DNA of 64,000 nucleotides from Membranipora membranacea. Its lineage: Eukaryota > Bryozoa > Gymnolaemata > Cheilostomatida > Membraniporidae. The notes beneath the pieces are model-generated. The model was not told the origin of the DNA. It did not search any database and saw only the letters and a program-made list of their open reading frames with translations. Each line of letters opens with the position of its first letter. The first letter of the stretch is position 1. Positions 1 to 64,000 of the stretch are shown piece after piece. Location of the stretch: contig OU612069.1 of NCBI GenBank assembly GCA_914767715.1, forward strand, positions 4,526,001-4,590,000. The letters run 5' to 3'. The position numbers and the translations under genes are program-made.

Positions 1-2249
1 TCCTGACCTCTTTTAGTGTCGCTATAGGGAAGCGCATCTCCCTTACTCAAAGGTACTTCTGTTGGAGGCATCTGACTCACATGTTTGTTTCAGATATCAA
101 TAGGTATTTCTAGTGATGCAAGTTACGTGACTCGTATGTGAAACTCAATCTATAATTGCTGCCTAAAAATATAAGCTTATTTTACAAATATAAATGCTGA
201 AAAAACTCACATTGCTAGTAACCATAAATCAATTGAATTGCAATCTGACATTTCAGATATGAATTAGTATTTATAGTGATGCTAGTTATGCGATTCAATT
301 TAGCAATTCCCAGTGAAATTTCACTCCGTCCATGAAAAAATATGAAACATTCACTAGCCTTGGCTTCTGACTGGTATAATTGTTATAAATTGATACTCAA
401 TGCATCAAAGACAGATGTTATGACAGTGTCTTATTATGATTTTGATTTGATTTCCTCAAACTTATTTTTCAGGGCATGTCCTTCGAGCAGTCTGGCAAAC
501 TAAAACATAAAGCAATTTGAGAAAAATGAGATAAATGTATGAACTTGAAATCCATTGTCAATGACAAGACAAAGGCATATCAATTCCACCATCAAGTGGT
601 ACCATGATTTATACCTCTCAACAGTGTTAAAATGTATATAAGTGATGATGAAATAATAGCTGAATTAAGGTTGTATCCCTAACCATGTGGTTTCAAAATT
701 CTTAGGTGGACCCGTTTTTTGAGATTAATGTAATGTTGCAAGTCCGGAAACCTAATTCAGCCAGTTTATTGGAGTAATGTACAGCTTTCGGTTAGAAAAT
801 GTGCCGTTCCCTTATTTAAGTCTGCATGACAAGAATTATAATACCATTTTTAACAGCATGATTAGATCATTGGAATTTTAAAGAACACAATTCCTATTTC
901 AGCAACATGTGGGTGTAGACTTGTGATACAGATAGTGGTGTAAACTTGATATGTGCTGCCCAAAACTATATCCATATTTATTATTATTTTTAATTATCGT
1001 CATTTTCATCGTTTATTCGAGCCAACGGTTACATATTAAATGCAATTATTTTCGGCTACATAAGTAATGAATCTGCCTGCCAGCATGTCTGACAATCAAC
1101 AAACCTAATCATGTGGTATCAACCGGGACAATAATTAATTTTTGTTTTTTTACGGTATATACTTTTGAGAAATAAACTCCTTTGGCTCATATGATGGAGA
1201 AAGAGTAGCCTCGTATCTGACAGTGCATTTTACAATGAAAAATTGAGCTGTATTGAAACCTTCAGCAGGTACTGATTTTTGTATTTTATCACTCACTCAC
1301 TGCAGCTGATGGAATTCCAAACTATCCACCTGTGTCCATGCACCCTGTGCCCGTCTGTTGGACATTGTTGGCAGGACAACCTGTACTGGACGGGTGTGGG
1401 CTGACGGGCAATATGTTTTAATGGATGGACAGGTTTTTGCTGGATGGATAGACAAATAAGTATGGCCAATTTTTTCAGCAAAGTGTTTTTGGACTGATCA
1501 ATTTAGCAAGCCATCTGGGGTGAAGGTGTGTGTTGTGTAGTGCCCCTATACTATGAGCTGGTTACATTGTTATAGACACAAAGGAGCGACAAAAAATTAC
1601 ATAGTATACCACCTGTATTATTGGACCTTATCAAAAAAGACCTAAATAGACAGAGATGAAAATGATTGCAATGGCTGGTTCATGCCACAATCTTAAAATT
1701 AAAAATGATCATTGCATCCTCATATTAACTATATGGTTCTTAGATGTTCTTCTTGTGTCACACTTAATTAGAGAATAATAGATGAATGATTGACAATAAC
1801 AGCAGATACTCCCATTGATATGTCATAGGGCTGATCGGTTTAAACATTCCTTCATCTCTTGTCAACATTTTGGGAAGCTCACATCTTTTAGCAATCATTG
1901 ATTTAAGTTTTAAATATTGCCAATGCAACTTTTATCGAACCAAATCACAATATATTGAAGCAGTCTTTTAGAAAAAAGTCTTTGATTTGGTCAATCACTT
2001 TTCTCTTGACATACTCATTCGAGAACAAACTACTGCAGCCTGTCTAGCAATCCTGTATAAGGAGAGCAAGTTGTGATACTGTTGAGACATTTGAATACTA
2101 GATGCATAAAAATGACAAAAAGAGAAGGTAATATTAATCTTAAAATGTCCAGTTATGTCTTTTCTCTTTTACATGAAAGCTCCAATTCAGTGTCAATCAA
2201 TGAAAGTTAATAGATGGCCAACTTTGAATTGTGTGCATGATAAATATTG
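1..2249. repeat. Mosaic of duplicated intron sequence (left-edge unit)
   Basis: No gene is seen here; this should be intron or 3' flank of the minus-strand LRR gene. Positions 1-460 match segments starting near 4617, 10776 and 21573, beginning with the shared boundary sequence cctgacctcttttag. Positions 340-720 are a degenerate remnant of the LINE whose best copy is at 43.3-44.0 kb, sharing the stretch around gcatcaaagacagatgttat. Positions 780-2249 match 9290-10590 and, in part, 17848-18100 and 20490-21400. Short open frames here, such as 1293-1481, fall inside repeated DNA and resemble no known protein. Confidence 0.7.
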
Positions 2250-4432
2250 TTATAAAATAAATAGACTAGGTAGTTCAGATTATAATCCTATCCTGCTCAT
2301 TCCTAAATATAAGCCTATTAGTAAACAGATATCTGAGAAAATCAAGGTTCCAGTCAGAGTATGGAATGGGGAGAACACCGAAAAGCTGCTTTGTTCAATC
2401 GAAACGACTGACTGGAAAGTGTTGACGAGCCAAGTCAGCAATGTGTCTGAACATGCTGAAATCGTCACAGACTACCTAGCCTTCTGCCGCCCTAGATGAT
2501 TGTATACCAACTATCAACAGGGTCATTTATAATGACAAATCTTGGGTGACTGGTAAAATCAGGTCTCTCTTCAATGCTCGGTCTGCTGCACTCAAAGATC
2601 GAGATTTATACAAACTCCAATCCCTAAAAGCTGAGATCCAGAGAGAAATAAGAGCTGCAAATATATCTCATGCTAAGTACGTAGCCGAAGAATTTAAACC
2701 TAGCAATACACGATCATGGCAGCAGCTGAAAAAGCTTCAAACAATAAACAACTTCAAACTTCAAACAACTTCAACTTCAAACAGACAAACCAATAAACAA
2801 CTAGCGAAAGAGTGTAACGTTGATCCAGGCATTCTCAATGATTTTTATCTACGCTTTGAGTAGGTACTGCCACCTTCAGTATAACCACCAGCGGAAAGTG
2901 ACGGGTGTCCTGAGATACGCGTAGATGAGGTCATCAAATGTCTACGTCAAACAGACCCAAAGAAAAGTCCGGGGCCAGATGGTATTCCTGGCAGGGTGCA
3001 GAAGATGGCGGCATATTCTCTGAGTCAACCTCTCTGTGATCTATTCAACAGCTGCATCAAGCTGGGTGAGTTTCCACTAATATTGAAAAAAACGCTATAA
3101 TAAAACCAATTCCTAAATCAAACACTGCCAACGTAGCCAAGGATTATCGACCAGTGGCCCTTATGTCTATCGTGGCTAAAATATTTGAGAGGGTCACCAA
3201 ATCTATGATATCTGGCTGTATGACGGACGAGTCCCAGTTAGCCTACAGAGAGCGCAGGTCTACAGAGAGCGCAGGTCTACAGAGGATGCACTAGCGATGT
3301 TACTTGATATATTTACTAACCATCTTGACTCCAACTCCAAAAACTATGTACGCTGCTTGTTTGTTGATTTTATAAGTGCTTTTAACACCATTACCCCCAA
3401 TACGCTGATAGACCAACTTGTAAATTCCCCCGACACGACGACATCAACCTTATATACAACTTCCTGACAGATAGGAGACAAAAAGTGAAAGTTAAAGGTC
3501 AATCCTCTGCTGTCAAAACAACATCCACTGGCAGTCAACAGGGATGCGTCTGGAGCCACTGCTATTCTTCATATATGTCAAGAATATGCCTGTACCACCA
3601 TATGGTAACTACCACCTGATCAAGTTATGCAGATGACACTATCCTATTAGAGCTATGCACACCTAAGACACCATCAACACTGGACTCAGCTGCGGAATTC
3701 TTCACTGACTGGTTTGTGCCAATGACCTCATACTAAATGGCACAAAAACAAAGGAAATGATTATTAGTAACAAACGTGATAATCCAAGCTGTGATAGCAT
3801 CATCATTAAGGGTACCAAGGTTCAACGAATCAATCAATTTGTATACCTTGGCACTTCTATTGACTCAAAGCTCACTTTTAAAGATCACGCCCAGTCTGTC
3901 GCTAGGAAAGCTAGAAAACGGCTTATTATTATGAAACATCTATCATTCCTCAAAGTGCCTAAACCAATCAGATTGAGATGCTATGTCACGTTCATTGAGT
4001 GCATATTTATTTGCCGTCTGTGCACTGTTTATATTCATATTATGTCCAATTCATATGAAAAATCTATTGACAATGTGACCTCCACAGCAGATTATCTAGC
4101 AGGATGCAGATTCTCCGACGTATCTGATATCTATGAACGTTGTTTTCACAATAAGTGCCTTAGAATGTATGCCACTGAGAATGAGCCTCTTTTTGAGCTA
4201 GATAAGCTACCTTCAGGGCGCTACCGTGCCTTGAAGTGTAGAGTTGATATTCGTAAAAACTGTTATAGAGCACAATGCATCAAATTTTTAATTAAAACAT
4301 TTTTCTAAGTATCATTTTATAATGGTACAACACTGCAACATTTTCATATTATACAGTATTTTAATATTTTTATTATGAGCTCAACAGACACTTTTATTTC
4401 GCAACAACTTGGCAGAGACAGAATAAATTATC
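2250..4432 (+). mobile_element. 5'-truncated, decayed CR1/L2-like non-LTR retrotransposon (LINE)
   Basis: The order of domains is that of a CR1/L2-type ORF2. The end of the endonuclease is at about 2260-2320, where the usual SDHN motif reads SDYN. A linker follows (2546-2863), then reverse transcriptase with SPGPDGIPG near 2966, YRPVALMSIVAKIFE near 3150, FVDFISAFNTI near 3365, GSQQGC near 3532 and the catalytic YADD at 3626-3637. The thumb and C-terminal domain are one open frame at 3757-4308, ending with the LPSGRYRALKCR-type motif. Several frameshifts and a small tandem duplication near 3245-3290 break the frame, so it is a pseudogene. Borders come from two paralogous empty sites near 10590 and 21400, where the flanks are contiguous. 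The open frame starting at 2155 reads about 30 codons of flanking DNA before entering the LINE. The family call is from motif style only. Confidence 0.88.
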
Positions 4433-5911
4433 CTAATATTGTTAAATTGTTAATATCGAATCGTAATATAATTGCATATGTATGTGCTTTCATTTCCCTT
4501 GCGCCTAATTAAATCGATGATGGACCAACTAAATTATTTGCACTTAAAACCAGAGTTCCCAATTTTAAGTTTTCCTCAAAGGAAAGTTAGTGTAATGGGG
4601 TCAGACCAATGTTGTCCTGACCTCTTTTAGCGCCACTGTAGGGAAGCGCATCTCGTTTACTCAAAGGTACTACTGATGCAAGCATCTGACTCACAACTTT
4701 GTTTCAGATAGTCATAGGTGTTTCTAGTGATGCAAGTTACGTGATTCAGATGTGAAACTCAATCTATAATTGCTGACTTAATATGTAAATATAAATGCTT
4801 AATTAAACTTGTTTTCTAGCGATTTATGTTATGCGATTCAATTTATCAATCCACAGTGACCTTTCACTCAATCCATAAAAAATTCACTAGCCTTAGCTTC
4901 TGACTGGTATAATTGTGATGCATTGATACTTGACGCATCAAAGACAGATGTTATGACAGTCTCCTAATTTGATTTTGAGTTGATTTTCTCTAACTAATTG
5001 TTCAGGGCATGTTGTCCTCAAACATTCTGACAAATTTAGATGTTTAGGAGTAATTTTAGATAAATTACCATTTTGTAAAAAATGGACTTTTTAGATTAAA
5101 ATTGTTTGTGTATTTATGAGCTGGCTTCTAATGGTTAATGAGGCTTTCCTCACAGCTTGGTTGTTGAAGCAACTCTGAATTCTGATAGGCTGAACATCAG
5201 AATATTTAATGTTGGCTTCCCTTTCATTTCTTTGCCTCAGACAAGGTAGCACTGTACTCTTGAGTTTTTAAAACCCTCCACCCCCCTCCTATCACCTTGT
5301 ATTTGTTACTCACATGATGTTCTTTCTAGTTCTAGAACGTGTTAGAAGAGTGTCACATGATTACCTGTTACAGTAGAGCACTCAATTTTTCGAATCAGAG
5401 ACCAACGCTTGCACAGATTTAGACCGATCATTCTCACGATCTGAATATTTCTGTTTGCGTTTGGAGAAAATCGTGGACTGGTGACTAACCATCACCCAAA
5501 ATTCAAACTGTCAGAGCTGGGATGAATGGGCATTCACCAACCCGTCGGCGTCCTATTCTTCAGCAAAACTTTTATTGCCATGAATGAAATTTGTTCTTTA
5601 TACCTGAAGTTTATACCGGAAAACATTCCGCTACTGGAATGAAATAGACTGCCAATAAAAGTGTAAAAAAAAAGTCTATTTCACGCATTGCGTAAATAAA
5701 AGTATAAAGCAATTTTTAAAGTTGCAGCCATTTGATTGTGTAGCAATTATTGAAATGAGAAAAAAAATATGAGTTTTAAATCCCATGTCAATGATATTAA
5801 ACAAAACCTAACCCAGTCATAGCAAACTTTAAGAGAAATCACCATACTCAGAGGGAACAAACTAATTGTACAACAAGTCTGATATACAACTGTTGCAAGC
5901 ATCTGACTCAC
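4433..5911. repeat. Duplicated intron segment upstream of an LRR exon
   Basis: Positions 4433-4616 continue the sequence interrupted by the LINE. The unit-boundary sequence recurs at 4617 (also at 1, 10776 and 21571). Positions 4780-5070 are a LINE-B remnant. About 5100-5700 shows nothing recognisable. From 5755 the sequence matches the flank of the LRR exon at 11.4 kb. No gene is supported in this stretch. Confidence 0.6.
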
Positions 5912-6052
5912 CTGTCTGGAAGGCTGGTCAAGCCACAGCTCCAAGCCTGTATACTCTTCAATGATTGAATTTCCCCCAAACTCGTAGGTAATGTCTGTAG
6001 ACCCTTATTCGCAGGAACCTCTAACGACTCCAGTCTTGGCAGTTTGCAGATG
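5912..6052 (-). CDS. LRR gene, two-repeat LRR exon D (last one visible)
   Basis: This 141-bp exon (47 codons) lies between an acceptor ending CCACCACAG and a donor GTGAGT. It begins with the third base of a codon and ends after two bases, so it is symmetric phase 2. The peptide carries two leucine-rich repeats, with ICKLPRLESLEVP and LGEIQSLKSIQAWSCGLTSL as the characteristic parts. The LPxSI/LPTSLG spacing is typical of intracellular LRR proteins, which act as protein-binding surfaces. It is nearly identical to exon C at 11.4 kb and its flanking intron is also shared, so the two arose by recent duplication. No terminal exon or stop is seen further left, so the gene continues outside the window. 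Confidence 0.85.
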
Positions 6053-9000
6053 CTGTGGTGGATAAATAACAGAATGTTAAAACACCATGTAATACTGCTT
6101 GTTATTTGATGGAGCAAACACAATTGAACAACGCATTCTATTAATAGGAGAAAGTTTCAGATTGATCAATTACCCATATAAGTTGTAACTATCGGTTATA
6201 GATAAATGTACGAATTTTAAATCCCATGTTAAAGAGATTAAATGGAACCCAGTCAAAGCAAACTTTGAGAGAAAAGGTAAGTTTTTGAATGAACCCTTAG
6301 CTGCCGTCGTGTACACAGGGTAAATAAATCCAAAGATTGAATATAACCTTATTGCTCTAATTAATATATCTTAAAGAATCCTAAGAGTCGATAGCAGATG
6401 TTTAAACATCATAAATCCAAATTACCTTAAAACTAGACAAGGCAAAAGCATATCAATTTTATCATCAAGCGGTACCATTATTTATACATTTTAACAGTTT
6501 TCAAACTGAATTGAATTGGTCTCACTTGTGAAAATTGGTGTCAAGTTATTTAATGACCATAAAGCTGTGCCCTGATCTCAAATTATTCTAGTTAGACGTC
6601 ATAAGCCACCTTTTTGGTGGAGAATTATTAAACTTTTCTACTTCATAATACTTGTATTTTTATTTTTCTTCTTCTAAAAAATTTAGCTGTAATCTCTGTA
6701 TTTTTATGTTTTGGTGTTCCTAGTAGTTCAAACACACTTTCATTATTTATTCTTTTAAAATAAATCCTTGGTACCCCAGTTATCGACCATATTCCCTTGA
6801 CTTATTAATACTACCAGAATGAATATGGAGTATATATATAAGTGTTTATGTGTGCATTGTTTTAATTAAGGTTTTATCCCTGTTTGTTCATATTACTTGT
6901 CACAGGTTTCCAGATTATACATTACGAAGTTAAAAAGGTTGGTTGTCCCAAATGCCAATAATACTGACAAACCTATGACGTAAAATAATTAAATTAAAAT
7001 TGGCAACCAGTTGCCACAACTCTGGAAATTGGTATTGCATATCTTTTTCAACATACACTCTGAATTATCAAATAGAAAAATATAGTCTGCTGTGGCTGGC
7101 CGATGGCTTCATTTTTGTGTGCCTAATGCTGTTTGCTGACAAAACACTAGAGTCTAGAAGTTTTGAAATATTACAATTTAACGCAGTGGAATTGCTGTGT
7201 GTGCCCCTGTGCGATTTAAGATGGTTGAGATACAATGCTTGGATGGAGCTTGAATTTGCTACTCTGTGACAGGGATTTGCGAGATCTGGTTTCTATTATC
7301 AGTGCTAATAGTGATGATGTGTAAATTTGCTGTAAGTTTATGTTATGGGCAAGATACTGAAACCTGGTGGCCTGAAGTTAGGAGAGGCAAGCCCATAAGA
7401 CTTATAGGTATTAAAATAATTAAGAGTGTACTGTGATCACATTTACCCCCTTCATGTGTACTGAAATGACTTAGGTAAAATAATGAATAAATCTGCCAGT
7501 CCTTGTTTTAGAATCCCAATATTTCTTTGTCATGTGGAGGGTTCTAAAATTACTGTTTCTTCTATCATACCTAGGTACTTTATATATTCTGCTTTCACAA
7601 TTGAATATGGGTTTCATTTTCATATTAGGAACAATAATCTAAGTCGGCATTCAATACTCATAATCTGATATTATAAGTGATGTCATGATAGAAGACAAGA
7701 CTACAGGTTCACATCAAATCTTCATTGCGATATGAATATTGTATCATTGTACTGTGCTGATTGTGAGGCCTCTATAGAATTCAATGCGTTTCATTGTTTC
7801 AACTTTTGGTAAACAAAAGAATCCTTTATATGCTGTGCCCATTGAATTCCATATCTGGAATAGCATCTTTAGCTTTCTTTTGCCAAACAATGGGCTTGCA
7901 AAATAGCCAGTCCCTAGTAGCATTCTGGAAAAGCCCAAATCATCGACGTTGAAGGCATTTTATTACTGTCTGCTGTTTTGTAAAGAAGTTGATTTCCCAG
8001 GCTATATAATTCATGCTAGTAGGGACAGCCAGTCAGATCAATTTCAGATGAGCCCCTGTGTTAAGTGTTCTAACTGCATGATGTTATGATACTATTTCCA
8101 TTCTAAGAAAAGAATTTAATTCTGTGGCTGTGCCTGATACTTTTCAATAGAGAATAAATATAGCATGTCAGCTTGCATCCAAGTTTATATGAGAAAACTG
8201 AGAATAAATTTCTAGAAATGCTGCATTAAATGAATGGAAAATACGATAGAGTGACCCTAAATGATTCTTCTATTTGCAACGTCACAACGAGGTCATACAA
8301 AAAAGTGGACGCTTTTAGCATTTGTATAAGTGAGTTAATTGAGTCATCTGGTTAATATAAAGATAACATTTTGCCAACATTTCATCACGTTGTATGAAAT
8401 TCATGATTTTTTGCATTCATTTCGTCGATTAAACAGTAATTACACCGCTAAGCCTGGACAGTAACTTTCAATCATTTTGTGATGGTTTCTGCATCAAATT
8501 TAAAAAATGTAGGGGGAGATAAAGAGGAAACCATATAAGTCACTTAGAAGCAGAAATAGCATCAAGTTGATAACAAGATGCTGCTGTTTGTAAAGAATTT
8601 TTGAAACTCCAAATCCGATCAAAATTGATTGAGTTATGTTGACAGTAAACCAATGATAATATCATTGCTTACAACACCTTCAAATGACGTTGTGTTGCCC
8701 ACAATTGAGTGCCTCATTTCAGCTATATGTAGTGTCCTGTCTAGGTTGATAATTAAGGCTATGGGTGCAATTGATTATGTTACAAAAATTAATAAAAGTT
8801 TGTTATCATATTTAAATTAAGGTGAGATAATCTAGTATTTGCCCTAAAATATACAGCCTATATCTTGCTCATGAAATTGGTCACAGCTTTAGAGTGTCAC
8901 AATACACAAATTAGTAATATTTGCTTCTAAACTTATAACTACTGATAACTTATAATCGTTTAGTTGAGGGACGAAAAATCATGCTGCTAGATATTTTGTC

Positions 9001-11375
9001 ATCACTCGCACATACAAATCTTCTGCGAATAAGTATAGCTATACTCTTAATATTTACAAGTAGGGGAAGATCTTATGAAGTCATTTGCCGAACAATCAAG
9101 CAGGCCTATTGAGATTTTCAATCTTGGAATATTTTTCCGTAAAGTAATTGTTATTATTATAATTACCTAACTATGGATTTAATTACTAATTTTTTAAGAA
9201 TAATACGGAATCTTCAAGTGGGAGATGTGGGATGGAAGTCAACAAAAGTATTTTGATATAGAAAAACATATTATTGTGATATTGATAGTAGGGCTTACGG
9301 TTAGAAGATGTGTCTTTGCCCATTTAAGCCTGCAATACCAGACTAAAATCCAATTTTTACAGCACAATTGGTGTGAACTTGATTAGTGCTGCCAAAAAAA
9401 TGAATTTACTATGATATTCAAGAGCCTGTCTGCAAAAATGTCTGACAAACAACAAAACCGATAAGGTGGTAACAATTATTTTAATTATTTTGTCTTTTTT
9501 TCCTGTGACGGTAATTATTTTCTCCTTTTTGTTTTTGTAAATACTTTTGAGAGAGAAACTGCTTTAGTTCATAACATTAAGAAAGTTTAGCGGCACATCT
9601 GGCAGTTCAATGATGCAATGAAAAATAAAGCTGTGTTGATACCTTTAGTCAGTGTCGATTTTTATTTTTAGGCACTCACCACCAGTTAAGTGGCTGACAG
9701 GATACCCGACTGTCAGCCTGTGTCCATGCGGACACAGTTGGGGGGACAACCTGTACTGGACCGGTATAGACGGAAAGGCAACTTGTTTTATTGGACAGAC
9801 CGAATTTGCTGAATAGGCATGGGTGGATAGTCAAAACGGAATGCCCGACTTGTTCAGCTTGATCCGAAGCCTTTACCGACTGGCCCTCGTGAAATTACAT
9901 TGTTGCTAGCATGGTGCCATTATGCTGAGAACAGCTTAAATTAAGAGATTGAATGTGCCAGTTAAAATTCTTCATCCACAAGAAGAGATGTTAGAGCTCG
10001 TGTAAAATTTACACAAATTTGGAGCAGTCAAGTGCTCTAAATAGCAAGATTGCTCTTGTATGATGACTGTAATGACTAAATACTTTAAAACACCACCTGT
10101 ATTACTGACCCTTATTTGAGCAGACCTAAATAGACCTAGATGAGCATGCATGCAATGACTGGTTCGTTTTCTAGCTTGACTGATCAGTGTAAACATCCCT
10201 CAATATCTAGCCCACATTTGGTGATGCTCACTTCCTTTTGCCATCATTGATCTAAGCCAAGATCTTACCAATGCGACGCCTATCGAATTAAGTCACAATA
10301 TATCGAAACAGTCTTTTAGAAACCAATCTGATCAAACACCTATTTTCTCTTGACATACTCATTCGAGAACAATCTACAGCAGCCTGTCTAGCTATCCTGT
10401 ATAAGGAGAGCAAGTTGTGATACTGTTGAGATATTTGAATACTAGATGTATAAAAATGACAAAAAGAGAAGGTAATAAAAATTTTAAAATGTCCAGTTAT
10501 GTCTTTTCTCTTTACATGAGATCTTCAATTCAGAGTCGATCAATGAAACTTAATAGATGACCAATTTTGAATTGTGTGCATGATAAATATTGCTAATATT
10601 GTTAAATTGTTAATAGTTGATCGTAATATAATTGCATATGTATGTGCTTTCATTTTCCTTACGCCTAATTAAATTGATGATTCGACAACTAAATTATTTG
10701 CACTTAAAACCGGAGTTCCCAATTTTAAGTTTTCCTCAAAGGAAAGTTATTGTAATGGGGTCAGACCAATGTTTTCCTGACCTCTTTTAGCGTCGCTGTA
10801 GGGAAGCGCATCTCGGATAATCAGAGGTACTACTGTTGACTCACATGTTTGTCTCAGATATTCATAGGTATTTCTAGTGATGTGAGTTACGTGATTCAGA
10901 TGTGAAACTCAATCTATAATTGCTTACTAAAAATATAGACACAAAATATAATGCTCAATAAATCTTGTTTTCTAGTGATGCATGCTATGCGATTTAATTT
11001 ATCAATCCATAGTGACTTTTCACTCCATCCATAAAAAATGTGGAATAATCACTAGCCTTAGCTTCTGACTGGTATAATTTTCATGCATTGATACTCAATG
11101 CATCAAAGACAGATGTTATGACAGTCTCATATTTTGATTTCGTGTTGATTATCTGTAACTAATTTTTTAGGGCATGTTGTCCTCAAACTCTCTGATAAAC
11201 TTAAATATTTAGGAGTAATTTTACTTAAAAAGATGAGGTTCAAATCCAATGTCAATTAGATTGAACAAAAGGTAACCCAGTCATAGCAAACTTTAAGAGA
11301 AATAACCAAACTCAGAGGGAACAAACTAATTGTACAAAATGCCTGATATACTACTGTTTCAAGCATCTGACTCAC
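6053..11375. other. Intron between LRR exons C and D
   Basis: About 5.3 kb of intron. Positions 6170-6860 hold a LINE-B remnant. Positions 6943-7160 match 25725-25920. Positions 7140-9480 match 16035-18140, and 9290-10590 match 780-2249. Positions 10591-10775 match the flank at 4433. Positions 10776-11375 are the next copy of the unit boundary and LINE-B remnant. The short open frames in this stretch are not conserved between duplicate copies, which argues against coding function. Confidence 0.65.
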
Positions 11376-11516
11376 CTGTCTGGAAGGCCAGTTAATCCAC
11401 AGTCACTCGCCTTTAGACTCTTCAATGATTGAATTTCCCCCAAACTCGCAGGTAATGTCTGTAGACCCTTATTCCCAGGAACCTCTAACGACTCCAGTCC
11501 TGGCAGATTGCAGATG
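11376..11516 (-). CDS. LRR gene, two-repeat LRR exon C
   Basis: A 141-bp phase-2 symmetric exon with a CCACCACAG acceptor and GTGAGT donor. It encodes two leucine-rich repeats, including ICNLPGLESLEVPGNKG and LGEIQSLKSLKASDCGLTGL. The last two bases (AG) join the first base (C) of exon D to give a serine codon, so splicing C to D keeps the frame. Compared with exon D most differences fall at exposed LRR positions, but the copies are too few to test for selection here. Confidence 0.86.
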
Positions 11517-14500
11517 CTGTGGTGGATAAATAACAGAATGTGAAAATGCCTTGCAATACTGCTTGTTAGTTGATGGAGCAAAGACAATTGAGCAAAGACA
11601 TTCTATTCATAGATGAGAGTGTTAGATTGATCAATTACCCATGTATGTTGTAACTATCAGATAGATATCTGTTTGAATTTTACAGCGCTTCTCCCAAAGC
11701 TGAGATTAATTGATATGACATTGCGCTGCACAGGATAGTCAATAATGGCAGGTTCACATTCAAAAGCTAGAAGTCCCCCCTGATTAGGGAGCCCTAATCT
11801 GAGCAGCCCTGGTTGTCACAATGATCAACATGGAAAATGAATTATGGTGATATATTAATAATATTAGTAAAATTAGTAATTGAAAGATCATTGACCAAAT
11901 TTTAAGTTTGATAGGCCACATAATCATAAAAACAGCGTCATTTCGCTCTATTATTCAGTAACAAAGCTTTCTTATCCAATGGTAATCGGCTACATTAAGT
12001 TATTTTTACAGGATTATACACCCATGGCATCGTAACTTTTAACATGATATTACTTGATAAAGTTGAAAGTTGATTATCACTATCAAAAAACTTCTCTTAT
12101 TGACTTAATGTACAAATTATTTTTTATTTAAATTGGTACAGAGTCGATTTATTATTACATGAGGTGATGAGGACTAATTAATTTGCTAAATGTAGTCTCA
12201 TCATACTGCATTTTTGTTCTGGTCGATTTTCATGCTAATTGCCAAAAATAGATATAATTAATCAAATTAATATTATGCCTTATTGATAACTTCCCTCACA
12301 CTAGGAAAGGTTGCTCCAACATAATAAAATGATAATAATAACAATGAAAATTTAAATATTAATAATAATGACATAAATATTTGTATTAAGTACACATATC
12401 TTATTGGATTAATACGTATTGCCCCTCATGTTAATTGAAGACGACAACTCAATAGAGCGATCAAGATGTAAGGTCATCGATTCAATATCTGATAGTTATT
12501 TTGTATCAAGTTTGCCCTGTATACTTAACAAAGTTTGAAAAGATTACTGTCCAGTAGATTTAGGATAGGCAAGATGTATTCCATCCCATAGAAAGATAAG
12601 CAAAGTAGATATTTCATGTGAGCTTGGAAAAGCTCCATTGGGCTATGTACTGAAATGCCGATAAACTGCAAACCCAACAGGAGGAGCATAGAGCATCATT
12701 GAAAGGTGCTGCTTTGCACCCTCAAGGATTATTACCTTCCCTATATTATTTATAGATCAGTCTTTGAGAATTGGCACCGGTATTGTAATATTTCAGATAG
12801 TTTAAATGACACATAATATTATATCATACCTAATTTCAATTCGGCAAAATCGCAATTCAAATCTGTATGCAGCATTACTTTGAAGAGTATTAAGAAACCA
12901 CATCACTTGCTGGTGTCTTGCTGAACATTGTTCCAGTATGTTGTTTATACATCTTCCAAACTACTATTTTCAAGGTGGTAGAGAGACATTGCGGCAGCAG
13001 AAATCATATCCCATTACACCCATGATATTAGTTGAGAGGACAATCCAATGCTCTCATATTATTGTAATGAGAAGTGTCACCATGATGATGAGAGAAAGCA
13101 CTGAACATTGTGACAGTTTTATGAAAAAACATTACCACAATGCATCTCATTTTGAACATTACCGGTGCCTACTAGGTGGTTGTCACAGCATTATAAAACA
13201 GACTTCATGAGATGATAATAAAATAATGCTGTAGTGATGGAAGAACTGTAATGCTATAACATTGTTAAAATTGAATGCTTTTTGATAGCATGATCATAAC
13301 ATCATTAAAGTGGTAATTATAAGCTGTTTTCTGGTATTTAACAGTGATGTATCATCATGTCAAAAATAATGTTTGACTAATACTTAGAACCAAAGACTCT
13401 GCTATAACTGAATCTGAACATTGTGATTACCATTCTGTGTCCCATTAGACAATAACCAAATCCCATCATTTTCACACCATGTAATACTTGATAACATTTC
13501 ATGCAAAACGTTGTTACAATGTTCACTGTTTGCTGGGTTTTTTACCTTCATTTGTAACAAGAAGTCAAAAAGTTATAAGGTTATGGAATATAGGGATCAC
13601 AAAAATTCCCAGGGATCAATATATTATTAGCATTATTTTATAAACTTGGATTTTCAGCTTTGTGATAGGTAAACTATAAAGAATAATCCCTTTTCTTTTA
13701 TATCTATTGGCAGGAAAATATAAAAATTGTCTTAAACGAACTGCTCACATGGATTTGTAAATAAAAGGCAATATCACCGTGTCTAGCATACTCTGCAAGT
13801 CCTCGTCTAAAAGGTAATAAAACTGCCAACACAGGTCTCCAAAATTTAAATTCACACTTTGCTTTTAAATTTTACTAATCGCAGTCACGTAGATATGTTG
13901 GTAGTTGGTGGTTTGACTGAACTAAATACAACATCTTTATTTTCAGTTTAACGCTTTGTATATTTGGTATTTTTGCAGGTCCTTGCCATCATTTTAAGGG
14001 CAAATCCTCCACCTGCACCATTTAAATATTTGTAAACATATGTCAACAACAACAACTGTCAATAAATAGTCCATTGAAATAGACAAAGTGAAAGATTTGA
14101 AAGAGTTCAAAAAAAATTTTCACCTCTATAAATGGGGCGCAATCACAGACTTGATTATAAACCTAGACATGACACTATATGGATATTGAGGCACTGAGGG
14201 ACTTAATTGTGGGCAACGTAACGTCATAGGAAGGTGTAGAAGCAATGATGTGATGATTGATTTTCTGTCCACAATCCAGGTTTTTTGTTCAATAACTCGA
14301 TGAATTTTGATCGGATTTTGAGTTTGAAAAATACAATAGATTAAGCAGCTTATCTCATTTACGGCAAGAAAAGATTTGGAACTCAGACGATTATATGGAT
14401 TTTGTAGTTCAATAGCTGTATGAATCATCATCTCCTTATTTGTATAAATATTTAAACCAGAGTTGCTACCCCACAAATTTGATATACATATAGTATGTCC

Positions 14501-16034
14501 TTTGTTCTGCTAAACAAAATCCACAATAAATTTAGCAGGATTGAAACATACAACATTGGATATTCTAGTTTGTATCAACCGATGTGTCTTTGATTGAAAG
14601 GCCAGCAGTTTTGAATTTGACACCCTATGATAGAATTAAATGTAAATGCTAATTTCATGTATCCAATTTGGCCCTCAAATCGAGTCCACACCGAGATATG
14701 GAAACATAGTGATTTCGAAATAAAAGTTCAATGGGCAAAAAATGTTGCTAAACTGAACTAATACTGAGCAAAAGTAATGACTAAAATTTTATGCAGCAGC
14801 AGTGAATTTTTGTCAATTGTAACTTTAATAACATCCAATAATTAACAATTAAATTTGATTTTGATTCTGCAAGGTTTTGGTAGCTTTGGTCTTAGCCTTG
14901 TATGATATTTTTAAATATGCCTATCGTATACCATGCTCACTGTGCTAGAACTTTATCGACAGAGCAGCAGCATTTCACTCAGGATGGCAGCATAAGAGCT
15001 GCAACAATTTAGTATCCAACAGTTTCCTCTATTCTTTTTTCTCCATGATACTTTTGACTTTCTTGCCACAAGCTGGTATTGCTGGTATGTCGGGTAGATT
15101 AAGTAGTGAATTCGCCCATAAGGGCTAGGGGACTTGACTCTACCAATTTTCAGCGTGTCAATTTTGAAAAACCTCTTGTTTTTAATTACCAGGTGCCCAG
15201 AGGGCCTCATTGTGCGATTGGTTGGAATTATGAATGGATTACGCTGGTTTACTTGGTGCAATAGACAATTACAATAATTTTCCCCTTTGACTGACCTTAA
15301 AAGAGGATTGCATCATGATATTCCTGTGACGTAGAATAATCTGTAATGTATTTCCTATGTTTTTGCCTACAATCTGAGCAATTGACTATAGCCAACGTCA
15401 CTAGGCACTGATTTTCTTCATCCTTGATTTGGGTACACCAATCTACACATATTTAAAATTAAGACCAATAAAACGATGGTCTTTTATAAAAGACTCAGGC
15501 AATCAAATTTGAGTCCATAATTGCAAACAATATGATATGGTGTTCTACTATATAGCTCATCTGCAGGAGTGAACTCTCACTGCAGGAGCCATCGAATATT
15601 CTCAGGGTTGACAATAACAGGATAATCTCATTTATTGAACCCACCATACACAGACCATTTATAAGAGATTTTATAAAGGAACATTACACAGGACACTTTT
15701 TTGTGTAAATACCTGAGATGATAATCAGCCTTCACTCTATTGTTTCTTTGGGGATTAGGCATAACATCCATTGTAAATTTAAAGTAAATGAAATTATTCT
15801 AAGAAGACAGGAGATACCTATATTTGTTTAGGTGAAAAAACTCGGAGTAGTTCTCACAAGATGATGTCTCAATAACAATAACAAACCCAGGTGAAATCAC
15901 CAAGCAGGGTTTATGGTTATGGTTAATCTATCACATTGGGCCTATTTTAAAACTGGCGATACACAGTATACAAAACATGTATAAAATTTGTATTTCAGTG
16001 TTAACAGCTGAGAAGAAATGTGTTTCCCTGATCT
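11517..16034. other. Mostly unique intron sequence
   Basis: Positions 11690-11890 match 20270-20470. The rest, about 11900-16030, is largely unique AT-rich DNA in which I recognise no gene. The longest open frames are on the minus strand at 14126-14476 (116 codons) and 14953-15261 (102 codons). The second contains KRFFKIDTLKIGRVKSPSPY, which looks protein-like, but I cannot name a family and see no convincing splice partner. Confidence 0.5.
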
Positions 16035-18140
16035 GACAAAAAACTAGAGTCTAGAAGTTATGAAATATTCCAACGTAACGCAGTGGAATTGCTGTGTGTG
16101 CCCCTGTGCGATGTAAGATGGTTGAGATACGATGCTTGGATGCTGCTTGAAATTACTACTCTGTGACGGGGATTTGCAATATCTAGTTTCTATTATCAGT
16201 GCTAATAGTGTTGCTTGATGTGTAAATTTGCTGTAAGGTTATGATCTGGGCAAGATACTGAAACCTGGTGGCCTAAAGTTAGAAGAGGCAGGCTCAAAAG
16301 ACTTTACAAGTTATCTTATAGGTATTAAAATAATTAAGAGTGTACTGTGATCACATTAACTCCCCTCTTGTGTACTGACATACCTTAGGTAAAATAATGA
16401 ATAAATCTGCCGGTCCCTGTTTTAGAATCCCAATATTTCTGTCATGTGGAGGTTTTATAAAATTACTGGTTCTTCTATCATACCTAGGTATTTTTTATAT
16501 TCTGCTTTCACAATTAAATATGGGTTCCATTTTCATATTAGGAACAATTATCTAAGTCGGCATTCAATACTCATAATCTGATATTATTTTAAGTGATGTC
16601 ATGTTAGAAGACAAGACTACAGGTTCACATCAAACCTTCATTGTGATATTAATATTGTATCATTGTATTATGCTGAGTGTCAGGCCTCTATACAATACAA
16701 TTCTATTCATTGTTTCAACTTTAAGTAAACAAAAGAATCCATTATATGCTGTGCCCTATTCTTTTCAATAGAGGATAAATGTAGCATGTCAGCTTGCATC
16801 CAAAGTCAATATGAGAAAACTGAGAATAAATTTAAAGAAATGCTGCTTTAAATGAAGGGAAAATACGATAGAGTGACCCTAAATGATTCATCTATTGATA
16901 ACGTCACAGCGAGGTCACAAGAAAAATTTGACGCTTTTAGCATTTGTAGAAGTGCATTTTAATTGAGTCATCTGGTTAATAAAAGATAATTTTTTGCCAA
17001 CTTTCCATCATGTTTTATGAAACTCATAATTTTTTGCTCTCCTTCGTGGATTAAATAGTAACTAAACCAATAAGCCTGGACAATGACTTTCAATCATTTT
17101 GTGATTATTTCTGCATCAAATTATAAAAATGTAGGGGGAGATAAAGAGGAAACTATATAAGTAATAAACATAAAACCTGAATTGTTGACAGTAAATCAAT
17201 GATAATATCATTGCTTATTACACCTTCCAATGACGTTGCGTTGCCCACAATTGAGTGTCTCTTTTCAGCTAAATGTAGTGTCATGCCTAGGTTTATAATT
17301 AAGTATATGGGCGCAATTGAATATGTTACAAAAATTATTAAAAATTTGTTATCGTATTTCAATTAAGGTGCAAAAATCTAGTATTAACCCTAAAGTAGAC
17401 TGCCTATGTCTTGTTCATTAAATTGGTCACAGCTTTAGAGTGTCACATCACACAAATTAGTAATATTTACTTCTAAACTTATCCGTGATAATTCATAATC
17501 ATTAAATTGAGGGACAAAAAAATCATGCTGCTAGATACTTTGTTATCACTCGCACATACAAATCTTCTGCTAAAAAGTGTAGGTATTTTTACCAGTGTGG
17601 GATGATCTAATGACATCATTTGCCGAACAACCAAGTAGGGATATTGAAATTATAAATTTCGGAATATTTTTCCATAATGTAATTGTTTTTATTATAATTA
17701 CCTAACTATGGATTTAATTACTTCTTTTTATGAGAATAATACGCAATCTTCAGTTGGAAGATGTGGGATGGAAGTCAACAAAAGTATTTCAATATAGAAA
17801 AAAATATTATTGCGATATGGTTATTGGAGTAGTTTGAGCAATAGTAGGGGTGTCGGTTAGAGGATGTGTCTTTGTCCATTTAAGCCTGCATTACAAGACT
17901 ATAATCCATTTTTTACAGCACAATTGGAGCAATTGAATTTGTAAGAAGATAATTCCTAATTTAGCAATATGTTGGTGTAGACTTGTGAAACAGATAGTGG
18001 TGTGAACTTGATCAGTGCTGCCAAAAAAAATGAATTTATAATGGCATTCATCGTATATATGTAGCAAATTTAATTATTCTCAGTAGCGAGCCTGTCTGCC
18101 AGCATGTCTGACAATCAACAAAACCAACAAATTGGTAACA
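16035..18140. repeat. Segmental duplicate of 7140-9480
   Basis: From about 16035 (actagagtctagaagtt...) the sequence follows 7140-9480 in order for about 2.1 kb, with small indels, down to the shared cagcatgtctgacaatcaac near 18100. This is intronic DNA of the LRR gene. Open frames present in one copy are broken in the other, so no gene is supported. Confidence 0.75.
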
Positions 18141-20259
18141 ACTGTGAAAATTATTACACAGGGTAAATTAGTCCAAAGATTGAATATTCCACTCAATTTC
18201 CTCATTGCTCCAATGAATATATTTAAAGTAGTCCTAAGAGTGGATAACAAATGCTTAAACATCCTAAATCTAATTTGACTTAAAGCTGTCACAAGGCAAT
18301 CAATTCTATCATCAAGCGGTACCGTTATTTATACCTTGAACAGTATTCAAATGTATATCAGTGATGATGTAATAATTGTTTGAAAGAAGGTTGTATCCTT
18401 AACCATGTGGATTCATATTCCTTGGGTGGCTCTGAGGCTGTTATTTGAGATTACTGTAATGTTGTTAGTGTGCACACCTAATTCAACCTGTTGAAGGCGA
18501 GAATTAGGCTATTATTCATATTGTGTAGCTTGCTGTATGGTCATAACCTTTGTGTGTGATACTACCATGGCTATGATGATTGTGTATACATTTTGGTTTC
18601 TTATTTGTACATATTTTTTTTATTTACGTGTTCTGCAGCTAGCTGCCTACCAAATCTGTTTCTGAGCTTGTACCTAACTTTGAGAAGCCTAGGTGATGAC
18701 AGTGATATATAGAGTTGTTTCTTCTAAAATCTTTCATTCAAGTAAGTTTTAGCAGACGGCAAGTGTCGTTATTAATGACTTCTTATTTTTTGTGATGTTT
18801 TTATTACGTTCTCTCAAGCAAAGTTTTACTTGTTTTACTCTTTCACTTGAGCTTTTGAGCAGGAAATCTGAGAGTAGCCACGTCTTTGCGTCTTGATCTT
18901 GAATAGCTTTCACAGCACAATCAGTTCCTAATTCATAATAAATAAACTATAATCAATAAACTGGCTTGCGCCATAAACAAAAGTAAAATTTAACCCTGTT
19001 GTCAGGGAAACACCACAGCCACTTGGATTTGATAAAAAGTTGAAAAGCAATAAATGTATTACAGAATAGGTGCTCAATTAGTCTGTGTCCCAATCTCTTA
19101 CAACTGTTTCAGTCCAGTGTCCAGCAATGCATTATAAGTAACACAGAGCAATACTTAGTGACTCTGTCAAGGTATGTAGGCTTATTATGATACAATACTG
19201 ATTTGATATAAATGTGTGGTACCCAGTCATTAGGAAGAGCAGTGAAGTGAAAAAGTTATGTTTGTCATCTAACATGTCAGCTCTTTGTTGTTTGATCTCA
19301 ACCAAAGTTTGTATGCAGTACATGCCTGGCACTGAGAATTTTACTCTGAATAATAAAATAAAATATGACTGTGTATACAGAAGCTTACTGAATCAGACGA
19401 ATGATTACTGAAAATAAGCAAAGGCTCTCAAAAGTTATTGATCCTACTAATCTGTGACTTTCCCTTGTACAGAGACAGCTAGAGCTTGTTACTTGTATCA
19501 TCACAAAATGCAGCGGTGTTTCTTAAATCAGTTAATCATTGATATACAGGCAGCTGAATAGAGTGCTATATTGTTGATTTAAGGTTGATTGTATGATGAG
19601 ATAGATCTTGACGAAAACTTCCTGAGAAATTTAATCCCCTTGTTTTACAAAATTGTGCCCATTTTCTACCTCAACAGGTATTTTCCAATAAACCCTTATT
19701 AATAAATGTTTTATTGGGCTTCGTGAAATATTGAGAGAATGAAAACAGATTTTACATGGAATCACTGGTTGCCAAGAAATTCACATGTAAAGTTTGTTCA
19801 TGCGAAAGTTTACAAGATCACTTTGCAGTGAAAGTAAGCCAACGACTATCTGAGTGCTAAATTGTGAGTTCAATACTTGCAACAGGGCCAACGATACCAA
19901 GTGTCACCACAGCTGCTATCCCTACAAATTCAATACAACTTTACCTCGACTTGATTTTTTCAGGCTCGACCTCATCTTGGCCGACAACTGTAATGTAAAA
20001 TGATAAGTTATCCTTTTTTTTCAGTTATTTTTTTGTTGTGACAGCTCATGCCCGCCCAATTAATTGTTGATTGTTTTATTCGTTGGTTAATTTTCTAATC
20101 AAGTTTTACCTAAAACACGCCTCCAAGACCCAGTAAATTTATTAATTTGCGAGGTCCCGTTGGAGGGAGGGATGGGGAGGGGGGGGGGGGCTTACACCGC
20201 CTCTGTCAAACCAAAAAAGCTTTATCTCTTTAACCCAAGAGTTTATTTGGTGTTGAAAC
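18141..20259. repeat. Segmental duplicate of 23935-25695
   Basis: Positions 18141-18420 are a LINE-B remnant. From about 18480 the sequence matches 23935-25695 almost continuously, including ccacaactttgcgtcttgatcttgaat-like and gcaacagggccaac stretches. A G-rich tract (12 Gs at 20179-20190) lies close to the end of the match. No gene is supported. Confidence 0.72.
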
Positions 20260-22133
20260 TGCGCTGCACAGGATAGTCAATGGTGACAGGATCACATCTG
20301 AAAGCTAAAAATCCCTCCTGGTTAGGAAGCCCTAACCTAAGCATCCCTGATTATCACAATAGACATTATTTTAAATGACTTAGATTTAGATATGTTTATA
20401 ATCTTAGCAATCTTAGAAGTGGTGCCCATTTCATATTTTCTTAAAAGTTAGTAATTGATAGATCATTGAACTGAGGAAGTTCCTGACATTTGACGGGACA
20501 ACCTGTACTGAAAAGGCATAAGCAGATGGAAAATTTGATTTAATGGACAGACAGTTTTAGCTGGATGGATATACCAAATTGAATGGCCAATTTTTTTTCA
20601 GCTCAATGACCTCCTCCCACTTGCTCTAAATTAAATGACATTGGTGGCAAAGCGTTTTTGGACTGATCAATTTAACAATCCACCCGGGAAAGAGGTATGT
20701 GTTGGGTATACCATGAATTGGCTACATTTTTATAGAAACAGAGGGGCAACAAAAATAATAACCTAGTATACCACCTGTATTATTGAACCTTATCGGAACA
20801 GACCTAAATAGACCTAGATGAACAAACATGCAATGGCTGGTTCATGCCACAAAGTTAAAATTAAACGCCTAAAAAGCTCAATTCATCCTTATATTATCAA
20901 ATATGGCACTTATCTGTACTTCTTGTGACAAGCCTATTAAGACAATAATAGGGGAATGAGTGACAAAACCGCAGACTGATCAGTTTAAACATTCCTCCTC
21001 ATCTCTAACCCACATTTTGTGAAACTCACTTTTAATTGAAATCATTGATTTGAGTTTCATATATTGCCAATGCAACGTCAATCGAAGCAAGTCACAAGTT
21101 ATTGAAGCAGTCTTTTAGAAACCAGTCTTTGATTTAGTCGATCACTTATTTTCTCTTGACATACTCATTTGAGGTCAAAATACTGCCGCCTGTCTAGCAA
21201 TTCTGGATAAGGGGGCAAGTTGTTATACTGTGGAGAATATTTGAATACTAGATGCATAAAAATAACAAAAAGAGAAGGCAATGTTAAGTATAAAATGTCC
21301 AGTCATGTCTATTCACATTACATGAGAGCTCCAATTCAGAGTCGATCAATGAAACTTAATAGATGATCAATTTTGAATTGTGTGCATGATAAATATTGCT
21401 AATATTGTTAAATTGTTAATAGTTTATCGTAATATAATTGCATATGTGTGTGCTTTCATTTTCCTTACGCCTAATTAAATCGATTATGCGACAACTAAAT
21501 TATTTGCACTTAAAACCGGATTTGCCAATTTTAAGTTTTCCTCAAAGGAAAGTTATGTAATGGGGTCAGACCAATGTTTTCCTGACCTTTTTTTTATCGT
21601 CGCTATAGGGAAGTGCATCCCGCTTACTCAAAGGTACAACTGTTGCCAGCATCTGTCGCACATGTTTGTTTCAGATATTAATAGGTATTTCTAGTGATGC
21701 AAGTTACGTGACTCGGATGTGAAACTCAATCTATAATTGCTGACTAAAAATATAAGCTTATTTTACAAATATAAATGCTGAAAAAACTAACATTGCTATT
21801 GATGCTAGTTATGCAATTCAATTTAACAACTTTCACAGTGACATTTCACTCCATCCGTAAAATATGGAACATTCAGTAGACTTGTATAATTGTTATATAT
21901 TGATACTCATTGCATCAAAGACAGATGTTATGATAGTGTCTTATTTTATTTTGATTTGATTTTCTCAAACTAACTTTTCAGAGCATGTCCTTCATGAAGT
22001 TCAAACAAATGTTAATATTTAGGAGAAATTTTAGGTAAAAATATAAATTTAAAATCCCATGTCATTGAGACAAAACCCACTCATAGCAAACTTTAAGACA
22101 AATCATGTTATTCAAAGGTAACACACTAATTGC
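20260..22133. repeat. Duplicated intron unit upstream of LRR exon B
   Basis: Positions 20270-20470 match 11690-11890. Positions 20490-21400 match 1370-2249 and 9750-10590. Positions 21401-21570 match 4433-4616 and 10591-10775, giving one of the empty sites for the LINE at 2250. The unit boundary recurs at 21571, followed by a LINE-B remnant at 21860-22030. Confidence 0.68.
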
Positions 22134-22783
22134 TTACTAACTTATGACTCACACCACTGACTACTCTCATTGAAATACTGGACTGTACTTCTTCATTGTA
22201 TATTAGCCATCCTACTCCGTTTGTAATTTGTTGCTCCAGTCTTACTCAACTCCAACAATATTTACCGTCACATGAAACAAGTACTCAGTGCTCATTTGAT
22301 TGTGCATTTGTTACCGTGTTTTCGAGAGTACCCAGCCCCCTTCACCGTGCTCGGCTACCGGCGCCTTGTTGTGGTTGATTTTAGTGTATGGGCAAGGACT
22401 TGCTAACCTGATCTGGTCTCGGGTGCCGTGTGGCCTGTTGTCTGATAATCCACTGGATACCCCTACAGTGTTGTCCCAGATTACTAACAAATGTTGTCTT
22501 TCAATTTTTCCTTATCATCTCCCTTATATGTTAATAACCCACTGCTGAAAACCCTACGATTGTGAGTGTGACGCCAAAACCCCCCTTGACTTGATCCCTT
22601 GCGAGTCGTGGCTGTGAAGCTATACAAAAAACCTAACTGTTACATCTCCGATGACTGATATACTGTTATTTGCATCCAGATAATCAAGTTTCCCTCTGTT
22701 ATCACTATACAGCGTATCGCCCTTAAAAGAAGACAACTACTCCGACGGCGATCAACCTATCGGAAGAATCGGAAGAATTTTAC
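22134..22783. other. About 650-bp insertion relative to paralogous units
   Basis: In the paralogous units at 5.8 and 11.3 kb the sequence runs directly from the acaaactaattgtac-like stretch into the LRR-exon flank. Here about 650 bp of less AT-rich, non-repeated DNA interrupts it. Two overlapping plus-strand open frames (22196-22378 and 22300-22548) lie inside but resemble nothing I know. No terminal repeats or target duplication are obvious. Confidence 0.45.
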
Positions 22784-22823
22784 ATACAGTCTGATATAGT
22801 ACTGTTGCGAGCATCTGACTCAC

Positions 22824-22964
22824 CTGTTTGGAAGGCTGGTCAAGTCACAGCACTTAGCCTTTATAGTCTTCAACGATTGAATTTGCCCCAATTCAGCAGG
22901 TAATGTGTGTAGGCCATAATTATGACTGACATCTAACAACTCCAGTCCTTGCAGTTTGGAGATG
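22824..22964 (-). CDS. LRR gene, two-repeat LRR exon B
   Basis: A 141-bp phase-2 symmetric exon between an acceptor ending CTCAACAG and a GTGAGT donor. The two leucine-rich repeats include ISKLQGLELLDVSHNYGLHT and LGQIQSLKTIKAKCCDLTSL. It aligns with exons C and D along its whole length but is clearly more diverged, so it split from them earlier. Splicing from exon A and into exon C is in frame, with AG plus C rebuilding a serine codon at each joint. Confidence 0.86.
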
Positions 22965-25900
22965 CTGTTGAGGAGAAATAATGTAATGTTAAAATACCAT
23001 GCAATACAGCTTGTCAGTTCATGGAGCAAAAACAATTGAGCGACAAACTTGATTAATGAGAGAAAGTTTTAGATTGATTAATTAACTAGGAAGAATTGTA
23101 CCTATCAGATCTTGATTTTGGTGGCTGAATAGATTTGGGTTTCCTTTTAATGCAAGTATCGGAGGAGTCAATAGTAACCATAAATAAATTGAGTTGCAAT
23201 CTGACGTTTCAGATATGAATAAGTATTTATAGTGATGCAAGTTATGCGATTCAAATTATCAAGTGACGTTTCACCCCATCCATAAAAAACTGACTAGCAT
23301 TTGCTTCTGACTGGTATAATTGTAATAAATTGTTACTCAATGCATCAAAGACAGATGTTATGACCTCGTCCTATTTCGATATCGATTTGATTTTCTCAAA
23401 CTTATTTTTCAGGGCATGTCCTTCAAGCAGGCTGACAAACTAAATCATAAAGCAATTTGAGAAAAAATGAGATGAGATAAATGTATGAACTTTAAATCCA
23501 ATGTAAATGAGATTGAACGAAACCGAACTCAATCAGAGCAAACTTTGAGAGAAATCGTAAGTTTTGAAATGGAACGTTAGCTGCAGTCGTGTAGGCAGGG
23601 GTAAATAAAACCAAAGATTGAATATGCCACTCCATTTCCTTATTGCTCTAATGAATATATTTAAAGTAGTCCTAAGACTCAATAACAGATGCTTAAACAT
23701 CATAAATCTAAATTGACATAAACCTGAGACAAGACAAAGGCATATCAATTCCACCATCAAGTGGTACCATTGTCTATACCTCTCAACAGTTTTAATATGT
23801 ATATAAGTGATGATGAAATAATAGTTGAATTAAGGTTGTATCCCTAAACATGTTGATTCATAATTCTTAGGTGGACCTGTGGCTATTATTTGAGATTACT
23901 GTAATGTTGTAAGTCCGGAAACCTAATTCAGCCACTTGAAGGCAAGAATTTGGCTTTTATTCAAATCGTGTAGCTTGCTGTATGGTCATAACCTTTGTGT
24001 GTGATGCTACCATGGATATGATAATTGTGTATACATTTTTTTGTTTCTAATCAGGATATATTTTCTTATTTAAGTGTTCTGCAGCTAGCTGCGTACCTAA
24101 TATGTTACTTGGTTTGTACCTAACTTTGAGGAGCCTAGGTGATGACTGTGAGATATAGAGTTGTTTCTTCTAAATTCTTTCATTCAAGTAAGATTTAGCA
24201 GAGAGCAAGCGACGTTTTAAATGACGTTAATTTTTGTGATGCTTTTATTACGTTCTCTCAAGCAGAGTTTTACTTGTTTTACTCTTTCACTTGAGCTTTT
24301 AAGCAGGCAATCTGAGAGTAGCCACAACTTTGCGTCTTGATCTTGAATATATTTCACAGCACAAGGAGTTCCTAATTCATAATAAATAAGCTATAAGCAA
24401 TAAATTGGCTCGCGCCATAAACAGAAGTCAAATTTATCCCTGTTGTCAAGGGAACACAACGGCCACTGGGATTTGATAAAAAATTGAAAAGCAATCAAGC
24501 TATTACAGAATAGGAGCTCAATTAGTCTGTGTCCCAATCTCTTACAACTCAGATGTTTTTGTCCAGGACCAGTAATCCATTATGAGTGACACCAAACCAT
24601 ACTTAATAACTCTGTCAAGGTATGTAGGCCTATTACGATACAATATAATTCATTCAATATATGTGATGTACCCAGTCATTACGAAGTGCAGTGAAGTGAA
24701 AAAGTTATGTTTGTCATCTAACATGTCAGCTCTTTGTTATTTGATCTCAACCAAATTTTGTATGCAGTACATTCATAGCACTGAGAATTTTACTCTGAAT
24801 AATATAAGAAGATATCACTGTGTATACAGAAGCTTACTGTAGTAGCCGAATGATTACTGAAAAAAAGCGAAGGCTCTTAAAAATTATTGATCCTACTAAT
24901 CTGTTACATTCCCTTGTACAAAGACAGCTAGAGATTTATAGTTCTATCATCACCAAAATGCAGCGGTGTTTCTTAGATCAATTATTCATTGATATACAGG
25001 CAGCTGAATAGAGTGCTATTTTGTTGATTTAAGGTTGATTGTATGATGAGATAGATCTTGACGATAAACTTCCTGGGAAATTTATCCCCCTTGTTTGACA
25101 AAATTGTGCCCATTTTCTACCTCAACAGGTATTTTTCAATTAATTCTTATTCATAACTGTCTTACCAGGCTTCGTGAAATATTAAGAGAATGAAAACAGA
25201 ATTAACCTGGAATCACTGGTTGCCAAGAAATTCATATGTGAAGTTTGTTCATGCGAAAGTTCACAAGATCACTTTGCAGTGAAAGTAAGCCAATGACTAA
25301 GTGAGTACTAAATGGTGAGTTCATTACTTGCAACAGGGCCAACTGACACCAAGTGTCACTACAGCTGCTATCCCTACAAATTGAAAAAAAATTAACTCGA
25401 CTTGATTTTTTTCAGGCATGACCTCATATTGGCCGACAACTAAAATGTAAAATGATAAGTTATTCTATTTTTTCAGTTAATGCTTTTGTTGTGACAGCTC
25501 ATGCCCGCCCAACTAATTATTGATTGTCGTATTCGTTTGATAATTTTCTAATCAAGTTTTACCTAAAACATGCCTCAAAGACCCGGTTAATTTATTAATT
25601 TGTAAGGCCTGTTGGAGGGGAGAGGGGTGGCTTACAGCGCCTCTGTCAAATCAAAAAAGCTTTATCTCTTTAACCCTAGAGTTTATTTGGTTCATTGTCA
25701 GAAGATATCCATAGTGTGGTCATGCTGGTTGTCTAAATGCCAATAATACTGATAAGACTAAGGCAGGAAGTAATTTAATTAAAAATGATTATCTGTTGCC
25801 AGAGACCTGTGGAAATTGATAATGCATCTTTTATACAGCATATCAACACTACTCTGGATCATCAAATTTTTGCTGTGGCTGGCTGGTGGCTTTAATTTTG

Positions 25901-25975
25901 GGTGCCTCTGTTGTTTGGTACTTAGGATATGTATAATTGAAAACTTTCAACCATATCAAAATCAGCTGAAAATAG
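22965..25975. repeat. Intron with LINE-B remnant and segmental duplicate
   Basis: Positions 23040-23190 match 42655-42800. Positions 23160-23800 are one of the longer LINE-B remnants. Positions 23935-25695 match 18480-20245. Positions 25725-25920 match 6943-7160, after which the homology stops, close to the left side of the piggyBac remnant. No gene of its own is seen. Confidence 0.65.
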
Positions 25976-26519
25976 TCAAAATCAAAGACGGCAGCCCCCA
26001 GGCCAAGAAGCAGAATCTCAGTAGATGATGATTTTGATGAGATTATTAATGACAGTGACAGTGAAGTAGATTCTTCTGGATCAGATGATGAAGGTGAGTT
26101 GTTACTCATTTCATTTTGGAAGTTTTTATCAAACTAGCACTCTTTACAGCCAAGATACAGCCTGTGAAGAGGGTCTCTCAAAAATCAGATTTATTTTGCT
26201 GATTTATTGGTGTCAATGTAAACAACACTCACAGCCCTCACCTCCTACCTCAGTGACAACCTAAATATATTACGCCCATGCTAAACTGTCAGACCATCAT
26301 TCTGGTGTATTGTAACTGACCATGAGTACCTTTTTTCTGTACATTAGATATCTTAGAAAATGATGGGATTCCCAAGATCTGATGATGCATTGAGTCAGTT
26401 GAGTCATACTTGTGTGACTCACTAGGCTTACTAGGACTTGTCTCTAAATGCATTCATTTGTATATTATTTTGTTTTAGACAGTGATCCAAATTACATAGA
26501 TGCTACTGGTGACTCAGAT
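25976..26519 (+). pseudogene. piggyBac transposase pseudogene, 5' part (acidic N-terminus)
   Basis: Two exons fit. The first is open from 25976 to a GTGAGT donor after 26093 and encodes ISVDDDFDEIINDSDSEVDS, the acidic type of N-terminus common in piggyBac transposases. The second starts at 26479 after TTTTAG and runs to 26519, where the CACTA element was inserted. Frame is kept across the intron (phase 1). An upstream stop at 25973-25975 and the lack of an ATG mean the true start lies in an earlier exon or has decayed. The family call rests on the 3' part at 37.3-39.3 kb. Confidence 0.7.
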
Positions 26520-27178
26520 CACTATAGATTTTGTTCGCGACGTACAAGGACTTATTTGTAAGAGTTATCTTCCCAAATAACAATGTAGTCCATGCCATTC
26601 GTTGTCAGGATTTACAAAGCAATATTGATACAGGATAACAATACCAACTTCAAACAATTGCAACTCGAGATGTATAACTGGTGATATTTATATATTCATT
26701 AGGAAACAGCACAAGCTAAGATTGCACAGCAGTTAAGTCGAGATGACAAGATCTATTTTGTCTCAGAATTGCAATAATTGAGACCGGGTGCAAAATATGG
26801 ACTTTCTTTTTTGGTTTGAATTTTCTCAACCAAGTGATCATTTTGTGATGTTATTCTATTTAATCAGACAAAATCTGCGACTCGAGTTGTATAACTGGTG
26901 ATATTTATAGATTCATTAGGAATACAACAGCACATTTTGAGATTCAAACATGGTAGTTTATTACGTGAAAGCTGAGATTGTAAATAGGCATGATGGATTG
27001 AAGTGAGGAGTTAAATCACAGCTGACAGAAATTTTTCATAATCAAGCGGTCATTGATTCAGAAAATAATTCGCGAAATTCATACTGACACAAGCCCTCAA
27101 AAAATATACCTAGTATTGGTGGTCATCAAAATACACGACAGCCTAATAAGTAAGCATTTGAGAAACTATTATCCAAAG
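26520..27178 (+). repeat. CACTA left terminal inverted repeat
   Basis: The inverted match to 36790-37345 covers essentially the whole interval, with one block of about 120 bp present only on this side. Within it a subterminal motif, gtataactggtgatatttat, occurs near 26668 and again near 26893. Its inverted counterparts lie near 37157 and 36930. Such subterminal repeats are the usual binding sites for CACTA proteins; that role is inferred here. Confidence 0.85.
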
Positions 27179-27372
27179 ATTGTATGACATTTACATGAAA
27201 GCTGAAATTACAATTAGGCTTGATGGACTAAAATAAGGCTTTACTTTAACTGTCAGAAAATGTCTTATCAATGATCACAGTGGAAATCAGGTTTACACTA
27301 TTATATTGAAGTTGAAAATTAATTTAAGCGTAAATTAAATATTGAATGTCCGGTTTTGTTTCTCATGAGCAA

Positions 27373-29451
27373 TTAAAATGTACAGTTTTTGTTTCCGAAC
27401 AAATGGCTTGGCATCCGTTTGCGTCGCACACTACCAACAACGCCATCAAGTTGTCTCTCTCTCAATTTAACTTTATCCACAGTCCCGTGTAAATACGCCG
27501 TGCAGGACGGTAAACGAAAAGATGGAGGATGGCATACTCCTTCATCCTCTGAAGACATAAGGTCTGTATGTAGCTGTAGGTTATTGATGTCGTCCATGCT
27601 CAAACCCAGGCCTTTTTTGATCCTCGTAATCCTATTCCGTAATTTCTAAAATACAGAGCAGAGAAGATTAACATATTTAATAAATTGCAAAAGTTCTAGG
27701 AGCGGATGGATGGGAAAGTTGGCATTGTATTATAAATTCTTTGTAAGAAGCTTGGCATCGTCAATATTGCTATAACGTGAGAGGGATCCCAGATTTAAAG
27801 TTCAGAGAAAGCTCTGTTTTTGTTCAAAGTTAAAAACTTTTAGCCTCATTCAGAAATCTACTTGACTAAGCAGTTGCCAACAAGTTTCTACAGCAGCCGT
27901 CCCAAGAAATAATCCCTAATCACAATTAGCTGTCAGCCGATCAATACAGTCTAAAAATTCCTATCTAGTGATATGACAAATTGGCTACATCAGTTCGCTT
28001 TTGATTGATAAGAATAAAATATTTGCACATAATAAATTCACCTACATTTTTCTTTTTTGTTGACTTAGATCGGCTACCCTTTCTTTTGTCTGTATCTTTA
28101 ATTTTGTGCCTTTCTACATCGTACTTCCGTCTAGTCATAAGCATGATATCCCTGTTCCGTATCCTTTCTATCGGAATTGGCAACTGACGAATTCTGCTGG
28201 CATACTCGAGAGCCACTTCCTGGTTCGCAGTATGTTCGTATCTAGAGAAAGATAGTGAACAGTGAGCACAAGCGATAATATGACAGCAGAAGTGCTTGCA
28301 TTCCAATTTTTTCCGAAAATATAATTAGCTTAGATGAGATTATCAATCCGCTATGATTAATAGTATATAGAAATATATATACATTTTGTCCAATAAATTA
28401 TAGTCCAGTTGAATAGCGCCAAATTAGCAGGGAAAAAGTATTTTTATTAATGGTTGCAAGTTGCATCTTAATTGAACAAAAATTCTTTGTTAAATCATAC
28501 ATGGAATAAACCTTTAAATAACCAAAGAAACTGCTCCAGGTTATAAGCTTAGAAATGAGCAGCTCAATTAAGAAATTAAGACTGAAGTTATGACTTATCA
28601 GATTGAGGCCTTGCTGACGCTGGCACGCGAGCCTTGCGTAGGTTGGTATGATGTCAAAAACCATAAAAAAGCTTAAAACTCATGCTATTTCTTCGAGATT
28701 TGATAAAACAAGTTTTAATCACAGAGACTAATCCAAGCCATAAATTTGAAGGATATTGAAGCAGAATTCGAGGTGGAAAAGGTTGGCTTCACTCTAATAG
28801 TTTCATTAACGAAAAATGCCGAATATTAGTCGACAACTCTGGTGTGACCTCACGCCCAGGCTTTCCAATCTCATGAGTGAATATTGAAGGGGTCAACTCC
28901 AATGCCTCATAGCATTACTGGTGCTCCAAGATGGTCAATTTTGGGCTCATTTTGATGCATGATTAGCTTGAGAAACAGCCTTTATAATCCCAATCTGAAA
29001 TTCAAAACATTAATCACAAGACTGCTGATATTTTAAAATATGAGGACTTAGGGTAATCCTGGTCAGTGCAGCAATTTATCAGAAGAATTTTTTATACTTA
29101 CAGGAGTGAAAGATCATATTTTTGCCGCAGATATGCGTAGCAGTTGTAGATTTGTGTTCGATAGAATTTTAGATCCGACTGAGGCAAATAGCGTAAATGT
29201 CCCGCTCTCGGCGTTGCTGGGTCAGCGATAATGGATGACCTTCCTAGTACAGGGTCTGATAAAGAATAATTGTTAGTACATTCCATGAGGGACTCTCTGG
29301 ATAAAAGTATCGCAGAAGGTGGTGTATAAAATATCGAAGCTGTATGATCAATCCTTGTACGTGGGGTAGAGGTGCTGGCAGCGCCATGCCTATAATGACT
29401 TCCCTCGTCATCCGAGCTAAAATCAAAAGCTGTTGTATCTTGCAGTGACAT
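27373..29451 (-). CDS. Second gene of the CACTA element: 272-codon protein of unknown function, 3 exons
   Basis: Exons are 29102..29451, 28046..28241 and 27645..27373 (stop). Introns are GT-AG (donors GTAAGT and GTAGGT), and phases 2 and 0 match at both joints. A second donor 4 bp further on (GTGAAT) would break the frame into exon 3. The start is the ATG of MSLQDTTAFDFSSDDEG. Residues 1-20 are acidic. About 95-145 look helical, including DLKFYRTQIYNCYAYLRQKY. Residues 163-182 are strongly basic. Exon 3 has a second acidic patch, MSSEDEG, and then VDKVKLRERQLDGVVGSVRR. I do not recognise a family. By position it is the equivalent of the accessory DNA-binding protein of two-gene CACTA elements (TNPA in plant En/Spm); that role is inferred only. 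Confidence 0.72.
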
Positions 29452-29734
29452 ATTTACTCATGTGGTTAAATGTTTATGAGTAGACCATTTATCCCAACCA
29501 ATTTATATAGCTCCAATCCTGTAAACCTTATCTTGCCAGCTTAAATTGAATTCAATTGTTTATTTGTATGACAGTAATTATGATCCACCAAGCGGCGGGG
29601 AAACAATAGGAAAATTTTATAATGAAGAAACATGGTGCATCTGGGTTTTCTGACATCTGAGCAAAATAATTCGTCCAAACTTTGACACCCAAAAGTTTTT
29701 CACCATCACAGTTGTGGATAGTAGTTAAGTAGGA
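29452..29734. promoter_or_regulatory. Shared divergent promoter region of the CACTA element
   Basis: 283 bp separate the start codons of the minus-strand 272-codon gene and the plus-strand transposase. No other coding sequence lies here, so both transcripts must start in or near this gap. It is AT-rich, but I see no unambiguous TATA box placed for either gene. Confidence 0.5.
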
Positions 29735-32700
29735 ATGGATGCTACTAAGAAAAGAAAAATTATCAGCTCCTCTTTGCGCGAAGGGTACAGTAATGCCAGT
29801 ACAATAAGGTTTCTCAAGGAAGTTCTTGAAGAGGATATTCCAAACAGATGGAAAGACTTACTAACTTCTGCAGGTATGCAAAGGATTGTGCATTTATTTC
29901 AATTTCTTGTGGTTTTGTGTATGATTGTCTGTCACCTCTTTACAGCCTGCTATATGAACATATCTCAGCAAAACGTTATAAACCTTATCTAGAAACCGGC
30001 ATTCCCCCTTTGACGTGTGCAAGACTTAGTTATATCAAAATGAAAAAGTAACTTGTAATGCAAAATTATGTATAAATTATTTGTTCTTTACCTAGGTGTT
30101 CAGGATCAGTTCTTAAGTATATGGCTATGTCAGAAATGTCGTTGCTGTCATAAAAAGAATGAGGGAGCATGTGGGAATATGTTGAGAGTTGGGAGGAGAA
30201 GACAAGCCTGCGGAGCCGACCTGAAGTACTCAGTGCTATATCCTTACCGACCAATCTCAACCTGGATCGTGGATATCATAACTCGTTATGGGGCGCAGAA
30301 CCTAATTAGACTGTGAGTTGCTTAAAATGTACAGCATTTTTTTTAGCCGCAACTGCATCCATTCTTCACAATTTATTTCAATGGTCTCCTGAGTTGACAG
30401 TTAATTTCTAGCTTTATATATTTGCAATTATTCAACAGCCATTCCTGTTAAAGTATTTGATGCATACTATCTTGGCATGACCCTGATTGTACAGTGCTTG
30501 TAAAGATCCAAGCTCTTCCTATCCTTGACATCGGGCATAAATTGAGTAAAATATTTGTGGAAATATTTTTAGCTGCAACTGCATCTTAGCGCAGAGGTAC
30601 CCTCATAAATAATCTTAGCCAAATTCTTTGGCCTTAGCCCATTATTCACAATTCAATAGGTTCCTGAGTTGACAGTAAATTTCCAGCTTTATATAATTGC
30701 TATTAATCAACAGCCATTCTAGTTTAATGAGAGTAATTTGATAAAGTAATTGATGCATACTATCTTGGCATGACCCTGATTGCACAGTTCTTGTAAAGGT
30801 CCAAGCTCTTCCTATCCTGGACATCGGGCATAAATTGAGTAAAATATTTGTGGAAATATTTTTAGCTGCAACTGCATCTTAGCGCAGAGGTACCCTCATA
30901 AATATTCTTAGCCAAATTCTTTGGCCTTAGTCCATTCTTCACAATTCAATAGGTTCCTGAGTTGACAGTAAATTTCCAGCTTTATATAATTGCTATTAAT
31001 AAACAGCCTTTCCAGTTTAATGAGAGTAATTTGTTAAAGGACTTAATACATATTATCTTGGCAGGAACCTGATTGCACAGTTCTTGTAAAGGTCCAAGCT
31101 CTTCCTATCCTTGACATCGGGCATTTAATCAAGTAAAGAAATTTACGGAAATGTATTTAGCTGCAACTGCGGCTTAGCCCAGAAATTCCATTCTCGCCTA
31201 GCGTCATCATTATCCAATTCTTTTCTTCCAACATTCAGCAAAGCATTTAAATAACAATTCTTCTAGATTTGATTACAAGCTTGATTTTGTATTTCCCTCA
31301 GATGCAATAGTTGGAAAGAACGTGATAGGAGTGATGCTTATCGGGATTGGTTTGATGGTAGCCAATTTTCCGAGCACCGTGACTGGATCAGGGACGAGGC
31401 ATTCGACCTATCATTGTGTCTGATGATCAATATCGACTGGTGGCAGAAATTCAAAAGAACTGTACACAGCCTTGGTGGTATCTACTCCTCTATTCTAAAC
31501 CTTCCAAGGGATATTCGCCAAAAACTAGATAATATCTTTACTCTAGGTATGTGTTCGTCAATATTGATATTAGTCTGTCTTGCAAAATTAACGCAGCATT
31601 GTCTTATCTCACAGTCTAAGAAGGAAGTTTAGTAATGCTGTGATAGCGGTTGGGAGAGCAATTGGTCTCATGCTTGAATCTATTTAATCATGGACCTATT
31701 TATGTGGTATAGGATTATGACAAGCCCGGTAGAAAACGTACATAATTTTGGCTACCTCAGGTACAGATTTTTGCTTATCTTTGAACAGGAAGTTGGCCGG
31801 CGCCAGCCCCTCATTTATAAGACTATGTTATGCTGAAGTATAAATATTTGAAGGGGAGGCAGGGAGGCGCTGCTTCCTCTAGAATGATAGATAAAGTGGC
31901 CTTAAACACTATTATTGAATAATCCAAGTCAGGATCGACCTTTTTTTATAACTTATAACTGACTGATCAGATCCGACAGGATGAGCTTAAAGCACCCCAT
32001 CTGGTGTCCCCCACCCGTCAAGGGTTTCATTCTAAACTAACATCTCCCTGCCTCAGAGTATATATGCCCTTTTTACCACAGATTATTTTGATGTTTACAG
32101 CAATTATCCCGGGGAAGGAAGAGCCACAATACGGGGCTCAGATGAATAGCATCCTGCAGCCTTTAGTTGAAGAGCTTCAAATATTAGATGAGGGCATAGA
32201 AGTATGCGGGTTGAAGGTACGAATGAGGGCTGTGATCTGGGCCTGTGACCTCCCTGCTATTAGAAAGACGCTTGGACTTCTATCTCATTGCGCAAACAAG
32301 GGTGAATATGCATGATACAAATAATTATCAGTGATCGAGAATAAGATACATGGGTAAAAAAAAACTGACTCCGACCTCTTTGTTTCTTGGCATTATTTTT
32401 GCCTAGGTGAACATAGCAGAAGAACAAAAATTATTGATTATAACATGATTAAACTAATCTGGAATGTTTGTTTGATGTGAATGTTCCATGCAGAATTGTT
32501 AGTATTGTTGTGATTGTGTGTCACTGATTTTGGGTGAAATTAGAGCTGTTTAAAAACATTAATTTTGGGTCATTTAAGAGCTCAAACTGTGCAGGAATAT
32601 CAAGTAGATATATTTTGGTGTAGTATTGCCATAGTATAAAAAGGCAGGGTAAATCCATCGATTCGCATCCCTAGACCTTTGCATGATAGCAGTAGATGCA

Positions 32701-35700
32701 GTTGCTTGTACTATCAAAGCTCCGTTGATTTCTCTCTGCAATGGTTTGGTCTCTTATTTCATGTAAATAATAATTTTGTTAGAAAATAAAATAATGACAG
32801 TAGTCATATTTGCAGGGTGTTCCTTCTGCACAGCAGACATGATCACAGATGATTTACAGTCAAAGCTAAAAAGTGGTGCTTTGAGAACCGATGTGCATAC
32901 TAGGGAAGTGGCAGAGAGGGTGCAGCTCATAGAAGATAGCAATCTACCTCGGATCACGGCCAAGAACCTCGAGAGGGAGACTGGAGTCAGGTACTCCATA
33001 CTGAACACGCTGCATTATCACAAGCCTATATCAAATCATGTAGTCGAGCCTATGCACAACCTTCTACTAGGTAATTTTATTATCAACATCACTTCCTCAT
33101 TTTTGATACACCAACTAAAAACTTTATCTAAAGAGTAAGGATTGTCCCTTGTAGTTGTCTGCCTATTAGGGTCCCCATATAGACTAGAGACCAGTGTAAG
33201 ATGCTTCGCTTGACCAATTAGTGCAGAGGAAATCATTTGAGATGATAAGTAAATTTAACACTCATCTCATTTCAATCTTCCATTTGGCTCAGCTGTAGCC
33301 CCCATTGCCAGTAAAAATGGTGCCTGTGTCTGCATGGCAAAGTAAATCGAAACTGACTAAGACTTTTTTGTCCTTATTACAGGTATAACAGATCGCGTTT
33401 TTAAAATGCTACATAATCAAGAAGTTCTCGACTGCAAGAAATTTGCCGACCGTCTAATAAACAAGGTGGAGACCGGTACCATGTGTCGAGTTAGGCTGGG
33501 CTTCACCTACATGACGGCCGACGATTGGTTGCAGCTAACTCAGGTCGCAGTTTATTCAATTCAGACACTCCTACCAGAGGACTTACATCGTATGATATGC
33601 CAGCTGTGCGAAGCCATCCAAATCTATACCTCAAGGTAAAATAGTTGGAAATGTTCTTTTTTATTTTGATTCATAATCCTGTTGCCAATTAGTTTGAAGG
33701 AAAGTGATGGTTGGTAGTGCTAGATTGTCAAGCCTCTGTTGATAGTCATCAGAGAATGGCAGCATAATACGAGTGGCAGAGCTTTGGATCCTCTCAGTCT
33801 TGTTTTGCTGGTGTTTGATAGCAGATTGTACAGTGCGGGCAGGCGTAGGCAACTACAGACTTAATATAAGCTACTTAGAAGGTTTTCATGCCAACGCTAT
33901 CAATGCTCATGATTTGAGATATCTCATTAAGTATAATCGTTGGGAGCATTGAGATATATTATAGTCAACATGATTACTGAATGTCAGTGTGTTGACTATG
34001 ACAACGCCTAAAACTTGTTGTGCTCAGGGGGAGAAAGAAAGAGATTATCATCTCCACATGTTACACCAAGGTGCATAACAGCATTTTATTCCATGGTGAT
34101 GTAAGCTAGCATTTTTCCAGTTTAATTCAATAAATCATCGTTTGGGATATCAAGCATAAGGCATGGAGTTCCATCTCGATCATTGCCAATTTGTACGACC
34201 ATTATCTTTTCAATGCTTCATCATCCATCCAAGTGATGCGGTACAGGGGATGTCAGCAGATATTATTTTTGTTTGAATGGAGTGGTGTTGAATTCATGGA
34301 TGTTAAATTTTATCTTTAACAGATCAATCACTGAAACAGACATTAGCAGAGCAGCTGGGCTACTTCAGCTTTCTCTAGGAAGATACGTTAGAACATACAA
34401 TGACTGTCCACCAAACTTTCATATGGCCTGCCACCTACCAGCTACAATACGTCGTTTCGGACCAGCCCATGTGTAAGTTTAGATAAATAACCATCAGATG
34501 AAAGCATAGTAACTGAGTAAATTTTTGTATGAAAGAGGATTTGTCAATGGCCATTGATTTTTAGATTGATAAGAATGTGGAATGTCTTTCACGATACATA
34601 CCAACATTTTAATTATACTGGGATTTGAAAAATTACCGGTACCAGATAATCCAACAAGTAACAATCAATTTGGATAGTACAATTATCCTAGAGTGTTTAG
34701 ATAGTCTATGGATTAATATTATACCTTGCAATCTGAGCAATTTTTCTGGAGCCAAAATTTGGAAATTCAGTGTGCAAATTACTAGACACTACTTTCTTAA
34801 TAAAAGACAAAACTTTAATTACTATTCAATAATATTCTGTTAATCCTACCTGGCTCAAATGTAGTGATATATATCAAAGGCATATTTGCAGCACCTATGA
34901 AAGGAACGAAGGGTCTTCAAATTCACAAGCAAGCATGCACTATTGTTTTATGGCAACAGCTTACTTTATATGCAGGGGGGGGGGGGGGGGAAATACTGCT
35001 GAATCTACTGCATAATCAAACAATATATGGTTATTAGCTCAGAAAAAAAACTTGATTACTACATAATCAGTAGACCACCCCAGGTTTTTATTAGCTATGA
35101 TAACCAGTAGGCAAGCATTAGCACCATAATTTCAGTGCAAAAGACCTTTATTGGTTGTATTAATTTATATTATAATATATTTCAGATACTGGGCATTTTC
35201 TTTTGAGCGGAAAAACGGTCAAGAAGGGAGACAGGTGTTTAATAACAAGGGAGATATAGCAGGACAGGTATGGTTACATCGATTCCAACACAAATCGTCC
35301 AAAAATGAGTTTGTTTACGTCTCTATTTATTTATCTATCTATGAGTTAAATTTCAGGGAAATATCTCTCACACTATCATTCCAAAAGCTTATCACCATAA
35401 GGTCATTGGTATAGTCATGTTTTAAAACGGCATAAATCTCTTGAGAAGTTGTAAACAACAATTAAATGTTAGAGTTAGCACCTCAAATAGTCCTGCAAGT
35501 TAAGCACTCAGGCTTAGATACCTGGGTGATTACTGAACTAATCCTTATTTGTATCACCAAATTTTCAGTAGGCATGATAGTGGCTATCATTGTTTCGGTA
35601 TCAGGATTAACTTATACATGTTAGCATGAGGACAGAAAATGAGAGGACTGAAAAAGTGGCTGTATGAATATCAAATTTAAAGTGACTGACCGAACATGAC

Positions 35701-36559
35701 GGCTAGAAGATGTCGTGGCCCGGAAATTCTGAAAACAATTCATTCATAGTTTCCATAATTTTATTAATTGCAGCTCATGAGGAAAATAGACAATCGAGCT
35801 CAGTGCAGTACAAGCAGCACACAGCCTACAGCGGTAGATGGAATCATTGGTAAACCAAAGGACTTGGCAATGCGCCACATACGACCGGAAGAGCTCACAG
35901 AATGTGTGAGTTATCTTTTCACAAGTATCTTTTCTCTTCACACTTTTTTTTGTGTATTATGTAATCTTCTAACAGTGTTTAATTCTAATCCAAAGTATCT
36001 ATTGGCATATCCCAATCATTAAATAGTATAGAAATTGGCATAGATTTTAGTCTTGCAAATTTTGTTGTTGTTCCACAGTGCATATGTAACCATGATTATA
36101 ACATCTAAATATATACTAGTAAAAAAATTATGAGGATAATAGCTGAGAACACTATGCGCCTAATTGTTAACAATATCTAGCTGTCTTTAAGGTTAATGCC
36201 AAAACTGTATCTGCGCTGTTTGATGGAAATTCCTTTGCCTCTATCAATCAATTAATCCGAGGATTGACGTTAGATTTTGTTACAAGAACTATGCTGTGAA
36301 ACGACTTCAAAATTTTCACTAGTGTTTCGCTATATTCTTGCAGATGGGGGATCAGAGAGTGATATTCACCGAGGTAATACGTGGTGCAGTTGTCCAGAGA
36401 GAAACGATCAAGAAGGGTGCTGCTGTGTTGTGTGCTGGTGTTTATGGGATCGTTGATAGGATGTTATTGGTGAATGGTCAGGTTGTTGTGTTAGAGATGA
36501 AAGAACTGTGTGAGAGAATCCTTGAAGGGCCAATTTTCCGAATGTGGTCCGGTGTTTAG
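29735..36559 (+). CDS. TNP2-type (CACTA/EnSpm) transposase, 10 exons, 629 codons
   Basis: Exons: 29735..29873, 30096..30312, 31302..31546, 32101..32301, 32816..33070, 33383..33635, 34323..34472, 35186..35267, 35774..35905, 36344..36559. All introns are GT-AG, all nine phase joints fit, and no stop occurs before the end. An N-terminal cysteine cluster (CQKCRCC...C, residues 58-85) probably binds zinc. The transposase core reads NIDWWQKF (D164), LPRDIRQKLDNIFTLA, IIPGKEEP, INSFL-like MNSILQPLVEEL, CDLPAIRKTLGLLSH, a CSFC pair (269-272), VEPMHNLLLG (345-353) and FSFERKNG (E494). These are the landmarks of the tnp2 family, which excises and reinserts the element. The aspartate expected in the D-x-x-H motif is glutamate (E345). 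It shares a divergent promoter region with the minus-strand gene. Confidence 0.92.
30345..31170. repeat. Tandem repeat of about 294 bp in transposase intron 2
   Basis: The marker agctgcaactgcatcttagc or close variants starts at 30345, 30571, 30864 and 31159, giving steps of 226, 293 and 295 bp. Each unit also holds gttgacagtaaatttccagc and tggcatgaccctgattg. About three full copies plus a shorter first one. No coding potential; intronic. Confidence 0.85.
33665..33900 (-). pseudogene. LINE reverse-transcriptase C-terminal fragment in transposase intron 6
   Basis: Read on the minus strand, this gives TERIQSSATRIM and YQQRLDNLALPTITFLQ. This matches the thumb/connection pattern (IQxRATRxI...RLxxLxLPTL) found after the polymerase domain in many non-LTR retrotransposons. 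It is short, has no start, and lies within an intron of the CACTA transposase, so it inserted into the element or its ancestor. Confidence 0.55.
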
Positions 36560-36789
36560 GCAGCTAGCATGTGTGTCAAGATATGTAAAATGTGAAGCTG
36601 TCCAAGTTTTCAGATACTCCAAGGAGTCAGAGATTTTACATGTGTTGCTGCCTAATAGAAAGAAAAGTTGTTAAATAAGATGGCTGGCATTGGATTTGTA
36701 AGACCTCAGAAAGTTTTTTGCTGCTTACAGTTTTATTTGCAAAAGGTAGCTATAAATCTTACATACCTGGCAGTTCACTGTATTTACAC

Positions 36790-37345
36790 ATTTGTACAAA
36801 TTTTAGATAATAGTTTCTCAAACGCTTATTTATCAGGCTGATTTAAATCCTCATTCTAATCCATCATGCCTAACAATAATTTCAGATTTCATGTAATAAA
36901 CTACACGTTTGAATCTCAACATGTGCTTTTGTGTTCCTAATGATTCCATAAATATCACTGGTCTTATAATTCGAGTCATAGACTTGTTATGTTCTGAAAT
37001 GACAGAATAATAATATGGCAAAATGTTCACTTGATTGGGAAAATTCAAATATAAAAAGAACGTCCATATTTTACACTCGGTCTTAATAATTGCAATTCTG
37101 AGGCAAAACAGATCTTGTCATCTCGACTTTACTGCTGTGCAATCTTAGCTTGTGTTGTTTTCCTTATGAATACATAAATATCACCAGTTATACAATTCCA
37201 GTTGCCATTGTTTGATGTTGGGATTGTTATCCTGTATCAATACTGCTTTGTAAATCCTGACAATGAATGGCATGGACTACATTGTAATTTGGGAAGATAA
37301 CTCTTACAAATAAGTCCTTGTACGTCGCGAACAAAATCTGTAGTG
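36790..37345 (-). repeat. CACTA right terminal inverted repeat
   Basis: Its reverse complement starts CACTACAGATTTTGTTCGCG and follows the left end for about 550 bp. It differs from the left repeat mainly by lacking one block of about 120 bp. It begins about 230 bp after the transposase stop codon, so the transposase transcript must end in or near it. Confidence 0.85.
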
Positions 37346-39270
37346 GATAATGAAAGTAGAGTGGGAGATGGCCCAGGGAGTGATGCTGGAGAAGGTAGTG
37401 ATGGTGCAGGTAGAGAACCAGGTCACATTGGCAGAGATATGATTGATCAACAACTATCATCTGAAGAGGAGGAACCAGGTATGTTCACCGTGCTAATTAT
37501 GTCCAATGTGATATAGATATATACACATATATATGAAATATATATAATCCATTACGGTTGTGGCGTTTATTTTATAAAATGCCTTCTATTGCTAGACTTA
37601 CATGCGTCAGATAGAGTTGTTTATTGAAACATGCGAGCCATTGAGACATGAATGTTTATATGAACACTGGTGCAAGGGTTACAGGTTATAGCCTCACTTC
37701 ATGCATAGGCCTATAATATGAACTATTTTTGCTTGAATAGAACCCGCTGGTAGGGGACGTGGTGGTAGGGGACGTTGTGGTAGAGGACGTGGTTGAGGTG
37801 TTCGTGGTGCTGCTGGTAGAGGTGCTGGTGTTAGAGGTGCTTATGGTCGTGTACGGGGTGGGAGAGGACGTGGTCCTGGTGTGAGACGGAATAGACCTGA
37901 TGGAGGTATGATGTCGACAATTTCGTTTTTGGCTTTTTATCTTTTTCACCTACGTATGCAACTGCTCATCACACTGAGCAGAAAAAACTTTGTACCTCTG
38001 AGTATAGAACATGTATTCATAAGTTTATGTCTATTTATCTATCTCTATGCGGTTTCTTACCTTCACGTTTATATACATGTAGATAAGATACCACAGTGAC
38101 GCCATGCGGCGAGCACTTACCTCCACGTTTATATATATGAAGATAAGTTCTCTTTGCATGGTGACACATGATAATATGTAGTTATGTTATAAATCAAAAC
38201 AGATTATTGTTTTGTTTTTCTAGATGAATTCGTCTGGCAGATGGCTACTGACGCAGCTCGTCAGGTACCTGACGGTACTGCTCAGCATGGTGTAAATACA
38301 ACAAAACTTCCAGCAGGATGTAGTGTGATAGATGCATTCTCTGTAATTTTCGATCGTACCTTTTACACTACCGTCAAATCTGAGACCAACCGCTACGCTC
38401 GAAGTAACATGTCTGACCCACAGGCCGAATCATGGAAAACTGTAACACTGTCATGCATGTACCGATTCTTCGCCATAATCCTTCACATGTGTATCGTGAA
38501 AAAAACAACCATAGCAGACTATTTCTCCACAGATCCTGTACTGTATAGTAGCTTCGCTAGTTCAATTGGCATGGACCGCAACCGATTCCAGCAGATACTT
38601 AGGTACTTGCACCTGAATGACAATGCCAATCACGTACCCCGTGATCAGGATGGCCATGACCCACTTTTCAAAGTACGGCTGATATTTGACAGTCTGTTAG
38701 CTAAGTTTTGAGAGTTGTATACTCCTTGGTCAAATCTAACTGTCGATGAAGCGATGTGCCCATATGTGGTAGGGTAGGATTTCGGGTTTACATGAAAAAT
38801 AACCAAACAAGTATGGAATGCGAGTAGAGTGTGTATGCGAATCTAACAGTGGCTATGTATGTCAGATGGAAGTCTACACAGCCACAGGAGACAACACCGT
38901 AAATGGCCTGGTCACCCATATACTCAATCCCTTTGAAAATAAAAATACAGAGTTTACATGGACAGACGCTACTCATCTCCTATTCTATTCCGTGAGTTAC
39001 CGACTAAGAGCATTTATGCAGTTGGTACTTGTATGGTAATTCGTTGAAATTTGCCAGGTGACTTTGCACAAAATCTGCAGAAGGGTGAGAGGGTAGCTAG
39101 GCAGTGTGGTGATATTCGGGCTACTAAGTGGAAGGACAAGAGAGACGTAATAACTTTGTCCACCGTAGATGCTGGCGTAATGATCGACACAACAAATCCC
39201 AGGTCTAGATTTCATGATCACCAGGTAATGAAGCCGCAGACTGTTCTAACTTACAACAGCAAGAAATTTG
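37346..39270 (+). pseudogene. piggyBac transposase pseudogene, 3' part
   Basis: The exon split by the CACTA element resumes at the duplicated GAT and continues in the same frame to a GTATGT donor after 37478. Exon 37741..37905 encodes an RG-rich stretch (RGRGGRGRCGRGRG) but has an in-frame TGA at 37794. Exon 38224 onward carries the piggyBac transposase core: TTIADYFSTDPV, RNRFQQILRYLHLND, LYTPWSNLTVDEAMCP, YVCQMEVYTATGDNTVNG, MDRRYSSPILFREL and WKDKRDVITLSTV, ending at KPQTVLTYN. There is a stop at 38709 and several later frameshifts and stops, and the C-terminal cysteine-rich tail is missing. It is dead as a gene. Confidence 0.85.
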
Positions 39271-39552
39271 AAATCCTTTGTAGACCATTGTTAATCGGAC
39301 AATATTTAGCTTTGTATCGGCAATATATTTTGGTAATGAACTTTCATGGGGGATGGGGTTGTGCACGAATGTCATTACTGTGGTACATATTGGATGGTTT
39401 CACATGTAAAATACCATATTAACAGCAGCCCAATATTTTGAATCTTGAATTCAATCAATCTAAAAGTCATGTCATATCCTCTACCTCCCATGTCAAACCT
39501 CATACCCAAACTCTCATACTTGATGGAAATAATTTTGAACGGCCTGAAAAAT

Positions 39553-39690
39553 GAGATACCTTCGTGTAATAGTGGATAAATGTAAAATGTTTCATGAGCA
39601 TGTGCAATCTGTTTTTATCGGCATCAAGAAGAATGTGTATGTTGTGGATGATTTTGTGTATCTAGCTCTAAACCTATAGCAACTAAGCCC
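39553..39690 (+). pseudogene. Possible LINE thumb-domain fragment
   Basis: The frame reads MRYLRVIVDKCKMFHEHV followed by IKKNVYVV. This resembles the YLGVxID...F..H...V motif of LINE reverse transcriptases just after the palm. It is about 45 codons long with no further similarity. It may be a remnant of the LINE families seen nearby. Confidence 0.35.
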
Positions 39691-40559
39691 CTGATCCATA
39701 TTTGTTTACCTTGTATATTTACTATAGCTACACCAATTACAAATAAGGCTATCAGAAGAATGTCAAAATTTCTCAATAGGCTGCAGCCTAACAATTTCAA
39801 TGGAATAGAGGCAAATCAAGGGAGTTGGGTATATCCTAAGCAACTGCTGTTATGAAATTAATTTTGTTTGTTCGTTCAGATGATCTGAGCCAATGGACTG
39901 TGCCAGATGACTGCTTCACAGGTCCTCAAGATGTTCACCCAAACACCGCTGCTTGAAGTCTGAAAATACCTAACAGCTCATCGCGACTACCTGCAGGTTC
40001 TGCAAGGCATCCTATTGGCAAAGCGTTTGTGTATTGTGTTTTCATGCATCCAATTCAACTGACATGGCATGCTTACAAAAAAATCAATTTTCATGGGTAC
40101 TCATTTTCTGCATTGGGTGTGACCGTTCAAAAGCCAATGATGAGAGCAATTTTCTGTTAGTTTTCTCAACAACTTGAAGATGTTATGTATTTGATTGTGT
40201 AGATAATTCCGTCCGGTGTATTCTGAATTCCTGCTCAGCAGTTGTGGCTAGAGGGTAGGGAAGTTCAGGTGTATAGGGAAAAAAATCCATTGCAATTCAA
40301 CCCTGGTTCATACTCTGCAACTCGGAGTGCAAGTGCAAGTGCATCTCTACCTACTGTTTTTCAAAGTTCCTTGTAAAAATTGGATTTTCATGTAATGAAT
40401 CAAACCGATTTTATTATGATATTTTTGGTCGGACCTAAGAATAGTGGTAGATATGGCAAAGATTCAATAGGTGAATATGAATTGAATTGAAGGAAAAAAT
40501 TGTTACGATGGTGAAAATAATATGCGAAAAAGAATAGAATATAAGAGTAAGATTAAGTA

Positions 40560-41100
40560 TTAATTTTATATTCCATTAACCTAAATGACAAAAAGTCAAT
40601 ATTATGCATTAATAGTAACTTTTAGCCAAACGGCGCAAAATTCAGATCCCTGTACTCCCGTAAGCAATGCTGTGCTGCCAAAGTAGTAGAACTCAATTTC
40701 AAAACAGCCTCTTGAAGACCCCAAGTGGAAGATTTAAAATATCACAAGCATGCTATCCAAATATTGGTGTCGCTCATTGCTGTTCTAACATCCGCTTGTT
40801 TCAATGGATCTTTTTCTACTCTTTCTTGTTTGAATTTCATACAGTTTGTTAATGATGTCACAGTTATCTTTTCTTGTGAGAATGAAAAATTGATTGAAAT
40901 TTGAATTTTTCCATATTCTGCTAGCCATCCTTAAGATTCAGATCACTTTAACTGTTTTATTACAGTACCTCAACCCTTACAGTGTTACGATGTTGTGATG
41001 GGATATCTTTCAACGCAATTCCTGAATACATTTAGTTAGGCTTGAGAGTAAAATTGGCTTACTATTTAATATCAATTTTTACCTTGGTATAATATGTGTA
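40560..41100 (+). repeat. Direct repeat, copy 1 (uninterrupted)
   Basis: Matches 47160-47470 (aaaaagtcaat.ttatgcatt, ctccctgtactcc, tttcaatg...tcttgtttgaattt) and then, without a break, 49590-49800 (agccatccttaag, tacagtgttac). The second copy is split by about 2 kb carrying a LINE remnant. Non-coding. Confidence 0.7.
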
Positions 41101-41773
41101 GTTGTATATCTTTGCCCAATTTTGTTTTTGGCAGCGTGTTATATTTTGTAATTTATTGAGGTGAGTTTGTGCGTGAGAAATTTCAATAATTTTTTGATAT
41201 TTGAACTGCATATCGAGTTACCGGCTTTTTAGCATAATTATATTTGTGTTTTCCTTGGCTTTTATGTTTTGAACATCATCTCTATCAATGACAAACCATA
41301 GTTGTCATGACGTCAACTACTCCTCATTTGCGTTGCTGGTACTGTGCAGGAACTTATCTACTAATTCAAAGGTGAAACAGGATTGGGGTGCTCACCACCA
41401 CTAAGCCCTGTTATATCCCATGTCACTTATAACTATGAGATAATGGCCTGTCACGTCTCTAAATGCTGAGACATGATCAGTATTGTATTGTAGGGTGAAA
41501 TGAGGAAAGTTAAATTATTCTCGCAATATTATCTACTTAAAAACATTTAAAATTTAGATAGTACAGTTGAACTTTGTATGGTTGAGGTGAACAGTAGCTG
41601 TTTGGTGTCAGTAATAGGGCACCAATTTGAGCACAATGATAAACACTTATCGGCTTTTCTAGGCTTTTAATATAGATATCTGCGATGAGATCAAACAGCA
41701 AATAAAATGAAATGGAACAGCTGTTACAACTACTACTAGTACTACTAGTACAGGAAGTGCGGATATGACTTAC

Positions 41774-41914
41774 CTCTCTGGTAGACAAGTGATGCCGCAA
41801 TGGTACACGGTCAAGCGCTTTAGAGATTTCAGATCTCCTAACTCTGTGGGTAATGTCCGTAGCTTCACGCTATCCACTAAGTATAACACCTCAAGTTCTT
41901 TCAGACTGCAGACA
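41774..41914 (-). CDS. LRR gene, two-repeat LRR exon A
   Basis: A 141-bp phase-2 symmetric exon, with acceptor CCACCACAG and donor GTAAGT. The peptide contains VCSLKELEVLYLVDSVKLRT and LGDLKSLKRLTVYHCGITCL, two leucine-rich repeats with the same layout as exons B-D. The preceding exon (50903..51134) ends with the bases AG, which with the first base T here make serine. It is the most diverged of the four copies, and its flanking intron lacks the duplicated LINE-B context of the others. Confidence 0.85.
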
Positions 41915-43255
41915 CTGTGGTGGAAAAAAAACATGTGAAAAACCATAAATATAATACCATTGTAGGAAATAATGCGCAATAAAAAGCGACAAGAGAACTT
42001 CCAACAAAGTCAGAGTTTGATCATACTAGTATCATTGATATTTCAAACTAGAATATAGTAACCTTTGATAGTGAATCATTTGTGACTCTAGACATAATAA
42101 TATAAACATAATACATTGCTGTATGTAATTTCATGACTCGTGTAACTACACTCTGATATTAAGTTATATAAAGATAAACAAAGATAAGTAGTCTGTTTGC
42201 AAAGAGTGAATGGGCTAGGCGAATCAATTCATTTCATTGGCATCTATATCATTACTTGAGAAATTGTTTTTCAAAAGTGCCGAACAAGAAACCAAAAAAA
42301 TCGACTGAGTGTTTATAGATTATTATTGTAGCATGTAATATTTAATTATGGCTTTCTTGAAAAAAGAAATGCTGCCTCACATTCTTAAAACGATGCCTCC
42401 AGGTACCTCGCTTTGCAGATGCTACCTACCCTGGATAAAGTATATGCTATTTTATTATTGAGTTCTGTGCAATAGTGCTAGGAAATAATAAACAATATAT
42501 TATTGGCAAAGATTCAATTCATCTAGATAATTATCGAGCTTTGGAGTTATCATACTGAAATATTATATATAAGGTTTTTATCAGAGTATTCTAGCCAACA
42601 GAATCGGAATTGGTTGATCTATCAACCTGGATAGGGATGGGAGAATGTGAATCTGAACTGAACTCCGTTATTAATGAGAGAAAGTTTTAGATTGATTAAT
42701 TAACCATGTAACTTGTCATTTTTTCTGATTTAGATTTTGCTGTCTGGATAGATTTGGTTTCCTTGTAATGTAGGTATCGAAGGATATAATAGTAACCATG
42801 AATCAATGAATCTCAATCAGATGTTGCAGATAATAATATGAATATCCAGATGTGAAACTTAATCTATCAATGCTGACTTAAACCCACAGTGATGCTGGCT
42901 TGACAGTGATTGAAATAAGAAAATATAGCCTCACTCATATGAATGCCGCTATCTTGTAGAGATGTTAATCAATTAATAGTGAATTTTGTACGCTCATTAA
43001 ATATGCTAATCAATTCTTACAAGCGATTCGTGGTCAATTTATGATTTACCAGTAGTTGATAAAAACTGAGGAAATCAGACAAAGGCGATTAGAGTAAAAC
43101 AAATATCCCTGAACCAAACTATATTGTTATTTTGAAAACTGTAATAAAATGACATTCATGTCTGTTTGGAGTTGATAATCCAAGTATAACTTTCGAGCTG
43201 CACTTTCTAAGGGATTTGCTCTGGAACCTCCACTGACCAAAACCTTCTCAAACTG
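41915..43255. other. Intron with an orphan LRR-unit flank
   Basis: Positions 42655-42800 match 23040-23190, the sequence just outside LRR exon B (gagagaaagttttagattga...). No exon follows here. The rest of the stretch shows no gene. Confidence 0.5.
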
Positions 43256-44560
43256 GTGAATGAAATACGATGTATATCATCTGAAAATATTCCTTGTCAA
43301 TTTTTAAACCTTGCTGCACTGGACATCAAGAAATCTTTTGACTGTGTAACTCATATAGTAACTGAATTTACTCAAAAATTCAACAGTACACTATTGGTAG
43401 CATCCTTTATGAAAAAATCATTTATCAAACAGGTCTTAAACCATGAATGTTAATGGTATTTTTATCGATGATCTTACTAAATTGTTCTCTGTTTGCCAAT
43501 GACTGTCTCATCATGACCATTGGAAATGGCCCAAACCTTTCCATAAACAATATAGAGTATTCACTAGCCTTAGCTTTCGACTGGTATAATTGTAATAAAT
43601 TGATACTCAATGCGTCAAAGACAGATGTTATGACCGTCTCAAACAAATTTTCCCTAATCAAATGTTTAGGGCAAGTCATTCAAGCAGTCAGACAAATTAA
43701 AATATTTAGGAGTAATTTTAGATAAAAATATGAATTTTGTATCCCATGTCACAGAGATTAAACAAAAACTACACCCAATCATAGCAAATTTTGAGAGAAA
43801 TTGTAGGGTTCTGAATGAAACCTTAGCTGCAGTCTGGTACACACAGTTAACAAGACCAAACATTGAATATCTTGCTCAATTAGTTTTTGCTCCGATGAAT
43901 ATTATTGAACAAGAGTTGAATACCGATGTTTAAGAATCATAAATCTAAATTGCCCAGAAACTGAGAAAAGGCATTTGAAATTAAATCACCAACGGGTATT
44001 ATTATTTATCCCTTTTTACATCTTTAATCGATTGACGAAATGGTCTCTATTATCGATGACAATTAATGACTGTAAAATTAGAGACACATACAAGACTTGG
44101 TAAAAGTGAGGGCTTGATGCTTTTTATAGACAAATACAGGTTCTTCTTTGTGGAATTTTGTGCAAAATTATTTTATCACTTGCCCCTGACCGTTAAGCTA
44201 TGCCATGATCTCAAATCATACAAGACGTCAAAAGCCACCTTTTAAGTGCATAAATGTTTGACTTTTCTACTCCTCAATACTTGCATTTTTATTCTTCATT
44301 TACTCCATTAGATAGGAAATAGTGCATTCGAAATTTTCTCAATTTTCTCAATTGCCTGTAATCTCTGTATTTTTAAACCTTTGTGTGTCCTAGTATTTCA
44401 CCCACACATTCATAATTTACTTTTAATTTAATTTTAAAAGAATTTCCTTTCATCTTTGGTTAATGAACAAAAGTTCCTGAACTCATTAATACTACCAGAA
44501 CAAATATGCAATACATATATAAGTGATGATGTACTAATTGTTTGAATTAAGGTTATATCG
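43256..44560 (+). mobile_element. LINE-B: best copy of a second non-LTR retrotransposon remnant
   Basis: Frames at 43256-43453, 43447-43725 and 43730-43933 give reverse-transcriptase landmarks in order: LAALDIKKSFDCVTH, FIDDLTKLFSV, then ANDC where the catalytic FADD is expected, then LILNASKTDVMTVSNK and YLGVILDKN-like sequence, and WYTQLTRPNIEYLAQLVFAP. Shifts between frames and loss of the catalytic motif make it a pseudogene. Non-coding 3' sequence continues to about 44560. Shorter remnants of the same element lie near 340, 4880, 6170, 11040, 18150, 21860 and 23290. Confidence 0.78.
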
Positions 44561-46329
44561 CTAACCATGTGGATTCATTTTTCTTAGGTGGATCTGTGGC
44601 TGTTATTTGAGATTACTGTAATGTTGTAAGTGAGCACACCTATAATTCAGCCAGTTGAAGGCGATAAGTTGGCTTTTATTCAAATTGTGTAGCCTGCCAT
44701 ATGGTCATAACCTTTGTTTGTGATACCACCATGGCTAAGATAATTGTGAATACATATTCGGTTCTAATTTATATCACTTCGAAAACTAAATCACATGTAC
44801 GTAGTTTTGAATTTCATATTTTGGGAGTTGTGCTCACTCGCAAGCGAGAAGTGTCAGAATTACTCTCAAAGATAAACAAAGGCTAAAACAAAGAGATCTG
44901 AATACCCTAAAAATTTAAATATAAACTGTCTCCAATAACCCTGTTTCATCAATCAATGTTACATTTCCCTAGATATCAATCTCAACTAGGAAAATTAGCG
45001 AAGAGTGCTGTGAGAATAACATCACTATCAGAAATGGTCGAATGGACCTAGTTTTCCTTAAAAGTTTTCTATAACTCACTAAATTCCATAAATGCAGTGA
45101 AAACTCCTTTATTACACTAAAATTATTAGATTAATCATCAAAGCAAATTTTGCCCTTGCCAAATATTAAATACATATAATATAATGAAGACCAAATAGTG
45201 GAGTTGATATGCAAGGTATCAGAGCTTTTATTACTATCATTAAAATCATCCTCTTCCGAAATAGGACAGCTGCCATACATTTGTGAAACATCATAAGGAC
45301 TGATGGCAATAGATCAGATGAGAAATCCCACTGCAAAGAAGCTATCCATTGTCAGGCAAAATTATATTGCAACCCCACCAGAAACTTTCTTAAATTGTCA
45401 GGAAATCTCTTGAATTATTTGCCCTCAAGATCAGGTTTCGTTATTTGAGTTTTCCTCAAAATAACGAAACAAACACTCCTGTTTACTAGTTAATTTTATT
45501 TGCTTTTGGCCCCACTTTTTGGAAAAACTTAGGGCTTTTTTAAAGGTTACAAACTTGCGAAGGAGCAAACACGATTGGGCAATACATTGTAAAGATGAGA
45601 AAAGGTTTTCTTAAATACCCATACATAGTTTCTCTGACATTATATTTTGCAGTCTAAATAGGTTTGGATGTCCTTGTGATGCATGTATTACAGGAGGTAA
45701 CATTTACCATAAATAAATTGACTCGATCTAATTTTTTTTGGATATAATGGTTTGTAGGTATTTCTTGTGATGCAGGTGTTGCAAAACAGATATGGAAGTT
45801 AATATATGAATGCTCATTTAAACCCACAACTTTGCTTGCTTGAGGACCAATCGGTGTTGTTGAAATGTAGCCTACTTCCTATTTATGTTGATCATTCTCA
45901 AAGTAGATTTATATTACCAGACTCAAAAACTCTTTGAATATTTGAATGCTTCATTCTTGCGAGCGATCCCATTTGAAGTTTTGGGTTATGCAAATTCAGG
46001 AACGCATTCAAATGTCATCAGAGCAAAAAAATTTACCAAGCTTCAGACTATGGTATTAGCTGCTCGCCGTTGAGTGTTAAGAAAAGTGTTGAAAGTGAAA
46101 ATGAATGTCGATATGGTTTTTGAATGTAGGTCATGTTACTATTGTTGGCTTGGGTATGAATTGGAAGGAGAAAATATAATCCACATGGATACCCATAATT
46201 TTCAGAGATGCTCATCATTTCATAGTGAGATTGACACACTGTCTCGATTCGCAAATTCTTCATTCCAATAAATTTTATAAAAAAAGTATGAAATGCGATC
46301 CACTACTGGGTACTTTACCACGAGCTGGC
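44561..46329. other. Intron with duplicated fragments, no gene seen
   Basis: Positions 44570-44750 match 23830-24050. Positions 45545-45730 resemble the flank outside LRR exons (ggagcaaacacgattg..., ataaattgactcg), but no LRR exon lies next to it. Two short overlapping open frames at 45885-46271 resemble no known protein. Confidence 0.45.
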
Positions 46330-46735
46330 ATAAGCCAGCAGTAGGCAGGGGATGAGATGTGCTATATCCCCTTCGCTATTCGTTATGGTGATGGATATAG
46401 TTATACAGAATTTACAAAGCAGTGTGAATGGGATTTAGGTTGCGAATAACCAAATACTTCTGCCAATGAGGGCATTTATGGACAAGACTCAGGTTGTGGC
46501 TTTAATCTATAGACTGTATGAGTTGATAAAGAGATGTGTGATGCGATTCAAACCTTTCACAAGACAGTCCCTGCCTCTGTGTCAAGGTAAACCTGTACCG
46601 AATACCTACTTCATAGAAACAGAGCTTATTTTCACGCATGCAGAGCAGCCTGCGAAGAGCTTAGGAAGATGGTATAGTTTTCTGATCACAGACAGGTTTC
46701 GCTGTCACATTATTATCCTGCACACAGCATAGCAT
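46330..46735 (+). pseudogene. LINE-D: reverse-transcriptase palm remnant
   Basis: Conceptual translation gives CAISPSLFVMVMDIV, then LPMRAFMDKTQVV, then MRFKPFTRQSLPLCQGK and EQPAKSLGRWY. This follows the pattern ISPILF...LPxxRAYMDDxT...KPxKSRSLxLxxGK...EKPxKSLGRWY of a non-LTR reverse-transcriptase group. The catalytic YMDD reads FMDK and a stop lies between the first two blocks, so it is inactive. It is a different family from the LINEs at 2.2, 43 and 48 kb. Confidence 0.65.
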
Positions 46736-47159
46736 TGCTAGGCAGACCATCAATTCAAACATAAAATCAACAAAAACTTAGCCTTAGTCGGACTCAAAGC
46801 CCTAAATAATTATTCAACAAGTTATATTTGATCAAAATTTTGCATTTTCATCCTTGTTTTGTCCTCAGGTCAGTTTACGATTCAGTGTTTGATTTTTAAA
46901 ATAATGTTGGCTAACTCTTCTGATTTGTAAAAGGTTGAATGAGCAAACATTATTTCTTATTATTTCTAACGGTTTCTAGAGAAACCACCTATAATAAAAA
47001 TAATTATGACGTGTATGTTAATAATGACAGAACACATCATTTAAAATCATTGCCATTATTTGCTCTTACAATAAACCATGTCAACATTTTTTTTCAAAAA
47101 AACCTGGACCTTTAATTGATGCAACTACAGAGCCTGTGTAGAAATAAGTTTTAATTTCA

Positions 47160-47470
47160 TATTCAAATGACCATAATGAAAAAAAGTCAATGTTATGCAT
47201 TATTGGTAACCTTTATCCAAACTGCGAAACATTCAGCTCCCTGTACTCCTTGTCAGAAACGCTGCCAAGGGAGCAGACCTCAAGTTCAAAACAGCACCTA
47301 TAAAGGAGCAGCCACATGCCTTTGGAAAACTCTTGTGGAAGATCCAAAATATCAAAGGCATGCCATCCAACGAGTTTACAGGCCAGGTAGAATATTGGTT
47401 TCTCACTCATAGCTGTCCGAACATTTACTTGTTTCAATGTAATTTTCCTACTCTATCTTGTTTGAATTTA
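47160..47470 (+). repeat. Direct repeat, copy 2 (left half; right half 49590-49800)
   Basis: Matches 40560-40860. The continuation of copy 1 (40880-41100) is found only at 49590-49800, so about 2 kb was inserted in this copy. The inserted part holds the LINE-C remnant. Open frames here are not kept between the copies. Confidence 0.68.
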
Positions 47471-47829
47471 CCCACGGGTTGTCAATGATATCGCAAATGT
47501 CAGTTCAGTTCAGTGAAACTATGAGAAAAGCAAAGTTTTGTGGTTGTATCGGGAGTGTATTGCAGCTGAAAAATTGAAATTCTAAAGTTTAGCTAATCTA
47601 GGGTGACTCATAATATTTATTACCTATTTATTTGTTTAAAGAGGTTTTCTGGAAAGTTTACAGATAACAGAGTAGTTAAAAAGTAACTTGTTGACCTCTA
47701 ACACACAACTTAATAAAAAAAAAGGGGTTATACACAAATAAATGATGATGTTCTAGAAATAGGAAAGTAAGCTGTATATGGCATTATAGAAAAAGAATAT
47801 TATATATATATTATCATAATTATTGTACT

Positions 47830-49135
47830 TGTAATGATTATTAATAATGCATTCCTTAAAAGATAGTGGGTTGTCAGCCGTTTTGCATTTCAATCTGAAA
47901 TTGTGCAGTAGATTTAAAAGAGCTATTTTGCCAAAATGTGTCCTGAAGGAAGGCTTTATTACTGAAAATTTACGTCTCAGGGAGTGTTGGCGTTTATTAA
48001 ACTTTTGCACCAGGTGAATAATGCGCTTTGATGCTTTATTTGTGGCTACTTTCTTATGTGTAAATTTGTGAAATAGGTTATTTCTTCTACATTTTAGGGT
48101 GAGTAAGTTTTAGAGTGATCTACCAGTTGTGACAGAGAACTTTTTAGGTGTAGATATTATTTTGATTCTAATTTCTTTATTCTGGACTCTTTCAATTGTG
48201 TCTGCAGTATTCTAAGATAGATCCAACAAGAAATTTGTAAGTCATGTGTCATATATTTTTTTCAGAATTGAAAGTTGGTATACTACTCTGTTCGCTTTAG
48301 TTGCCGTTTCATTGACATGGATATGGAAAGATAAATCAGTATCCGGGTAACCCCCAGTTCATTGATAGAGAGTTTTGTCTCAATTTTTGAGGTTTGAAAA
48401 CTATTTGGTATAAGTTGTTAATGTTTCTGTTGGAAAATATGCAGAATTGTGTTTTTTCAATGTAGAGTCTCAGTAAGTGGCTATGATACCAATCTGATGC
48501 TGTCTGTAGCAGAGTATTGGACTCCGCTAGTACTTCATTTATGCTTGTGGCTGTTCAGTAGATTAGTGTATCACCTGCATAAGTGAATTTTCAAATGTTG
48601 ATAGAAATCCATTGATAGCTAAGTTAAAGAGGATAGGGCCCAGAATGGAACCTTGAGGTACCCCACAGGTGATTGCTTATGAACTAGATCGTGACAACCC
48701 TAGTTTCATTACTTGATATTCATTTTGAAGATAGATCAAAGTAGTGCTGTTGCAGAACTAAAGTATTGTTTTTTTTCCAATATGTATAGAAGAAGTCTGT
48801 GATTGATTGTATCTAACGCTTTTTTTGGACATCTAGGGATAAGGCTCCAATGTAACAAGGAGTGGGTTGGTCAAGTTTAATTTCCCATTGTTGCAGCACA
48901 GATAGCAACATTTGCTCGGTTGAATGATTCTGAAAAAATCCGAATTGTAAGTCTCAGAATAAGTTGTGTTTCTTTATGTAAGACATCATTTGATTTTTCA
49001 TGTCAAGTTCAAACATCTTTGACAGGATTGGAAGCAAGGATATTGGTCGATAGTTTGATGGGTCACATTTGTAACCCTTTTTATGAATTGTCGTGACAGG
49101 GGAAGGTTTTAAGCGGTCAGGGAAGATTTACCGGA
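47830..49135 (-). mobile_element. LINE-C: decayed non-LTR retrotransposon, minus strand
   Basis: Reading the minus strand from 49135 down, the pieces are a block near 49110-49060 resembling PSPVTTIHKKGYKCDPSNY, then RPISLLPILSKMFE-like sequence, a STEQMLLSVLQQWEIKLDQP block, ALSLDVQKKALDTINH near 48830, GSILGPILFNLAINGF near 48650, and a C-terminal VQNKEIRIKII block near 48190. The open frame 48010-47753 (NKRQHSLRRKFSVIKPSFRT) would be the tail. Multiple stops and frameshifts. It interrupts a direct repeat (copy 2 at 47160-47470 and 49590-49800). Confidence 0.7.
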
Positions 49136-49589
49136 ATGGATAGCGGGTAGGCAATTAAGTAAACTATTATTTTATCATTGCTGGTATGCCACTTAACCCA
49201 CCACTCTTGTCTGCGTTAAGTGAAACTGATATAATATAGGCTTCAGTATAAAAGATGATAAATCTCAAGTCCATGTTTGGACAATCAATTTAGTATATCA
49301 AACACATAGAATCAATGATGATCATGACAAAAAGTCCTTTTAATGGTTTTGGTTGAGCCAGTCTTATCAGTCTCTGAATTTGTAGATGTATAATGTATGC
49401 TTGCTGGTCAGAGACGTATTATAAACTCAGCCTATGCACCAGAAGGTTCAATCAATCTGATTTTCATCATGTTCTCAGTTTTGCAATCATTTTGGTCAAG
49501 TTTTGGATCCTCAAACAACTTAAATTTAGCAAATAATAATATTGTGACAGTGAGTGAGCAGAAGCTTCACATTGTGACAATTAACTTCC

Positions 49590-49800
49590 AGAGCCATCCT
49601 TAAGCTTCAGATAACTATTACTGTTTTGTAAGATACCTGAAGCCCTCACAGTGTTACAATGATAAGTGATGGGGTATCAAGTTATCAAGAAATTTCCAAC
49701 GCGATGCCTGATTACATTTAATGGGGACTGAGAGTAAAGAGATTGAAATAAAAAGCTTACTCTTAATATCAAATTTTAGCTTGGTATATATTACATATAT
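49590..49800 (+). repeat. Direct repeat, copy 2, right half
   Basis: Matches 40900-41100 (ccatccttaag.ttcagat, cacagtgttac, ctgagagtaaa, taccttggtata). It is followed by a short TA-rich run at 49790-49810. Confidence 0.65.
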
Positions 49801-49811
49801 ATATATATTAA

Positions 49812-49925
49812 GCACTCAAACGGTGGCGGGTTGCTGGTAGAGGCATTTCATTATCAACCACTTTCTGAAGAGAAAGTGGTTGATAATGAAATGCCTCTAC
49901 CAGCATCCCGTCATCGTTTGAGCGC
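49812..49925. repeat. Near-perfect palindrome: 55-bp arms, 4-nt loop
   Basis: Arms 49812-49866 and 49871-49925 pair with only four DNA mismatches around a GAAG loop, and the innermost 35 bp are perfect. The outer ends read gcactcaaacg and cgtttgagcgc. Two of the four mismatches would be G-U pairs in RNA copied from the plus-strand sequence. It could be a small foldback/MITE-like element or a hairpin RNA gene, and the sequence alone does not decide. It sits in the LRR gene's intron, right after a TA-rich run. Confidence 0.85.
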
Positions 49926-50902
49926 ATAAACTAACCAGTGTCCTGATATTGCGCAGCACAACTGAAGAATACAATTAATGATGACCTTTAATTCACACAA
50001 CTTATCATAAATTTATCATAACTTTGTTTATAATTGTATGACCCTGTAGCTAAACACTACTCTTAGGTTTTATGGGCCACGGGGTCAAATTTCTAATGTT
50101 CAGAGACTAGTTGGAAAATTTGGATATCAAAGTTATATTATTAATAGCATGATCAGCGGTATTCTATACAGAGCGAGAATGACATAAAGCTAACTGGTTA
50201 GTCAATGTCTACACGATAGTGATCAACTGCTCTTGAACAAGATAATGGCAGTGGCATTAAACTACTGGGTGAAGAGCAGGATAAATTTGTATTCATCATA
50301 ATTTGTTTGGTTATTTTGTTAGATTTATGCACTGGTGTTGGCATGATGCTCTGTAAAATTGACAGAAACGCATCGCTGGGTTGTGTTTTTATGATTTCAT
50401 ATTTCGGAGTATTTCATTTGTGATCACCTAAAAATTGCCTAATGTAAACTATAAAGCAACATCATCATTAATGTTGTTATATCAACCTCACAAAAACATT
50501 TATGAAGATGATTGTATATTGACTAAAAAAACTCACATCTACTGCTTGTTCTAAATCTCATTACAGTACAGGCAAAACAGATTGGATTCTATCAAATTTT
50601 AGAATAACCCGCCCTTCCTACACATGAAGATGAACCTGAGAAGCATTTAAAACATTTTCACCTGGATTGTCAAAAAAAGTGTCAATTCAGTTAGAAACAT
50701 TTTATCTTGGAAATCGAAATCTCCTCTGATTTATCAGCAATAGGCTATGATTGTTGGTCTAGTTTCACACTATTGAAGAATACATTGGGCATCAGCTCAA
50801 CCTGCATGATAATTTTTCGTAGTACAGTGTGTAGGCACTCAGTTATGCATAAAACACAACATTGGGTTATACAAACTCAATCGTATATGGTTGAACATTT
50901 AC
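49926..50902. other. Intron sequence, nothing recognised
   Basis: AT-rich unique sequence downstream (in gene direction) of the second LRR-gene exon. The 50707-50910 plus-strand frame overlaps the splice donor of the minus-strand exon and is not supported. Confidence 0.5.
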
Positions 50903-51134
50903 CTCTGTAGCTGATCTACATGTGGTGTGTACTCGAGCCAGAGCTCTTTCAGGTGAGGAGCTATCTCATGTAGATAAGGAGGGATATTACCTCTGATCAT
51001 CATATGTGTGATATGGAGACATTTAGCTTCTGCTGTAAGTTCTGATAATGTCAGAGATCTTAGTGAGTCCTCATCACAGTAAGTTATTTTTTCTATCTCA
51101 GGTTCTCCAGCATGTCGGTACCAGACATCATACC
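50903..51134 (-). CDS. LRR gene, exon 2 (N-terminal LRR-like domain)
   Basis: A 232-bp exon between acceptor TTGTCTAG and donor GTAAAT. It enters in phase 1 (the G left by exon 1 plus GG gives glycine) and leaves in phase 2, matching the LRR exons. The peptide starts YDVWYRHAGEPEIEKITYCD. Its second half, HITHMMIRGNIPPYLHEIAP followed by LKELWLEYTPHV, has the leucine spacing of irregular leucine-rich repeats and probably begins the LRR solenoid. The frame is open only within the splice-bounded region. I do not recognise the first 30 residues. Confidence 0.75.
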
Positions 51135-51457
51135 CTAGACAACAAGTAAATAATGAAAACAATGCAACGCAAATATCAAATGATTAAGGAGGGAGCGATT
51201 TTTAGTGTTAGTCCCTCAATTGAAATTATTTGGTTGTGGGACGGTGTACCTGATCCTCATAAACCTCACCCCATGATTGAGCGCCAGTCAAATAAAAATC
51301 TTAAAAATCAGAAATACAAAACAGCAACACTAATAGTGATAAAGGATTTAATTGCTTAATCAAATCCAGATGAATTACACAACACTGCACATTATATTCT
51401 CATTTGTTTGCCATTAAATGCATTTGCTAGAAGTAAACTTTGGGCCAAAACTCCTAC

Positions 51458-51572
51458 CTTGGGTCTCATCAGCTCTTGTGCGGCTAACTCTTGGAATATT
51501 TAGAGGAGCTCTGAGCCTAGGTTCTTTATCCTGTGGCCTGCTCTTAGGGGGCTTACTTTTAGTGTTTCCCAT
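51458..51572 (-). CDS. LRR gene, first coding exon with Src-like myristoylation signal
   Basis: The start codon at 51572 gives MGNTKSKPPKSRPQDKEPR, 38 codons plus one base to a GTAGGA donor. Gly2 with a small residue at position 6 and basic residues after it fits the N-myristoyltransferase consensus MGxxxS/T, and the string closely resembles the Src N-terminus (MGSSKSKP). Myristate plus a basic/proline-rich stretch would anchor the protein to the inner face of a membrane. A splice acceptor TTGTAG precedes the ATG by 16 nt (exon border 51588), so there is probably an upstream non-coding exon. The frame stays open upstream to 51665, but that part is intronic if the acceptor is used. Confidence 0.72.
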
Positions 51573-51588
51573 GATTATCCCTTGGCAC

Positions 51589-53165
51589 CTACAAGCTAAA
51601 AGAGGTATAATAAATAGCACACTGATATTTGTGTAGGTATATTGATTTTTTACTCTGTTGCCCAACCATGTATTATGAACATGAAGGGATCATTCTGAGA
51701 TGAAACACCGATGACTACGAGACAATTGAGCATCTGCGACTAGAAATCAGAATAAGAAATATCAATCAATCCAGTTGGTAAACTGTAATCACATCGCAAT
51801 TTTCATTACCAATATTCATCTTATGTTGCAGTTGACCAAATTTGATTTGATTAATACGCTAACTAACCTGCACAGTAATTTTATAATTTTCCAAGGCTTA
51901 CAACAATATAACATGCTTTTAATTAACATCGGCAATGCTTCCCTAACTCGCCACAAACTTGGACGCCACCTCAGCCGCTCACTCTGTAGCCACCATTCTG
52001 GTACCATCACTCAGTGGCTGCAAATCATTTATGAAGGCAATGCCCCCCTCTAAGATGTTGAACTATGGACATATTTCTGAGTTCTAATTTGAGACTTTCT
52101 TCGGAGTTGTCATCTCTGCAGTTCGGTACTTCTATCTCACGTCGCATAGGAAGAAGGAGTCATAAAAAGGGTAATCTTTAAAACTGCGTATAATAGGATA
52201 ACAATGATTTTTTATTCAGAATCTTCACCATAGAGATCTGATAGGGATATAGTTTGGGAAATGATTTTGGAATTTGGGTAGTCATTTATATCAAATTCTG
52301 CCTGTTTTTCGGACAAATTTCTTGGAGTTTTTCATGAATTTTGTCACTAAAATTGAGATTTATCAGCTTCCAAGCCCCCTGTTGATTTTAAAACCCTGTC
52401 CCTCAGGGTTTTCAATAATGCCTATGATGAATCAAGACACAACTTTATCCTAACATAAGCGGTTTTCAAGATAACATGACATTTACACGTATGTTGAGAG
52501 AATTTATAGCAATGAGAAACCAAACGTGAATCCTCTTCTACCCTTTCAGACCAGAAATAATCTTCACTCTGATAGCCAGCCGCCAGCTGCCACACTCAGC
52601 AACAACACCCAGTAGCAACACTCAGCTGCTGAGTTGTTCTCAGCCTGCATTTCATATATACATTTAGACTGCCAAGCGTGATACATGGGTGGAACTTCAA
52701 TCCATAAATCTACATCTGCTAAAAGAACCTTTGTTGGCTTGGAATCATCTCAAAGTATCATTTTTAGTATTATGCAACCAGGCTGAAAAAAATTTTGTAA
52801 CAGAAATCAAGTAATCAAACCTAGTCAACCTCATAGCCAACTGGAACTTAGATGAAGTACGATCCAATTCCCTGCCCTTGAAGTTGCTTCCCCTGTCGAG
52901 CAGGCAGTCGCTTACCGTTACAGTTGGAGCATGATTAATCATTCGATTAATTAGCGATTGAATTTCTTAGAAGTAGCTGGGCTAGCTTAAATATCCTGCA
53001 ACAAAAGTTGCACGTCATACAAGCCATCACTACAGCAGAAAAAAGTCACGAGCAGACCAAGAAAGCGGCATAGTGTGAAAGCACTTACAGAAAAATGTCA
53101 AAAGTCAAACATGTGACAAACTGATTGTCTTTCCCTCATGACTATGTTAACATGAGATGCCTTAC
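51589..53165. other. Upstream region of the LRR gene, nothing firm
   Basis: Should contain the LRR gene's 5' intron and perhaps its promoter. I see no clear promoter element or further exon. The open frames at 51775-52053 (plus) and 52745-52942 (minus) resemble nothing known. Confidence 0.4.
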
Positions 53166-53294
53166 CTTGCTAATGTTCAGTAGAAAACTCTTTACACGAT
53201 CTCTCTGTCTGATTAACTTCTCTGAAATGGTATTATATCCCCAGTATGGTAGTAGACCGTCTACACATCCTGATTCTCTAAGTTGCGGAATTAT
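53166..53294 (-). CDS. Putative exon encoding a death-fold (CARD-like) segment
   Basis: 129 bp (43 codons), open in only one frame, between acceptor CAATGCAG and donor GTAAGG, both phase 0. The peptide contains IIPQLRESGCVDGLLPYWGY and later RQRDRVKSFLLNISK. The spacing of LxESG...DR(V)xxFLLxI recalls helices 2-4 of caspase-recruitment domains, but the match is weak and the rest of such a domain is not seen. Joining it to the exon ending at 51588 would give an early stop, so it is not part of the LRR gene as modelled. It may be the end of an upstream gene. Four decayed copies follow at 55-58 kb. Confidence 0.35.
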
Positions 53295-54780
53295 CTGCAT
53301 TGAAACGAACAATAAGATATAAATAATTATCTTTCCGTTTCCCGGTCAGAGCTCAGCAGTAATAAATGAACTCTGCTACATATTCTGGTAATAAATAGTT
53401 AACACCTTGTGGTCCCAAAAATCGTATTCCACATATTTAGAAGGCTACGTAATGTTAACCGGTATGTTACAGGGGTGTACATGAATCACCAAGCAGCCCC
53501 AGTTGTGAGTGAGACAAGTACAGTCCTCTATTTCAGGATTCAAGAAATTATTGGCATTGAAGCAATAAAACATTTTCATGCAACAACATTGTAGCATTCT
53601 GAAAAATCGAACGGTGTAATTCATAAATCGCTTCATTATATTACCAGTTTCTGAAGAAATGAATGTTTATACATCTCTGACTAACACTATCAACATAAGA
53701 TAAGATAAGTATGTGGTAGGCTAGAATCGAAAACTCAAATTTCTACACCGAACATGAGTACATGCCACTATCACTAACACTGCCTGTAATCTTGTTATAG
53801 GCCTACTTGTACATGTACTTTAGTACAATAGAGTCAAGTCAAGATCGGGCCCTTATTATTGCCAATGAAAAGCTAAGTTAGATTTATGTCCTTATCGACA
53901 ATGGATGGACAACTTCCAATCTTAAAGTTACATGTATTGGCTTAGAAGCAATGCAAATAGAATAGTAAGGGCCAAGGTAAATTATTTCTAGCTAACAAAA
54001 ATTAGACCAATTTTATGTCATTTATAGAATAATATGTGCTGTCCCACTCTGTAATCATTGTATCATATGTCAGGTCATATCAAGTATTTGGAGATACTAC
54101 CCCTGTCAAGCTGGTAGTGGCTTACCAGTAAAATGGGACCAAATGAATATACAGGCATATCGTATCGAAGTTGATTAACTGGCGGCTGACTTCAAAGGAA
54201 GTAGTCAGGCCTCATGCTTGAAAACCCTGTGATCATCGCATAAAATCAAGTTGCCGCCTCTGCAGCCTGCAACCGCTAAAGAGATCAAATAAATTGTCTT
54301 TAATCAACCTTCCGCCCAAACGATTTTGCAGACCTAACAAATGTGATAGCGAGTTTTCTGCTTACCTCCAAGGGCCAAATTTGACAGCTACGGTAACCTG
54401 AACATGTATGTAACAGGGGTGTATCAACATTAATATCCAGCCCTGCGGACGAAACACCGTTCTCATTTTCAGGATTAGGGTTTTCTTAGTAATGAGGCGA
54501 TAAAAAAGTGTCAGTTCCATTAAATAATCTTGTTACTTTCCAAAAAATCAAACACTGTAAAGATTTTACCTCATCATCATATCACCATTATTCTATATGA
54601 AACTTTATACACCCCACACTAACGTTATCAACATGAGATAAGCTAAGTATGTGGTAGAAGGCTGAGAATGAAAACTTAAGCGTGTAAACCAAACATGAGT
54701 ACATGTCACTGCCTAACACTGCCCGTTATCTATAGCTGCCAGTCTACACTGGTATTTTAGTCCTATCTTCAGTCATAGAT
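53295..54780. repeat. Tandemly duplicated intron-like block
   Basis: The stretch beginning taacaggggtgta and ending near cactaacactgcctg recurs starting at about 53467, 54411, 55409 and (shorter) 57114, in the same order and orientation. Each copy includes ttcaggatt, aataaaacattt-like and tatacacccc/catctctgacta stretches. Copies are clearly diverged. No coding frame survives between copies. Confidence 0.7.
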
Positions 54781-55104
54781 GACTGAATATTTCTGTAATG
54801 ATATGCTGACCTGAACCATAACTTAAATTTGCCGTGTGAAGTTTAATAATCCTAATACCAGCTACCAAATCATCGCCAAAAATGCCCTCATTTATGCCAT
54901 CAAATAAACTTCTGACCACTTTGAAAATAACCTGTGTAGGTTAAAATCATCGCAAATAGCATCGTTAGGGCCAGGGTGTACAAATTCTAGATATCACAAA
55001 TCATCAAGTTTAAGCCAACTGGCAACTCTAATGCCCTGTATTTGGAGTTGTTCCCATGTAGAATGCGAGCATGATGACGACCTTAATATTATGAGTTGCC
55101 CCAC

Positions 55105-55222
55105 CTTATTGCTGATCAGTATACTGCTCCTCATATGATCACTCTGGCTGATCGACTTGTCTCTAAGTTGTCGGGAGTAGAACGTCTAAGACTCCTGATT
55201 CTCCAACTTTTTATTGAATTTT
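55105..55222 (-). pseudogene. Decayed copy 2 of the 53.2-kb exon
   Basis: Keeps an acceptor-like TTGCAG, the GGAGAATCAGGAGT core and a donor-like GTGGGG, but meets a stop four codons in (AAA ATT CAA TAA). Part of the tandem block. Confidence 0.5.
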
Positions 55223-56834
55223 CTGCAAGTAAAATAATAAATAACATGAGTATATGATTGATTGCACTGTTCCGGGCTCAAAAGGATACATTCTGTCGTA
55301 TTCTTTTATTGCATGTTTATTCACCTCATACAGTCCTTACAGCTGTGATATAGAGTTTTCTGCTTGAGTGCAGGGGCTATATTTAACGGTTACTGCAACC
55401 TTAACAGTATGTGACAGGGGTGTATACAAAACCCATCCAGCCCCGAGGATGAAAGATAAAACACACAGCCAGCCCTTAATGGCGTTCGGCCACGCTCGCC
55501 ATTTAGGGCAGGCCGTGTACTAGGGGTTTGATTTATTTGTGTATACACTGAACACCAATATCTTCATCAGGATTGCAGGAATTCTTAGAGTGAAATAATA
55601 AAACATTTCCTTGAAGGAATCATGCTGAATTCCAACAAATCTACCACTGTAAAACCTTAATCACGTCATTATATCACCGTTTTATATGGGTACCTTAATA
55701 CACCCCTTGGGTAACGCATTATCAACATAATATATGCTTAGTAAGTGGTAGAAGGCCGGGAATGAAAACTCAAATATCTAAACCAAATATAGTACATGAC
55801 ACTGCCTAACACTGCCTGCTATCTAAGGTTGCTTGTTAACGCTGATATTTAGTATTACAGTCTTACAGATTTTTATGAATATACTCAACAGGGTCCTCAC
55901 TTATTAATGCCGATGTAATGTACAAATTTGATTTATGTCCCTATTGACAAAGGATGGACAACTTCTAATCTTGAAATTTCAAATGATGTCTCAAGGGTGA
56001 TTTATTGACTAATGATGCTATAATAATTTTTGAGAATCAAAGAAGAAATTTGTGACTTCAAGTAAGAATATTTTGTTTACCACCAAAGAAGGATTTATCG
56101 ATCACTTTGTGAACCCTCACTACAACACTACAACACTGCAACTTAAAAATATCATGCAGAATTTTATGGGGAAGGTCGAACAACTTACTCACATAAATTA
56201 CGAATTCAAACCTTGTTTATGACATTTATAGTATATTGTGCGATCTTATTCTCACCAGTCAGAGTTAGTATATTGTGCGATGTTATTCTCTGCATTTGGA
56301 GTTACTCTCCCATTGAGCTGGTACAGGCTAACCAGTAAATTGGAACCAACCAAAAATGCAGAAGTATTCGATAAAACTAGTCCAACTGGCCACTGTCCTT
56401 CTCAGAAGTACCCAGACCTAACGCTTGAAAACTCTGCTAGTATTGCGTACAATTAAGGTGCCGGCACAGCACCGCTAACAATCCACTAACAGACCATGAT
56501 CTGTCTTGTACTGGGATAGGATTTACAAAATGAAACTAGTTAATAGATTGATTGCCTTCTCAGCCTATTGGCTATGATCAAAGCGTCATGGCCAATGGCT
56601 GACTAGTGCCTGTTTCAGTTTTTGGCATCTTGCTGCACACCCAAGATGAGGAGGTCCACCATGGCCTCACCTTTAGGATGCATTCTAGATCACTAGGATG
56701 TATCATATTCTCACTAGGAGGACTTCGGGCAACTTGCGTCCCTCTTTAGGGGCAGCCCACCCTCTGTTTTGTCATAAGCAGGGCCTTCAATGAGTCTTTC
56801 ACCCAAATGACAGGTTTCACCTGTGTAGTCTTAC

Positions 56835-56953
56835 CTTACTTCTGTTCAGTAGCCGCCTCTTCATATGATCTCTTCGTCTGATCAACTGTTATGTTCTTGA
56901 TATTGGAGCAGACCGTCTACGCCTTCTGATTCTCTGACTGTCTGCGGTATTGT
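56835..56953 (-). pseudogene. Decayed copy 3 of the 53.2-kb exon
   Basis: Closest to the intact copy. Splice signals CAATGCAG and GTAAGA are kept, and the translation starts TIPQTVRESEGVDGLLQY, but a short deletion shifts the frame and gives TGA mid-exon. The remaining part, read in another frame, gives LIRRRDHMKRRLLNRSK. Confidence 0.6.
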
Positions 56954-57410
56954 CTGCATTGAAAAGGACAATTAGATGTGGATATATGATTAATTTGGCT
57001 GGTCAGAGCTAAGATATAATAAAGCAACTCTGTCATATGTACTGGTACTGAACGGTTATTTGTCTCTTGCAGTCCATACCGTCAATTTCCGCTCAGTTAA
57101 AGGGCTACAGTTTGTAACAGGGGTGTGTTAATATCAAAGCAGCCCGGATTAAGAAAGTAGAGCGATCTTTTTCAGGATTCAAGAAATTATTGGTATTGAA
57201 ACAATGAAATATTTCCCTCAAATAATCTTTGCTGCATCCCAAAAAAATCTAACACTGTAAAACTCTTACATCTTCATTATATCACCATTTTTTAAAGAAA
57301 CCTTTATACACCCCTGACTAACATTAAGCCAACTGACAACTCTAATGCCTTGTATTTGGAGTTGCTCGCCACATAGAATGGGAGCCCTTTATATCATGAG
57401 TTGCCCCACC

Positions 57411-57557
57411 TTATTGGGGTTAAGTAGACTCCTCTCGACATCGACCTCTCAGTTTGATCTCTCTGATATCTCTGTCTGATCTCTGTCTGTCTGTTAAAGT
57501 GTTGTAGGAGCAGTCAACACACACACACACCTCCTGATTCTCTGTTTATGGAATTAT
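57411..57557 (-). pseudogene. Decayed copy 4 of the 53.2-kb exon
   Basis: Starts after TTGCAG with ATAATTCCATAA (early stop), carries a (GT)n expansion and duplicated gagatcagacagag stretches, and ends at a weak GTGGGG donor. Confidence 0.45.
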
Positions 57558-57996
57558 CTGCAATAAATAAAATAATCGATGACAGTATATGTTGCGTTGG
57601 CTGTGTCATGGCCTCGCTTCTCGGCCTATTGGCTAAGATCAAAGTGTCACTGCCAATGGCTGATTAGTGCCTGTTTCAGTTTCTGGCAGCTTGCTGCACA
57701 CTTACAATTAGGAGGTCCACCATGGCCTGCCGCTAACATATACATGCCAACGCAGCAGTCTACATCGAGTTAGAACCAACTAGCCTGCATACTGACCTGA
57801 GCACTTTTTGCTGATAAACCAATTAAGGGAGCACTTCAAAGTTCCGGACAACTGGATCAAACTAAATCTAACTGCAGCAGGAACAATCAACGAAAAAAAC
57901 GAAAGTGGCTTGCTTGATGAAAAGAGTTACAGGAAAAACAAATTGCCTTCTTTACCCCTTCTGACCGGGTGCCTTTATCTTCTTGTGTAGCCTTAC

Positions 57997-58141
57997 CTTA
58001 TAACTGTTCAGTAGAAACCTCTCCACATGATCTCTCTGATTGGTTCAATCTCTGTATCCAGGTTACATCCTACGGAGCACAGACAGGCTGAGACTAACAC
58101 CTACACCTTTCTCCTGATTTCCCAGTTGCTTATGTAACTTT
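57997..58141 (-). pseudogene. Decayed copy 5 of the 53.2-kb exon
   Basis: The 3' part (GATCATGTGGAGAGG, read DHVERFLLNSYK) and a good GTAAGG donor are kept, but stops interrupt the 5' part. The same acceptor-side sequence recurs at 63.63 kb without the exon. Confidence 0.5.
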
Positions 58142-58510
58142 CTGCATGCAAAAGAACAAGTGGATATGAACGGATGATTGATGGTGGTGGTCACAGCTCA
58201 GGAGTATATAATTATTCTGTTATATACTCTGCTTCTGGCTGCTATTCTACCCTTAGAGTAAGTTCTCCCGATTGTGTAAAAGTGATATCAGCTAAATTAA
58301 TTGGCTATGGTAACCGTTGGCGTCAAAATATGACGTAGGTTTAAATCACAAAGCATCTCATAGAAAATGTACACTTTCAGCGTTTCCTAAGAGCTATCCA
58401 TTAGGGTTAGCTGAGTAGAATAAGATTGAGCATTGGCAAGCTTGATTTGATGTAAGAATGAGGAAGCATATCATCCCCTAGGCTATGCTAACCGATTGAT
58501 ATGAACTGTA
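58142..58510. repeat. Direct duplication, left copy (right copy 63650-64000)
   Basis: Nearly identical to 63650 to the end of the window for about 360 bp (gcatgcaaaagaacaagtgg, ggtcacagctcaggagtata, cccctaggctatgcta). The right copy runs off the window edge, so the full length is unknown. Confidence 0.88.
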
Positions 58511-59371
58511 ATGAGATCTATGACTCATTAAAACTGATTACAGCAACCTTACTAATACTGTTGCCTAGAGCTCAGTTTTAGATATAAATTCCTGTGCCTG
58601 CATGAATACAAAATTTGGCACACCAACCTTTACTGTTTAATTTTGTCGTACGCGTCGGAATTACGATGAAAGAAAACTGTCAAACGCCTATGAAATTTGT
58701 CCTTATCGTCATGGTGTGCGTATAATGCACATCAAAAGCAGTGTAACACTGCCTTGCAAGCAGCAGCAAATCTCAAGCGTTTATATCAAGTGCTGGGGCC
58801 AGTTTTGTGCTGCAATACCAACTAGCTATCGGAGTACTTGAGTGACCTCTGGCGTGTAGGCTACATTATTGTGACAGTATTCTGTATAAAAAAGTATAAG
58901 CTTGTTGTTCGAACTGCACCACTAGCACTGGCACTGGCCCTAGCACTGGCACTAGCACTAGTACTGGCAATGGCAATAGCGATAGCAATAGCACTTAGGA
59001 CATGAACCCAATCTAGACACCAGCTTTCTATTACTCATACACGTTCATCTTTGTGTAGCAATATGCCATCTAGACAATATAAATTGGTGATTCAGTTAAG
59101 GTTGTAGCTTGATACATTTTTGAGCACCATCGAGACAAGCACCATGTAGGGTTATAGTGTATAGGCTCTAGATGTCATGTCATCTATTGGGAGAGTGTAC
59201 AATTGTGGTTATTAATGGTCGAAGAGTAATCATCTATAATCTCCTATGTAACAAAACAAGGAAGATTTTTGCTTGCTATCCAAGCTAGTTGTTATCCGCT
59301 GTTTGATGTGTGGCAATTTTAAAACTCACAGCAACAACACTAAAACTGTTGCTTAGAGGTCATACTAATCA
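58511..59371. other. Unique sequence with a degenerate hexamer run
   Basis: No gene seen. A simple repeat of ctagca/ctggca-type hexamers lies at 58920-58995. Confidence 0.55.
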
Positions 59372-59571
59372 ATCTAAATTGCTGCGGTATCATGAATATA
59401 ATCACAGAGTAAGGATAAGCAGAGGGGACACTTCAATGATCGTTATAGTGCCTGCGGTTTTTATCCACTGGGGAAATTCATCAATCCTGGCCACCTGCCA
59501 ATTTCAGAATATATATAAGTTACAGTGGAGTTTTGTCATGCAGACATAGCCACCTTTGATAGGTCATAATT
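59372..59571 (+). repeat. Outer inverted-repeat arm (left)
   Basis: About 190 bp match, in inverted orientation, 62257-62440. Shared parts include cacagagtaaggataagcag, ggggacacttcaatg, tatagtgcctgc and acctttgat.ggcataatt. The match stops exactly where the inner element begins at 59572. The same open frame reads RISRGDTSM.VIVPAVF in both arms, which reflects shared DNA rather than a proven gene. Confidence 0.8.
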
Positions 59572-60072
59572 AGGAATACAACAAAGTTGTATTTCTTTTG
59601 TTTTGGTTGGATTTATTATTATTAGGAATACAACAAAGTTGTATTTCTTTTGTTTTAGTTGAGTTTATTATTATTATTATTATTATTATTATTCGTCTCG
59701 CAACACTTTTTGTCGCATCTATAAGTCAAGAACTACCAGGCAGAATTTGCTGTTACTTGGTCACAACATAGTTCCATATGTGTAGATGAGAAATTACTAA
59801 ATGAGTTTTTGAATCGTTATGTAATACTTGCTAATTACACTAATTAGTGAAGGTGGTTTTGCCTTTTTTAACGTTTTTACCCAATTTCATTCTGTTATAT
59901 GTCAAGAACTACTTGGCAGAATTCGATGATATATGGTCACAACATAGTCCCATATGTCAAGATGAGAAATTGCAAAACAAAATTTTGAACTGTTATGTAA
60001 TATTTGCTAATTACACTAATTAGTGGAGGATGTTTTTTCGATTTTCTTATGGTGATATCTTGAGAACAAATC

Positions 60073-60590
60073 ATGCGATTGAGTTGAAACTTAGGATACA
60101 TAGGTTATGGCATATACCGAATCTTATGACATCGTCAATTTTAATGTCACATGACCCGATAGCCAAAATGGCCGCCAAAAACATGAAATGGCTGCCGATT
60201 AACAGTTCTTAACATGCGATTGCGTTAAAACTTGGGATATGGGGGTTATGACATATACCGAATCTTATGAAATCATAAATTTTCATGTCACATGACCCGA
60301 AATACAAAATGGCCGCCATATACTGCAAATTGCAGCTAACTAACAGTTCTTATCATGCGATTGAGTTAAAACTTGGGATATGGGCGTTATGACATATACC
60401 GTATCTTATGACATCATCAATTTTAAGGTCACATGACCCGAAATCCAAAATGGCCGCTAGAGATAGTAAACTGCTGCCGATTAACAGTTCTCATCATGCG
60501 ATTAAGTTACAACTTGGGAGATCGGGGTTTTGGCAGATACCGAGTCTTATGACATCATCAATTATGATGTCACATGACCTCGATATTCAA
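60073..60590. repeat. 141-bp tandem repeat, block 1 (four monomers)
   Basis: The marker atgcgatt starts at 60073, 60214, 60355 and 60496, exactly 141 bp apart. Each monomer has a match to cttatgacatcatcaatttt, cacatgacccgata and aaaatggccgcc. Confidence 0.93.
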
Positions 60591-61033
60591 ATATATTGGT
60601 TGTATTCCTTTATATTTGCTTGCAAATATGTTTACCGTTTCTAGTTATTATTATTATTTTTGCAACACTTTTGTCGCATCTATAAGTCAAGAACTACCAG
60701 GCAGAATTGGATGGAACTTTGTCATAAGATAGTTCCATATGTCTAGATGAGAAATTGAGAAATGAAATTTTAAAATGTTATGTAATACTTGCTAATTACA
60801 CTAATTAGTGAAGGAGGTTTTGCCTTTTTTAACGTTTTTACCCAATTTCATTTTGCTATATGTCAAGAACTACTTGGTAGAATTCGATGATATATGGTCA
60901 CAACATAGTCCCATATGTCAAGATGAGAAATTGCACAACGAAATTTTGAAATGTGATGTAATATTTGCTAATTACACTAATTAGTGGAGGCTGTTTTTTC
61001 GATTTTCTTTTGGTGATATCTTGAGAACAAATC

Positions 61034-61840
61034 ATGCGATTGAGTTGAAACTTAAGATACAGAGGTTATGGCATATACCGAATCTTATGACATCATCAAT
61101 TTTAATGTCACATGACCCGATATCCAAAATGGCCGCCATAAACAGTGAATTGCTGCCGATTAACAGTTCCTATCATGCGATTGAGTTAAAACTTGGGATT
61201 TGGGGGTTTTGACTCATACCGAATCTTATGACATCATCAATTTCAATGTCACATGACCCGATATACAAAATGGCCGCCATAGACAGTGAATTGCTGCCGA
61301 TTAACAGTTCTTATCATGCGATATAGTTAAAACTTGGGATATGGGGGTTTTGACATACACCGAATCTTATGACATCATCAATTTTAATGTCACATGACCA
61401 GATATCCAAAATGGCTGCCGTAAACAGGAAGTTGCTGCCGATTAACAGTTCTTAACATACGATTGAGTTTAAACTTGGGATTTGGGGGTTATGACATATA
61501 CCGAATCTTATGACATCAACAATTATAATGTCACATGACCCGATATCCAAAATGGCTGCCACAAACAGGAAGTGGCTGCCGATTAGCAGTTCTTATAATG
61601 CGATTGAGTTAAAACTTGGGATATAGGGGCAATGACACATACTGAATCTAATGACATCATCAATTTTAATGTCACATGACCCGAAATCCAATATGGCCGC
61701 CATAGACAGTTAATCGCTGCCGATTAGCAGTTCTCATTATGCGATTGAGTTGAGACTTGGGATAAGGGGGTTTTGGCATATATTGAGTCTTATGACATCA
61801 TCAATTATGATGTCACATGACCTCGATATTCAAATCTATT
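61034..61840. repeat. 141-bp tandem repeat, block 2 (six monomers)
   Basis: Marker positions 61034, 61175, 61316, 61457, 61598 and 61739, again exactly 141 bp apart with substitutions but no net indels. The last monomer in each block ends in the same variant, gtcacatgacctcgatattc. Confidence 0.93.
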
Positions 61841-61888
61841 GGTTGTATTCCTTTATATTTGCTTGCAAATATATTTACCGTTTCTAGT

Positions 61889-62256
61889 TCATTCTGTATT
61901 TATCCTAAAGACTGATTTCTAACTTTTCTGAAATGTCCAATCTTCGAGCTATACACCATATTATTGTCATTTTTTGCTAGGATACATGGGCTATGAGTAA
62001 TCCAGGTTTATAAAATGAGTTTTATCATATAGATTTACATAGGGCTTAGGTCAATACACGGACATTTCCTAATTTTGATGACCAGCCGTCTATCAATTGT
62101 CACATGTAAATCTATATGACAAAACTCATTTAAAAAACCTGGATTACTCTTAGCCTATGAATCCTAGCAAAAAATGTCAACAATGTGGTGTATAGCTTGA
62201 AGCTTGGACATTCCAGCAAAGTTGGAAATCAGTCTTTAGGATAAATACAGAATGAA
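61889..62256. repeat. Long inverted repeat (about 152-bp arms, 63-bp spacer)
   Basis: Arm 61889-62040 pairs with 62104-62256 (tcattctgtatttatcctaa with its complement ttaggataaatacagaatga, and so on). Arms differ at scattered positions. It directly follows the satellite element and directly precedes the right outer arm. Confidence 0.85.
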
Positions 62257-62440
62257 TTATGGCCCATCAAAGGTAGGGATGTCTGCAAGAAAAATGCCAT
62301 TATAACATATAGAGATAATGAGTTTTTGGCATCCAGCTGTGCACAATTTTCCCCCAGTGAATCAAAAACTGCAGGCACTATAACAACCATTGAAGTGTCC
62401 CCTCTGCTTATCCTTACTCTGTGATATAATAATTGGGACC
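62257..62440 (-). repeat. Outer inverted-repeat arm (right)
   Basis: Inverted match of 59372-59571 (see left arm). The inner border aattatggcccatcaaagg lies immediately next to the end of the 152-bp arm. Confidence 0.8.
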
Positions 62441-63649
62441 GCACCCTTCACTGTTCAGTTTCCTGGTCAATGATTGTCATAAAGATGAAAATTAACTGTG
62501 AAATAACAAGGAAGAATCGACGTAAGTTGATTACTGCAGTAGATGAATGCACTTTAATAATATTCTATCATCACTTATGGACAAACGCAAACCACGTCTT
62601 CCGTCAGTATGCAAATGTACTTTGGGGGTGATATCGTAATGCGTTGTGCCACAAAACTCCTTCCGACCTCGGGAAGTTCCCCATCACGTGAGAATGAGGA
62701 TGTATTTTCTAAATTGGATAAAAACGCTGCAGTGCTGGCTCATGAAAAAACTAACTTACTTGCAATCTAATCTTTGGTCTCCTACATTATGTAAAATTCA
62801 GTGCCAATAATGGTTATTGAGGTTAGCTGAGCCTTCGGCCATTCATGTTGTATGATGATGCCACTCTGATGAAAAGCAGTCGAATCAAGATTATATTGGT
62901 CCGTATGAGTATAAATATTAATAAGCTCTGCTATGGGCCTTTGTATATTCCTGTTATAATGTAGAGTGACCACTGTCCTGGTGACAGCATTGATAAGATA
63001 AGCCTACCTTGTATCTGCAGTCAGAAGACGGAAATGAAGATGATCCACGTAATCCTCTCTGTCTCTACCAGTTATATAAGTCTGTATCAGTGGTCACCAT
63101 CCTATGATTTCTGATTTTCAAACTACCAGTACATGTCTACACAGGGTATCCAGCTTTGAGAAGTTAATGTCTGTTTTCTAGTGATGTAGATGGCTTGATT
63201 CTATATGATATAAACACAGAGTAACAATAATATCCTTCATCTGGCCTTGACTTGTTGCTATACAATAGCAGGCGGTGCAGATATTAACACCGCATCATGT
63301 CTCTAATTCATCATCTCTTGTGACCTCTGAATTGCCTAATATGATGAGATATGAATGAGCAAACGCATACCAAGGGGCATAAAGAGGTTACAAACCTCCC
63401 CTTGTTTGCAAATAGTTCATGATGAGTTTAATATGTCTATGTATGATAGTGTAATTCTCTATAGTGCATTGACAAGGACTGCTCTATCAAGTATTGTCTC
63501 ATTCAATATGTTGTACGATGAGTGCAACCAGTAATCTGTACTGATGTTTTGTTTTATATTACTACACCTGCTGCTTGTATTACTAGCCAAAATATTTTTT
63601 TACAGATATTCATCAAATATTGATTTGCCAGTTGCTTATGTAACTTTCT
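62441..63649. other. Unique sequence; one weak splice-bounded frame
   Basis: No firm gene. On the minus strand a short frame at about 63090-63011 reads TGRDREDYVDHLHFRLLTAD before a GTAGGC donor. It might be another exon of the 53-58 kb type, but the similarity is too weak to call. Confidence 0.35.
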
Positions 63650-64000
63650 GCATGCAAAAGAACAAGTGGATATGAATGGATGATTGATGGTGATGGTCAC
63701 AGCTCAGGAGTATATAATTATTATGTTATATACTCTGCTTCTGGCTGCTATTTTACCCTTACAGTTCTCCCGATTGTGTAAAAGTGATATCAGCTAAATT
63801 AATTGGTCATGGTAACCGTCATCATCAAAATGTTACGTATGTTTAAATCACAAAGCATCTCATAGGAAATGTACGACCTTCAGCTTTCCTAAGAACTATC
63901 CATTAGGTTAGCGGAGTAGAATAAGATTGAGCATTGTCAAGCTTGATTTGATGTAAGAATGAGGAAGCATATCATCCCCTAGGCTATGCTATCCAATTGA
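63650..64000. repeat. Direct duplication, right copy
   Basis: Copy of 58142-58510, continuing beyond the window edge. Confidence 0.88.

Follow-up and report, generated by a model that had tools for sequence, protein, structure and literature searches.

A probable CACTA/EnSpm-type transposon of a multicopy family, with an apparently frameshifted last transposase exon, in Membranipora membranacea

CACTA elements of animals are known in print from SmTRC1, which includes a full-length copy (PMC1636069), from families in the genome of Daphnia pulex (PMC2884549), to which the element reported here is likened by description, and from Spongebob of Hydra (PMC4298943), as far as excerpts of these papers go. 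Maize En/Spm and plant CACTA elements combine CACTA ends, a 3-bp duplication, a multi-exon DDE transposase and a second protein, TNPA (PMC4158355 and PMC1636069, in excerpt). The CACTA-Mirage-Chapaev group (CMC or CMCT) is characterized in an excerpt of PMC12730594 by a DDE triad in which C(2)C and H(3-4)H stand between the second D and the E, and the domain DUF1258, which clusters with Transposase_21, represents the Mirage group in an excerpt of PMC3985635.

The window analyzed here is a stretch of 64,000 nucleotides, and it very probably contains a DNA transposon of CACTA/EnSpm type, one of many copies of its family and assignable to the CACTA-Mirage-Chapaev group. On this reading the element moved by cut-and-paste into an exon that probably belongs to a piggyBac-type element; it is flanked by a GAT direct repeat, and its last transposase exon is frameshifted. 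Comparison of all CACTA/TAGTG pairs in the window that are spaced by 0.5-20 kb and bordered by identical 3-bp sequences (n=27) singled out the pair formed by CACTA at 26520 and TAGTG finishing at 37345, with 29 of 30 terminal bases matching, the runner-up reaching 17 of 30. The inverted CACTA termini with GAT on both sides, noted in a preliminary description of this DNA, are thus confirmed, and the terminal inverted repeats, put there at more than 500 bp, measure about 500 bp, with 436 of 508 alignment columns identical between the arms and 94% identity over their outermost 187 nt.

26520..37345, no strand: whole CACTA element, 10,826 bp, defined by its ends and arms
26517..26519: GAT direct repeat, left copy, 3 bp
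37346..37348: GAT direct repeat, right copy, 3 bp
26520..27018, + strand: left terminal inverted repeat, 499 bp
36839..37345, - strand: right terminal inverted repeat, 507 bp
26659..26713, + strand: subterminal repeat, left arm, copy 1
26876..26934, + strand: subterminal repeat, left arm, copy 2
37141..37202, - strand: subterminal repeat, right arm, copy 1
36912..36976, - strand: subterminal repeat, right arm, copy 2
36895..36900, + strand: AATAAA 3' of the transposase gene, in the right arm
26957..26962, - strand: AATAAA 3' of the second gene, in the left arm

Subterminal repeats, a trait of CACTA elements including those of plants, are present in both arms, in four copies altogether. No further copy of the element was detected inside the window at E<=0.01, Pfam searches with ten other frames of the window gave no match at E<=0.01, and the tRNA and Rfam scans (the latter at the gathering threshold) of the whole window gave none either.

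Two divergent genes are encoded by the element:

29735..36559, + strand: transposase gene, 10 exons, 629 codons in the window copy
29735-29873, 30096-30312, 31302-31546, 32101-32301, 32816-33070, + strand: transposase exons 1-5
33383-33635, 34323-34472, 35186-35267, 35774-35905, 36344-36559, + strand: transposase exons 6-10
30449..31183, + strand: tandem repeat in transposase intron 2, 293-bp unit, 2.5 copies
31435..31437, + strand: codon of putative catalytic D164, exon 3
32247..32249, + strand: codon of putative catalytic D250, exon 4
35205..35207, + strand: codon of putative catalytic E494, exon 8, placed by motif order
36344..36559, + strand: last transposase exon, 71 codons in the window copy, shifted near its end against the frame of sister copies
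27373..29451, - strand: second gene, 272 aa, 3 exons (29451-29102, 28241-28046, 27645-27373)

The joined transposase exons contain no internal stop in 629 codons, the other two frames having 42 and 37, and all nine introns are GT-AG; the second gene joins in frame through only one of two adjacent donors (AAT|GTAGGT), the other leading to a stop. The longest-chain search yielded 2376 nt for the transposase region (shuffle maximum 1908) and 876 nt for the second gene (shuffle maximum 591), with none of 40 dinucleotide shuffles reaching the real value in either case. The divergent genes of 10 and 3 exons previously proposed to join in frame without a stop are accordingly borne out, with 629 and 272 codons open. 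The transposase matched Pfam DUF1258 above its cutoff (E=1e-11, 45.3 bits; cutoff 33.1) and the tnp2-type Transposase_21 under its cutoff (E=1.3e-5, 24.9 bits; cutoff 28.6), whereas no Pfam domain was found in the 272-aa second protein, and a sequence search of solved structures gave none at E<=1. With D164, D250 and E494 presumed to be the catalytic residues, the motifs follow the expected order, namely D164, D250, a CxxC motif (CSFC, 269-272), H470-x3-H474 and E494, located in exons 3, 4, 5, 7 and 8, respectively; C(2)C and H(3-4)H are thus placed between the second D and the last E, as in the CMC group. These sequence features mark the product of the 10-exon gene as a DDE transposase of CACTA/Mirage type. 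Its motif I is of a DW type, which we take to resemble Plavaka-type proteins.

Assignment of the element to the Mirage group rather than to CACTA/EnSpm appears rather doubtful: DUF1258, a Mirage domain according to the PMC3985635 excerpt, does outscore Transposase_21, a likeness seen at the level of the domain, but both the CACTA termini and GAT as a 3-bp repeat agree with EnSpm as characterized in excerpts of PMC12730594 and PMC4158355. The favored CACTA/EnSpm assignment is in line with the features listed above for maize En/Spm and plant CACTA elements, of which the CACTA ends, the multi-exon DDE transposase and a second protein recur here and the 3-bp duplication is matched by the GAT repeat of the window copy; the differences are that the second protein of En/Spm is an alternative splice product and here the product of a divergent gene, that plant CACTA transposases average 1,163 aa (PMC4158355, excerpt) against 629 codons as read here, and that the Transposase_21 match is weak. 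SmTRC1 and other animal TRC elements share with the window element Transposase_21 similarity, an internal tandem repeat, a second, fast-evolving protein and the box A motif, in which E replaces D here; however, SmTRC1-type elements have CCC ends and 2-bp duplications, which leaves an element with CACTA ends and GAT outside that type (PMC1636069, excerpt). In the same source, the W/G order of motif I seen here is that of three of four fungal sequences and not the usual one. Fungal EnSpm/Plavaka elements, compared by description (PMC12730594, excerpt), have CAC..GTG ends, C(2)C and H(3-4)H in common with the window element, and their 3-bp duplications are comparable to its GAT repeat; unlike in those elements, no TET/JBP gene was noticed here by Pfam search of the two proteins. 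We tentatively suggest that the family could be a distinct CACTA lineage that joins plant-like CACTA ends to a DDE transposase of Mirage/fungal-like character (motif I of the DW type, box A of the animal/fungal type); its divergently transcribed accessory protein, selectively maintained and without a known domain, would be an independent counterpart of maize TNPA.

The element belongs to a multicopy family whose members in this genome differ in age. The genome search for other copies proposed in the preliminary description returned at least 53 matches to one arm, and at 12 other places element ends can be read next to flanks that vary (C8a, C4a, C11, C9, C7, C6, C2, C8c and L025-L028; C8b, a duplicate of C8a, is set aside). 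Among the readable starts of other copies most are CACTACAG; three C4a units are without the first bases of the element start, and the right end of C8a/C8b reads TAGTA, with the last base changed. A 3-bp direct repeat, GAT/GAT, is seen at the window copy only. Both ends can also be read in C9, flanked by TGGG on both sides (a 4-bp match), and in C8a/C8b, whose flanks GCT and GAC form no direct repeat. In a set of ten copy stretches, four of them fetched from one end only, none has both genes whole. Searches of viral_contigs (one pattern match) and genome_contigs (eight pattern matches) yielded no confirmed relative.

Pairwise dN/dS values, calculated without C8b and without C2, which has no exon, were below 1 between the window copy and its relatives for transposase exons 1-9 (C8a 0.63, C11 0.33, C4b 0.41, C9 0.31, C6 0.24, C7 0.32) and, in all six computable pairs, for the second gene (C8a 0.48, C11 0.52, C4b 0.09, C6 0.30, C7 0.41, C8c 0.29), for which the window and C4a differ by 0 synonymous and 4 nonsynonymous changes. 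Three of the copy-to-copy pairs computed exceed 1, namely C4b-C9 (1.77; 3 synonymous, 18 nonsynonymous) and C4b-C6 (1.3; 6 synonymous, 28 nonsynonymous) for the transposase and C8a-C4a (1.12; 1 synonymous, 4 nonsynonymous) for the second gene. The second gene, which has no named domain, shows signs of selection at the level of codon comparison.

That the window copy is intact and autonomous, with a tolerated short C-terminus or an assembly error behind the one-base difference described below, seems unlikely to us. Both genes are open throughout, exons 1-9 are of equal length to those of C8a and C11 wherever they align, all catalytic motifs tested lie upstream of exon 10, and the 98% identity to C8a/C8b indicates a young lineage. 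However, among 14 sister stretches fetched, seven include the last transposase exon; in five of these (four independent) exon 10 has 108-110 codons, and the remaining two carry an earlier break in that exon. The window exon differs from these copies by a one-base length difference, which could be an assembly error, and ends after 71 codons, whereas the C-terminal part of the long exon is common to the five copies except for the last dozen residues of C9. Where autonomy would call for all genes at full length, exon 10 is therefore shorter and shifted relative to five of seven copies; moreover, the dN/dS signal against C8a, the nearest relative, is weaker (0.63) than against older copies. Because the end of its transposase gene has left the frame that the sister copies keep, the window copy is probably not self-sufficient. 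Of the earlier reading of an intact, autonomous CACTA/EnSpm element, the type, the two divergent genes and the fairly young age hold, and intactness and autonomy do not; what remains is a young, nearly complete and probably defective member of a known superfamily.

The sequences flanking the insertion are as follows:

26479..26519, + strand: interrupted exon, left part
37349..37478, + strand: interrupted exon, right part; once both parts are joined, one frame stays open for 171 nt
38193..39419, + strand: piggyBac-type transposase (DDE_Tnp_1_7), decayed and split into three pieces, pieces 2 and 3 under the Pfam cutoff

The exon frame is open with a single GAT or with both, so the open join is no proof of duplication. 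The exon probably belongs to a piggyBac-type element, a dead copy; in the two stretches tried for its ends, no two TTAA sites agreed at 11 or more of 16 bases. That the arms belong to some larger duplication instead of being element ends, a possibility raised by segmental duplications in the window and family (C8a and C8b have common flanks, and C4a contains repeated units), can be dismissed almost entirely, being contradicted by the varied flanks at the 12 other places and by window flanks that make one open exon.

Comparison of the two arms, previously proposed as a gauge of age, turned out to be misleading. The left arm of the window copy differs by 15% from the right arm of C8a/C8b and its right arm by 14% from their left arm; given the 98% identity of these copies, the arm difference predates the window insertion and therefore cannot date it. 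Dating by arm divergence was also rejected on another count: had all 62 mismatches between the arms arisen after insertion, about 6 nonsense changes and 11 indels would be expected across the two genes, on the assumption that both were whole at the start, and one lesion is seen.

We propose that a divergent promoter between 29451 and 29735 would drive both genes, whose transcripts may end at the AATAAA signals inside the arms. The RNase H-like DDE transposase would bind the element ends and move the element, and the small second protein might bind the subterminal repeats or otherwise assist, by analogy with TNPA of maize Spm. The window copy itself probably no longer makes a normal transposase and may still be movable by a working source elsewhere.

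Taken as a whole, the data delimit a CACTA family well and show its copies, which differ in age, within one genome. Read by itself, one copy may appear intact; here the sister copies exposed a frameshift that the open frame had hidden, and they also revealed that arm divergence in this CACTA family is no clock.

The CACTA element is very probably a multicopy transposon of the CACTA/EnSpm type (CACTA-Mirage-Chapaev) that inserted into a probable piggyBac-type exon and is flanked by a GAT direct repeat. Its parts are:

26520-37345: CACTA element, 10,826 bp, ends CACTA...TAGTG, with GAT flanking each side
27373-29451, minus strand: second gene, 3 exons
29735-36559, plus strand: transposase gene, 10 exons (exon 10, 36344-36559)

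The CACTA termini, GAT flanks and inverted arms (the terminal inverted repeats) reported in the preliminary description are present. Among the 27 CACTA/TAGTG pairs of the window with matching 3-bp flanks, the ends of the element agree best (29 of 30 terminal bases vs 17 for the runner-up), and its left and right arms are identical in 436 of 508 aligned columns. In a second alignment, arm identity peaks at the tips (97/100 over the first 100 columns) and is lowest at columns 301-400 (67/100). Within each arm, a repeat of approximately 55-65 bp occurs twice, and an AATAAA signal follows the gene at that end of the element.

When joined, the flanks of the element give a single open exon 171 nt long, with 2 and 11 stops in the other two frames. 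Because this frame is open across the join with either a single GAT or two, it shows that the element inserted into an exon and leaves the 3-bp duplication itself unproven. Downstream of the insertion lies a piggyBac-type transposase (DDE_Tnp_1_7) in three pieces, the first with E=1e-19, the second and third falling below the cutoff (E=0.004 and 0.0005); judging by the position and acidic sequence of the interrupted exon, we infer that it is part of this gene. Elsewhere in the window, positions 1-25917 are a mosaic of diverged direct duplications, including 18161-20251 vs 23599-25691 (87% across 2113 bp) and 10178-11332 vs 20974-22132 (81%), and 59720-61834 holds nested arrays of satellite DNA whose units are 176 bp and 141 bp long, with an approximately 0.9 kb block repeated at 90%. 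A 199-codon open frame (3709-4305, plus strand) looks by eye like the terminal part of a non-LTR reverse transcriptase, with no Pfam matches at E<=0.01.

The two divergent genes also hold up. The transposase exons join into 629 codons free of internal stops, with 42 and 37 stops in the other two frames, and the second gene joins into 272 codons, for which the donor AAT|GTAGGT is required. GC content per codon position is 40-51% in both genes vs 35% in the transposase introns. In a longest-chain search under loose splice rules, the real chain exceeded all 40 shuffles for each gene; since the search maximises length, ignores stops formed at junctions and agrees with the proposed models at 9 of 18 transposase and 3 of 4 second-gene splice sites, it is better evidence for coding content than for the individual exon joins. 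Runs of G occur in transposase intron 7 (16 G, 34975-34990) and at 20179-20190 (12 G).

A Pfam search with the transposase yielded DUF1258 (E=1e-11, above the cutoff) and Transposase_21 (E=1.3e-5, below it); the second protein had no matches at E<=1. We take D164, D250 and E494 of the transposase to be the putative catalytic D, D and E, assigned by motif order. According to PMC3985635, DUF1258 represents the Mirage group, clusters with Transposase_21 and has conserved active-site residues of the RNase H-like type. The motifs common to EnSpm, Mirage, Chapaev and Transib, as given in PMC12730594, are found as D164, D250, CSFC, H470-x3-H474 and E494. Compared with the motifs described in PMC1636069, motif I has the D-W...G order given there for three of four fungal sequences, and box A is present but with E replacing D.

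The search for other copies with terminal sequence, suggested in the preliminary description, was productive: the left 187 bp of the element has at least 53 matches in the host genome (339,339,785 bases, 18 contigs), a lower bound with 40 of 202 candidates scored, of which 13 are to the internal repeat and 3 are the window's own. The copies examined comprise ten stretches, of which C7, C6, C2 and C8c were covered from a single end, and four of shorter length. C8a and C8b are approximately 98% identical to the window copy across nearly the whole element and, sharing their flanks, amount to one duplicated insertion; both are missing sequence that runs from the end of exon 5 into intron 5, and both carry a transposase stop. 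At L009-L012 (G000:C8), a near-identical pair of copies (99.7-99.96%) with common flanks lies approximately 306 kb apart, the result of either segmental duplication in the recent past or the assembly. Divergence or rearrangement is greater in C11, C9, C4b, C7 and C6, and C4a, C2 and C8c have few or no exons within the fetched portion. All splice sites compared in C8a are GT/AG, bar the deleted exon 5 donor; some are altered in C4b and C6, and a few in other copies lie outside coverage. Derivatives at L013/L014 (G000:C4:5397700-5415700) are repeated three times within 18 kb. Three of the starts match the right arm of the window copy perfectly over their first 162 bp; in three other units, the outermost bases of the end are missing. 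The C9 copy (L017/L018) has TGGG on either side, a 4-bp match vs the 3 bp expected.

The copy had been described as apparently intact, which the 3' end of the transposase gene does not support. The length of exon 10 is one base off relative to the first five copies compared (with an additional 3-base difference in C4b), and it reads for 71 codons vs 108-110 in those five, which have a common C-terminal part, except that C9 differs in the last dozen residues. In two further copies, L027 and L028, the exon closes after 53 and 49 codons, respectively. Thus a C-terminus that was originally longer is supported by five of seven exon-10 copies (four independent ones), and the window copy, judged by this comparison, probably lacks a normal transposase. 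The one-base difference may instead be an assembly error. Although its transposase is probably abnormal, no copy examined is more complete than the one in the window; none of nine others has both genes whole within the portions fetched.

Dating by comparison of the two terminal repeats, also proposed, proved uninformative. The left arm of the window copy belongs to a region approximately 98% like the left part of C8a, yet its similarity to the right arm of C8a is 85%, and the window's right arm is 86% like C8a's left arm; the left/right difference is therefore a family trait that gives no date for the insertion. In some copies (C4a, C9) the ends are mixed as to arm type. Intron differences from the window copy, counted with intron 2 excluded, are 38/3634 for C8a, 39/3634 for C8b, 95/3636 for C11, 200/3654 for C4b, 95/1904 for C9, 107/1810 for C6 and 33/695 for C7, making the split from C8a the most recent seen.

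Comparisons of transposase exons 1-9 between the window and other copies gave dN/dS of 0.63 (C8a), 0.33 (C11), 0.41 (C4b), 0.31 (C9, 120 codons), 0.24 (C6) and 0.32 (C7). For the second gene, the values are 0.48 (C8a), 0.52 (C11), 0.09 (C4b, first exon only), 0.30 (C6), 0.41 (C7) and 0.29 (C8c), with 0 synonymous and 4 nonsynonymous differences from C4a. Three copy-to-copy ratios exceed 1: C4b-C9 (1.77) and C4b-C6 (1.3) for the transposase and C8a-C4a (1.12) for the second gene. The pairs are non-independent and the ratios are point estimates. Given that decay after insertion pushes dN/dS up, both the transposase gene and the second gene were likely under constraint in the past.
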